From Hydractinia symbiolongicarpus (Eukaryota; Cnidaria; Hydrozoa; Anthoathecata; Hydractiniidae), in assembly GCF_029227915.1 (NCBI RefSeq), contig NC_079878.1, positions 26,809,501 to 26,873,500 of the forward strand: a stretch of 64,000 nt of DNA, in the 5' to 3' direction. Each line of letters opens with the position of its first letter. Within the stretch, counting starts at the first letter, position 1. Below the pieces are notes generated by a model. The model searched no databases. It was not told the DNA's origin and was given only the letters and a program-made list of their open reading frames with translations. This document shows, piece after piece, positions 1 to 64,000 of this stretch. The position numbers and the translations under genes are program-made.

Positions 1-1165
1 TGGCCATTACTTGAAAATACCCCTTATATATCCTATAGTCGAGATAATATAATAACTTCTGTTGAAATTATTTTTAAAACAGGAAACTCACAACATAACT
101 TTATTTCATTCTGGGGAATTATTCTGTTAAGGTGGCAGTAACCCTTTTTAGCTGTCCAAATTGCTGAATTATTCACTCAGTGTTTTATTTATACCATTTT
201 TTTACATTTCCTAAAAATATTAGCCCTAATACACAATAAAAGGATTTTACCTTAACACCAAAATTGCTAAGTCAGCAGAAATTTCTATTTGAAAATGTTT
301 CATAAACAATAAAAGAATCGGCTTCTACGAGCTCCAACTTTTTACAATCTCGTTACTTTTCATCAACTTTTGGTTTTAAATGAACCTTGGGTTAACCCTG
401 TTAAAACAGTATTCGGACTTTTTTTTCATTCATATTTTTTTAACAATAGCCTTTTGTTTTTTTTTCAAAAGATTTTTTGTAAGCATCCCCTGCTTCATCG
501 AACGCTGTTAAAAGAAAAATATTCCGAATAAAAAGATTTCCACACACCGTATCATGGCTGCATGGTTCACCAGGCATGTCTGATAATTTTAAAGTAAAAC
601 TAAAATGCTGTCGAAAGTTAAAGCTTGTGCAGTGTATCGTAATATAAATCGTTTTAAATTTCTACGTAATGCGCCATCTTTGTTGTTATAAACGTTTCTC
701 TTTAATAATTACGTCATTTCTTTCCGTACAATTTCGCAAGCGTATAGATTTAAACTATATTCGGCAGAACTAATTAATTATACATGAGTTTAATTTAAAA
801 AGGTATTATTAAGGCTGAATATTTTTGGTGAAAGAAAATAGTATTTTAGCCATTAAATCGTAACAAGTGTGTTATAACAGAAAAAATATAGCTATAGAGT
901 CTGAAAATAACCTTTTCTAACTAATGATGTAAAAAAAATTCCGATTTTTAAAAGTGTTTCTGCCACCTTAAGCTTAGACAATTGATTAACCCGATTTTTC
1001 GTAATCAAATTCAAAGTAATCAAGTTCTAGGCAGATGGTAGTATCTTAAGCTTCTGATGACGTCACGGAAAAAGTACTAATATAAACGAAAATATATTTC
1101 TTTCATTTTGTTTATTTCACGACGTATTATAAGCGTGCCAAGGGCTAATGTATCTCAGGTCTTGA
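1..1165. repeat. Diverged copy of the TTAA-MITE family internal sequence
   Basis: Two blocks here resemble the MITE at 26677-27399. The first, at 1-130, starts tggccattac and contains aatataataactcctgtt-like text. The second, at about 1050-1145, contains aagcttctgatgacgtcac followed by acgta-ttataa-gcgtgcca. The order matches, but the middle is longer and unrelated. No clear terminal repeat is visible; the left end may lie outside the window. No gene is seen in this stretch. Confidence 0.55.
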
Positions 1166-4134
1166 CTTCTATGTTTTTTTGTCAATTAGTATTTTAAAGC
1201 AAAATCGTATTGTAAAAATAATCGTTTTGTTTTTTGTCATTTTAAAACAATAACAAAGTCTGGAATCTAGTTAAAGACGGTGACAGGAAAATATGTCTGT
1301 CCATATTACAATTAATATGGACAGTCAATAAATCATGCGTAAATTAAAAAAGAAAGCATTATGAAACATTCTCGCAAATTGTAAACACAATTTTCTACTT
1401 CTTAGCATGTCGGTAGGACCATATAGATATAATAAAAGAGAAAGAGACACAACGAGATGATTTTCAAAAACCGTATTGTTTAAACAAAAAATGCAGAGAA
1501 GGTGCGTCACTGGGTTTCAGTTCTTTTTGCGCGTTTCTTACAATCCAATAATTACTCATTCTTTCAGTATAGAATTCCATCAATTGTGCTTGTCAAAGAT
1601 TAAACAAATAATTAGGTTTTCCACTGAATTTGAAGTTTATTGGTTAAAAAATCTCTCAGGGGTTTACCCTCGCCTTCGAAATAATTTACCTGCATGATTT
1701 TTTATTGCAGAAAAAGCAGAAGGTCAAGCAGCCATATCTGTTGTTGTCGTTTGTATATAAAAAACAGACGTGTTTTTCACGAAATACTGAACGGAATATA
1801 AATTCTTCATTGATGTACGAAGATAAGTCTTTATTATATAGTAAAAATCTTATGTGAAAGACAATAGATAGTTATAGTTGTAGGACAAAATTTAGCTGTT
1901 AATTTTCGGTGTTGATAAAGTGTCCCTTTAGAAATACTCTCTGTGTCGTACCACGTTTTTTACCATATAAATGGCGGTTTTGGAAACCTTGCGACTTAAA
2001 ACAACTTTATCTATCTACTATCTGCTATATTATTTCTATCTAGGTTTCAAGAGCTGCTCTATCGCATGTAAAATGGTTGGATGGTAATAAACAGGGTAGC
2101 TAGCTAGCTATATCCTTTAATGAGGCTTACCACATAAAATTCAACCTACTACATTGAGCCATATGAAGAATTTCTGTCACAACAATTAGTAAAGTGTTGC
2201 CAGTATTTAGATCACATTAAAGTTATTGTACGCTCTAGACACAACTGCTTTCATATCAGACAACTTAAACAGGCACTGAGAATTCATTACCAAAAATTTA
2301 ACAACGCATTTTATACGAACTTATTATGGCAAGAAAAAAACATTGATCAGCATTACCAGGAACGTCGTATGGAAGTGTCGAATCACGTTATATTTAGCAT
2401 AAACATGTATGTATAGGCGACCCAAGTTACTGATTTAAAAAACATTCCAAAAGTCATACCAGATGAAGATCAGTTTTATTCTTAACGCTGATTGGGCGAA
2501 ACAACAATCGTAGTATTTTCTTTTACATAATTGGATCAGAGTAAGCAATCATGCTCCACGGACACGCTTCAGTACAATAGCGTGAATCGCTGCCGTGTTT
2601 CTTTTAATCTCTTGGTAGGACAAGACTAAGCACCTGGCTGAAACAGACTGACATTAACCCAGATTTAATTCCGCATTTGTCAGCGGAATCCCCGTCACCA
2701 GTGACTACTTTTTGCTACAACACATGTGAAGTGGGTGTAGACTCATCTCGGTTTTTACGCACATGGTCAGCAGTTTTCAATCATAGTCGCAGCAACGGGA
2801 TTGGTACTAAGGCTAAGCGTAAAACCAGCTTCAAAATATGCAGACGCGAACATTGCTCTTTTCGTCCGGAACTTAGGAGTTACACATTTGCGTAATATAT
2901 TTTTTAATCTCCAATCTCTCTTGTGCGCACAAATTGTTTACCCTATTTCAGAGTTTCAGGGTTATTTTAAACTTTTCTTATCGTTCATAGCCCTAAAATT
3001 ACAGATTTTGTTTTAATTTCTACATTCTTTGTTGAAGCCGTTATTCATTATTTTGCCTCATCTTGAAGAGATTAAAGTGACACAGTTGAAAATTTGCTAA
3101 AAACGTAGAAAATAAAAGATTTATTTTAGGAAATTGTCAGGGTTATATAATAACGAAGAAAAATTTGAGGTTAAGATTATAAAATTTTGTAACAGGGTTT
3201 AAGGTTAATGTTTCTTACAAAACATGATGCGTGTTTCCTTTCCACAATTGAGACGTACGATCTAAAAACAAGCTTAAAGAATTCTGTAATGAAATGGCGC
3301 AGCTCTGTAACGTTTACAAATGCGTACGGCTTACAAACCGGTGCGCTTGACGGACCAGCTTAAAAACATTCTGTGCCGTTTACGAACAGGCCGTCCAAGC
3401 GTTTCAAAACGGGATAACGTTTACAACACAGATATAACAGTTTCACAGTTCTTCAGCAATCACGTTCTTGTTTTTGTTACAACTGGTTCGAGCACAATGT
3501 TGATGAAACAGCTAAACATTTTTACTTTAACAAGAAACTTATTTAAAATAACGTCAAGCTTAATTACTGCGTATTAGTGTACAAACGCCTTGCAACACCC
3601 TGTGACACCTCGAAACACTTCTTTATGCCTCGCAAACCTCGTGACGCCTCGCAAAAACTCATGACACCTCGTAACGCCAACGAAGTACCCTCATTGTTAG
3701 ATGACCATTGTAGTAGACCCCTTCTACCTCAGGCTGTAAACAAATTAAATATGGCTTTATAAATCATTGTCTTGTATGTTTTAATTTTAAAACAGCCACA
3801 AATGTTTAGAGGTTCTTAATTGCTATGTGTGTCTTTAGGAGAATAAGTTCATTTGCAATGGATTGAGCAACGATTAACAATCTTTTATAGGACGGAGAAG
3901 CCCGTTGGTTGGTAAAAAGATTTTGATCGGTTAATAATATAAGTCACTAAGCCATTAGTCACTTTTTACTGACTTCACTGGCTTGCGTTTCATTTTAGCT
4001 ACCATTTTGATTTGCACTATTTTGCACTATTTTACCAATGAGTTAGGATATTCTTGTTTGGTCCCTTTTGTTTTTATTAGCACTACCAAGGACCATCTCG
4101 CGTTACTTTTGCTCTGTTTATGGCCTTTTAGGGC
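1166..4134. other. No gene seen; AT-rich intergenic DNA
   Basis: Only short scattered open frames occur, without recognisable domains or paired splice sites. The only structure noted is the short degenerate CCTCG-type repeat near 3570-3690. Confidence 0.5.
3570..3690. repeat. Degenerate short tandem repeat (acrcctcgyaa type)
   Basis: Units such as acgccttgcaa, acacctcgaaa, gcctcgcaaac, acgcctcgcaa and acacctcgtaac follow each other with a period of about 10-13 bp. The overlapping small open frame (3577-3762, +) is best explained by this repeat. Confidence 0.6.
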
Positions 4135-5165
4135 CTTGAAAGTATGGGGGAGGGGGTGGAGACGTAAAGTGCCCGCGGTGTATAAATTCCGACAGAGTTA
4201 AAGTTATGACGTAAAAATTTTGATGTAGTTGTAGCATGATACAAAAGTAATAACCTAGCATAATTACTTGTATAATGTCATCAGCCATTCGTAAAAGATA
4301 CTATTAGCTACGAAAATATTCTGGGCAATGCTTTGCCATTTTATTTTGATTCTCTGTTAATAGTATAAATAGCTCAGAACATATCTTCAGGTTTCTGCAC
4401 ATAAAAAGAGAGAAGTATTGGCAAAATTTTGAAGAATCCGAAACATTTCGTATATCGGATTAGGATCGTGAAAATTGAAGAAAACGGATTCAAAAGTGAC
4501 AAAACTTAGTCAAATGGTTTTAAAATAATAACATTTGATCATTTGATCAGAAATTATGGTATTTTCCGTTTTAGAGTATTTACTATGGTCCCAGCCATCA
4601 CAAAGCGTCTTGTAGACGTTTTACGTTGAAAATACATGTAGGAAAACGAGCAACTAACAAGGCATCTTAAAGACACTCAAAAGACGCCTTTATAAAAAAC
4701 AGCTTTGTCTAGACTTCTTTCACTGTTAAGGTTATTAAAAACATTGCTGTTAAAAGGATTCTAGCCTTTTCGAAAAGATTTAATAAATGCAATAAAATGT
4801 ATATTTTCTTTCTTTTTTGGCCTCCACACATCTGTAGCCAAACCCTTTTAAGGGAACTTGTTAAGACGTCTATAAAACATCCTCTCTCTGCCTCTTTAAG
4901 ACACCTTTTAAATGCTCCTTCCAAACGGTTAATTCAGACTAGCTTTAAAGGTTATAGACGTTTAAGAAAACCTCATTTAAACGTTTTTTCCAGCTGGGGT
5001 GGTTTTGAGCAATGTCTTATAACTTGTGACGTCATTAGCAGGCGAAAAAAAGAATTTTTGGAAAAGGTACCAGTCATAGAAACATATATAGTCACAAAAT
5101 GTAGCAACAACTAAACTCAGAAGATATTAAAATTTGAATATACAGCGAGCACTTTATGCATACTC
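4135..5165 (+). repeat. Interspersed repeat, copy A (with internal insertion)
   Basis: Collinear similarity to 7740-8345. Shared blocks include gtgcccgcggt, agcataattactt, agtataaat followed by acatatcttc and a gcaca-ataaaa stretch, ggattaggat, ataacttgtgacgtc, and cagaagatatta-aatttgaat. Copy A carries roughly 500 extra bases (about 4500-4985) absent from copy B. Open frames on both strands inside it look incidental. Element class is unknown; I see no terminal inverted repeat or transposase. Confidence 0.6.
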
Positions 5166-7739
5166 TCCATACCAAATACAGTTAATAGTAATTTATCATA
5201 AATGCTGCTATGGACGGGGAATTGATTCTCACGTTGTATATAAAAATCTTTTGGTTTACACTATTATTAGCATTCTGTCACATAAAATCGTCTGCTATCT
5301 TCATAAGACAATTTTTTAAGTATTTGATGTCTTTCGAGGATTTTTTACTTTCCGTGCACATGCTGCAATATCATTTCTAGTATTTTATACCACCAGGATT
5401 TACATCTATATGGACTTGCGCAAAACAGTTTAAATTTTATGTTATTTCGCTTTAATAGCGTGTTTCTAAAATTGTTATCTAACATTCATTAGCTACGACG
5501 TGCATACATTAAAAAACGTCGTAAGATTTTAGGAAAATCTTTACAAAATATTCGCTCCTAATACAGCCAGTACCATTTTTCACATTCTCCTTTCCCAACA
5601 GTCCATTACCGTAAGTACTTTCATTATTCAACTAAATACAAACCATTTGACCAAACTTATATCATTTTCAATTACTTCGTCATAGTTAGCACCTGTGACG
5701 TCATATCTTTTTTCAACCCGTTTTTGACACGCAAGAATACGACCGATGAAATAATTTTTGGTAACCTGATGGTTTCGGTGTTTCCTAGGGCTTTTAAATC
5801 CTCATATAATTGCAATGAGGAACGTTATCTCGTTAGCCATGTAGAAATAGCTGTACACAAAGAAGTAGACTTAAGTATATAGTTTTAATAAAAATATCTC
5901 AACTTATCTTTACAATACACAAAAAAGAATACTTAGTCTTATTTTATAAATAAACCATCTGCCATGTCTTAGGTTTTTTATTCAAGTATACTATCATTCC
6001 TATAGAAAAATTCGGTAACAAATTAATTGGATTTTGTCAACAAAGTTAACAAATAAAAATAATGTTGTTTATATTGTGTTTGGATGCTACTGTTTGATAT
6101 ATTAAGAAGAACGTGTAGAGACTGTAACTGAAATATTTATATTCTACAGCAAAAATATATTTTTGCGTATGTCTCTCTTTCTTAATTTCTTTATATGTCA
6201 CAGCAGTGAAATTTAATGAAAGACATCGTCTGTTTAGAAACTCGCTCCATTTCGTTCGTACGTATTGTTATTTTCAATTGAAGTCTGTGTAGCTTTTGAT
6301 TGGCTAATCTACGCGAAATTTATGCAATATTTTCATCCCTTATCAAGACACGAGTGCAATATTTACATATTTTTTATCAGCTTTTTTCTTTGATTAACTA
6401 AATTTGCGCGCTCTAACTTTCTTTCTGGTTGGTTGATATGTTTTAAAGCTGTTGTTTTGCCAAAAAACTGAAAATATTAAATCATGATTATTGACAATTT
6501 AATTTTCTTTTGTTTACATGCAGTCATTACAAAGTAATTAGGGTGTCAGTAAGTGCTCTTCTCCGCAGGGTTTAGTAAGTTGATCTGTGGCTTTAGATAA
6601 ATGTGGCAACTCTCTAATTATTAATTTTTAATAACGCTCTTTTTATTCCCACGCCTTTTTCTTTGGTCTTCTAAAGTATATTTTCTTGCAGTAACCCTGG
6701 TCGCTGTTAAACAGAGAACTCTACAAATCGTCATTAAATTCAACAATCATATGCAGTGTATGTCAAATTACAACGGACTTTTCTCAGTTTTTATGGTGCA
6801 CAAGTCTTTGCATTTTAAAATTGGTCTAAAATTGGGGAAGTTCGTGTTATTTGTTGCTTTAGAGGTGATGTCAACAATGCGAGTATTACTAGAATAATCA
6901 GCGGATGTGTTAAATAGTGTATCAAGTAATTTTGTATTCACAAATATTTTTTCAATAAACTTCAAAATGAATAAAAGTAGGCTATAAATAGTTTAAAAAT
7001 ATAACGCCGTCGAAATAATGTTCAATTTGGTGATTCAGAAAGGAGATAAATAGGCGGTAGAAAGGTGTCCAGTTTTGACAAATTTTCTTTTTAACTTTAT
7101 TTAATTTTTAATCTTTATTGATAACATCATGGAGGATTGTTTGCAAGACATAATGCGTTGACTTTTATATTTTGTGTTGGGATTAGAAATTCATCCACAA
7201 GAGGATACGAGTTGTACAGGTAGGTCGATTATAAAAAGCGCAGTTTCGAATTTTTTTACAAATGTTATTTAATGCAACTATAATATAGGGAGTCTCTGGT
7301 CGATGCATTACCAACAATTAACTTAATTTCTAAAAACGCTAATTTCTTTAGTAACAGGAGGGTATACGTAATGGGCTTCGACGTCTAAACGTAGAAAGCG
7401 CATCAATTCAACATTCTAACGGATTCCTGTCAATGGCAGAGGTGAATTCCGCTCCTGATAATATTTCAGTGGACGTCATTACTTTGCTTTGTAATTTTGT
7501 GGTTCTTCATGAAATTTCCTTAAAGTTTGTCATCGACTTTTCTATGGTGCCATTTTTTGATTGACTGATAATACAAAAAGCCATTCTGATGAAATAAGCA
7601 GTACAAATCTCTGTTTGTCTACAATGAATATGCGTAAGTCCTAACGCCAAATTTTGAGATAATTGTTGAATAATTAATAGAGATTTTAAATTTTTAAGGT
7701 TCAGAAAAATGTTTTATACTAGTTGATATCTCGTGAATA
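5166..7739. other. No gene seen; AT-rich intergenic DNA
   Basis: I find no domain-bearing open frame, RNA gene or clear repeat here. Several TGACGTCA-like half sites occur, but nothing ties them to a gene. Confidence 0.45.
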
Positions 7740-8345
7740 AACCCACTCACAAAATTTACTTACAAAATGCTTTTCCTTAATAAAGTAATTTTTCAACTTT
7801 ACATGGGCTATTTTGGGTCTCGTAAGTATGAGAAAGAATAGGGACATAACGTGCCCGCGGTTCCACAACTTGCACAGTTGTAGAATAGACAGAGGAAATA
7901 TATTAGCATAATTATTTTCTTGCTGACGCCAACATCTTTTGTGTGACGTTATTATTAATTCTAACATCAGGAAAATGCTCTGTTAGGGTTACTAACTCTG
8001 TTTCGATTTTTTTAGTAGTATAAATGGTTTATTACATATCTTCTTGTTTTTGCACAAATAAAATGGATAGGTCTTGGTAAGATCTAATATATTTCATAAA
8101 TCAGATTAGGATTCTAAAAATTGGGAAAAAAGGATTCGACAGGTGGCAAATCTTCGCCGAAATGTTCTAATTAATTTATGTTGGTTTTAAGGAATGTGTA
8201 ATAACTTGTGACGTCCTCAAAAAGTGAAGCCAATTCTTTTGGAAAAGATTCTGTTTAAATATATATCAATGGTTAGTTTCTTAACAATTGCGTATGGAAT
8301 TCAGAAGATATTATAATTTGAATTTGTCGCGGGCAATTTATAATA
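7740..8345 (+). repeat. Interspersed repeat, copy B
   Basis: Shorter relative of the repeat at 4135-5165, with shared blocks in the same order (gtgcccgcggt, agcataattatt, ggattaggat, ataacttgtgacgtc, cagaagatatta). The 82-codon minus-strand frame at 7719-7967 overlaps the repeat and is not a convincing gene. Confidence 0.6.
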
Positions 8346-8369
8346 ATAATAGTATGTTTCTTTAAGCAT

Positions 8370-9370
8370 CTATAAAAGTTCACCTGTAGAAAGAAGTAGT
8401 TTCAGTTCTAAAAAAGTAAAAAAGAATCGATAAAGTATAAAACAAAAAAGTTGTACCTGCTTCCCCAAAATAATTTATTAACATTCTAACATCAATGTTT
8501 TCATCGAAACGACAATATGACTTCTTTTGCATCGAAAATAAAAGGCTTTGTAAACTTACTTCACGACGTTGGCAAATATCAATCACATTCGACAGAAACA
8601 AAGTCATACTTTGTGAAGAACATAACTGGCCAATAATAATGTTGCGTGTAGATGTGTTATGCAATAGGCAATAGAGGATGGAGATTTTGTCGATAAATTA
8701 CGCTGTCAAAATTCAAGATGTCTAATGTTTCATGTAAGATTTGCTCCTATGTTTAGAAACGTTGAATAAATACTTCAAAGCTGTTCTGCTTTTTAAGCCC
8801 AGATATGCAATCAGTGCTTTTGATATATCACATAATGCAATTCCGTATGACAATTTTGGCATAAGAAGAGTATTAAATAACGTAAAACTATGACATTTAG
8901 GTGTGAAAAACATGCAGCTGCTGATATGAGCACATATGTTGCTGCAAACATCCATTTACACCGCAACGTACATGCGATTTTTTGAATGTCTAGTAAATTA
9001 AGTTTATTGTTGTCACTTTTTTTCACATTGAAATAAGAATGAGTTAGTTTACTTGTTAATTAGATCTCTTCATTGTTGACGTCAATGAGAGAATTAAAAA
9101 TTTCATTTCCAAATATTAGGAAATCTCTTTCTCGAGTGTTGAATTTAATCTTATGTTTATTAAAGACACAAGTGTTGGTCATCGTATGCTGTAGTACCTT
9201 GTATATTCAACATGAAGAGTTGTTCCAAGTTTACAATAACGAACCTTAAGAAGCATTTCCACAGTGTCAATATTATATGTGGTAACATAAATGTGTCAGA
9301 CTTAAAACTTGAAACTTTAGCTGTTTTGTTAAGTTCATGCAAGTTTCTGACTATTGCAGGTGGCAACATT
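8370..9370 (-). pseudogene. Possible decayed reverse-transcriptase-like relic
   Basis: Four minus-strand frames follow each other (9369-9160, 9026-8811, 8955-8722, 8664-8380). The frame at 8955-8722 contains MPKLSYGIALCDIS, which resembles the (L/M)PK(L/I)xYGxxxY segment found late in the reverse transcriptase of jockey/CR1-type elements. Frames are broken by stops and shifts, and no YADD box is visible. The assignment is weak; random open frames are the alternative. Confidence 0.3.
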
Positions 9371-9781
9371 TTGTCATAGCTTTAATAATAATAATGTAGA
9401 AATAATAATTTATGCGCCCAGCACCCACACTAGATAAAATTAAACGCCCAAAAGTGCTGAGCGCGAATATCAAACAATTTTATTATTTGCGTTCAGCCAT
9501 CAAAAGGGCCGACACTAAACGAAAAAAAGTGTTGCAGGTTTTTGCATTCATATGGAATAATCTATTTTTTACAGAGTTATCATAACTTTTCAAAATGGAA
9601 ACGATAAAAATAGTACGAATTTCTTTTGTAAACCTTTACTGTTTTTCTGAAAATATTTGTTAAAAAAAATTGCTCTTGGTTTCGTTAGTTCATATCATCA
9701 TATTTTCTTGAAACCCGACCTCTTCGTTCAACATTAAAACGTTCATTCAGTGGCGATAATTTTACTTAAGCATACGTAACG

Positions 9782-9945
9782 GAATACACACACTTAGAAT
9801 ACACAAACTTGAATACACACACTTAGAATACACACATATAGAATACATACACATAGAATACACACATTTAGAATACACAAACTTGAATACACACACTTAG
9901 AATACACACACTTAGAATACACACACTTAGAAAACACACACCCTT
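9782..9945. repeat. Minisatellite, ~15-bp unit gaatacacacactta
   Basis: About eleven head-to-tail units of roughly 13-15 bp, with consensus gaatacacacactta and variants such as gaatacacaaacttg. Read on the minus strand it gives the repeated SVCIL peptide of a 75-codon frame (10095-9868), which I treat as a product of the repeat. Confidence 0.9.
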
Positions 9946-10354
9946 GACACAATCCATACCTAATAGGATGCATATATTAACGCACCTAATGAGTACCCAA
10001 GCTTCAATGACCATAGGTAGAGCAAAGCGAATATTCCTCTGTCGTGTAATCAATATATTCGTATCAATAAATTCACTTAAAAGAAATATTCTCACTTTGC
10101 AATAAACAGATGGATCTCCCTCGTATGTGTTCCTCTAGTTTCAGATATTAGCTACCTTACAAAAGTGCTACAAAACTAGTAACATCAAAAATTGTTATAA
10201 ATTAAAAAATGTTTTTGTGGAAAAAAAATGCTAAACAGTTAAAATGAAGTAATTCCAAATTTCTCTCCTAACTGGTGTGTGAACACCCAATATTGGGACC
10301 TTCAATGAAAACTAATACTATACTTAAAATAGTTACGCGAAGAAGATCTATATT

Positions 10355-10500
10355 TATTTGAACGTATGATATAGCTATATGAATTTATCATAGCTATATG
10401 AACTTATATGGCCATATGATATCTGTATATGGCCATATGATATCTACATATGGACATATGATGTCTGGATAAAAACATGTGACATCTGTAAAAAATACTT
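10355..10500. repeat. Palindromic tatatggccatatga repeat tract
   Basis: The self-complementary words tatagctata and tatggccata recur at 15-30 bp spacing together with gatatct/gacatct. Each unit is itself a short palindrome, so the tract could fold as serial hairpins. No gene is associated. Confidence 0.7.
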
Positions 10501-13500
10501 AATGTCTAGATATACTCATAAGACAACGTTGGAAACATATCTTTGAAAATGGGTTAAAAATTCTAGCTATATGTTTACCTGCTGTGATAACTTATATTTT
10601 AGAACTGTTTTTGCGGTATCGTAGACATTTTCTTCTCCTTACGTCCTTACATGAGAACGTGCATTGACATTTACAAATCTTTCACGGACTCCTATATTAC
10701 GTCAAACTCTTTTACTTAATATACAACTTTCTACATATTACTAAGTTCTCAAAATAATAACAATAATAACACCATAGCTTGATTTCGCCACTTTAAAACA
10801 ACTTTCGAAACTTACACTCGAATGTAAATTGTTTAAACTAATTCCGTTGTATAACATCCAGTAATTTCGTTTATGGGCTGGTCTTAACTTAATTAACGAA
10901 AGGAAATTTTATTACAGTGAACGTGTGAATAATATATGAACATATAAACGTATTTCTTAATCTGTTAAAGAAACTTTGTGTAAAAAATTTTCAATGATTA
11001 TTTGTTCGCGACAAATCAAGTTTGGTTTTTTTTGTGAGTTCTGAGTTTACAGAAGTTGCATTGGGAGGAATGGGATAGAAAATGTTATTATCGCTAATAA
11101 TTAATAAATCACAAATCTTGTTAGCTACACCGTAACACAACTAAATATTTGATTTTTTGTTATTTATTTTTGAAAAAAAGCTTTACAGAGAAACGCCTTT
11201 GAACTAATCTAACTAGCTTCAGATACACGAAGAAACTGTTTTGTTATCATTGTTCATTTATGAAAGACGTTTGGAAAAGCAAGTTAGTCATTTATATTGC
11301 AACATATCTGGCCATCATGTGAAAGTTTACATGAGAGACTCAATCAAAGATTCATTTAACATATTCCCATCGCTACTGAAGCATCAATATCTGGACATAT
11401 TAGCGCTCTTTATAAGTTTGTTAAATTAGATTTTTTTTTAATAACATGATTGTTTTTTAAAATTATCAAAGCAAACATTTTTTAACCAATGTGAGAAAAA
11501 AAAGTAGGCAAGAGTATTTTTTATTTCTTATTTATTCTTTTTATTACTATTTGTTTATTGATTATTTGTTTTAATTTATCAGTTGGCAATGTCGTCGTAG
11601 TGTTTATAACGTGGAGAAAATTTACTAAGCTTAAATTTTTATTAGCATAATTTATTGGCAAAGGATTAATAACATGTTGACCCAGGTAAAATACTCTTTC
11701 CTAATTTTATATGATTTTTAAATGAATTCGTTGATAGAATTTCCGACAATGTTGATAGCAAGTCATGTATATATAATCGAGTACCCGCGGGGGAGAAATT
11801 TCACAGTTCCTTAATGTTAACCATCGTATAGATGATATTAAAGTTGCTATGAGTTGCTTTTCATTGGGACAACATTTGTTTACAGATGGTTTTCGTTTAT
11901 GAAACATAGTAGAACGGACGTGCAAGTAAACAACGGTCCATCATATAAATTTTGCAAGATCGCGTTTGGAATTAACAAACACGATATCTGCCTGGTGACC
12001 AGAGAAGGCTTATACATCTACTTGATATATGCGTATAATTGCGTATGCATTGACATTTTGTCTTTGCACTATTCAAAATTTTATCAAAATAAAGGTAGGA
12101 TTTTTTTACAAGAAGAAGGAAAGTTCTGTAGCAATTATATACTTTTTCAAAGCCGTCCCAGATGTCTTTATTCTCAGAACGAAATTGATTTTGTTTTTAA
12201 CAAGTAGTAACAGAGGGGAGTTGATTAGGGCTAATTACACTTCACTTTAATTTTTAATTACTAAACGCTTCTTTTGCTTATTTCGACACTAATTTCACAT
12301 AAACGAAAGAAAAAAAGAATGAACAGTTTGATATTTCGAACAAAGGTTTGATTTTATTATAATTGTAAGACATTAAGTCCTATTTTCGATCGATTTGTAA
12401 ATGGCAAATTCGGCAGTAAATTAGCTGCAAAACATCTTTTTGATTACCAGGAGAAACCAAAAACATATCGCAAATTTAAAACCTGAATGTAAGAAACTCT
12501 TTTGCGTATTAAAAACCAAACAGTTATTTTAGTTTCCTTCCGGTAATGATTTTTTCCAAAACATAAAGGTTAAAAGTTACTGCGAATTATTTCACCGCTA
12601 AAGGCTCTTATCTACTTTTCTTTGCAGCCATTCATTCGAAGCGAAATCAAAAAGTGATACTGCGCATGTTCAGATAGATTTCGCCGGCAAATTTGCTGGC
12701 TAATTGTTCCTTGGAAATCCTCTTTTGTTGTAGAGTAGAATTAGTAAATCAGTAAATCATTTTTATTTGTAAATTAGTTGTATTGAAAGATTACATTCAA
12801 TTTATAGGAGAGATGCAGAGTTTTTTTTATATAATTTGATTATCATAATCAGGTTTTTAAGTAAGTATTTCGCTATAGTCTCATTTTGATGTATTGCTAT
12901 GTTGCTAAGGCTGGTGTATAAGATCTAATGTCATATCGGCTAAAAGATAATATTCAAATTCGTTTTCAGATAACACCATTTGTTTATTCCAAATAGAGTG
13001 AGTCAAGTCAACTTTAAAGAATTTTACCAATTGCTCAACAGGGGCCCTAGTAACGAACTTGGAAGAGCTTGAAAGTACTTTATGGGCTTGTTCATTTACT
13101 CGATACAAAGTAAAATGCAATTGTATTATTGTTGTGTATAGCCTCTTTCAGGAAGACTTGGGAAGAGCTGTTTGCTTCTGGTAAAATGGCGATGTGTTAC
13201 ACAAAAAAATTGCAGTATAATCTTTACATAAAAGTAATTCTGAATAAGCCATAGTTTATGAAAGTTCCTCCTAAACCGAAATATGAAAAAACAATTTCAG
13301 GATTGAGATTAAAATCAGAAATGCGATAATGTTAGTTCACATAACTTTCTCACGGCAGTCGGCGTTTTTATGCATGTGTGTCATTACCGACTTAATTGGA
13401 AGACTTTACTTTGTTACACTTTTATACCCGTTTGTATTGATTGAGTAATATAGAGCGTGATATTGCAAGAAAATACATACAGAAATCACCCATCGGAAAA

Positions 13501-14414
13501 GTCTACGGTAATGTGAAATTAAAAGTCACTGCTCACAACTACTTTTTTTGGCTCACAGAGAGACGGCGAATATAATTAATAGACTAGTCATTAGCGGCCT
13601 TTAAATTCCATCTCCGTATTTTGGCTTCCGTAACCATTTCGTGCATGTTTGGCACGAAGTGATCTTGACAGCAATATTAAAGATAGATAATCATAAAGAT
13701 ACCTACTGCGTTCTTACCTAGCTACATTATGGTACGACTTAAATTGTTTGCCTTTTATATTGCGTTATGAATACGTAACCCCCACGGGTTACATACAAAT
13801 GGAAAAATATATGAGCTTATTGTAAAACAACATTTTAGTAAAAACACATTTTGTTGACACTATTGAACTTCAATATACCACTGGCAATGACGTTCACTGA
13901 GGCTAAAGACTTACTTTATTTCTTCAGTAGTCCTCTTAAAACGTTTTGTTGCAGTGTAAACCGCTTTTTTATATTACCGTTATTAACTATGTAACGTCGC
14001 TATTTTTGTAAATCAGTTATCAATTACCTCCCAAACTAATCCTAATTACGTTTTCTTTTTTTTTCTTTTTGTAATATCAAAACAGCTGTATACACCATGA
14101 CAAATATATGAGATCTTTCATTTTTCGTTTGCAGTACATGTCTTATGATATATTGTCACCATTATTAGCTCCATTAGCGAAATTTACCTGAATAGTTGGT
14201 GGGTAGTGGGAAAATTTCAAATGCGCTTAAATAACATTCTATCGTATTAAAAGTTCCTATGGGAACAAAAGAAGCAGGTGATAATGTGTTCTTCTTTTTA
14301 AGTTTTTAATATATATATATATACATCTATACAGTATAATATTATAGAGAAAAAAAATAAAGAAAAAACAAATAAAGAGTACATAGATAAGATAAAAATT
14401 AAATTAAACACACA
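10501..14414. other. Intergenic DNA upstream of the GPCR
   Basis: No gene can be supported. A 71-codon minus-strand frame at 12905-13120 (…QLVKFFKVDLTHSIWNKQ…) has protein-like composition but no recognised domain and no clear splice partners. A 117-codon plus-strand frame at 11854-12207 looks random. A TA-rich run (14309-14345) lies about 70-100 bp before the GPCR start codon. Confidence 0.4.
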
Positions 14415-16522
14415 ATGTCGTTTTATACAACGACATTACCGTTAACAACAGATTTAATTAAAAACTTCACATCATACGGAGTGGCACCGTGCAATCTTCC
14501 AAAGGCAAGATCATTGGAGGATGTGTCGTACGCTATATATATGATACTGGTGTTGGTATCTAGTGTACTTGGTAACTGCATGGTCCTACTGGTTGTGACA
14601 ATGTCATCGTTGCTTCGTAGCCGTGTGACGTTCTACTTCATAGCTAGCCTGGGTAGGAAACCATTTAATTTTTTTGTAACACTTCAAGTGTTGTTTAACA
14701 TTTACTTTCGAGTGTTTGTTTTATTTTCATTTTTAATTACGATTTATACGCACTTCCTGTACGAATTTTGACTTGCGGTTTTCAGCATTCGAACTGCCCT
14801 GACATGTAGATTTTAAAAATTGGCTTGGAATTCTCGTAAAGTCACGGCAAAGGAGACATGAACAGATACATGCCATATTGACCCCTTAATTTCACCAGTA
14901 TACTAACACTTTCTTGAATTTTAAATCACATTGTCCAATTCATTCATTTTAGCTTGCTCTGATTTTGCACTTGCAATATTCCAAATCCCATTCAGAATAT
15001 CTTTGAAGTTAAATCACAATCGGTTTTGTCACGAATTGCCGGCTTGTTACATCATGTTGATATCAGATGCATTTGGAAATGTGGCAAGCATTCTGAATTT
15101 GTTTCTGATATCTATCGACAGGTATGCACTTTGTAGTACCTGTAACGAGAATATACTCGTAGCAAGAAAACTCTTTATAATGCATTTTTGACATTTTCAG
15201 TTACGTGTTTTAGAAATACCAGACCTTAAACAATCCGGTATAGAAGCTATTTTAATGTTGTTGTTTTTATATTTGTGTAACACATGGTATTCTGTCTATG
15301 CATTGTATTCATATGAACTGTTTTTGTCTACAGAAAATATATTCTAATAAAATTAAGTCGGAATAGACGTAAGTCGTTGATTAAATGATATAAAACTTTC
15401 ACTTTGATTATTTACACCAACAATCAGGAAAATTAAATACTGCAGTTAGCATTTCTGTGTGACAGCTTCTCTGTGGTTTAGAGGGACAATAAGTGGGCTC
15501 CATTATGTTGAGTTTTTATCTTGTTACAATATACTAAGCACAGATATATTAAGATATGGACTTTTTAAATGTCCTTTCAAAGCAGAGTGGCAACCTTGTC
15601 TCAACACTAAGTGGCGCGTGCTTAAAACCAACAGCATATTCGATTTTGAGTCACTTCTGAAGAAATGGGTTTTCAACAATATCATTTTTTTTTAATTTTA
15701 TATAGGTTTATTGCGATAAAATTTCCATTTCGTTACAACGACTTGCTATCGAAAACTCGTGTGAAGTACCTCATTTCTGCTGTCTGGATAATATCTGCCT
15801 TATGGGCTTTTACTGGTATATTTAACTGGAAAAAGAAAGAAGGGGATAGCGTATTTGGAATCTCAATCTCAAGAAGTTGTTTGAACAGCAACTACTACTT
15901 TTATGCTACGTCATTTTTTGGCATTTACATACCAGTTCTTGTAGCGATTACCATTGCATACCTGGCCATTCTCCACGTCGCCTTAACGCAAATACGAGCA
16001 ATTGAAGCAAGCACTGTCGCCCTTCCAACACAAAGGACTCTTCTTAATGCAGGCAATAACTCGCCTCGTACGGAAAAAATGAATAAGCGCAGAAAAAGGA
16101 CACTGAACAAGGAGTTAAAGGCAACAAAGTCAGTTGCAATAGTCTACTTGGCGTTTGTCATATGCTGGTTACCAAGTTGCGTTATCAACATTATCATTAT
16201 GATTGACAATATTTTTATAAGCATGAGAAGCGACAACGAGAAATTGTTCCTTTTTATATATTATTTCTTCATTGAAATTCTACCCAACACCAACACGATG
16301 GTAAATCCACTTATCTATAGCTTCTCAAATCAACAATTTAGGTCAGCATTTAAGACAGTCTACTTCAAGTTACTTGGTAGATATTCAAATGCATTTTACT
16401 CTCAACAGTCTCCTCGTACCTACGGAAGTGCTGATTTATCGATATCCGCGTCACCATCGATGAGTCCTTATCACGGAGAAAATCAGAAAATGGATACCAT
16501 TGCCATCTGGAAACCAGATTGA
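14415..16522 (+). CDS. Class A GPCR, adenosine-receptor-like (3 exons, 407 aa)
   Basis: Coding exons are 14415-14652, 14953-15121 and 15706-16522. Introns begin GTAGGA (phase 1) and GTATGC (phase 2) and end TTTTAG and TATATAG. The joined frame is open and ends in TGA. Seen: GN in TM1 (residues 53-54), SLACSD with Asp83 in TM2, DRF in place of DRY after TM3 (135-137), Trp163 in TM4, Cys194 in the second extracellular loop, Pro212 in TM5, CWLP in TM6 (289-292), NPLIY in TM7 (336-340), and an N-terminal NFTS glycosylation site. The segment after DRF (IAIKFPFRYNDLLSKTR), the TM6 start (KATKSVAI) and NTNTMVNPLIYSF resemble vertebrate adenosine receptors more than amine or peptide receptors. It should therefore be a plasma-membrane G-protein-coupled receptor; the ligand is inferred, not shown. 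The Asn at the TM6 ligand position (CWLPxxxxN) is kept, but the TM7 His of adenosine receptors is Asn here. Length is normal. Confidence 0.92.
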
Positions 16523-18938
16523 CGTTATCCATAATTATTATTGTTAGAACTGTCAAGACTAAACAGACATGAAGTGAAAACGTAAGCATGTTTTGCAAAT
16601 TCTGCCCGATTCGTCTGATCCATGACAGAAATATGATGTTACGGTAACTTTGAAGTATGGTTAATACGCAGATTAAATAAATAATAAAAAGATACACAAT
16701 GACATTTGTGTCTGCACACTTTAAAAAAACGAATGTGTAAGTATAGAAATTGAAACATGTTTGTTATTCTTTGTACTTCAAATGTCTCCTGCTCGTACAA
16801 TATGGCTATATGCAACGCACAGTGTCACACTAGCCAGGAAAACAGAACGTTAAATTATGTCTAGGAAAAACGTTCGATCCATTTCTATGAACACTTGTCA
16901 GTGGGGTTTGTGTCGTGATAATTCAAGAATAAAAAGTATTTCAACTGCTTTTATCGATGTGGGAAAGCCTTAATATTTTAGAAACTATATCCTATCAAAA
17001 CACAATTTTATATATATATTAATAAATTCGTTTTTTTTCATATTTACCTATTCCTATTCTTGCAAGTATTAACCGTCTTAGTTATTGGCGGGAAACTTTC
17101 GAAGAGAATGTTTTGTAAAATTCGTATCCACTTGCAAGTTAAAACAGGCGAGAAAAAAGGCTCCACAAACAGACGAGCGTAAGTGAGTATGTTTTGGTGA
17201 CAATATTGCCCGGTCTCATTTGTAAATAAAGATATTGAAAGGTAAAGAATTTGTAATATCTTTACATATTTGACATATTCCAGAAACTACTCGTTCAACT
17301 ATTGCGTTATATCATAGAGAAGTCAAGGCATATAGGTGTATTCCTACAGAATTGTAAAAGCCTCATTGTTGGGGGTCTCTTTTTTTAGTGAAACAATGGG
17401 CCGTTTAAGGTAAGAAAAAAAACAAATTTGTTTCTAGAGATTTTTTTCTGAAACAAATGCCAGTTATACTACGTACATTTTATCAAAGTCGTACAATTTT
17501 GTTTGAGTCTCTCAAATTTTAAAAATTCAAAAAAATTTTAAATTGATTTAAGTTGAGCAAGCATCAAAATAGGTCACGAAACGTTTTATTACCTAATTAT
17601 TTTATTTCTCTATGTTGTTTGGTCCTCACAATCAGCGATAATACAAACTATTACCTTAGAAATAATGAAAAAACTGTGTTCAAAAAAATCTAAAGAGACC
17701 TGGGTACAATAGTACATTAAAGAACAGGAAGAAATTATAATGCACAAATCTTTCCTCACTTTTCTGAAATTACCCTAAATTATTATAGGACGAAGTAAAT
17801 TGATTTAGGGAGTGCACTAGGTACCCTAACAGATAAAAAAAAAAATTAGAAAAAAGAGTTTTGACTTCTTATAATTATTAACTCCCTTGTATAGATATGA
17901 CGAAACCACGTGTAAGACTTAAATTTTCTAAAAGAAGATGATGTCACACCTTCGAGTATAGACAATCAAACTCTAATTTTCCCTTTCGCTACTCCGGGAT
18001 TTATTTTTTTTAAATTTTTTGCAATTTAAAAAATGAATAGTTCTACATTGTCTGAATAAGTTAAAAATTGCTTATTGTCGTTTTCGAGCTTACTTTTGGT
18101 ACACTTCATGGTTAAAAGGTTTATTCAGATGTAAATTCAGATGTACATTTTACAATTCCCGATTTTATATTTGGCTTATTCACAAGAATGCTGACGTATA
18201 CAAAAAATAACTACGATGATTTATTCCGCTGTGAATAGTATAACAGTGTTATAGACCAAGATGTTAAAAAGTTTGGAACACAGTTCTTTTTGAAGAACAT
18301 GTCAGTCAGTCAAACAACTATACTAAGCAAAGAAGCACTTCAGTTCCATCCCAAATACCAAAGTAGGTTTTTATAATCTGAAGGTGTTGGTACATATATC
18401 CAGATGTTATTTATCCAGTCTTTGTACTCCCGCGTGTGGTTCAGAACGCAACAAAAAAACTTTTTCCTGCCTCGCAAACCAATAAGTCAAGTAAATAGCT
18501 AGCTATATTAAGTGAGTATTTTTACATCTAGTTGGCACAATAGCACAACATTTTTTTCAAACGTTTTAACAAGGACATTAATTGTATTTTATTGTGGATA
18601 GGTTTTCTGGTATATTTTAATCGTTGCAATATGTTTACTTTTTATTGCTTGAACTTAAATTTCTGTGCGCCATTTTTGATTGCATAACGCATTACTTATG
18701 ACGCTTTGCATGTTTTAGTCCTATATTAGCTAAAAGCGTTAACGATACCAGGGTATTTTTAGCCGCCTTCTCTCATATCAAAAAGACAAAAAAACCTGGA
18801 AATAGGAGTGGATTTGGTACAAAATTAACGTGCTCGTTATAAATAAGCGTCAATAACTAAAGAAATTAAGCGCTGTGTACACCTGTTTCGTTTTTAAAAT
18901 GTACAAAACGCTATTTTTGAAGGTTAAAAATAATTTAA
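16523..18938. other. No gene seen between GPCR and MITE
   Basis: The GPCR 3' flank has aataaa on the plus strand near 16675, a plausible polyadenylation signal. The rest is AT-rich with poly-A/T runs and no supportable feature. Confidence 0.45.
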
Positions 18939-19006
18939 CCCTATTCGGTCCCGGGGGATTCCCGTTAGTATGATAATATGTTCAAAAAACGTCGCACCGA
19001 ATAGGG
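18939..19006. mobile_element. 68-bp internally deleted piggyBac-type MITE
   Basis: Starts CCCTATTCGGTC right after TTAA (18935-18938) and ends with the inverted match ACCGAATAGGG. Its ends match those of the 723-bp element at 26677-27399. The right flank is TTGT rather than TTAA. It is a non-autonomous copy with almost no interior left. Confidence 0.8.
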
Positions 19007-19451
19007 TTGTGAACCTAAAAAGAATCAGATGGTATCCTTAAAGGTTACGAGAATGTTCAGTAAATGACCCTGCATGACCGTGAATTTGATCCAATAAATT
19101 CACCTACTAGAGATCTGGCTTTAGTAAAAGTTATTCATGGGTGCGTTTTTTAAGAAAATAAGATCGTAAAATTATGCTGCTATTTTGATAATAAATTTTA
19201 CAACCCAGGTTTCAGGTCTTCTTACTTTTAGTGATTACGGCTTTGGCATGTTTCACCCCATAAGCAAATGATTTACTCGGCGGAATGAAGCTACATGCAC
19301 TGACAATATTATCAGAGTCAAATTGATTCGAAAGTAAGAGTTATTTTACGATGCCTATTTCGACACTAATTACCGAGTCAATTTGACTCTACGGACGAGT
19401 ATTTCAGAAATGACACTGAGAGAGTATTTACATTAAAATGACGCTGAAAAA

Positions 19452-19620
19452 AGAGTATTTTCCAAATGACACTGAAAAAAGACTCGGTATAGGCACTGTA
19501 AAAAATGACTCCGGAAAAGTAGTCATTATGATCCGGCAAAACGAGTATTTTCCGAATAACACGGAAAAAAGAGTCGGTATAGGCACTGTCAAAATGACTC
19601 CAGAAAAGGATTCACTTCAC
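19452..19620 (+). repeat. Two-copy tandem repeat, ~90 bp unit
   Basis: The unit gagtattttcc-aa-acac-gaaaaaaga-tcggtataggcactgt-aaaatgactcc-gaaaag occurs twice, starting near 19455 and 19542. The 87-codon open frame at 19438-19701 reads through both copies and repeats the words EYFPN and GIGTVK. With no domain or neighbour evidence I regard that frame as a by-product of the repeat. Confidence 0.7.
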
Positions 19621-19701
19621 CGGCAAAGCGAGTCATTTTGTTGGGGAATTTCAAAGAATAAAACAACTTCTCTTGTAAGAAAAAAGTTACTTTCTTTATA
19701 A

Positions 19702-20701
19702 AAATATTAATTATTTGGAACAATTGTTAAGTAAATATTTATATTACATTAATAAAATATATACTATCTGTATAAAATATCTAAATATACAACATTTTTA
19801 AAAAATTTTTTTAGCGCATTAACTGTTAGATTTGACATCGCTAAGATACAGATTTTAAGTAATGAACAAACAAAATGAACAAAAAATTGTACAATTAAAC
19901 TTTAAACTTTTTACTGTGAAATTATTCTAAAAAAACATAATAGGAACTATAACGCAAATTTTAAATCATATAGAATATTATTTTAAATACAAGTCAAGAA
20001 TGACAAAACTTCTTATTTGTTACGTCCTTTAAAAATTTATATTAGGAATAAATAATAAATAAATATTAAATAATAGGAATTATGACGCAAATTTTTAATT
20101 ATCATGAACAAGTCAAGAATGACAAAATTTCTCACTCGTCACTATGCTAAATATTAAGAAAAATTTTTAAAATAAACTTATAAAAGAACAACTGTGTATT
20201 ATAATATGGAACACACTAATCGCTGTTATACAATTTTACTACCGCTACCAATCGTGGATCTTATTTTTATATTCCTTAATTTGATCGTTTCCTTTTATAC
20301 ATATTATCTTATATATTATATAGTATTGCAGATAAAATTAAAATTGAACTCATACCCTTTTGCAATACTAAATGTCCTAAAAGTTCTTTTTTATAAGAAT
20401 AACGCTTGTAAAGACTCGAAATTTTGACAATTGTCAGTCTCAAGATCGGAATTTCAAAATTTCTTCAAAATAACCAAAATAGCGTTTGGGAAAATATTAA
20501 TTTGAAGCATATTTTTGCATGTAGACATGCTTCTAGAATTCGAATCTTTTTTCCTAAACATTATGATCATCTATAAACGTTCTTGTAATAATAAAACAAC
20601 TTGTAGTCTAGATATATAATGGGTGATATTATTAGAGAATCTTTACCTTTCAAGGTGGTACAACATCCTCTATTATATGCCTGGACTATTATATAAAACT
20701 G
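19702..20701. other. No gene seen; very AT-rich
   Basis: Downstream flank of the SAMD3-like gene. Contains AT-rich runs and a small imperfect duplication (aaataggaactataacgcaaatttt near 19940 and near 20070). No coding signal. Confidence 0.45.
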
Positions 20702-21801
20702 CTAAACACTATTCATTATATTTTTTACCAGGTGAGAAACTTTGGTGTTGGAAGTGTTATCATCCAAACCAAGAATCTCTCGCTGGCAAAATAACAAAGT
20801 TGAAGATAATTTTTTTGGATAGCAGAGGTTAAAAAGGTAAAAAGACGCAAGATATACTTGAAAAGCAGATATAAAATCTTGCGTTTGAGCAACTACTTGT
20901 CCATCTACTAAAATCTTGTAGTTTTCACATGAAACTGCTCCAACCAATGTTTTTACTTTTGAATCACATTCAATTTGGGGAAAGTTTCTTCCTCCAAACA
21001 CACTAAAAAGCAAAGTACCATCTTCGCGCAACAATGACGTCAGCAATATACAGGCCAAACGTTCAGCGTAACCTAAAAACGAAAAATTACCGGTCTTAGG
21101 CATAAACCTCAATGTTTCAATCGGTTTTTGCCCACAATAATTTAAGATCTTAAGGTACATCCAATAGTTTCAAAATACATACCAGACTCAGCTTCCACGC
21201 TTATAGATTCAATCTCATCCATCACGGTATCGATCCTAAATGACTTTGGTGGTTTCATCTGCAATATTTTTTTAGTCGTTGAAGTGTTGAAGTAATGAGA
21301 CCAACGTACTACAATGTCAATTTCCGTGAGACGTTTGAATTCTTCGACAATCTAAATAACAATAAAAAGTGTTTTAAAGTGATTATCGTCACAAAATGAA
21401 GTTTTAGTGATTGTTTTAAGATGAAAAATATAACTTTTGCAATGCAGAACTTAAATTCTCCTTCCCAATTAAACAAGCCGTGTTTGCCAACACTAATGAA
21501 TACAACATTTTGACAACTTGGCTCATATACATAAAATGAAAACAACTGAATGACTGAATTACCTGTACGGGATCAGCTAAAATCGGATACTCGTCCATAA
21601 TTTCTGTAACTGATTTTCTTAACTCCAATATGTCTTTTCTTCTTGCTGGAAACGTTTTGTCCATAGAAAGTTGTACAACGCTTTGCTTTCGACTATAGGG
21701 AAGTAGATGGAACTGCTTCAGTAACCTCTGTCTGTAAACTTCCATGGTGCGGTCATCTTCGCCAACTGGTATATCAGGACTAAAGTTTTTCACACCCCAA
21801 A
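20702..21801 (-). CDS. SAMD3-like protein, C-terminal part (3 exons seen)
   Basis: Minus-strand exons are 21801-21563, 21351-21183 and 21072-20702, joined by GT/AG introns of 211 and 110 bp. The phases agree and give about 259 codons. The first exon carries NFSPDIPVGED and later MDKTFPARRKDIL. The last carries the VDGQVV, then YLASFYLFNLCYPKKL block. This order (…NFLP…GE…, M.KTF..RR.EI, then a V(D/E)Gxxv…LfxLxYpxxL C-terminus) is what I know from animal proteins annotated as SAM-domain-containing protein 3-like; their molecular role is poorly known. The first visible exon needs an upstream exon ending in phase 1. I could not find it, nor a SAM domain; the secreted-protein gene P1 begins only 124 bp upstream. 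The gene may have 5' exons beyond P1, or may be a truncated copy. The last intron is easily missed because the frame before it stays open for 30 codons. Confidence 0.7.
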
Positions 21802-21924
21802 CTCACAGAATACAACTATTATTTCAAAGATAAATAAATATATATATTAAAATTTGTTAAATAATTCCATTTCTAGTGTTTTTATTACCACTTCTGGGTA
21901 GCAATACAACATTACTTATAAAAT

Positions 21925-23683
21925 TTACTGCAGTTGCTTGCCAAATAAAAGACAGATGTCAGGTAGCGGCGACTTTTGATTGATAACTTTAAGATATTTG
22001 CATAAAAAAAAATCCTTTTGAATAGAGTGAATAAATTCGATTTCTTTAAACACAGTTAGCAAACGAACATCGGAATCTTTACCATCATATCCACAAACTT
22101 TTAATGGTGTGTTCAAATTAAAATGACCACGTTTTTGTTGACAATCTGAAAGCAATTGCTAAAAAAGTAATGACAATAAACATAACATCAGTCTTTCACT
22201 AACTAAGGCGGTTATAATATGAGATTTTTATCAGAATATATGCAATTCAAAGTAAGAGAGTTTATTGCAAAAGAGCGTGTGTAGTGTATCACTTTGTACA
22301 CATCACACTTAAGTCCTTTTAAAATAAGAAGTATAAGATTTTTTTTGATCGAACGTTGTATTGTAATGTTGTATTTAGATTACTGTAGTACGCGTTGTAT
22401 TATCAATAATGTAACAAAGTTATATAGTCGAGGGGGAATACAGAGCCAGTCTTTGGGACGAATTTACCCCAATGACGTTAAACCTTTGGTTGTTTTACTT
22501 TACTTACTTAAATTCTTGCTAAAGCACTAATAAGCAGTAGAAATGTTATGTGTTAGAACTTATTTCTACGTTTTATGTAAGCAAATTGTCATCTACTTTT
22601 AGTTTATTTAATACAAAAAGCGTTTCAAAAACAGTCGAAGAAACTGTCTCAAAAATTTCGGGAATTACAAAGTGTGACATGGTTGGATTACAACGTGCGA
22701 CAGGTTGAGGGATTACAAAGTATGACATAAAAGGATTACAAACTACGATAAGTTTTGAGATTATAAAGTGCAGCAAAATTGGATTATAAAGTGCGGCAGG
22801 ATTACAAGGTGATACACTACACAGCGTATAATGTTCCAACCCTGTATTTTTCCAAACAAACGTAAAATAACCTTACTTCATCAGCTGTTTGAAAAGCATT
22901 CTTGCTTTTAACAAGGATAGACTTCATCTTTATCACCTTTGACAAATAATAATATAATTTTCTTGGAATTATAAAGTGATATAATCACCCTGTAAGAGGA
23001 GAAACCATTTTCACGAGACCATATGTCATAATTATCACCATATCTGCAATTGTTTTTGCAGAGTTTTACTCCTTTTGTAAGTAGCTCCTTTTCCTAAAAA
23101 ACAACATGTTAGCAATCAATATATTATATAATATTGTAATATTTTTTAGACAGATTTGTGTATGCATTAAGCTGTAGAATCCGGACAAACTCACTTTCGG
23201 AAATTTCCTTTAAAGTCTGAAACATAGGCTAAATTGTCACAGAAGAATTTCCACCTTGAACGGCACATAAAACATTTTTCTGTAAAAAGGATAAAATGTA
23301 AATAACTGAATTTCGGTTTTCGTTTGTGAATTTTAGGTCTTTGATTTCATTGATCATGCTTTTACAAAGGAAATATTCTTACCATATGTTTTGCTAAGCT
23401 TTGAATGACACCTTCGTTGTCCTCCAGTACTTTGTTCAACACTTCTAAAATATCAATCGCACTGCAAATCACACGTGCTTCGCTAAGAATTACGTAGTCT
23501 GTAACAATAACGGCACATGCCATACCTAGGATAAAACAAGATATATTATCGGCACAAGAACGCGACATAAAATGAATATGTGGTGTAGTCATAGCCAAGC
23601 CAAAATCTGGTATTGTCTTAAATAATTCTTAAATCGAGCTTAGAATGTTGCTCACCCATAAGAATTTTAATCATAAACTCCAT
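21925..23683 (-). pseudogene. P1: secreted six-Cys helical protein, paralogue 1, exon 4 deleted
   Basis: Exons are 23683-23656 (28 nt, phase 1 end), 23525-23383 (143 nt), 23093-22989 (105 nt), a remnant of exon 4 at about 22950-22877, and 22158-21925 (78 codons with stop). Exon 1 plus the start of exon 2 encode a signal peptide beginning MEFMIKILMGMACAVIV. Exon 3 holds LCKNNC and YDIW; exon 5 starts QLLSDCQQ and contains CGYDGKDSDVRLLTVFKEI. Layout and phases match P2 (28290-29594). However, intron 3 and the first half of exon 4 are missing: only 38 bases separate the exon 3 end from the YLSKV coding stretch, in a different frame, and reading through meets a stop. Skipping from exon 3 to exon 5 would stay in frame but lose the central helices. 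I therefore call it a probable pseudogene. Role of the family: see P2. Confidence 0.7.
22660..22818. repeat. Degenerate minisatellite ggattacaaagtgygaca in P1 intron 4
   Basis: About seven units of 18-26 bp start ggattacaa or ggattataa and continue with agtgygaca-like text. A further unit (ggaattataaagtgatat) sits at 22975-22992, at the deletion scar of P1 exon 4. The 88-codon minus-strand frame across it (22839-22573), with repeated CNP…FVIP words, is a translation of the repeat. Confidence 0.8.
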
Positions 23684-24128
23684 CTCTGTTTGTATTTTCT
23701 TGTATTTCTTATACCTCGGTTCAGGTTTAGGATTTTTGTGTCATTTTTGAAAGATATCCTTCTTTTATTTAAAAAATAACAAAAAATCCCCTCCTTATTT
23801 TCCACGTATTTATCAACGAACAGAATATCGAAAAATGTATGCGTTTAAAATATGTACAAATTTGATTTAACTCTACACTATTGTCTTACATGATGTAAAA
23901 ATTATGCTTACTTTTTATTTTGACCCATGTTTCAGGACTTCAGCTATGTTTCTCTATTTTTCTCAATAGTGTTAACGAGGTTGACATATCTTTGCAGGGA
24001 ATGTTTAGTAATTAGTCAGTTTTTATGGACTATTTTCATTAATTATGATGTTAGAAAGTAAAATCATTTTTCCCCTATAGTTGCTCTGTAGACGAATAAC
24101 TCGGTGCATTGAAGTTATCAAAAAACGA
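23684..24128. promoter_or_regulatory. 5' flank of P1
   Basis: Upstream side of the P1 start codon. AT-rich, with no convincing TATA box or factor site I would defend. No gene. Confidence 0.25.
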
Positions 24129-24395
24129 ATCAGTATCCCTCAGTTGGTTACTGTTTATTTTTTTCTCATATGCATAACCGAGTGGTAAGATTATCTAGAA
24201 ACTTGGGAATCATTATGACAAATTAGGATAAATAACACCCTTTTATATGTCTTTATATAGGTATCAGTATCCCTCAGTTGGTTACTGTTTATTTTTTTCT
24301 CATATGCATAACCGAGTGGTAAGATTATCTAGAAACTTGGGAATCATTATGACAAATTAGGATAAATAACACCCTTTTATATGTCTTTATATAGG
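24129..24395. repeat. Perfect 134-bp tandem duplication
   Basis: The block starting atcagtatccctcagttggt at 24129 recurs at 24263 and runs to tatatagg at 24261 and 24395. I see no mismatch between the two copies, so the duplication is recent or is an assembly artefact. No coding content. Confidence 0.92.
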
Positions 24396-26672
24396 ACGAG
24401 ACGTTCTTGGATATGATCCAATCTAAAAACCAGATTAGTTGTTCTATACATGAATATTTTACATCTAGTTTTAGCAAATATGTAGCATAATTGTGTCAGT
24501 TCTGAGAACCAATTTTCATTTCCTCTTTCTTTTCGTTACAAAATTACTTGTCATTATGCTGCCTAATTATTCGACTCGTTTAATATTAAGTTACATCCTT
24601 TTTTAATCCAAGTAAATACACCTAAAACAAATACATAAAAAATAGGAGCAGATTCTCCATATAATATCTCGTCGATTAAATATGTCATTACAAAGGTATA
24701 ATTTAGTAAACGCGAAAAAGCTTTTAACGCCAGTTTAGCAATGAAACAGTTCACCGTAGATATGATCAGATGTCTAAGGTTTAAAACTTAAAAGGTTTGA
24801 ATAAAAAAACTTTTTTTCGCTTGAAAATAGACCTTCTTACTGCATTATGAAATTTTCCTTAATAATAAAATTGTTAAGATTACAAGTTTCGCGTCGATGC
24901 CATACTGAAAACTGTCCCTGCCCGTTATAACGTTCTTGCGTGTTAAAACGTTCCTGCGTGTTATAAATTTAGACCTGTTTTTGAGCCAATAGGAAACAAA
25001 TTGTTGACACGTGACTGTATTGTTTAAAACTGTTTTTAGGACTGTTTTAAAACAGTATGCAATATCGGCTACTCGCAAGATCAGCGAAAAGTACCGAACC
25101 ATTACTTTCATTTGACACTCTCATATGCTAAAATACTTCATCTTTTTGTCACTGACGTGATATGCATGTCTCACCACGGTATGTAGATAGGTCGCTTGGC
25201 AAGTGTCATTGTTTAGAAGAGGATGTTAAGAGACTACAATGAAATTGCAAATTTTACTGGTTAGAAATTACAGAAATCTGAAGGGTTCTTTAAATGTTGT
25301 TAAAAACACAACGGCGACAGTCAAAATGTGCAACTATAAAAAACTTGTTAAATGGCAGCAATTATGCGCGACGAGAGTAATAATTTCAATAAGTTTAATA
25401 GAAAAAAATTATTTAGGATTTATGATTGTTTTCTGTTTTTTTCTGATATTTTTATATTTATCATGATTGAGATAACAAAACATCGATCCAAATTAATTTC
25501 GTTTTTTTTTGCATTTCAGTTACATAGCTAATTAGAAGATATATTTCAATTCTTATTCTGCCAGATATGTTTTTATATTCTCGTAAGATGTGACTAATTA
25601 TCTATCTCATTAATTTAATATTACAATCTTTCCGTGTTATTTCATTTTCGCTTTTCATGGCTTTTCGGTAAAGGAAGCGTCGGTAATAAGTAAGTAATTT
25701 TTTCAATTTGTGACTTATACTTTGTACCAAAATATTTTACCGACAATTTTTGCCAATCAATCATTTTTATCAACAATTTTAACTGACTTTATTTTTTGCG
25801 ACTAATAGTTTCTACCAATTATGCTCAGATTTACGCTTTTTGAATCTTCAGTTGCGCTAGATTGGAGTTGCTACTTAGAAAGTGAATTTGATAATTTACG
25901 TATTTATGTATGATATCCAATGCCTACATAGCGCTTGATTTGATATAAAAAATTATTTTGGTAATTCTTTAAAAAATTAGTAGGTGGAAAGGTGACTAGT
26001 AGAATTTAGAAGATGGCGAAGTAGCTAGCTTTGTGCTAGCTAACTAAGTAATTTTATTTGGCAGCTTTATGCTAGCTAGCTTTAGGTATGACTGAGGGCA
26101 AAAAAAAAATAGTGTTATATTATTTTTTTTACTCAATCTCAGTGTTGAAAAAACACACTGTCTCGCTTAATCAGAAATTTACGAAAATATGTCATGTTTA
26201 TAACACTGATAAACTGAGTCATCACTATGTTTTTAACTTATAAGGACAAAATCTTATAAAAATGCTATATACTCTTCACCGTAGTAACTTTTAACTTATA
26301 CTTCACTTAGCAAGTGACTAGATTTGTGCAAGTTACTTTTACCGACCGAATATTTTTTTGCAGACAAAGTTGTATGAAGGAAAAAAAATTATAATATAGC
26401 AAAATAGATGAAAATATGTCGCATTTGTTATATGTAGCTAAAAGACTTCGTGCGTGGCTTAGCATGATTGGTTTTTAGCATACATGCAGACAAACGGCTA
26501 TTATTATAGAGACATCGTAGCAAAATAGAATTCAGGGACAAACTGATGATTGTCAAACTTGTCATTAGAGGCCCAAAAATATATTTACCTTCGTCAGTTT
26601 GAGGTTAGATAACCTGATGAAGAAATATTTACCATATTTAATGCAGACTTTATCGAATCTATTATTGCACTC
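24396..26672. other. No gene seen; gctagc-rich stretch near 26020-26090
   Basis: Small frames (for example 25111-24845, -) lack recognisable domains. Several gctagc palindromes cluster around 26020-26080. Nothing else is supportable. Confidence 0.45.
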
Positions 26673-27403
26673 TTAACCCTATTCGGTCCGGGGGGGATTC
26701 CCCCCCCTGACGGTTTTTTTAATAACTCCTGATTGCTTTCTTATATGGCTATGGTACTTACTGAGTTTCAACATTTATCTATTAGACACCTGCATGCTAA
26801 ATTTTTAGGTCCCATAATTTTCAGAGGCTTTGATATTGGCCATTACTCGAAACTACCCCTAAAATCTCTATGAAATCCTTATAATGGGGAAAATATAATA
26901 ACTCCTGTTAGGAATATCGTTAGAACTTGAAACTTGCAACACAACTTTTTTCATGAGGAAGAATCATTTTGAATAATTTTGACACGTGACTAATCCGATT
27001 TCCCGATTTTGTCGGATTTTACCTGAAAATCGGAAAAAACGGATTTTCGGGCAATTTTTGGCAATGTTTTATCCGATCCATGTAAAAACCGGAAGATATG
27101 TTAAAAAAATTTATTTAGCTTTCAGAAACTTTAAACAGAATGTAAAAATTCGCTCTAGAACAAAAGTAATTATATTTTAAGCCGATAGTGGCATTTTTAA
27201 CAATTTTCAAGCTTCTGATGACGTCACAGAAAATGTGCTGACTCAAGCAAAAATTTATTGCCGCCATTTTGTTCCTTTTATGACGTACTATAAGTGTGCC
27301 AAGTTTGATTCAATTTGAACAATCCTATGAAAAGTTATTGAGGGGGGGGGGCGGAATCCGCAGTCATGGTATGTTCGAAAAACTCCGGACCGAATAGGGT
27401 TAA
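26673..27403. mobile_element. piggyBac-type MITE, 723 bp with TTAA target duplication
   Basis: TTAA at 26673-26676 and again at 27400-27403 flank the element. Its ends are inverted repeats: CCCTATTCGGTCCGGGG at the left, and the reverse complement ending ACCGAATAGGG at the right, with one extra base near the inner edge. A TTAA duplication and ends beginning CCC are hallmarks of piggyBac elements. The interior (poly-G/poly-C patches, no long frame; the 64-codon frame at 26986-27180 is not transposase-like) shows it is non-autonomous. A 68-bp relative lies at 18939-19006 and a diverged relative at 1-1165. Confidence 0.88.
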
Positions 27404-27469
27404 CGTAGAAATATAGAATATTTTTACTTTACTGCCACTATGTATCTTTTTTGTTTAATAGATACGTAT

Positions 27470-27507
27470 GACCAATTCTAATGTGCGAATGCACATTAGA
27501 ATTGGTC
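27470..27507. repeat. Perfect hairpin, 17-bp arms, 4-nt loop
   Basis: gaccaattctaatgtgc (27470-27486), loop gaat, then the exact reverse complement (27491-27507). It lies 67 bp outside the MITE and may be the end of, or a scar from, another element. It is not followed by a T-run and is not a bacterial terminator. Confidence 0.9.
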
Positions 27508-28289
27508 CCAGGTGGTCCCTAGTTACCCACGCGGTAAAAAAATCATTGACGTCACCACCTCGTTTCCAAGTGATTTGGCCTCAAAGATTAAGGTGCACAA
27601 TAATTTAATATAAGATATTGACGTTAAAGTAGTGTTATTGACGTCGCGCCATAACGTCAGAAAATTTAACATTTGAGACATAACTTTTTCGGCAACATCA
27701 AAGGAAAATGAACACATCCACATAGCCTGTCACAGACAGACAGACAAACTTGGCGTATTATAATATAGACCAGCCAATATGGCCCGTGGAAAAATCCACT
27801 AAAATAGGTTGTTTTAGACTTTTTCCTGACGTCAGCAATGCCCCGTCAAAACCCCCTAAAAATTGACGATGTCCACTATGACCGTCACATACAAAACGTA
27901 TTATCATATAAGAAGATTTTTATTGAGCCGTTTTCTAATTATAAGAAATTGACGAATTTCTTCATCATTTTGCACCCTGTTAAAGTTTATGTGCAAAAGA
28001 GTCAATGAACAGTTATAATACACATATTTTTGTAGATACTAGGATACATTTTCTAATAACAGTATAAATATATTAGCATTTTGCAAATAAAATAGAATGT
28101 ACATTGTGGACCAAATAAATATATGATAACAAAAACTTTAGAAAGTTCATTCATTAATATCACTCACATTGGGTGAAAAAATTTCACTTATCGGGCAATC
28201 GGTTTAGTTTTAAAATAAAATAGAAGTCCCCATCTAAATCTAAATTAAAAGATGTTCCATTGTTGCGGTTACATAACAAGTTTTATTAA
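27508..28289. other. No gene seen; 3' flank of P2
   Basis: Contains a gacagacagacagac microsatellite near 27730 and a stretch (28060-28110) resembling part of the 4135/7740 repeat (agtataaatat … gcaaataaaatag). No coding signal. Confidence 0.4.
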
Positions 28290-29594
28290 TTACAAGTCAA
28301 ATAAAGGGCAAGGAAATGGAAGCTTTGACAGTTGATTGATAACTTTATGATATTTGCAACGAAAGAAGGTCTGTTGTATAGAGTGAATGAATTCGATTTC
28401 TTTAAACACAGTTAGCAGACGAACATCAGAATCTTTACCATCGTATCCAGGAACTTTCAATGTTGTGTTAAATCGAAATTTGGGTGGATCTTGTTGACAA
28501 TGTGAAATTAATTGCTAAAAAAATGGTAGTTAACAATATAATAACCATTCATTTTTAACATTTTAGCCTACCACCTGCTATTGCAATGCACTGAGTAAAT
28601 GACCAAACTAAATATTAGAACTGTTTCAAGGTTGTCAGAAAGAAATTTCTAAATTCGATACGCATTATATCAATTTTAATTATAATTTTTACACAATCTT
28701 ACTTTATAAGCTGTTTGAAAAGCATTCTTGCTTTTAACAAGGATAGACTTCATCTTTATCACCTTTGACAAATAATTTCCACTCATGTAGTTCTGCAATT
28801 CGTCGATGTATATTTCAGTAACATTGGCTGCCATTACTAAGCGCTCCATCATCTAAAAAATACGAAAAAGCCTTTACACGTTTATTATGCCTAACCAAGT
28901 GTGATATCGTCCATTATTGTAACAGATAATCCATAATTATAATTATGAAAAAGAAACGAAACTTATTTATTGCGATTTTCCCAGAATTGCATTTAAGATT
29001 CTTAAAATTTACACTGCTATTTACCTCTAACGAAGGAGAGCCATTTCCATACATCCAATCGTTGTAGTTGTCACCATATCTGCACATATCGCCACAGAGT
29101 CTTACTCCTTTTCTAACCAGTTTATTTTCCTAGAACATATAGATGATTAGTCATTTCAAAGAAACGCAGTGCATTTCGTTGCGTGATCTGTGACTATGGA
29201 ACTGTTGTTCTACATAGTTTTTTAAATCATTTAGAAATCAGAGTTGTTGAGTCGGTAATCACAAGGAATAAGTTTAAATATAAATGGTTCTCACCAAACC
29301 TGCTGCTAACACAGATATAAATTCGTCATTTTTCGTAATATTTTCATCGAGTTCCTTTAGAATGTTTGTTGCGCTGCATGTCTCATCCAATTTCGCTGTT
29401 TGTATGTGTTCTCCAACAATAATGGTACTTGCCACACCTAGAAGAAAAGAATGTATCACATATAACGCTGTATATTACTTGCCCTTAGAACATATGGGCG
29501 GAGTAATAAGCACTTCTGGTTTTGTGCTCATAAAAGAACTCTTGAAGAACCATGTAAATCACTTACTAATTAAAATTTTTATTATAAATCCCAT
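28290..29594 (-). CDS. P2: secreted six-Cys helical protein, cytokine-like gene plan (216 aa)
   Basis: Five coding exons: 29594-29567 (28 nt), 29437-29295 (143), 29129-29025 (105), 28852-28703 (150), 28514-28290 (225 with stop). All introns have GT…AG borders (GTAAGT, GTGAGA, GTAAAT, GTAAGA) and phases 1, 0, 0, 0. An AATAAA overlaps the bases just after the stop (TTTATT on + at 28282-28287). The protein starts with a signal peptide (MGFIIKILISVASTIIVG) interrupted by intron 1. It has six cysteines shared with P1 and P3 (ETC; LCGDMC; SHCQQ; FRCK; FPC), a Y-x-x-W in exon 3 (YNDW), and NIT, NVT and NTT glycosylation sites. Exons 2, 4 and 5 look helical; exon 3 looks like a loop. I recognise no sequence family. 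The exon lengths and phases match long-chain class I helical cytokines, so a secreted signalling ligand is the leading inference; a lineage-specific secreted effector is the alternative. Confidence 0.83.
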
Positions 29595-31299
29595 TCCTGC
29601 TTGTTTGATTTATTCTACACTCCTCGCACGATTTCAAGTTTAAATTTCTTGTCATATTTTTAAAAGTATCGACCTTTTATAATAGCAAGGCCATGAAAAT
29701 TTCCTCTGTTTTACTGTGATTAAGACAAGCTGACACAAAACTAAAATTTATGAGAACACTTGAAATTTACTTGATTTTAAGACTTCGATAGTCTACAGAA
29801 GCACTGACGTAATTTATATGTAAGCTCGAAGGGAAGTTTTAATAATTAGCTAATGTTTATAAAATAGTCTCATTAATTAAAAACTAAAAAGTAAAACTTG
29901 CTTTTCTGCAAATTTCTAACAAGAAAGCTTCGTGATATTAGTATGCGGGTAAAACAATATGTCACTTACCTCCAGTAGAGGGAATACTTTTGTCTCAAAT
30001 GTATAATGATTAATCAATTGAATTAAATGTTCCCATTTGCACGGCGAGACAATGAGAGAATGTAGCGGGTTCGTAGGGAGAATCTAAGAGAATAAAACAA
30101 TTTTTCAACAAGATATTTATGACGAAGAATGATTAGTTTATGTTATTGCCTTCATTAGTGGCAATGATAATGAAGAAATTCTGCATTTGCAAGCCTCTGC
30201 ATCGCTTTTTTGACCTTCTTCCTTTCATGTTGTGCTGTCAGTGAGCCGTTAAACATGGAAATTTTACATGACCAAAGAGGTTGTGAAGTTGGGGACATAC
30301 AAGATTGCTCCATGTTTATGTAAAATGAACAGGACGCAGAAGGAGAATAATGTACACAAATTGTGTCAGCTCTGACTTGTTATTACTTAATTGTGATTTT
30401 TCTTAAAAAGATAACTTTTGCTTTCAAAAAAGTTATGCGATAATTAATTGCATTTAAATTTACAGTATGTCAATTTTAGAACAAAAAATTAACGACTAGA
30501 TACTAATTAAAACAGTCAGAAAATGTTATAATTAGTGCAGTAATTGTTGGGACAGTTTCTATTAGTTTAGGTAACATAAAGCACGACTTATGTTGTTCTA
30601 GATTACACGTTTTCCCTTTAAATGGTGATTTTGAATTTACTATTGTTAATAAACGAATTATATTTGTAGCAAAATGACTTAAAGGAACTTTCGTGGACGT
30701 GATTACTATACTTCAAGGTTTGCTAATAACGCTAATTTTACGTACAAATCTAAAAGAAAGAGATACTTAGCAGATGATTTCCCCACTTTTAATAAACGAT
30801 ATTATGAAATATGTACGTAGGCCATGTGGTAATTATTTCTCGTTTCGCCTTCCCAATCATCTTCATATTGAGCCCTTTTTGACTCGTTATAAACCTACAC
30901 TGCACCAACTAATTATTAGGCTGTTACAGCATAAATTTCACCAACTTACTTCAAAAGAGTTTCCCATGTTTGGTGAAGCAATGATAGGTTGCTTTTATTA
31001 CATGGTTTGACTACCCTTACACCATCTTACATCAATTGCAATCGAACTTGAAAAGATAACACGAAAACTAAGCAACATAAATTAACCACTAAACCCTATG
31101 AATAATCATTTAGACTTTCGCTTTTTTATGATAGCGTCATAGAAAAACATTTCTATTTTTGAGCGCCTGGTAAATGTCATATTTTTCAAGCTATTTTGTA
31201 TCTTTTAAAGTCACGATTTTTAGTGCATTTCAAAAGGGCTTGCTGGCAAATAATTACCAAATATGGGAAGAATCTGACGTGTATTTTACACAATCAAAA
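29595..31299. other. 5' flank of P2; no gene seen
   Basis: No supportable coding region. A 78-codon plus-strand frame (30774-31010) has no domain or splice partner. If P2 is regulated from this side I cannot name a site. Confidence 0.4.
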
Positions 31300-33960
31300 T
31301 AAAGTCTAAGCCTGCTTACTCACTTCTGTTGCTATTACCAATGATACGTCGGTATAATTATTATGATATCCTATCGACCCTTTCAGAAGTCTGTATAGAG
31401 GGGTATCAAAGGTCAAGGTAGCCATATCAACCCTGGTTGCTTCTTCAATGGGGACCATGCCTAGAATCTTCCACTTTTTGTCATCCAGGAAGCAGTACTC
31501 GTCATCCAGCTGATGATAGGCAAGTGGTAGTCGAAGGTATTATACCTTCGACTACTACTACTTATAATCATACTGGCCGTATTCCTTACTAGCTTCAACG
31601 TTTCTGTCTCAGGGTTGTATATAAAGTCAAGCGTTGGTAGATCTTGAACCATGGTCAACCCCGTAAATGTTGTTGCTTTTGAAAGAGTGTAGTGCGAGAT
31701 TTTTCTATCTGCATTATACTGCTCGCTCATGTATTTTTTGTTGCCCTTTGCATAAAGATCTACTGATAAGGTGATACTTCCGCGAAAACCTTTTCAAACA
31801 TGAGGATCGTGTCGTAGTCTGTTAGAAGTTCCAGCTTCATTTATATATACTATAGTGCTGCCTTCGATGCTAGTCCCGATGCAGTGTGAGAATGCGTGGG
31901 ATCTCTATTCCGGCCTTTTTCACATTGCACTTATAGCTGTCTAGGCAGACATCTCGGAAATTCTAAATACCATAGAGGAGCAACATGTCAGTAGAAAGGG
32001 AGATTTGGTGACAATCACCAAGCGCAACCTGATTACCTTCTGACGTGTTACTATTCCTGACTTACTGTTTGTACTCATAGTCATTATCGGAGATTCCAGA
32101 CATATTGAGCTTGCTGTAGAACGACTCTTTGGTAGGTAACTCAGTCTCCTCGAACCGTTTCCAATCATCCATGTATTCATACGGGTACACTATATTTATG
32201 AGTATCAGCCTGAAAGCACCATCCTGATTGAAAAGTCATGTCATGGAACGTAGGCTTGACTATAGCCCTTTTTTCTGCAACTGCTTCGTTCGGGCTTCCT
32301 AGCTTACATTCCATCCATCTAAATCCAGCGACGTAATTGTCCAATATGTCCTCAGGTTCCATACGCTCCTGCTCACATTCTTTGCACTTCATTCCGGCGG
32401 TACCCGTACCGGTCAGGTTGCTTGAAAGCTTGCCCAGGAATCTACAACTATCGATGAACCTTAACTCCATTTTCTTGTGCATTTTCTTCCCGGTGAATGT
32501 TTTAGTACTACTATCAATACTTATAGCAATACTTCGACTTTGATGGTGAAAGTGATATATTTCTGCGAGTTCAGACGCGCATTGTAGCCGCTTAAATTAT
32601 GGAACATTCTTATCTTATGTCGTTCTTATGTGCTGCACTTTGATGGAGACCCATAAAGTTACAGTTTTCGCAGACCTTGGATGCTGCAGGAATTTATCGT
32701 GCAATTGCTTCACCTCGTTCTCAAGATGACCTACAAATTCCTCTACGCAATGGGTCTGGAACATTGCTATAGGCAAACTTGTTGTGCGTGCACGTGTTAA
32801 GCTTCTTGGTCTTGCTTTCTCTAGCATCGTCTACTGGAATAAGTAAACTTTCAACACCATCGTAATATTTTAGCCATTCTTTCGCTCTTCTTGTGCATGG
32901 CGACCGTGGCTGCCTCATGATCGATTCAATATTCGTAGTACTTGTCTTTTGACTCGGCTGTGTTGATTCACGCAATTCAGACAGAAATGCATCGCCTTTT
33001 TGATTTTATAATGGCCTAATAGCCGGAAAGGTTTTTGTTGCCAATGTATTTAATCTTTTTTTCATCTGTGATTAGGTGTACATTCACTTGCTAGCTGCGT
33101 GTAATGTTGTGCTCTATGGTGTTAATGCTCTTCTCTGTGATGTAAAGCGCATTCACTGCTATGTCTGGACTGTGCTTCTCAACGTTAAATATGCGGTTGA
33201 AAGCCAATAGGAACTCTATTTCTTGCCTATTGTAGTCATCTTCAAACTCCAGTCTTGATATTCTTTGAGGATGCAGAGATGCTATGACGCTCCACTTGAA
33301 ATACTCTTCGTCTTCATTCTTTGGATGGATGATGGACTATTTAGTCCCAATCCATGCAGGCAGAGCGATGTAGGAAGAGCGCATTGTGAGTTGCTGCTTA
33401 TGAAAATCTACGTTAATGGGGATGATCCGACTTATAGCAAAGACTCTCGCCGTTAGGGCAGGGTGTTCCGCATGCTTCTTGGTCTGCTCAAACATGGAAT
33501 CCAGAGCATCGTTAACGCTGCTGCCTTGAAAAATATCCGTGAGGTTGTTGCTGAAGACGCTTTTAATTCTTGTATAGTCCTCTGAATGCTTCTCTGTTTC
33601 CTCCTTCATATTCCTCGGTTCGAGCTGCACCATATTATCCACATGGACAAGTGCGTCTTGACAGATTCCATCTTCTTCACTTGATCCTTAATTAATGTTT
33701 TGACGCCAGTTATTACCATACCAGTATACCCGTCAACACTGTTGCTGCTTTGGTTATACCAGGAATGCAGAGTCTCAGGAAGGTCTTGTACAGCGCGTGC
33801 TTATGCTCTTGGAGGGTTAGATCGGGATCGTGTCTTTCCTTCTCGAGGCTCCTCATATATGAGATTTCTCTTCTTTCGACGCCATTAAATGCCCTTTCTA
33901 CGCGCTTCTTTATAGTCTTTAACATTATCAGCCATTTATACCATACACGGCAATTGAGAA
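31300..33960 (-). mobile_element. Degraded Polinton/Maverick relic (protein-primed DNA polymerase B)
   Basis: Minus-strand fragments in collinear order resemble the type B DNA polymerase of Polinton-like elements. They are KNEDEEYFKW (near 33318) after FAISRIIPINVDF; LRFIDSCRFL (near 32460, exonuclease region); YPYEYMDDW with LPTKESFYSKLNMS (about 32186-32100); and LELLTDYDTILMFEK (near 31840). They are split over different frames with in-frame stops (for example TAG just after PAWIGTK near 33336). The palm motif that normally reads D-x-x-x-LYG is not recognisable. The 70-codon frame at 33925-33713 may be an N-terminal part but I cannot identify it. No terminal repeats, integrase or capsid genes were found. 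The element is dead. It lies between P2 and P3. Confidence 0.75.
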
Positions 33961-34944
33961 TATCCCATTCTTAAGGACTTAAGGTCACTAATGTCGGGGG
34001 GAACGGTCCCCAGATTTATTCACGTGGAAAAATCCCAGTATATTAAGGATTAACAAAAGAATTATTGGCTGTCTCTATAGATGTAGAAACATGTCCTTTT
34101 ACAATCCTACGTAAAAGGGATTTCCAGAAGGATCATGAAGTCTCATTCTTCGCATTTGCATGATTGAGAATTCAGTTTATTTTCATTCTTATGAACCTTG
34201 CGATATTCTATCAAATATATTGACTTGTATTTTAACACGCATATTAAAACGTTATACCACTCACTTTTTTTATTTACGCATATTACTGCACAGACGGCGC
34301 GACGATATTCTATTTTTAAACATGAAATGAAATATTATCGCATGGCGCACAGCGAAATATCGCTTCGCCGCCCAACCAATTTAATTAAGACTTTATCTTA
34401 AGAAAGTGAGTTCTAGCAAACTATTGTAACTTTCTATGGAAGATTGTTATTGAAGTAAAAGGTACGGGTATTTATTTGAAGAAAATTTACAAACTCTGAA
34501 TAATTGTATGTCAACTATATTTGTTGGACAATTGCTTTTTTAAATAAATAAATATATTAATAAATAATGTCGTCTTAATTAAATAAAATTTCCAAGCGTG
34601 AAATTTTACTATTTAAACTTTAAATGTAGAAAAAGCATGTTAGAGTGAACATTGAATATAAAGAACTTGCCAATTTAGTGAGCTAATACACTTGTCACTC
34701 GTTTCACTGTAAGACACAAGGTAAAAGAAGGAGTGGATGTCACAGAGGTGTATTAAACGAAGAGAATATCAGAATGTAAAAATATCGTTAAACTGCATGA
34801 TGCATGATAGAATTACAGTATTGTATATGTCAAACCTATTTCAGTGTTATATAGGAGGCAACGTTATCTTAATGGTTGTATGGTAATATTAACTTTTAAG
34901 GATTCAATGGCCAGCGGCAAACGGTCAAAACATTGTTCCTAATT
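33961..34944. other. 3' flank of P3; no gene seen
   Basis: AT-rich, with aaataaataaatatattaataaat near 34540-34565. No coding feature is supportable. Confidence 0.4.
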
Positions 34945-37900
34945 TTAGGGTTGACAAAATTTGTTCCTTTTGTTTAGAAATTCCATTATCTTGCAAAAGT
35001 AGTAATTTCTTTGTGTGGCAATGATTATTTTCAGTTGGTATAAAATTCTTAAAAGTGTGGCGCTTGATATTCTTCCTGCATGCGCGGCTATGGGAAATGG
35101 TGTCGCAATCGGTTTTCCTGGTGTCTGTTGTTGACATCCGTCGATAAGATCCTAGAACGGAAATCAGATCCAGTTAGTATAAAAACAAAAATTAAAAGTA
35201 TTCTGCGTAAAGTGTTTGTCCATTACCATCCACCCGTAGGTAAAAATTTGGAATAATTTCAGATATATTAAATATCGAAATTATTTTTACGCTCCTCTGT
35301 TTTTTTTCATTATGAAAGCACTCTATTGCGTTAAATAATCTCAAAGAAGGAGAATTGCGGGAACAAAGAATGCTATAAAATACTCTATAATAAAACTGTA
35401 ATTGTCAAATTTATGTTATAAATTTACTATGAAAAATCTTAAAGTGGATGATCAAAGAGATTCAATTCCGTGAAATCAGCATGATCTCCTATTCCACCTC
35501 TTCTAATATTGCCTTACGCATTCCTTAAAAAAGTGTTTGTGGTAAAGACAATGGTTACTAAACATTTGAGTTTTGCTTTACGTATATTTTGGATGTGTCA
35601 CAAATGACCACGCCCAGTTTTGCAAAAACCTAAATTAACTAAGACCAACAAACTTTAAAATTGTCGGTAACATTATTATTATCAACGCAGAACTTTAAAG
35701 ATTTTTCAAAATCTATAAAGAGATTCTTAACTCTTTTTATTGCACGCCGTACATTGTCAAAACAATTTTTTGTTCCTTTAGCTTAATATATAATTATCTA
35801 AAACTTACTGAAATGTAATTTGGCTTTTACGTGCACGGGCAAAAATAATATACCTTTACGGCAATTTGAGTGTTATTCTTCAATTCCCCCAACGACTGCA
35901 GCGTGATTGAGACGTGTAGTGTTTCATTCATAAGTTGGATGTTTAACACGTCTAAAAATCTTTGAATGACATGGCTGTGGACGGATAAGGTTCGTACAAA
36001 CTAATAAAAACAATTTAAAACTTTTTGCAACTTTTCAGAAACAAAACTAAATTATGTCCTCAGAGGTAAAGACATATTTCGCAAGTTAGAACCCTGTAGA
36101 GAAACCCTACTGACATTGCCTTAGTCTAGTAATAATAGACACTAGTCGTTAAACCCGTGAAAACATCAATTTAGGCAAAAAACGAAAACATAGGTTGTTT
36201 AGGAGATTTAATAGCGTTAGTAGTGCATCTGCAAGAAATATTTTAAAGAAATTGTCAAGCTGTTGAAAATGTATAGGATTATGCACTTTAGACGAACGGT
36301 TACAGAGATATTGGGATTTAAAGGTATCTTGACGATTTCATTATTTCGTCCATTCCATAATAGATGGATTGAATCAGCTTTAAGAAATTAGTCCTTTTTT
36401 GGTCTCAGGTAGTCCGTTAATTATAAGCATGTGAAGAGTCCTAGAACAGATGCTCGTGGTGTTTTACACGTTAGTTCAAAATGAAATACCATCTTACAGT
36501 CATCTCATGTATTGAATTGTTCTTCTTCCATTCTTTATAGTGAGTTGGTTTGCCACAGATACGAGAAAACTCGCAGGAAATCCCAGTGATTTTTTCCTAA
36601 ACATTTGTAGAAGTTCAAACACCAATCTGTTTTCGTTTCTTTGAGCATTATGCTATGTAAGTGCATAGAAAGTCGATGAAAAGCAAAAACCGAACTCTAA
36701 TTAACAGAAATTCACTTTCGATGGAGATATATTTTATATCTGTATGGTACCGGTATTAGTAAAGTTCATTCAATCTGAATTTTTGTTTTTACATAGCTAC
36801 TAGAAACAAAAATAGATAAAAAAGGAATGGTATACATAAAATGTGAAATTTTATCATTGTAATGACTGTACACCTGAAGGCAAATTCTAAAGACTTCTGC
36901 GCATCGCTTTAACAAACATCTGATGCTAATGCTTATAACAGCTTTTGCCGTTTTCTTAAATGATAGAATGTCTCCAACTGAATATGTAAAAAAGTTAGAA
37001 AGGTAAACTAGAATTGAAAATAAAAAAGTTGAGATTTTCCTAATAATACATCTTTCATAATATGGTATTATTAGTATTTTTAATGATTTGATGACTTCAT
37101 CACAAAAGTGTTGACGTCAGCAAGAAACTTTTATGCTAACTTTGTATGCTTTCCCCGTGAATGATATTGAACCGAGAGCCTAACGCTATCACATATCTAA
37201 TCCTTTAAAAGTTGTAGTAGCTTCTTGTGGAACGCGAATGAAAAAAGAATTTGATGTGTAGACAAATGAAGAGACAAATGCACAAAAACCTGAGAAGATT
37301 TAAACATTGATTTGTTCATTACACAGTAAAATTAGTATATTGTGTCACCTAATGTTTCTCATAATGTAATATTTTTTCTTTATATGGCAGAATTATAATT
37401 AGTATTTCGGTACCATCCCAGAATGACTTGATCATTGCAAATGCAGTATGGTTGTACAATTATTTCAGCGTCTCAGATGATTACTTAGGTATTTGACCAG
37501 TCATCTAAATGCCGACCTCTACTTCTTTCTTTAAATAATAATCTCGCTAAATTATTTTTATAAAAGTCCCAACGATACTTCCCTTTCATTTGTAAAAAAA
37601 TTTGTAGATACATAAAAATACATACCAATTTTTTTAAAATCCTTTTAATGTAATCTACGACTTCCTGTGATTCTATTTTCAGTTTTTCCAAAAGTGTAAA
37701 ATAGATGCTGCATCCATCTGCTTCAACTTGATAGATTATCACAACAAAAACTAAAAATTAACAACAGTAAATAGTGTTAATTTTTCTAACCTAAACAGTT
37801 CTAAAGTTTACTGACCCAGTTAGAAACAGCAAATAATGGTGGGTTTTAGCTTTCAAACCAAAGCAAATACTGTCTTATCAAAAGTACATGTATTACTGCT

Positions 37901-37973
37901 GCAACTGTTAGTAGAAAAAATCATTTGTGCCATAAATTTCTACCCACTTACCAATGAAGAATGTTAATTCCAT
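34945..37973 (-). CDS. P3: secreted six-Cys helical protein, cytokine-like gene plan (199 aa)
   Basis: Five coding exons: 37973-37952 (22 nt), 37750-37626 (125), 36596-36498 (99), 36000-35854 (147), 35151-34945 (207 with stop TAA). Donors are GTAAGT, GTATGT, GTAAGA and GTATAT; acceptors all end TAG. Phases are 1, 0, 0, 0. The signal peptide reads MELTFFIVFVVIIYQVEA across intron 1. Six cysteines align with P2: DGC after the signal, SC and IC in exon 3, DGCQQ at the start of exon 5, YFCK, and KFCQP at the end. Exon 3 also keeps Y-x-x-W (YKEW). NNS, NET and NNT sites could be glycosylated. Overall identity to P2 is low, so this is an old duplicate, yet splice positions and cysteines are kept; that argues for a functional gene. 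The 147-nt exon 4 is the size of the same exon in vertebrate IL-6 and G-CSF. Function is inferred only from architecture. Confidence 0.83.
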
Positions 37974-40550
37974 TACTCGATGATGATTTAACACATCCCA
38001 ACCAATTGCCGTCATTACCCATCACAACTAATTTGTGTACATGGGGAAATTACATGAATATGAGGAAGATAATTTAAAGAGTGATTTTCTTTTGCACATC
38101 CTCTGTGAGCTAGCAATGACGTGTATAATAGAAACCACTTATGTATGCGTGTTGTGTCAACAGAGATTCAAAATACTTTACATTTGTGAAAGTGTTTTGT
38201 GTGTGTTAACTTTATTGCCTCAAATGCTTCAAAAACGCCAAATAGATTTTACGATATTTCTTTGAACAGGGATCTTCCCAACAAATAAAAACGACTATAA
38301 ATATTTTTGTTGCGGTCGTGAATGTTTAAAACATAAATCCAAATATTTTCATTTCAGGATTACAAAGTTTTTCTAGCAAAGAGTATCAAAACACGAGACC
38401 TATAAATAAATTTTAATAATTATTATCATTCTTAGAAATAAAAACAACATGGACACATCAACGATTATGATATAAGATGTAATAAGTTTGGAATGTAGAA
38501 TGGAAGTCTTATGGACACAACCGTCCCTGCCTTGAAAAAATGTCAACGCAGTGTACAAAAGTCATGCCAATAATGCTGACGTCAAACTTGTAATTTTTGA
38601 AAGTTAATATCGTTTCAGGCGAAAATTGTTTTAAAATTTTTATTAAATCATTTTCACAAATATTTGAAAGGTAAAAAGAGAAAGCATATTAGGCTTAATA
38701 TACAACTTGAGAAATGCTGCTTTTTAACCAGATACCAGTAAGACATGTGAATCATAACCAGTGGCTGATTTAGAGGAACCATGATTTTTCTGGAATACCA
38801 CAATGAAGTAGTAAATTTAAACATTACTTCTGTTGAAGAGAACTTGTCTTGAAATAATTAGCATAATTAAACCTTAGTTGGCTTCACTATGACGTTGTCA
38901 TAAGTGAACGAAAACAAAAGTTATTTGATGTACTTAAGACACCTATCATTTATTCCTACACTGATAGGACATAGAAAAATGAATATTCACATAGGATGAT
39001 GAAATAGAGTTTCCCTCTTCATTGTACATGTTGTAACATTTACATCGACGATATGTGCCGTTACATGTTTCGTCATTAACAACTTTTTAATATCGACTTA
39101 CTTCCTAACTGGTACTAGATTTTCTTTGAAGTTACAATTTTCCAGGCATTAGAAAGAAGTACTTCGTCAGCTCGTTGAACGAGATGCAGACAGAGCTAGG
39201 GCTGAACTGAGCATGCTAGATATGGTAGATAAACTTTCATATTTGTCAGTTTACGAGCGCAAACCTACATTTGCTTTTCGGATTTTAAAGTTGTTTATTG
39301 CAATGAGTTAGTTGCAACGTTTTTGTTAGTGATACATAAATGTCTAAGAATAAAATGCAGCCTTCGTTTGTTTTAAAAAGTGTAATCTCAATAAAAGTAA
39401 TAGTAAAAGCGCCAACCGAGATCTTGCTTTGTCAAAGTGAGATCTCAGCAAAGCGGGCTGAATGCAAAATTCCATGTGATAGTTCGATTCTGGAAAGCCA
39501 GGCTGACTTAGTGTTAATAGTGTTTGGGAATATCCAATGTTGAAAAACTGCTGCAGTCAAGAATAAATCAGCTGTTGGGATTGCTATTTTTGATGAAATT
39601 TTGAAAATCATTCTAATAGCACAATATAAACTGTTTTGTCTATCTATACTGTCAAAATTGTAGACCGAGCTGACCAAGGGTAATATTTCTCGAAATTTGT
39701 ATTTGCTAACTGGAGAGATATTTTTTGGGTTTGTAGAAATTGGGATTATTTAAAGATGTACTTACGACAAAGTTGGAAAAAACAATATTTTAAGAAAGAA
39801 AACGTCCTATTTGAATTCCATTCTTATTTTGCTTTCTGTTGCGATTAACAATATTTAACACTCGTTGGGATGATCCGATCCGTGTTAATTTACCCTTTTT
39901 TAAACCGAGATGCAGCTTCTGATGATGATTAATTCTGATAATGAGCATATTTTTAACGTTATGTCTAATTTCATCTCTTAAATATGCTTAGTGTATTCTT
40001 ATAAAAAGTCCTGTATCATTTGGAATTTAATATTAACATATCCCTCTCTTTCATTACGGTTAGCTAACCTAATTAATCCTTAGTTAATATTAACATAATC
40101 AGCATGCTTGTAAAAGGAGATGTTAACATACATTTTTTTCATTAAAAATAGCTGAGAAACTATATCCCAATTAAACACACTTGTTATTTTGACGTTACAT
40201 CGCAACGTCGACATATAAGATCGCCGTCAATGTTTTTTAATAAAATGACTAGCTGTTTCCCGTGGAAGAATCCACTGTATTCCATTTAATTTATGTAGCA
40301 GATATATGTCCATCAAAAAACAAACAATACAGCAGTGCGCATCTTACATCTGCATTATTATATAAATGACCAAAAAAATTAAAGGTTTTCAACAACTGCA
40401 GTATTTATGTGACATTTAAAATCTAAATCTACTAAAATTACTTGCTCTGACCATCTGACAAATGCGAAAATTATTCGGAAAGAAGTTTCCAAAAGCATTT
40501 CAACATACATCTCACCCATAAAATTTAAATCACTTAAAACGCCACATATA
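37974..40550. other. Upstream of P3; no firm gene
   Basis: Contains one possible orphan exon (39153-39224, listed separately) and small frames without domains (38035-38265, 39340-39543). Otherwise AT-rich intergenic DNA. Confidence 0.4.
39153..39224 (+). other. Possible orphan exon (24 codons, coiled-coil-like)
   Basis: The sequence after a CATTAG acceptor reads KEVLRQLVERDADRARAELS in one frame and stops at ATG|GTAGAT, a possible donor. Composition (acidic/basic heptad-like) differs from the surrounding AT-rich DNA. I find no partner exons, so it may be chance or a gene fragment. Confidence 0.25.
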
Positions 40551-40559
40551 TACAAAAAA

Positions 40560-41990
40560 GCTGATCAATGTCAAACACAAATCTCTCTCATTGTATATGT
40601 TAAAATCAGTTAGTTTATTGCAAACCCTGCCAAAGGTTGACACACAATGTGAAAAATAAACAATAAATTGTGCCTCTGACAGAATTTTTTATCTAAGGTG
40701 TAAAAAAAGGGATTTGCAAGGACAAATTATAATGCAATAAAACATTATTTGATATATTGCATACAGTCCTTCCTCACCAAACTTTAGACAAGATGCCAAC
40801 AAAAAAACGGTGTTTAAATCTAAAATTAATAAAGTCCTTTTAGCAATTTGCATGCTGTTTTACCATCAATAAAGTAAACAAAATTTCAAATCTCACATAA
40901 TATTCTGTCACAAATTTTCATAAATTATATATATAAGTCATAATGAGTCATGTTAAACAACAGCAATCATTCTCTATATAAGTTCATTTTATGTCAATTT
41001 TTGCACCAATTTTGCAACACAAAATACAAATTCTAAATAATACTAAAATCTCTTATTTTGGTCCTTCGCATACCGACGGTCTCCCACAAAAGTTTAATCA
41101 AAATGTAAAAAATGAGAGGTAACAACAAAATCAAAGTTTGCAAAATTTAACTATTTCAGTACATATATCTACTGCATATATATGCCCTCTAAAACAATAT
41201 TTTAATCCAGAATGCCAAAGAAAAACAGTTTGCAACAAAAATCAGTTATTTCGATAATATTGCATACACTCTTTCCTCACAAAAGCTTCACAAACTGTAA
41301 AAAAAAGAATGGTTGTAGGGAGTGCTTCTGATTCAACAAAAAAAGTTTTTTTGACATATTGCATCTAGCCCTTACCCATTAAATCTTACACAAAATTTCC
41401 AAAACTATATACGATTTAGAACACATCAAATTTAAATCGAGAAGGATCAGTCATTTCGATATATTGCACGGAGTCCTCCCCAGTAAGAATTTATACAAAG
41501 CTTGCAAGGTGTAAAATTGAATTCTTCTTCTGTGTATATATATATATATGGTCCTTCCTCGCAAAATTAACATAAAATGTCAAAAAGGTTCAGATATAAC
41601 ATCTAACACAACAAAAAACAGTTCTATCAGTATATGTCATGCCATTGTCTTCCACCAAATGTTCCCCTTAAAGTTTCACAGACACAGCCTGTAAATTAAA
41701 AACAACTAAGATCAGGTATTTTGGTCTATTTCATACCATTCTGTTCCAAATAACTTATAAAATGTAAAAATTGAGTAGTAAAACAGAAATGTCAAAAAGA
41801 AGAAAAAAATAGCTTACAAAGAGTATAAAATTGAAATCAACAAAGTAGCTCTTTTGGTGTATTAAATATAAGCCATACGCAAATGTAAGAAAATGGTTGT
41901 GTTTAGTAATTCTAAATTAAGAAAAGTCAGTTCTTTTAGCATGCTGATTAAGGTTTTTGCCCACAATTTGAAACAAATTAAATTTACATT
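40560..41990. repeat. Decayed tandem satellite, period about 97 bp
   Basis: A weak consensus recurs: tcagttatttygatatattgc, then a cctt/tcctcac core, then aaagtttacacaaaatgycaaaa. Anchors are at about 40750, 40845, 40960, 41055, 41150, 41250, 41350, 41455, 41540, 41625, 41720, 41855 and 41930, giving spacings of roughly 85-135 bp, mostly near 97. Units differ strongly, so this is an old array. No coding content. Confidence 0.65.
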
Positions 41991-43585
41991 TTAAAAATAA
42001 GTAATTTCTGAACTTTATTTTCAGAATATTTGGAGGAAAAGAACTTCGCAAACCAAAAAAAACCCAGGAAAATTGTTTAAAATTTTCAGGGTTAATAACG
42101 TTTGATGTGTTTTGTGGGAATATATATACTGGGAATCTTTAGTTTAAAGCTAGCATTAGCTAGCTACAGCAGCTAATAGCTAGTCACTTAAATATAAAGT
42201 GGAGACTTAGCTAGGTATAAAGAACATGGCTACATATATATATATATATATTCCTAGCTAGCTAGCTAGTTGTTAGTGGTGGTTGGCTTTTTATGATGCT
42301 AGCTATAAAACATGTCTGGCAACAATAATATAATCAAAACTGAAAATAAAACATAAAAAAACCTTACAGAACCTTGCTATGATTAATTTATAAAACCATG
42401 CTCTTCTTCAAATGTTTTTTTAAAGATTTATTTTGAATGAAAGAGTAGAGAATACTCAAAAAGAACAGCCATCTTTTTCGTAAACACAATTTCCGTTTTA
42501 TGCTGGGAGCTTCATTTAACAGTCCGTATGCTTTGTGAATATCTAATACCGTTTCATATGTAGCGATACCTATATATATATGCTAACATAGAGTTTTTTG
42601 GCATAAGGGTATATATATTTATATCGTTATTAGCAGCGGGTTATATATTTACACCTTATGTGCGATTTCTATGAAGTAAATCCCTAATCTTTTTAGTTAA
42701 ATTTTAGCGTACAGCCACGTCATAAGAAAGTGACCCGTGATTTCCGTGTCGTGGACTCACAGTTTTACTCACGCAAGGGAATTAATATATAAGATTGAAT
42801 GGAAACAACTGACTTTTTAAGGTCAAATTGGTCAAACTGGTTAAGGCTCGGCAACCATATCTGCTTCAGAATAACTGGATTGCTGACGTCATCAAAAACA
42901 TTAAAGCCTGTTTAACCATTAGGTCATTAGGTCGTTTTTTTCTCTACGTGATAGAGGTAACGAATTTGCAATAGTAAAAAACATTATAAATTAAAAAATC
43001 CTTAAAAATAAAAATTACTTATTAGAAACATCATCGTTCACTGGTCACATTCTACATTTTTGAATTTCATTGTGTTATAAAATCGAAAGTACTTCACATC
43101 ATATCTATATGTGTTTTTCAAAACAACATGCTTAAGTATATCAACATACACAATTCAAGTTACTATCGTCACCAAAACATAGTGACTGGAAAATGTTTTT
43201 TTAATGAACTTTATAGGGTGGCCGTCGCTTTGTGATATGTTTGAAGTATAAAAAAAATGGTTGATAATATAAAGAAAGTCATAATAAAGTCCTCTACTGC
43301 TTCCTATATATTTTTTGACGTTGCCTATAGTAGTAAATTTAATTTTATAAGATAATACACCTTTCCCGAATTTTAAATTATCGATTACATCATCGGCATG
43401 AAAACGAGGCACTTCTTAGTAAACTTTGTAAACACTAAAAATACAGCTGGTGAGTGTGATACTTTTATGCGTTGTGAATGTTCTTTTATTGTGTATTTTT
43501 CTAAAGGATTGCAGGTTTTTCTTAACGAAACCACTTATAATGTATTTAAAAACATACTTGTCTTGTAAAAGAAGAATATGTATTT
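41991..43585. other. No gene seen; TA and gctagc simple repeats
   Basis: A (TA)n run sits at about 42233-42251 next to a gctagctagctag block (42257-42270). The 85-codon minus-strand frame at 43412-43155 has no recognised domain and may be debris of the neighbouring THAP/SWIM fragments. Confidence 0.45.
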
Positions 43586-44149
43586 ATGATGGCGAGTAGC
43601 AATCAGAAAGGTCAGCAAGAAATTTATCATACTTTAATCTATCCAGGTATATCAACCTCTCGACCTGGTAACTCTTGTTGCGTACTGTTATGCAAAAGTT
43701 CTACTCTTAATAAACCCAGAGTTAAACAGGCATTGGAATGTTTTCATTTCCATCGGATCCAAGTTTGAGAAAACAATGGGTAAGCATCATTTCAAGATAA
43801 CGTAGAAGGGGAGGTGTGATGTGTTCACAGTAAACAAGAACACAAAAGTATGCGACGTCCACTTTGAAGTACACTGTGTAAAATTAGGTTTTGGTTGTGA
43901 ACGGAAAACATTAATCAATGGCTCTGTGCCATATATATTTTCGTTCAAACAAAATAATACAACACAAAAAAGGAAAAGTCCGAAAAAAGAGCACTTCCTG
44001 TAGTAGTCGAAACAGATTCTGAAAGCACATATGAAAGTTCTTCATCTGATTCTGCTGAGATCACTGAAGAACAACCTGGTTTTTTCACTCCTGATGAATT
44101 AGAAACTATCAAAACTGAGGAATTCAATGTTAAAAGAAAAACTAATTGA
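43586..44149 (+). pseudogene. Broken THAP-domain gene fragment
   Basis: The first part has SCCVLLCKSS, the C2 half of a THAP zinc finger, and FHFHRI. The second part, in another frame, has NKNTKVCDVHF (the C-x2-H half) and NGSVPYIF, equivalent to the AVPxxF box at the end of THAP domains. Between them (about 43755-43820) the frame shifts and stops, destroying the conserved Trp region in the read-through frame. An acidic Ser/Glu-rich tail follows to a TGA at 44147-44149. THAP domains bind DNA and are often carried by transposon-derived genes; this copy is not functional as it stands. Confidence 0.75.
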
Positions 44150-44534
44150 TGATACTATAAACGACTTTACTGAACGGCTATCTGTGTGTGTAATGTTGAT
44201 TTAATTCACCCCAATCTTTTGGAATTAATACAGGATTTACATCAATTAACTCATAGGGTTGTGTTTCGTTATGTTTTGGTTTATTTGAAGTATTTGATAT
44301 ATTATTATTAGTAACAATCTGATATTATGTTTTAACGGTAGTAGTTGGTGTGACAATGTAGATCGAACAAGAAAGTTCGCATATTTAATGTTGTTTTTTC
44401 TTTTTCGTGTACTGTCAATACAATGAGCAAAACCAACCCGTTTGTCAACCCAACCATAAGCATATCTTCTTGCAGTTTTAATATTCTTGGATTTATGTTA
44501 CACAAACTATCATTAACTCTAGGATCATATAACG

Positions 44535-44884
44535 TTAGATGGATACCTTTTTGTCAGCATTACTTTTTACAGGGCTGACCATAACTAAGTCTTTAAAAAT
44601 TCTGTTTTTACTAGGAGCAAATATAGTTGTTGATGTGAAAATGCTATCAGCAGATATGTATAGTTCATCCCTAAACTTTCTGCCACGCTCCAAACTCTTA
44701 ATAATTGCCACACCGTGCTGTTTACCACTATTTTGTCGATGCATTTCAATTTCTTTTATCGTGAAGAGTGGCATTCCCCCCATGTTTTCCCTCACGCTTT
44801 TTCTTCAGTTTCATCGAAGACTAAATCTATATTTTCCTCAATTATTTTAAGCAAAATATCTCTCATAGAATTGTCTTCCTCCAT
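44535..44884 (-). pseudogene. Fragment resembling SWIM-type protein N-terminus
   Basis: An ATG at 44884 opens MEEDNSMRD…, which stops near 44815. A shifted frame then continues as MPLFTIKEIEMHRQNSGK and SLERGRKFRDELYISADSIF before a stop at 44535. The FTIxEIExxRxNSGK…RGRKFxxExYxxADS pattern resembles the N-terminal part of cnidarian proteins carrying a SWIM zinc finger and a YqaJ-like nuclease. Those proteins are often paired with THAP domains and considered element-derived. The SWIM and nuclease parts are not visible. The family name is from memory and moderately sure. Confidence 0.5.
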
Positions 44885-45239
44885 GTTTATATGAACGCGA
44901 ATAATGTTTACCAAGATTTGCCTCGTTTTCATGCACGCAATATTTTACAAAATATAAATTCGGGAAAGGTGTATTTCAAGCTGCGTTAAATCATTCAATG
45001 CCCTAAGGGACAATGAGGTAACCAATATGTGTTATTATTAAAATGACGTTGGCAATCTTCCATGTATTTTGTTTATCTTTTAAATATTTCGCCAAAGTAA
45101 TGCCAGTTATGCCAGTTTTTTACTAGATGTCATCAGGCTTTTAAAACTTTTGTAGAAGGAAAAGAAATCAAATAGAAATACTCAAGATAGAAACAAAGTA
45201 AGAATACCTCAGGTTGAAACAGGTTCGTATAAAAGTTGA

Positions 45240-45545
45240 GACAGTAAAACCTCCTTCTAGCCGATATCATTTTAAGTAGATACCCTTTCTGCAACGTACA
45301 TTTTTTAGGGACGAGTAAAATGACGGTCCGATCCTGATAATCAAACCTCATTATAGCTGACCGCTTTATAGCGAAGACGGCCAAGCCTAACGTTTTAGAT
45401 CATATTTATATACTTCTCCCAAATAAGCTTGTTGGAACCTGAAAACGATTCTTTTTGCCCTGGCACTCTAGAACATCTGCTGCGGCGGACGCTTCATTGA
45501 GGTCTTAATGTTGTCTGTTATAAAGTAAGATGTTCGACTGTAACA
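45240..45545. mobile_element. Possible pogo/Tigger-like MITE
   Basis: Left end acagtaaaacctccttct (about 45240) and right end whose reverse complement reads acagtcgaacatcttact (about 45527-45544) form imperfect inverted repeats of the CAGT…ACCTC type typical of pogo/Tigger elements. The interior has no transposase. Target duplication is not clear. Confidence 0.35.
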
Positions 45546-47757
45546 ACAAGAAATCTTTGTATTCCAGCAGCAAATATGTGCAACAAGCTCAGCTTTAAGC
45601 CTTTATATGAAGACTTGAAGCTGAAATAAATAAATCCAGAACAAAAAATGCGTTTTTTAAAAAAATAATTAAATATATATATTTGTATAAAGGCCTTTTT
45701 TACAACTATTATTTGAATTATTTTTTTATTTATTTTTTATCAGATTATCATTTTGTTTTGTCGAACTTTTAAAAAAACGAACACAATTACAGAAACAGCA
45801 GCATCAGCATCATCAAAAGCATTTAAGTCTGACCTGTGATTTGCAATAAATTGTGTTTTGAATTTTGAATTGTTTACATCCGAATTTTTGATTTTTTTTC
45901 TAATTTTAATTTTAAGGTTTAAAATTTAGGAAAATTTAACTTTGACAATTTATTTAATTTTCTTTGTTCTTTAGTTCTTTTTTCTCTTTTGCGATATTTT
46001 ACCTAGACTGGTCTTTTTGCACGGGGTTTTTTTATCAATCCTGTCTAAACTTTTAGCAAATACTGTCAGAAGGAGCTGAACACAATAAACAATACTCAAA
46101 TAACCATATTAAGCGATCTCCTAACTTTTGTCGAAAATCCACGCGAAGTCTGCCAATAAAAGGCGCATCACAAATTGTTAAAAAATCACAAGCAATGGAG
46201 CTTTTACTGTTTATCTTTTACTGTTTATCTCACAGACCATTGGAAAAAAAACAGATACACATAAAAGAGAATGTACTCCAAACGCTCAACAAGTACTGCA
46301 ACATGTCTGTGTCGGTATTGTTTCTGTGCAATTTTAAGTGGTCATTCACATGACTTTTTTATTTGGCTATATATAGTGTGGTTTAATCAAAAAACCTAAA
46401 ACATTGGGACTGTTCTAAGTAATGAAGTTTCAAATGTCATAAAGTATAAACTAAATCACAATGTAATTCGTTTTTATATACCCAATTGAGACCGTAAAGA
46501 GACCATAAGATAATAAAAGGCGGGCTGAATGAGTAGGAGGCTCTTAAGAAGTAATATGTTGTAACAATAGTGGTACAAATTTGTAGGGGACATCTCCTTG
46601 GTTAGCCTTGATATGAAACGCATCGTCATGCTCTGTCAATAAAACATAGTTCACGTTCTAATTATGATTAAATAACGTCCTGAAAAGTAGAAATTATTTT
46701 ACTGTCCCAAAGTTTAAAGAACAATCCTTTTATTTATAAATACCTTTTTAGAATTCGAATTATTTACATTTGATGAAAGCGTTAAATAAATAATAAAAAA
46801 TATTTTACAGAAAAAAAGAAATGAAACATCACGAGAGTATAAAATGATGTCTTAAAAAGAGTATAATAAAACAGAACAAGAACAAGCCAGATTTCACGTA
46901 AAATTCAAGTACAGGAACTGTGTTTATATAAAATACAGGACTACATATTGAGATCGCTTTCCAGACTGAAAATTATGTTCCATAAAACTAGTTCTTGAAT
47001 AATTTTTTAAAAAAAGTAGGAGATATCCGTATCTCAAGAAGAAGATGAAGCCCTTATTTCCATTTTAATTGCAGGAAATTGAATTGGTTCTTGACAGATA
47101 AGAAGTAAAGGGTGTATTTTCCTAATATTCATCATTAGCTATTGGCAATCTGAATATAAGTTGAATTCTATTTTATCAGTTATATCCGACGACATTTTTT
47201 CTAACTGTTACAACATGAAAACGTGGATGCTACTAACCTTACCATTCGAACTATGTTAACCTAGTTAAAATGTAATGCATAGATATACCAATTTAGAATA
47301 CCCATAAGGAAAAGGTGGTGGAGTGGACCTTAGCTCGTGTGTGACTTAAAAGTTCACTTTGTTTGAGAACTGCCTAAAAAGAAAGTAAAAAACTTTTGAA
47401 AATGCAAAATATTTCCTTAGGCTGCGGTACCGTTGAAATACGCAAATAACTTTCCAGATGTCAATATTTTTGCCACAACATTATAAGCCTTGTGAGAAGC
47501 CCTGAACTTTCATTAAACTGAAGTATATCCGTTAATGTCACTACCATGATTAATTTAAATAACTTATATATTAAAAAAATTGCTTAAAACATGTTAGTAT
47601 ACATACACACGTGTATACAGTAATATATTTCATATTACTTTATCATTACGTAACTTGCCTGTGATCTGATATATATACGTCTTGTGGATAATTTCGTGTC
47701 TCTTGCATGCTCTGTTTTGAAAGAGCATTTGTTATATAGTGTATATTATGAATAGCA
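45546..47757. other. No gene seen; 3' flank of the Wnt gene
   Basis: AT-rich with poly-A/T runs. No coding region, RNA gene or sizeable repeat recognised. Confidence 0.4.
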
Positions 47758-50700
47758 TTATAGACAGGTGCTATATTCGCGTGTTACAGTACATTTTTGG
47801 CACGACACGGTGCAACAATATTCAAAAAGACACTTGCAGTTTTCTACACGTTTTAAAATCTTCGTTTTCCAAGATCTACCGCAGCATAGAAGTTCACAGC
47901 CATTAACACCTTTTGCTCTGAGGGATGCGTTACAATATCTGCCTTGTGTTCCTAGCGAACCTTCGGATATACTTGGGACGCAAAAATTTGGCGACTCTTC
48001 AAAGTAAACCAAGTCTTTCAATGTTGGTTTTAAATGTATAGAACTGCTTGGTCCTAAGTTATTACGTGTAATACGTCGACTTCCGGTGATTTGTACTGGC
48101 ACCACTTTAGAAGCTGTGTTGTATTTTTCTTTGAGTAGATAGCCTACTTGTCGGAATGTTGGAAGTACTTTTCGGCATGTTTGGACGTTACAGGCTCCGG
48201 ATAAGCCATGACACTTGCATTTTATTTTCATTGAATCAAGTACAGCCTGGAAGTATTGAGAAAACAGCCATATATTATTTTGTTATAATAAACTAAACAA
48301 TCTTACCTCTTTTAATTTTTAGATGTACTGTATTTTTTTGTGATATATGTTAACAACTTTATATTTAACTGAAGATGGCCGAAGTTTCGACCGAAAGCTT
48401 TTACTAAATATATTGGATTTGAAAACACGCTGATGTTTTTATATGTTCTGTATTTTCTTAAAATATTTTTTTATCGCGTCACAGGAGAAATAGCAATGCG
48501 GACTGCATCTTTTGAAAATGCCACACTGTGATGAAAGACCAAGCCTGGACAGTGTCGTGAAAATAAACCCTTCGATAAGGTAGACTTTGTCAAATCTTGC
48601 AATGTTTTTATTAGAGAAATCTGTCAAATTTAACTGGAATTTGCAACAACCGAAACTTAGTTTTTACAAAACATTATTATTTGTTCTGGATTATTAATAT
48701 GGCGTGAGAAACATAGCGTGATAATTACATCCTAAGAATGTATATGTAAATGACATTTGAATGTGAAAAAGAAAAGATGTTTAGCCAAAAATATTTCGCT
48801 TGGTGTACTTATATCAGTTAGTCTTATAAAGGCGAATCAAATTTTTTAAATGTGTAATAACTCTTTGATTTTCAGTTGTATTTTCTCTTGACTTGTTCTT
48901 TCTTTCTGAATAATATCTCGTTATTTTAAGAAATTTAGCTTACTGAAGAGTGCTTATTCAAAAAAGCATTTTAGATCCAAATTAAATCCAGTTTCTTAAT
49001 AAACATAGTGGAAATAGTTTAGGTGGTGGGGGTTTGGAAATGTATTAAAAATTTGTAATTTATAGGGGAGACAACTAAGGCCCAGCCCTGAGTGGCAGAT
49101 GTGGGAAAGAATAGATATTGTAAGGGAATTGTTTTAATAGTTGTTAACATACCGTTTGAACCTAATTACTGACGGTTTAAACAAGGCAATAGAGCAAGGT
49201 TGCAAAAAAGGCCCAAAATTAAAATAAACAATCGGGGTTCACTTGGCACTATAGAGTAGTTTAAAATTAGACTTTTTAAAAATTTTTAAAAGGGAATTAA
49301 TGATATCAACAACTTGTTTGTATCATTTGTAATCTTATTAGCAGAAGCGCCTGATTACTTAGGAGGAGGCATATATAAAAAGATATCTCAGTTGCTATGG
49401 AAATACTCATACCAATCTGCCAGCTTCGTTGTTATGAAGGTTAACGATGGATTTAAAATCTCGACTTGTTTCTTTCGCGTCAACAAAATGTTTTCCTCTC
49501 TGATAACCAAACCGAACACTCTCAGTGCAGCCATCATATATCCAAGAGTTGTTCACTCGGGTACCTTTTCCTGATTCAGCGGAACAGTGACATCGTTTCA
49601 TGAAACCGCTGGCGCAACTTTCGATCAATGCATATGTGACACCAGCTGATGTAATAGCATGTATGAAGGCTGTTTCTCGGCAGGCTAAAATAAATGATTT
49701 GCATATTTTTGAACTAGAATCATTAAAGGCTTGTTTTCACTTGACAGCATTTTCCGCTATCACGAGCACTTGAAAAAAGTCTCTAACTTTATCAAAGTAG
49801 GCATGCGCTAACAGAAAACTTGTGAACACATTGCAGAAAATGCTGTCAGACGGAAATGAGCCTTAATATTTGCACACCGTTACATCAGGAGATCTTTTTT
49901 CCTCGTTGTGAAAAATTACTTTTAAAGGAAGGAATTTAACGGTTATAGATGATTGTTCCGCAAAATATAAAAAAAATATGTCCAGTTATATTCTAAAAAA
50001 ATGGAAAAGAGAAGTCAATTTTTTTTTATCTCAAAAGCAATGATACGTCCGGACTTGAAAACTTTGAAAATGTCTTTAAAATGTGACTTCAGGTCCTATA
50101 AACTATTAGAAAAATGAGTAAAAAAAAATAAAAATGTCGTTATAGCTGAAAAAATTCAGTTTGTTCTTTAAAAGGTAATTTGGTCCAAACAACCATAAAA
50201 TTTTATTCTAAAATACAACTCAAAACCAATTTTTCTGCAGCATACTAACTAACCTATATTTAATACTTTGCCGAACACTGACTCTGAACTATAATTGGCG
50301 CAGTTCCATCTTCTATTTTCAAATTGCTTTTTACACTCTTGTATGGCCATAGACGCCCCCTTTCCTGCGACAGGGAGTAGTTTAGGCGTATTAGCTATCA
50401 AAGTTCTCTGAAGTCCAGTAAATTTATGCAGCGTCATAAGAGTTTGAGGTGATATTTTCTTCATGTCAATGTTACCAACAGTCCTAAAATAAATATAAAA
50501 GAATAAGGTTTATTTACTTGCAAGTTGTAACACAGTAGGAATGTATCTTTCCTTCTTGGAGCTTAAAAATAGTATTCAGAAACACCTATCCGAAAGGGAT
50601 TGAAATAAGTACACCTACACCCTTGACAAAAATTAAATGAGAGTGTTTTTTTAAAGTATAATACCACACCCAATAGAGAACATTATTTATGTCTAAATAA

Positions 50701-53112
50701 CACTTGTCAAACGTCAATTGTCAATGTTTCGGATTTAGTACTTCCGTCTTTTATGTTACGCGTTTAGATTCAAAATCTCAAATGGTCCTTTTTTTTCCTG
50801 AAGTCAGCCCAATTTTCCTGATCTTTCCCACCTTTCTTGACCATGGAGCGGTTTATTTCACAATGCGGACATTGTTTACTAGCTGCAGAAAATTAAACAA
50901 CTGATACTGCGTGACCATTTAGAGAGAAATAGAAAAAATAGATGCGTTCTCATTATGTTCAAGGTTGCAAATTTAGTTATCTCGACTAGTTGTATGATAT
51001 TTCGTTTTAGTATTTTGACTTACTCTATTTAGCTAAAGAATAGTTTTATTTATTTAAGATATATTTATCTAGAAATTTTCGTTTCAGTATAGTAAATTAA
51101 CTGCTTTCCAAACGAGTCCTGTTTTTATACAAAATAAAACCGTGTAAAACAATTTCGTGTCTATGATTTAATGAAAAACTAGAGAACTTGAAATATTCAA
51201 ACCTCCCAGTAGGTATAGAGTTAAATATTTTAAAATACAAATTCATGTAGTTTTTGTAAGAACTTTAGTACGTAGTTGCATTCTTTTAGAAACAAGCATG
51301 TCTTTTAAAAGTCGTGTTACAGACTCTTATCAGGAAACACAGTTGTTCCAAATAATTTTCGATCAAAAAAAGCAACAACAAAACATTTGTAAACAGTAAG
51401 AAGAAAAAGAAAGTTACTTATGATAAGGAAGGTTGGTTATAAGATTTTTCGGGTTTTTTTTGTGAGAAAGAAAAAAACTATGATGAAAAATTCTTCTGTT
51501 TTCTTCCAACAGATGGGGACAAATTAAAGTTTTTTTGTAAATAATACCTCTAATTTTTAGCTATAAAATGGATGACGAGGAAAATTTCGTTATAATTCGG
51601 TGTCACAAGTTAATGTTTTAGTCATATGATTATTAGAAAGAAAGATAAACATTGCTGACGTAAACAATTATTATGAGGTAGATGTGAAAATTTCAAAAGA
51701 TGACAACATCTTGTTCGTCAACAATTAAGGTTATTATGTAAAATGATTATTATGATGACATTGCACGATTTCTTGGGTACACAAAACGTTCATCAATTTT
51801 AGAATTTGCAACGTAAATTCACTTTTCTCAGTAGATTCAAAATTGTTTATAAAATGTCAGTTATGACGGTTTCGGCGTCGAATTCACAAGTTAACGCCAT
51901 CTTTATAACACACGTTACGACATTGTCGGTAGGACTCCGGCACAATAGCAAGAATTTTATATCCATAATTACTTTTTAATCGGTTGGATTGTCATCGGTA
52001 ATTGATTAATTGGTTGTTTTCTAAATATTCTATAATTAGAAATTATTTTTTTGTCAAAACCAAATTCTCACGGATTTTGATTCCTACGTCCCTTTCTTTT
52101 AACAATCGAGCATCTTGACACAACGGCAAGTATTTTCATCAAAGTTTCAAAATTTAGAACTTTTGTTATGTTATACAAATTTGTCTCTTAATAGCTTTAC
52201 ACAGAAAACAAACTCCATACTGGAGAGTCAACAATAATTTATAACTGCCACAACGTGTGTTGCATGGCTAAAAATTTAAGTGACATGTCCAAGATCATGT
52301 TATAAATGATGTTTTGAGGAATAAAACAGTCGAAAAATAATTATTTTACAACATGTTCTCTCGATGGTCAAAGCAGTATACATTATTTCCTATAGAAATT
52401 TTTTTATAAGAATCGTTTAGTAAAAATTTTGAATGATCAGACGGAAAATTTAACTAAATCTAAAATATTTGTGTTGTCTAACATTTTTTTATAATAAACT
52501 CGTGGTTGGCTAACCAGTGTTTTGATTGTAGTCTCTGTTGAATTATGTTTTAACACGAGGCTCAATGAACAAAGATTATGTATATCATAAATAAAAATAA
52601 AAAATAGAATAACATTTTCTACAAAATGTATTTTTGAAATTTTAATGAAAATAAAATTAAAAAAATTCTTAAATAAGACATGTAAAGAACGTTGTAAAAA
52701 AACTTCTGCCTCTTTATGAAAAAGAGGCTAACAAAATTGCTAGATGTAATCAAGTTAAGCTTGGAGCTCACATCGAATAAACTATCAAAGATCATTCAGT
52801 TTGAAAAGACCGTATGATAGTAGGTTCAATTCGCCTTGAAGGTGTATTAATTAATTTTGTTAATGAGTAGAGCAATCACTAAAAAAATTAGGGAAAGAGT
52901 GGGGGGGGGAGTGATTTACAGAATTGCCTACCAACTCTTCTGAAACCAAGAGAACATTTGTTACTGATTGATAATTGCTTATATAAAAAATACGCTTCGT
53001 CCTAACACGACAGTAAAAATATAAGAAAGTGAAAGAATACTTACCACCAGTATCCCTGCAAGGATGGAACAATAAAGAACATTAATGAATAAACAGATTT
53101 TAACGTAAACAT
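47758..53112 (-). CDS. Wnt: Wnt secreted signalling protein (4 exons, 352 aa)
   Basis: Coding exons are 53112-53045 (68 nt), 50483-50254 (230), 49684-49413 (272) and 48246-47758 (489, stop TAA). Intron phases are 2, 1 and 0 with donors GTAAGT, GTTAGT and GTATGA. The start ATG has an in-frame TAA seven codons upstream and opens a signal peptide MFTLKSVYSLMFFIVPSLQG, followed by WWTVG. Diagnostic Wnt blocks are IQECKKQFENRRWNC, CRETAFIHAITSAGVTYA, NLHNNEAG, CKCHGLSGAC (Ser206 is the palmitoleoylation site), FEESPNFC, GTQGRYC and the cysteine-rich end ELLCCG…CKC…YCC…C. I count 23 cysteines. Wnts are secreted lipid-modified ligands for Frizzled/LRP receptors that pattern the body axis. Unusually, the two N-terminal cysteines before the IQEC block are absent, as in Wnt8. 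Subfamily is not assigned; WWTVG recalls Wnt5, and the missing cysteines recall Wnt8. Confidence 0.95.
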
Positions 53113-54849
53113 ATTTTTTATGTTGAACACTTAAAAACGTTTTCCGTGGTTGTATATGAAAGAAGGAGAACTTTTCAAGCTCGTAGTTAGCGTACGTATA
53201 TAAAGACATATAGGTGAAGAAATCTTTTAGACTTTTACAAAATGGCGGCCTCCTTTTTATGCATATTTGCATCATTGTTTAGATTTTAATAAATTTTCTT
53301 TTGAATTGGAATAGTAATTAATATTTCTTTATTCTCGCTAAATTTTCATCTCATTTACACTTGCTTTGTAGCATAGGAGAATGGGTCGGTTACCTAAACA
53401 ATTCCTATTGTATTAAAATATTTCTATTCTTTATGAAGAGCAAGCCCGTTACAATAAAATTCTTGTGTGTTATGAAGCAAGCTATTATTTCCTTGTGTCA
53501 CCACAGATAGCTTTTGTTATGCTTTTATTCTAATACCTTTTTGAAGGTTTTGAAGCTGTTTGTGTAAAGAACATGCGAACCGGCAAAGAGATTCCAAAGA
53601 TGCCTAGAATAAGAACGGAGAAACGGTAGAGATGCAGTGTAATACCTAAATCCGTTATTCTTGATATTACTTTAAAGTAGGCCGTAGAGTATTCACTTTA
53701 CAGCCCATGTATATTTCATTTAGTAGTGGGCTCTTGACCTCTCTTTAAATATATATTTTGATATAAATCCTTTAATATTATTAAAAAAAATCTTATACAG
53801 CTTAACTAGCGTCGTAACCTTTAAGAAGAAAGTCATTTTGATTATTATTTTTGTTGTTGTTGTTGTCACTATTACTTACGCCGCTCTTGCAACAACAATT
53901 TTTGCCACGTCTACAAATATTGCATAATGTAGGTAGGTAAAGATGAACCTTTATCGTGGTCCTGGTGCTCATTCCCCACTGAGAATGGTTCACTACCATC
54001 GAACCACCGATCATAGCGGACAAATGTAATTGGCGTGATCAGATTAAAGTTGAGCTACTTTGCGCATCCTTAACTGCCTGGCAGTGAGCCGGATATTGGA
54101 TCCATTGTCCTCAGCACTCCAGTATAGTCTTTTGGTATGTTTCTTTTATTAGATGAATTTTCCTCGCTACCTTTATTTATCATTTTAGATCTTTATGGCC
54201 TTACCTTTGGAGCGTGGATCATACTTTATTTTTAATTATTCCATAAAAAAGTTAATTCATTGAGATTTTAAGGATGATCAGTTGTTTTAAGGTATCCTCG
54301 TTAATTTAATAGATATGACCAAAATATAGGTTTGCGGATTTGGTCATAGAAAAAAGTGTTTAAATGCATCTACCACCATAAAAAAACGCAGGCGCATTTA
54401 AAGATCGGGCTTTTTTTAATAACCTTGGGATAAAAAAAATTTAATTGAATAACAAGCCAGACATCGTCTGTTAAACATAGACATTCACATGAAAATTTTT
54501 TCTCTCAGGTATTCGACAAATTCCTATTTAAGTATTTTAATATACGACATATACCACCTTTGTGGGTTCCTTTCTTATAAGCATTACTGCTGTATATCCA
54601 CATTTCGACTCGGTTCAGCTTTAATAATCTATGTTGGCAACAAGGCTGATAGTAATGAAAACAATTGAAACGATATAGAAGCAACCTTGTACCCGGTTCT
54701 AGTTATTTAACAACAACACTATACTTGGCCTGGTGTTTTCTGCATTTTGCAGTTAATAAAACTGTGGAAGGTGGATTCCAACTCAAAACGGAAAAATTGA
54801 AAAACAACAACACAAGAATAATTAGCATATAAAGAATCAAATTTAAGTA

Positions 54850-54995
54850 CAGTCGACTCCTTCTAATTCGAATCTCTATAATTCGATTATTTCTACTTCC
54901 AGTCACTGTCAATTTTCCTTAAAAATTCATTTAAAAAACTTTCTTCAATTCGAATTTCTCTAATTCGAAACTTTCGAATTCGAAAAGTTTCGAAA
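54850..54995. mobile_element. Possible pogo/Tigger-type transposon end (attcgaa-rich)
   Basis: Begins acagtcgactccttctaatt and continues with repeated ctaattcgaa/ctataattcg words and ttcgaa palindromes. This resembles one terminal repeat of pogo-like elements and the left end at 45240. I could not find a matching opposite end, so it may be a solo end. Confidence 0.35.
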
Positions 54996-55629
54996 TTTCG
55001 AAAAGACCAAAGGGTTTTTATTTTGAAATTAGTGTATTGTAAACCAAATATTACGCTGTGCGGAGGAGGGTCCAAAACGTGACATTTTTTTCTTTTGGTA
55101 GACAAAGTAAAGTGGAGAAACATCGTGGCATCCGGCAGAAAATATACATTTGTTTTTCTCACATGGTTTCTGTTCAAGTAAAAAATTTGTGCTTTCGATA
55201 TGAACGTTTTTTTCTTGAAACGTGTTACATTTTATCTCAAAGAATAAACCTTAATCCTGAAAATATTATTTTCGTTCTGTTCTTCTTGTTTCCATTATTG
55301 CTTTTAGGCGAAATAAATAAATAAATAAATAAATAACTTAACTTGGTATCGCGAATTCCGCGAATTTTCTTCATGTTTTCGAAAATTAATCTTTGTGGAA
55401 TGCATTTTAATGGACCTCGTGAAAACAACTTAAATGTATATAGATAGCAAGAGCAAAAAGTATCAGAAAAAAGCCCTGAGAACAAGGTGCCCTTTTATTT
55501 ATCATATTTGGTAGTTTTAAGGTCAAGAAGTGCTGCGCACAAAAATCCTAATAACTTTGCGCCGCTGCTGCAGCCTTATCTGGCTTAAATTAATAATAAC
55601 TGCTGGTTTTCTTGTAATTACTTAAAAAA

Positions 55630-55725
55630 ACAGCTGGTTCTCTGGTGGTTACTTCATAATACTGGTGGTTCTCTGGTGGTTACTTCGAAATACTGCTGGT
55701 TACTGTTGGTTACTGCTGGTTCCTA
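55630..55725. repeat. Short tandem repeat ctggttctctggtggttact
   Basis: Four to six imperfect units built from ctggt(t/g)…ggttactt follow each other. Just upstream (55309-55336) lies a clean aaataaataaat run. No gene overlaps. Confidence 0.75.
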
Positions 55726-58385
55726 CTTTTAGTATCTACGGTTTTTCAGTCCCTTCAGCACGATTCTGTCCCTAATTTGAATTTAATAGTGTAAGCAGGG
55801 CTTTAACAAATTCAATTTGTCGACCTGAGAAAAGCACTTGGTGATATCGAAAGAGATCGTCCGTCCAATGTAAAGCAATCAAATATTCAACAGCTTTTTA
55901 AATAGAGTTTCTTTTTTATGTAAACAATGAAAATAAAGATTGAATAAAACTTGAATTATGTTTTCTTGATTTTGAAATACAGAATTTCTCTCTGTAATTC
56001 GAATTTTCACTCTCTGAAGCTGATAATTTGAATCTCTTTATATTAAGAAAGGCAGGGATTCTGTATTTATTTGAAAACTTTGTCAAATAAGAGTTTATAC
56101 CTGTTTTTTAAGTTAGTTTCATAAAATTGGAAAAATAGTTTTAAAGAAATAACTTTCTAGCTAAGTAAAGAATGATAAAAATGAGCATAAAATCATGTAG
56201 CCATTTCATAGAATTCTAATTTATATCTCTCTGTAATTAACGTGGATTGGCACTTTCAAATTTTAGGTAATTTCTTCTAAATATTAGTACGTCCTTTAAA
56301 GTGAATTGATATTTTAGCATTTTTCTAAATTCAGCGCACAAATTCGAACATCAACATAAAAATGATAATATTTTTCTTCATCTCGTTGAGCTATATCCAT
56401 TGGTGAAAGTATTTTGTTGATAGAGTGACATGTACAGAGGCACATGGACTAAGTCTTTATAATTTTGATCTGCAAATTGCCAAGACGCAAACCAATGAGC
56501 CAGAAACACATCCTACAAAGTAATAACTACACATACATGGATGGGAAAATAAAAGTTTATTTAAGGTAGTATTTCAGTGCGTACACGTGTCAAGCTCTAC
56601 ATAGCTTATCAAAAGTCATTGAGAAATCGATCACACAACTTTCTAGGCAATAATAACGCTAACATTATGATATTTGCGTAGTCAGACTTTTCTTAGTAAT
56701 ACTTTTGTCTTTCAAGTCTTAGTTCAGCAATACAAATACTAAATATTTGGGAAGTAGAGAGAAAAGGTCACAAACTTGTTTCCCACTGTTATTAAAATAT
56801 TTACTTTCAAACAGCGTTATGAAGGAAACACCAATGTTTCATTTTAAGAATGTAGAATAATACAGAAGACCCAAGTTTTTAAGGCATTTTGCCTTGTTCA
56901 GTAAGTATTGTGGACCGCATCCCCAAATTAAGACATGTTTGACTCAAAAAAGAGGTTATTTAGAGTTTATGATATAGTTTTTGGTAGAAATGCTAGTGTG
57001 CTGTGCCTTTCACTTAAACAATAAGACTTTATATCAGTATATAGAGGAAAAAAACAGTGCTGTAAGAAAGAAAAGAAAAAGAAGAATAAAAATACTTATT
57101 TGCTGTAGTTAGCACAAGATTGTACTGACAACTAATAAATAAAGTGAAATGATATTAACAAAATCTACTAAAATATGATTACAATTAGTACGACGGAAAC
57201 AAAGAGGACAAAAGCCGGAACATAACAGTAACTAATATCGTAATTAACTTGAAACTCCTCTGTTTTTTCTTTGAGAAAAAACTCTGTTGTTTTGAATCAT
57301 TCCAAAAGAAGAGAATGGCAGAAAAAACAATCCTATAATACATGCTATTTTCGAATGCCGTAAAGAGAATTTATGAGAAAAACACATTCTTATTTGTTGT
57401 TGCAATAAAAATAGAGAAAGATTTGTAAGCAAGAAGTATTTGTCTTAAAAAACTAGATATCAAACAGATATTCAATTCGGTAAAACCGGATGTCAAAATT
57501 ATGCAGTCTGGCATGACATTCCACTCGGCCAAGACCTTGTAGAATATCACAACCTCGACTGTAAGTTTCAATACCCGATTCTATCTCATCTAAAATTTAT
57601 TTATTGTGAAGAAATTTAGGAATTTATTTTACGATTACTTTTAATTATAATATTTTTCTCTGATTTGCTTGAATTTAAAGAGATTTTTTTACCCTAAGCT
57701 AGTGACTAAAAAAATTCAATTCCAAAGGAACTAATAAGATTTGTAGGATTATCAAAATAATGTATTAGGAAAATCATTTATGTAAATTAAAAACACAAAT
57801 GGTCCCAGTACAGAGCATGAATATCAAGTTTGGTAATCTGAGCGAATGATTCGTTCAGGGAAAACAAATTGCTTGCGGTTATGGAGATAGGAGGCATATA
57901 AAAAGTTCAAAACACCACAAATGTCTTATTAAGACAGTTTGGTAAGTAAGATTGTCATGTTCCACGGTACTTTTTGAAGGCCTTGGACTGCACATATTAG
58001 AATCATTCATAATTCTCTGAGAGATATTTAATAAAGCAGGAGCAGTAAAATAACTTTTTTAAAATCTAAATTGCTGTTTATAAAATACGTTGTATTATAA
58101 GTAATGCAAGTCCTGGTCACATATTAAAATAGGAGAAGCTGAGGACAAAATTGCATCAAATCCCGGTACCAATTTAGGGTCGCAAGTCTTGATAATATAC
58201 ACTGAAAGTTACGACACAAAAAAAAACATTGACTCTCCTACGTAATTATAATGATTCATTGCAGGATTTCGACAGTCACTGTGGGGGAGGGATCGATTTA
58301 TGAGGAATGATTCCCAGAAAAGATGTTTCTTCTTTAAAAAAAAGGGAACCAACAAGACTCAGCTAGCTAGTGATGTCAAATTGCT

Positions 58386-58666
58386 ATGGCCTCGAACGAC
58401 AGTTTAAAGTCTGAGTTGGAAAAGCTTTGTGAATGTTTAATATGTTTGGATCGTATGGAAGATCCTCGAACACTTCATTGTGGACATTCATTTTGCAAAG
58501 AATGCTTGGAAAGTCTTGTTAAATTCGAAGATAATGGGGTGGCTCGAATTAAATGTCCGAATAGATGCAGAGATCATGTCCTGCCTCCAAATAAAAGAGT
58601 TGACTTAATCAGCTGTAGCTTACCAATGAAGCAAATGCTAGGTGTTATGCAGCAACAACATCCTTT
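58386..58666 (+). CDS. RING-finger first exon of a TRIM-like E3 ligase (partial)
   Basis: The exon starts at ATG 58386 and encodes about 94 residues. The RING reads C-x2-C (CLIC), then CGHSFCKEC (C-x-H-x2-C-x2-C) 11 residues later, then CPNRC. This is the zinc-binding layout of TRIM/RING ubiquitin ligases (E2 recruitment in the cytoplasm or nucleus), except that the last pair is C-x3-C rather than C-x2-C. The open frame ends at TTG TAA, but TT|GTAAGG at 58666/58667 is a strong splice donor, so the protein likely continues. No B-box, coiled coil or C-terminal domain is visible downstream. The next 5.3 kb is filled by a transposon and a LINE, so later exons are either beyond the window or lost. 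An alternative is a short RING-only protein ending at the TAA. Confidence 0.75.
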
Positions 58667-59440
58667 GTAAGGAAATTTATCAGTTTTATAGCTGCTAGCT
58701 AGCTCTAGAGACCATGATAATAAACAAGGCATTGCTAGTTAGCTAGCTTGCCAGTTAGCTAGCTGTTAAGTAAAAATTTAAATCTACAATAGAAGAATTT
58801 CCCCTGCTTCCTTTTTTTAGCTGGCTACGGCTAGCTGCAAATGTTGTCTTCGTTCTGAATTTTTGTTGATATTTTTTGGCCCATTTTTTTAAAATCATTT
58901 TGTACTGCACATATACCTTTATGACCTAAAAAAAATTTAAGCAATATGGTATTGCACTACTTGATATATTGTACGAGGGTGCGGACTCGGCGTAAACGAC
59001 GCAAAAACCACAGGGATGTGGAACGACTTCCAGCGTTTAAAAAAAAACTTGAAAAAAAACCATGAAGATCTCCGAATTAACCCAAAACAACATTTTTTAA
59101 ACATTTATTTCCATGTATAACTTAGCCTATTAATGTCGAGCAGTGGTAATGGATGACTGTTTTTATATCATTTATTTGATAAATAACTGTATTAAAATCC
59201 CACAAAAAAATAAACTGTAATTGCGACGAAAAATAGCACCTTCATGGAGATGGAGAATATATAGGTACGTAAATTTTAAGTCGTGGAGTTGGGTGGTTGT
59301 AAGGGGAGAGGATTGCCAATCTAAGATAACCTATGTCAATAATTATATTAGATTTATTGGGTAACTATAACCTTACAACAAACTTAAATTTGTCAGCAAT
59401 GAGTGACAAAGGTGAAAGCGAAAGAGGCTATGTTTGTTAA
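58667..59440. other. Probable intron or 3' flank of the RING exon
   Basis: gctagctagc words cluster at 58690-58770. No further TRIM exon found. AT-rich otherwise. Confidence 0.4.
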
Positions 59441-59868
59441 GGGACCGTCTCAAAATTTTTTTACGTAGTTCGTATAATTAATATAAAAACTTTGTATCAA
59501 TTTATTAAATCTTTCGTATCATTTTAGTTTTGATATATATGAACTTTTTTGTATCAACAAAATTACAAGTTTGTATAAAGTTCGTATCATTTAATATAAA
59601 GTTTGTATGTATAGTTTGTTCATTTTTAAAGACGTTCGTATAAGAATTTGCTTATACGAAGCTCGTTTATTGTATTATTGACTATTATCTATAGTCTTTA
59701 TATTGAAATTTTTTTAACAATTATAAAGATTGTTTCGTTATACGAACTTTGTTTATTTTAATTGGACTTATTATCTAAGGTCTTTATATATAAATATTTT
59801 TTAACAATGACAAAATTCGTTTCATTAACGAAATTCGTTTAACAAATATTATTCACGTTATTATGCGT

Positions 59869-59918
<50 letters not shown>
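59869..59918. repeat. (TA)n microsatellite
   Basis: About 24 uninterrupted TA units inside the transposon. Confidence 0.95.
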
Positions 59919-59919
<1 letters not shown>

Positions 59920-60476
59920 TAAAAAAACTTTCAAAAAAAACCTTGCTTTGTTTACTAAGTTTATTACGCTATCTTTACTGCATCTTATTTCAGAAAAAAC
60001 AACAACTTTATTTCGTTAAAATTAAATATGTTTTAAAATATTGTTTCCACTTGAATTAGATAAAATAAGTTTAAATAATATTGCTTGCGCTATCATTGCG
60101 TATTATTTCACATTTTTCTTCAAGAATATTCTATAAGAATATCGAGGATGCAAAACGGGTCAAAAGTTAAGAATATCTTAAGAATAAACCAGGTCCAACT
60201 TTAAATGTAGATTTTAAATTTTGTATGAAGTGTAAACCCTTTATCCTTTTAGTAATAACAACATTGGCTTCGTTACGCGTTGCAAATAATTGAGATCCTG
60301 TTAGTCAGGTAAGACCAGCATCTCTCAATGGGATTAGATCTTGAGTGACCAGGTGAAATTAATAATGCCCTTAACTGACCATTCAGGGCCTCTGTCAGCA
60401 ATCACATCACAACATTAACGATTTCTTTTATTTTTATTTATTTTTTCAATCAAGTTTATCATATGATTGACGTGCA

Positions 60477-61261
60477 TCACATTGCTGCTTTTAATAAGAC
60501 GCGTATATACAACTGCACCAGAAGTTTTCCAGAACGCGGCCAGTTCATTATTGAACGATTCAACTTGTCTTTCGATAATCTTACAAAACGATTGAGTTGG
60601 TTGTCAATTTTTGATCCTTCAGATAAAGATCGCTTGCATCGAAAAGTAATTTTCTTTGCAGGAGAAAGAGAACGACTCCGCGGCATTCGGTCCTATATTA
60701 TTTGGTAGCCAGATGTGGAAAATCGTGATCATGAAAAGTGCGTATTTTTATTGTCCACAAACAGCATAAGTGTGTTTGCAAAGATATCCCATTACGCTGT
60801 GCTAACTTGACCACAAGTGAATTAAAGCCTATCAGATATTTGTAGTTCTTACTTGTTGTGTTTTTTTTTCGGGGTGGAAGCATTAATCTGTGAATGGTGT
60901 AGCGATTAGCAGTTATACCCAAGGTTTTTTTGATGTGCATAACTATTCATTTGAAGAAAGCCCATTTGTGTACATCACACTGTCTCTGCGACGTAAGTGA
61001 GCTTCAGCAGAACCTTCTTCCATCAACGTGTTGACAAAAGTAATTATTTTCGGATATTTCTTGTGTATGCTTGGTCTTCCTCGTCTTTTATTTTTATCTA
61101 AAAAAATAAGTAAGTTAAATTTTAACTACATTAATAAATTTAAGAGTTTAAGAAAAGGGGAAAAAAATAAAAAAATATATACTTTGCAAGAAATCAGCCT
61201 CGTCGTCGGAACTGGCTCTGTCATATATCCAATCGATATCGCTGTCGTAATCTTTAGACAT
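60477..61261 (-). pseudogene. Decayed transposon protein with RRGRP and HRLMxPPRK blocks
   Basis: An ATG at 61261 opens MSKDYDSDIDWIYDRASSD, an acidic start. A plausible 85-bp intron (61182-61098, GTATAT…TTTTAG) joins it in phase to an AT-hook-like NKRRGRPSIHKKYP segment that ends in TAG at 60943. Another frame then continues (60940-60698) with GITANRYTIHRLMLPPRKK, and a third (60686-60477) has no recognised motif. GRPSIxxKYP followed by HGISxxTxHRLMxPPRK is a pairing I recall from element-derived proteins common in cnidarian genomes, so these are probably pieces of one gene broken by frameshifts. Its enzymatic role is unknown to me; no DDE triad is recognisable. Confidence 0.55.
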
Positions 61262-61677
61262 GCTATGAAAGTAGCTAGTTTGAAAAAAAAATGTTTAATT
61301 TAATCTAATTAAATTAAATATTTTAAAAAGGAAATACAAATGTTTGATATTGAATTTAAGTTTGGTTGAAACTATTAAATAAATCTTATATTTTACTTCT
61401 TTTATTTCTGGTTTCGTATTGAAATAATTATGCGCGATTATGCCGGTACTTTTGAAGTTCGTTTAAGTTTGTATAGCAATTTACTTTGTTAAAAGTTCGT
61501 ATCATTTCATTTTGTATGATAAAAAAACTTTGTTTATATTTTTTATTTTAAACGAAGCACTTTGTATGACATTCGTTTCACGAAACAAAGTACTTCGTAG
61601 CGTTCGTATAATTATACGAAAAAAACGTCCGAACATTTTGAGACGATCCCTAAAACACTTTATGTAAACAGGATACT

Positions 61678-64000
61678 CATCATCATCATCATTCTTGACT
61701 TAACGTCCGTTTTCCATGCTAACATGGGTTGGACGGGGTATATTAATGACCCTCTTCCAATCTGATCTAGACTGTTAGATCTAAACTCAACTTCCTCCAT
61801 ATCAAGTTTGTCCTTATAACCTCCTGCCAAGTTTTTTTCGGTCTGTCTCTGGACTTTGCCCCAGGAACTATTAAGTCTCTACACTTTTGTACCCAATTCT
61901 CCTCCTCCATTCTTTTTAAGTGTCCTAGCCAATTTAATCTTCTTATCTGGATAACATCTTTAATTCTACGGATACTTAACCTGCTTCTTAGCTCTCCTGA
62001 ACTCAGTCTCAGACTGTCATTACACATCCACCTAACCATTCTCATATCATTCCTTTCCAAATCGTAAAGATCTTCCTGCTTCACTGCCCATGTCTCACTA
62101 CCGTACAACATAACACTTCTTACACAGGCCTCATATACAACCTACCTTTTACCTCAGTTGACAAGACTCTGCTAGTCAACAGAGGAAGTAACTCTCTGAA
62201 CATTTTTCAAGCAGAACCTATCCTGCAAGTAACACTTCTTCCAACACCCCCTTCACTGCCCAACATCAACTATGTAACAGAAGTTCTCAACTATCTCTAA
62301 CGAGCCACTGTTGTACATCATTGAAGCTGGAAATACTTCATTCTCTATATCTCACCTTTGCAATGCTTGCATACAAACTGAATGTCAGCTCTTAACCTTC
62401 AACCAATACTACTGCACTTCTTATATACCCAAAGCTTGCAAGTCTGACAAAAAAATTGAGTTACTACCAACCCATTTCCTGCAAACTCCACAAGGCCACT
62501 TTCGAACTGCAAGGTCACACTTGGCTGCAATGCTACTAATCATGGCCTTAGACTTTGCTGTGTTCATCCTTATCCCTTTCTCTTCTAGTCCTTTCTTCCA
62601 CTTCTCAAACTTTTCAACTAATTCTTCCATTGACTCTGCTATGAGAACCAAATCATCTGCATACAATAACTCCCATGGACAACCTGTTCTGAACTCCATC
62701 GGCAGCGCTGCTAAGACTAGAACAAACAACAAGGGACTAAGTACAGAACCCTTATGTACACGAACATTTGCACTAAATTCATCACTAAGTGAATTGTTAA
62801 TCCTGACACGACTTCTAGCATTGCAGTACATAGACTGTACCATCGTAACTAGCCACCCATCCACACCTAATTTTCTCATAGGCCACCAAATAACTTTATG
62901 TGGCACTCTTTCAAAAGCTTTCTCTAAATCTATGAAGGCAAAATAGAGATTCTTAAAAATACTTTTAGACTAAATACTTTTCCTGAAGCTGTCTGAGTAA
63001 AAATATTGCATCTGTAGTGCCACACCCTGGAACAAAGCCAAGTTACGTCTTATCTATATCAATTCTTTCTCTAAGTAACTTATCAATCACTCTTTCAGTA
63101 ACTTTCATTACTTGATCAACCAACTTCAAACCTCCATAGTTACCTCTTTCTAATGCATCACCCTTGCCATTGAAACAATTCACTATTACACTCGACTGCC
63201 ACTCACTCGGAATAGCACCATCCTTTATAATCTGATTAGCAAGACTTGTAATGAGCTCAACTCCAATATATCCAGATGCTTTTACCATCTCTGCAACAAT
63301 ACGTGATACTTCTGCAGCCTTGGTAATATTCAATTTCCTAATAGCCTCCTCTACTCATTCTGTCTTGACCCGCATAGCTGGCCGTTCTACAACATCAACA
63401 TCAGACAAATTATCCTCATCCCAATCAAACTCAGTGTTAAGCAACCTCTGATAATAATTCTTCCAAGCTGCCCTTTTCTCATCCTCTGTGCTAGCCAAAA
63501 CACCTTCATCATTACGTATACACTTCTTGCCTACAACATCTTAATTAGTCTTCTTCATTTGCTTTGTTATCGTGAATACCTCGTTACGCTGGTCTTCCCT
63601 TCTTAACACTTCTGCAAATCTGTTTTTCTCTGCTTCTGATTTTGCCTTATACACTGCCGTGCGAGCACAACACTTAGCTTCTAAGTAAATATTTTTACTA
63701 CCACCTGACTTCCACTCTTTCCAAAGTTTCCTCTTTTCCTTTATACACTGGTCAACCTCATTATTCCACCACCAGGTCTGTCTATGTCTGGATGGTCCTT
63801 TCGTGCACCCACAGGCATCATCAGAAGCTTCTAGAAGACAATTCTTCAAAGTAGTCAAAGTACTTTCAACATTGTCACTATCACATTGACCATTGTGGGC
63901 TAACTGTTAAACTTTTGCCCTAAATTGTCTTGCTACAATCTCTTCCTTCAGCTTCCAGACTTTATGACGGGCCTATGCTTTTCCTTGGCTTCTTTCAAGA
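61678..64000 (-). mobile_element. Non-LTR retrotransposon (LINE), 3' part, broken; runs off the window
   Basis: The minus-strand 3' end is a (GAT)n tail at 61678-61692, preceded by the conserved word ccaacccatgttagcatgga. Going upstream, the frame 62111-61767 has LYGSETW and RLNWLGHLKRM (typical C-terminal region). The frame 62906-62421 has the reverse transcriptase core with KGSVLSPLLF and the catalytic LLYADDLVLIAES. A segment at 62946-62900 has FIDLEKAFERVPHKV. The frame 63333-63043 has IPSEWQSSVIV and the frame 63858-63541 a linker (WWWNNEVDQCIKEK). Frames are separated by stops and shifts, so it cannot encode a full enzyme. The endonuclease part lies beyond the right edge. Clade is not assigned. 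Confidence 0.88.

Follow-up and report, generated by a model that had tools for sequence, protein, structure and literature searches.

Two minus-strand genes of the hydroid Hydractinia symbiolongicarpus, P2 and P3, are real. The available evidence supports a tandem hydrozoan family, apparently secreted, in which these two genes and an incomplete third copy (P1) share conserved exons and cysteines. All three lie in a window of 64,000 nucleotides (contig NC_079878.1, positions 26,809,501 to 26,873,500), and the coordinates below are positions in that window. An earlier note on this DNA proposed that the genes encode class I helical cytokines, a reading that is plausible but unproven.

Gene models and extent of the family

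P3 has five coding exons of 22/125/99/147/207 nt on the minus strand. Exon 1 (37952..37973) ends in phase 1, and exon 2 (37626..37750) encodes the remaining signal peptide, the first cysteine (C1) and predicted helix A. C2, C3 and a Y-x-x-W motif fall in exon 3 (36498..36596), which corresponds to the predicted A-B connection, and exon 4 (35854..36000) encodes predicted helix B and most of predicted helix C. Exon 5 (34945..35151, with the stop) encodes, in order, the end of predicted helix C with C4, the C-D loop, predicted helix D with C5, and C6. An in-frame ATG is located at 38015, 14 codons 5' of exon 1. A spliced relative of 213 aa, P0002, is 91% identical to P3 from end to end and covers all five exons. 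None of its source contigs exceeds 1,129 bases, too short to hold the 3,029-base exon-intron span of P3, and thus P3 splices as predicted.

The five coding exons of P2, also on the minus strand, measure 28/143/105/150/225 nt. No transcript support was seen for exon 1 (29567..29594, phase 1), exon 2 (29295..29437) or exon 3 (29025..29129). A database protein from the same species, LOC130640714, is identical to the last 118 residues of P2 (residues 99-216), so that exon 4 (28703..28852) is annotated from residue 99 onward and exon 5 with the stop (28290..28514) lies within the annotated part. All eight introns of P2 and P3 are GT...AG, each gene has a single continuous frame, and the intron phases are 1-0-0-0; the exon sizes, five-exon plan and phases reported earlier were all reproduced. 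The genes had also been described as invisible to annotation. This is largely right, given that NCBI and UniRef protein searches returned no entry for P3, but it does not hold for the annotated end of P2.

P1 departs from the claim of three five-exon genes, which stands for P2 and P3. Its minus-strand exons 1 (23656..23683, 28 nt, phase 1), 2 (23383..23525, 143 nt), 3 (22989..23093, 105 nt) and 5 (21925..22158, 234 nt with the stop) can be recognized, but exon 4 lacks its 5' half together with the acceptor. The 73 nt left (22877..22949) represent the 3' half only and start 39 nt past exon 3. Judging from the sequence, P1 may be a broken copy, or it may yield a product from which exon 4 is omitted without loss of frame. 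It also has two additional cysteines, one in the signal region and one in exon 5. NG86 estimates of dN/dS between P1 and P2 are 0.72/1.29 for exon 2, 0.39/1.22 for exon 3 and 0.21/0.59 for exon 5, a supported but rougher indication of purifying selection.

Cysteines are found at residues 30, 69, 73, 148, 195 and 211 of P2 and at 21, 57, 63, 137, 184 and 197 of P3. As the earlier note had it, the six are conserved between the two proteins (exon 2 contributes one, exon 3 two and exon 5 three, and exon 4 is free of cysteine), and Y-x-x-W occurs in exon 3 of P1, P2 and P3 alike. The C3-C4 distance is 75 in P2 and 74 in P3, and the C4-C5 distance is 47 in both; in P2 exon 3, C-x3-C is followed by YNDW. 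The best 10-residue Kyte-Doolittle mean near the N-terminus is 2.59-3.38 in P1, P2, P3 and P0002, a hydropathy value from which the family appears to carry signal peptides. Their removal would leave predicted mature P2 and P3 proteins of about 180-195 residues.

P2 and P3 are homologous (26% identity over 144 aa, E=1e-14; score matched by none of 500 shuffles), in agreement with the low identity noted earlier. Whole-genome searches recovered only P1, P2 and P3 above chance; a match at C6:10210005 (E 1.19) was taken as chance. A word-filtered profile search with four sequences against 5.8 billion proteins scored 1,597 candidates, of which P0001 and P0002 alone reached E<=10. Both were previously known matches. 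Among the papers listed by searches of the open-licence literature, using terms other than the locus name, none dealt with the three genes.

Predicted fold and searches for known families

Structure prediction with Foldseek comparison, a kind of check proposed in the earlier note, gave the expected helix order at low confidence: AlphaFold mean pLDDT was 38.9 with a 2-row alignment and 40.3 with a 9-row alignment, and none of 130 Foldseek matches reached E<=0.001. In an alignment of all exon pieces (13 rows), exons 2 and 3 of P1 and P2 came out in the wrong place, and for this reason 4 of the 13 rows were left out of the second model. In these low-confidence models of P0002 the first helix ends at 67 and is followed by helices at 93-121 or 91-120, 127-153 or 126-152, and 173-207 or 175-206, with connections of 25 or 23, then 5, then 19 or 22 residues. 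Such an order, with long-short-long connections, would be that expected for an up-up-down-down bundle. The A-B connection is partly helical in both models (81-89 in one, 73-77 and 80-89 in the other), so that naming it a loop is generous. Hydrophobic moments favoured helix periodicity in six of the eight supposed helix segments, with no advantage in P2 B and P2 D, and a propensity scan placed turns within supposed helix A of P2 and helices C and D of P3. VIA-align and Foldseek both listed helical hairpins from a wide range of proteins. At rank 39 Foldseek placed an entry of the mouse oncostatin M receptor complex (E 4.5, probability 0.07), a match that is meaningless.

Pfam returned nothing over its cut-off for P2 or P3, including no IL6/G-CSF match. 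P2 had weak matches to GyrB_insert (17.7 bits), DUF2887, Nmad2 and DUF6486, none reaching the cut-off and none apparently related, and P3 had not even weak matches. Sequence searches of the PDB gave best E values of 0.56, 0.075 and 0.43, all to unrelated proteins. Against erythropoietin (EPO) and thrombopoietin (TPO), shuffle tests of P2 and P3 gave local z from -0.55 to 0.78 and global z from 0.30 to 2.01, the best pair (P3-EPO) being equalled by 14 of 500 shuffles, whereas the EPO-TPO control reached z 9.5 and 7.0; hhalign assigned a probability of 1% to a match. EPO and TPO reach each other by phmmer only at E 0.23-0.58, and therefore sequence similarity to a known member is not a strict requirement for class I.

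Comparison with helical cytokines and alternative explanations

Vertebrate long-chain cytokine genes have intron phases 1-0-0-0, and exon 4 of IL-6 and of G-CSF is 147 bp. Signal-peptide introns in phase 1 and introns in phase 0 both occur widely among animals, which makes 1-0-0-0 weak evidence by itself. Five exons, as claimed earlier for the IL-6, G-CSF, EPO and growth hormone genes, agree with the gene descriptions excerpted from PMC7284502, PMC6389648, PMC12832296 and PMC10016047, the last of which terms growth hormone exon 1 very short. P2 and P3 share the five exons with IL-6 and G-CSF, and the C2-C3 spacing of 6 in P3 equals that of Cys72-Cys78 in human IL-6, whose helix A is encoded in exon 2 (passages in PMC7284502). 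Their cysteine set differs from that of IL-6 and G-CSF. EPO also has five exons, and its exon 3 is flanked by phase-0 introns, as deduced from junction probes printed in the excerpt of PMC12832296. Parallels with EPO, spotted post hoc, include C-x3-C followed by FYAW in EPO exon 3, comparable to P2 exon 3, a first cysteine right before helix A (predicted here) and a last one near the C-terminus. EPO has no cysteine between Cys33 and Cys161 (checked in its sequence). P2 and P3 differ from it by two extra cysteines, at the end of predicted helix C and in predicted helix D, and the distance from C3 to the tryptophan is 9 residues in the Hydractinia proteins and 18 in EPO.

What favours a class I-like ligand is anatomical, consisting of the exon plan, the phases, the low-confidence helix order and, in P2, C-x3-C with [YF]xxW as in EPO. 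The class I family proposed earlier fits the exon plan, the phase-1 first intron and the tentative helix order, but similarity to EPO and TPO did not exceed chance. The reading we rate highest, as quite possible though short of probable, is that both P2 and P3 function and encode small, secreted, disulfide-bonded and mainly helical proteins acting as class I-type extracellular ligands. A lineage-specific secreted helical effector, stabilised by disulfides and acting otherwise than as a receptor ligand, such as a nematocyst content, an antimicrobial or digestive protein, or an egg or mucus component, is also possible, if on the doubtful side. Its cytokine-like exon plan would then be coincidental. 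The proteins are indeed small, cysteine-containing, tandem and divergent (the 26% identity being between paralogues), and the searches returned one Hydractinia protein and P0002 as the only relatives, and just three genes in the genome, but exon borders close to predicted helix ends, as in long-chain cytokines, argue against coincidence. Insect odorant-binding proteins are secreted and all-helical, as predicted here, with six cysteines, and share C2-x3-C3 with P2; we rejected them on spacing, the C3-C4 (74-75) and C4-C5 (47) stretches being far longer than in that family. P3 moreover has C2-x5-C3, and no Pfam match was obtained.

We consider it unlikely that the proteins are secreted helical signalling ligands of another, possibly new, fold outside class I, perhaps acting in allorecognition, reproduction or regeneration. 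The low pLDDT and the Foldseek result would be consistent with such a fold, as would a conserved six-cysteine frame in a fast-changing sequence with dN/dS below 1, but the long-short-long connections, predicted at low confidence, match up-up-down-down bundles. Class II cytokines such as IFN-upsilon and IL-10 are secreted and helical (as predicted here) and have five coding exons; five coding exons, a signal peptide and several helices were used as criteria for the type IV interferon, according to the passage in PMC8863823. Intron phase zero is a criterion in the same passage, whereas the first intron of P1, P2 and P3 is in phase 1, and class I therefore fits better, leaving an interferon/IL-10-type protein very improbable. 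Slimmer still is the chance that these are non-functional, decayed or mis-assembled exons. The shortened exon 4 of P1 and a database protein covering only the end of P2 point that way, but P2 and P3 have intact frames and splice sites, P3 has a full-length spliced relative, and synonymous changes are in excess between P1 and P2.

A candidate ligand family in a cnidarian

In the class I-type reading, exon 2 would encode helix A, exon 3 a long connection that C2-C3 pins down, exon 4 the B-C hairpin, and exon 5 a long crossover and then helix D, with the protein ends probably tied by C1-C6 and C4-C5. We infer the fold as a helical bundle and the way the disulfides pair, as well as secretion, the role as a ligand and the receptor. 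That receptor would be a single-pass protein, with STAT carrying the signal. In the genome, one STAT_bind exon is over the cut-off (29.1 bits), and the JAK PH-like domain PF17887 has one match, below the cut-off and containing stops. A CRLF3 orthologue would be the first receptor candidate. CRLF3 is an orphan class I receptor that erythropoietin activates in insects; passages in PMC6797617 describe it as occurring from cnidarians to mammals and its endogenous ligand as unknown. One of them also cites others who place the four-helix bundle already in cnidarian ancestors, so that the bare idea is not new. An excerpt of a 2026 survey (PMC13203501) reports IL6 as detected in vertebrates only, and JAK and STAT as far older.

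An unlikely extension of the ligand reading is that a non-bilaterian animal has, in P2 and P3, true class I helical cytokines that share one ancestral gene with the vertebrate long-chain cytokines and could be the missing native ligands of cnidarian CRLF3. If true, the ancestral five-exon 1-0-0-0 plan would have outlived all sequence similarity. The family would bear on the origin of helical cytokines, and its small exons and absent sequence similarity show why such genes get overlooked. A concrete three-gene hydroid family, one member of which has a spliced relative, makes the idea of a cnidarian cytokine experimentally testable.

Gene models and extent of the family

The window occupies bases 26,809,501-26,873,500 of contig C4 in the 480.9-Mb assembly. 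Both P2 (29594-28290) and P3 (37973-34945), rebuilt from the minus strand, comprise five exons in one unbroken frame, encoding 216 and 199 residues, respectively. All eight introns have GT...AG boundaries and the phases are 1-0-0-0 in both genes; the rebuilt exons match exactly the five-exon plan, sizes and phases proposed in the earlier note. LOC130640714 (P0001), a 118-residue Hydractinia symbiolongicarpus database protein, is identical to the end of P2, which bears out the cnidarian origin supposed in the earlier note; the annotation backs P2 residues 99-216 only. P0002, a relative of 213 residues, is 91% identical to P3 from end to end. Because its source contigs are at most 1,129 bases long whereas the genomic P3 exons cover 3,029 bases, P0002 reads as spliced RNA or its copy, and it gives independent support to the P3 exon model. 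It begins at an in-frame ATG that is also present in the window, at 38015, 14 codons upstream of P3. For P2 and P3, what the earlier note observed holds up, and the spliced relative of P3 adds weight to it.

P2 and P3 align over 144 residues at 26% identity (E=1e-14), and none of 500 shuffles attained the score of this pair. In the alignment, exon borders 2/3, 3/4 and 4/5 lie at the same or nearly the same place, and the cysteines fall in matching exons. Their spacing in P2 and P3 is similar (C1-C2, 39 and 36; C2-C3, 4 and 6; C3-C4, 75 and 74; C4-C5, 47 and 47; C5-C6, 16 and 13), bearing out the claim of a cysteine pattern shared despite low identity. Whole-genome searches gave eight matches with P2, all within P1-P3, and seven with P3, six of them within P1-P3 and one at chance level on contig C6; these counts hold at the sensitivity of that search, below which remoter paralogues may exist. 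Database searches returned no relatives beyond P0001 and P0002.

The P1 copy and neighboring features

P1 had been described as a further five-exon gene. It retains exon 1 (23683-23656, minus strand) along with exons 2, 3 and 5. Of exon 4, just the final 73 bases survive, without an acceptor, and this remnant lies 39 bases after exon 3. Since the introns on both sides have phase 0, a transcript lacking exon 4 would preserve the frame; an in-frame product of this kind and a broken copy appear equally probable. The remnant region (22869-22950) is 96% identical to P2 over 82 bp, closer than the other matched stretches (exon 5, 82%; exon 3, 75%), so this part was probably copied locally, or converted, not long ago. 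Rough dN/dS values (NG86) between P1 and P2 are ~0.56 for exon 2, ~0.32 for exon 3 and ~0.35 for exon 5, with dS >1 in exons 2 and 3, where YN00 gave no value. The exon 5 core contains seven silent and five non-silent codon differences.

Upstream of P1 is a tandem duplicate (24129-24385) whose copies, spaced 134 bases apart, share at least 123 consecutive identical bases. Between P2 and P3, the minus strand of 31300-34000 carries broken reading frames and is G+C-richer (42.6% in 32001-34000 vs 35.4% and 32.0% in the 2-kb bins either side). Three pieces of this region had no Pfam match at E<=0.01; one piece within it resembles a Polinton/Maverick DNA polymerase. The window also encodes Wnt gene exons (47761-49736, minus; PF00110, E 3e-51 and 3.4e-25), a rhodopsin-type G-protein-coupled receptor exon (15650-16519, plus; PF00001, E 1.3e-22) and a RING-finger exon (58374-58667, plus; PF13445, E 1.5e-11). 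A fragment of a reverse transcriptase lies at 62424-62969 on the minus strand (PF00078, E 3.8e-21).

Comparison with cytokine genes and proteins

Long-chain class I cytokine genes are generally described as having phases 1-0-0-0, and exon 4 is 147 bp in both IL-6 and G-CSF. By itself the phase pattern is weak evidence for a cytokine; we would guess it to be shared by a few percent of secreted genes with five exons. Five exons are described for G-CSF in carp, human and mouse (PMC6389648), for EPO (PMC12832296) and for avian GH genes, where exon 1 is very short in species with an RNA-seq study (PMC10016047). Class II cytokine genes likewise have five coding exons but intron phase zero (PMC8863823), so the phase 1 first intron points away from class II. 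Exon 2-3 and 2-4 junction probes printed in PMC12832296 indicate that EPO exon 3 is flanked by phase-0 introns and, read against the EPO sequence, that it runs from TGCAEHC to WKRME, and it thus contains C-x3-C and FYAW. Exon 3 of P2 and P1 has C-x3-C with YNDW or YDIW, whereas that of P3 has C-x5-C with YKEW. Such a motif order arose in ~1% of shuffled exon 3 sequences (1,473 and 1,079 per 100,000), for a pattern noticed before the test.

Among cytokines, direct comparison was confined to EPO and TPO. Neither P2 nor P3 showed significant similarity to them (local z -0.55 to 0.78 by shuffling); the best global z, 2.01 for P3-EPO, was equaled by 14 of 500 shuffles and is not significant over eight tests. 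EPO and TPO compared in the same way gave z of 9.5 and 7.0. Profile-profile comparison of the family with EPO/TPO gave 1% probability, and Pfam, PDB sequence and word-filtered profile searches found no meaningful match.

AlphaFold models of P0002 from 2-row and 9-row alignments are of low confidence (mean pLDDT 38.9 and 40.3), and structure searches with them returned nothing informative; with just two relatives in the databases searched, no decisive structure resulted. We took only their secondary structure, similar between runs, as usable. These low-confidence models place a helix up to residue 44, including the signal region, then a helix at 49-67, a partly helical connection of 25 or 23 residues (81-89; 73-77 and 80-89), a helix at 93-121 or 91-120, a 5-residue turn, a helix at 127-153 or 126-152, then 19 or 22 connecting residues and a last helix at 173-207 or 175-206. 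This predicted long-short-long order of connections, which an up-up-down-down bundle requires, is suggestive of such a fold, as is the predicted division by exons into helix A, connection, B-C hairpin, and crossover plus D. In a simple propensity scan, exon 3, the beginning of exon 5 and the stretch between B and C in P2 contain turns, but so do supposed helix A of P2 and helices C and D of P3. Helix-like hydrophobic periodicity occurs in six of the eight supposed helices, P2 B and P2 D being the exceptions.

Signaling context and the cytokine reading

A STAT exon scored over the cut-off (29.1 bits, PF02864) in a stretch of contig C12 (17352010-17352093), and another frame close by resembles the start of a STAT DNA-binding domain. 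For JAK, an exon-wise six-frame search, which is a weak method, yielded a single match to the PH-like model; it contains stops and scores under the cut-off. According to PMC6797617, cnidarian ancestors already had a four-helix bundle, SHP, STAT and SOCS, and Bilateria may have brought JAK and cytokine receptors; in contrast, PMC13203501 places JAK and STAT together in Porifera and Cnidaria. The orphan class I receptor CRLF3, whose ligand is not known, is reported from cnidarians onward (PMC6797617), and PMC6797617 and PMC8063046 describe an erythropoietin response of insect CRLF3.

A genuine shared ancestry of this family and the class I cytokines is unlikely. That P2 and P3 encode a cytokine-like helical ligand is possible, if somewhat short of an even chance, and the gene anatomy makes the cytokine reading of the earlier note a reasonable, testable hypothesis.
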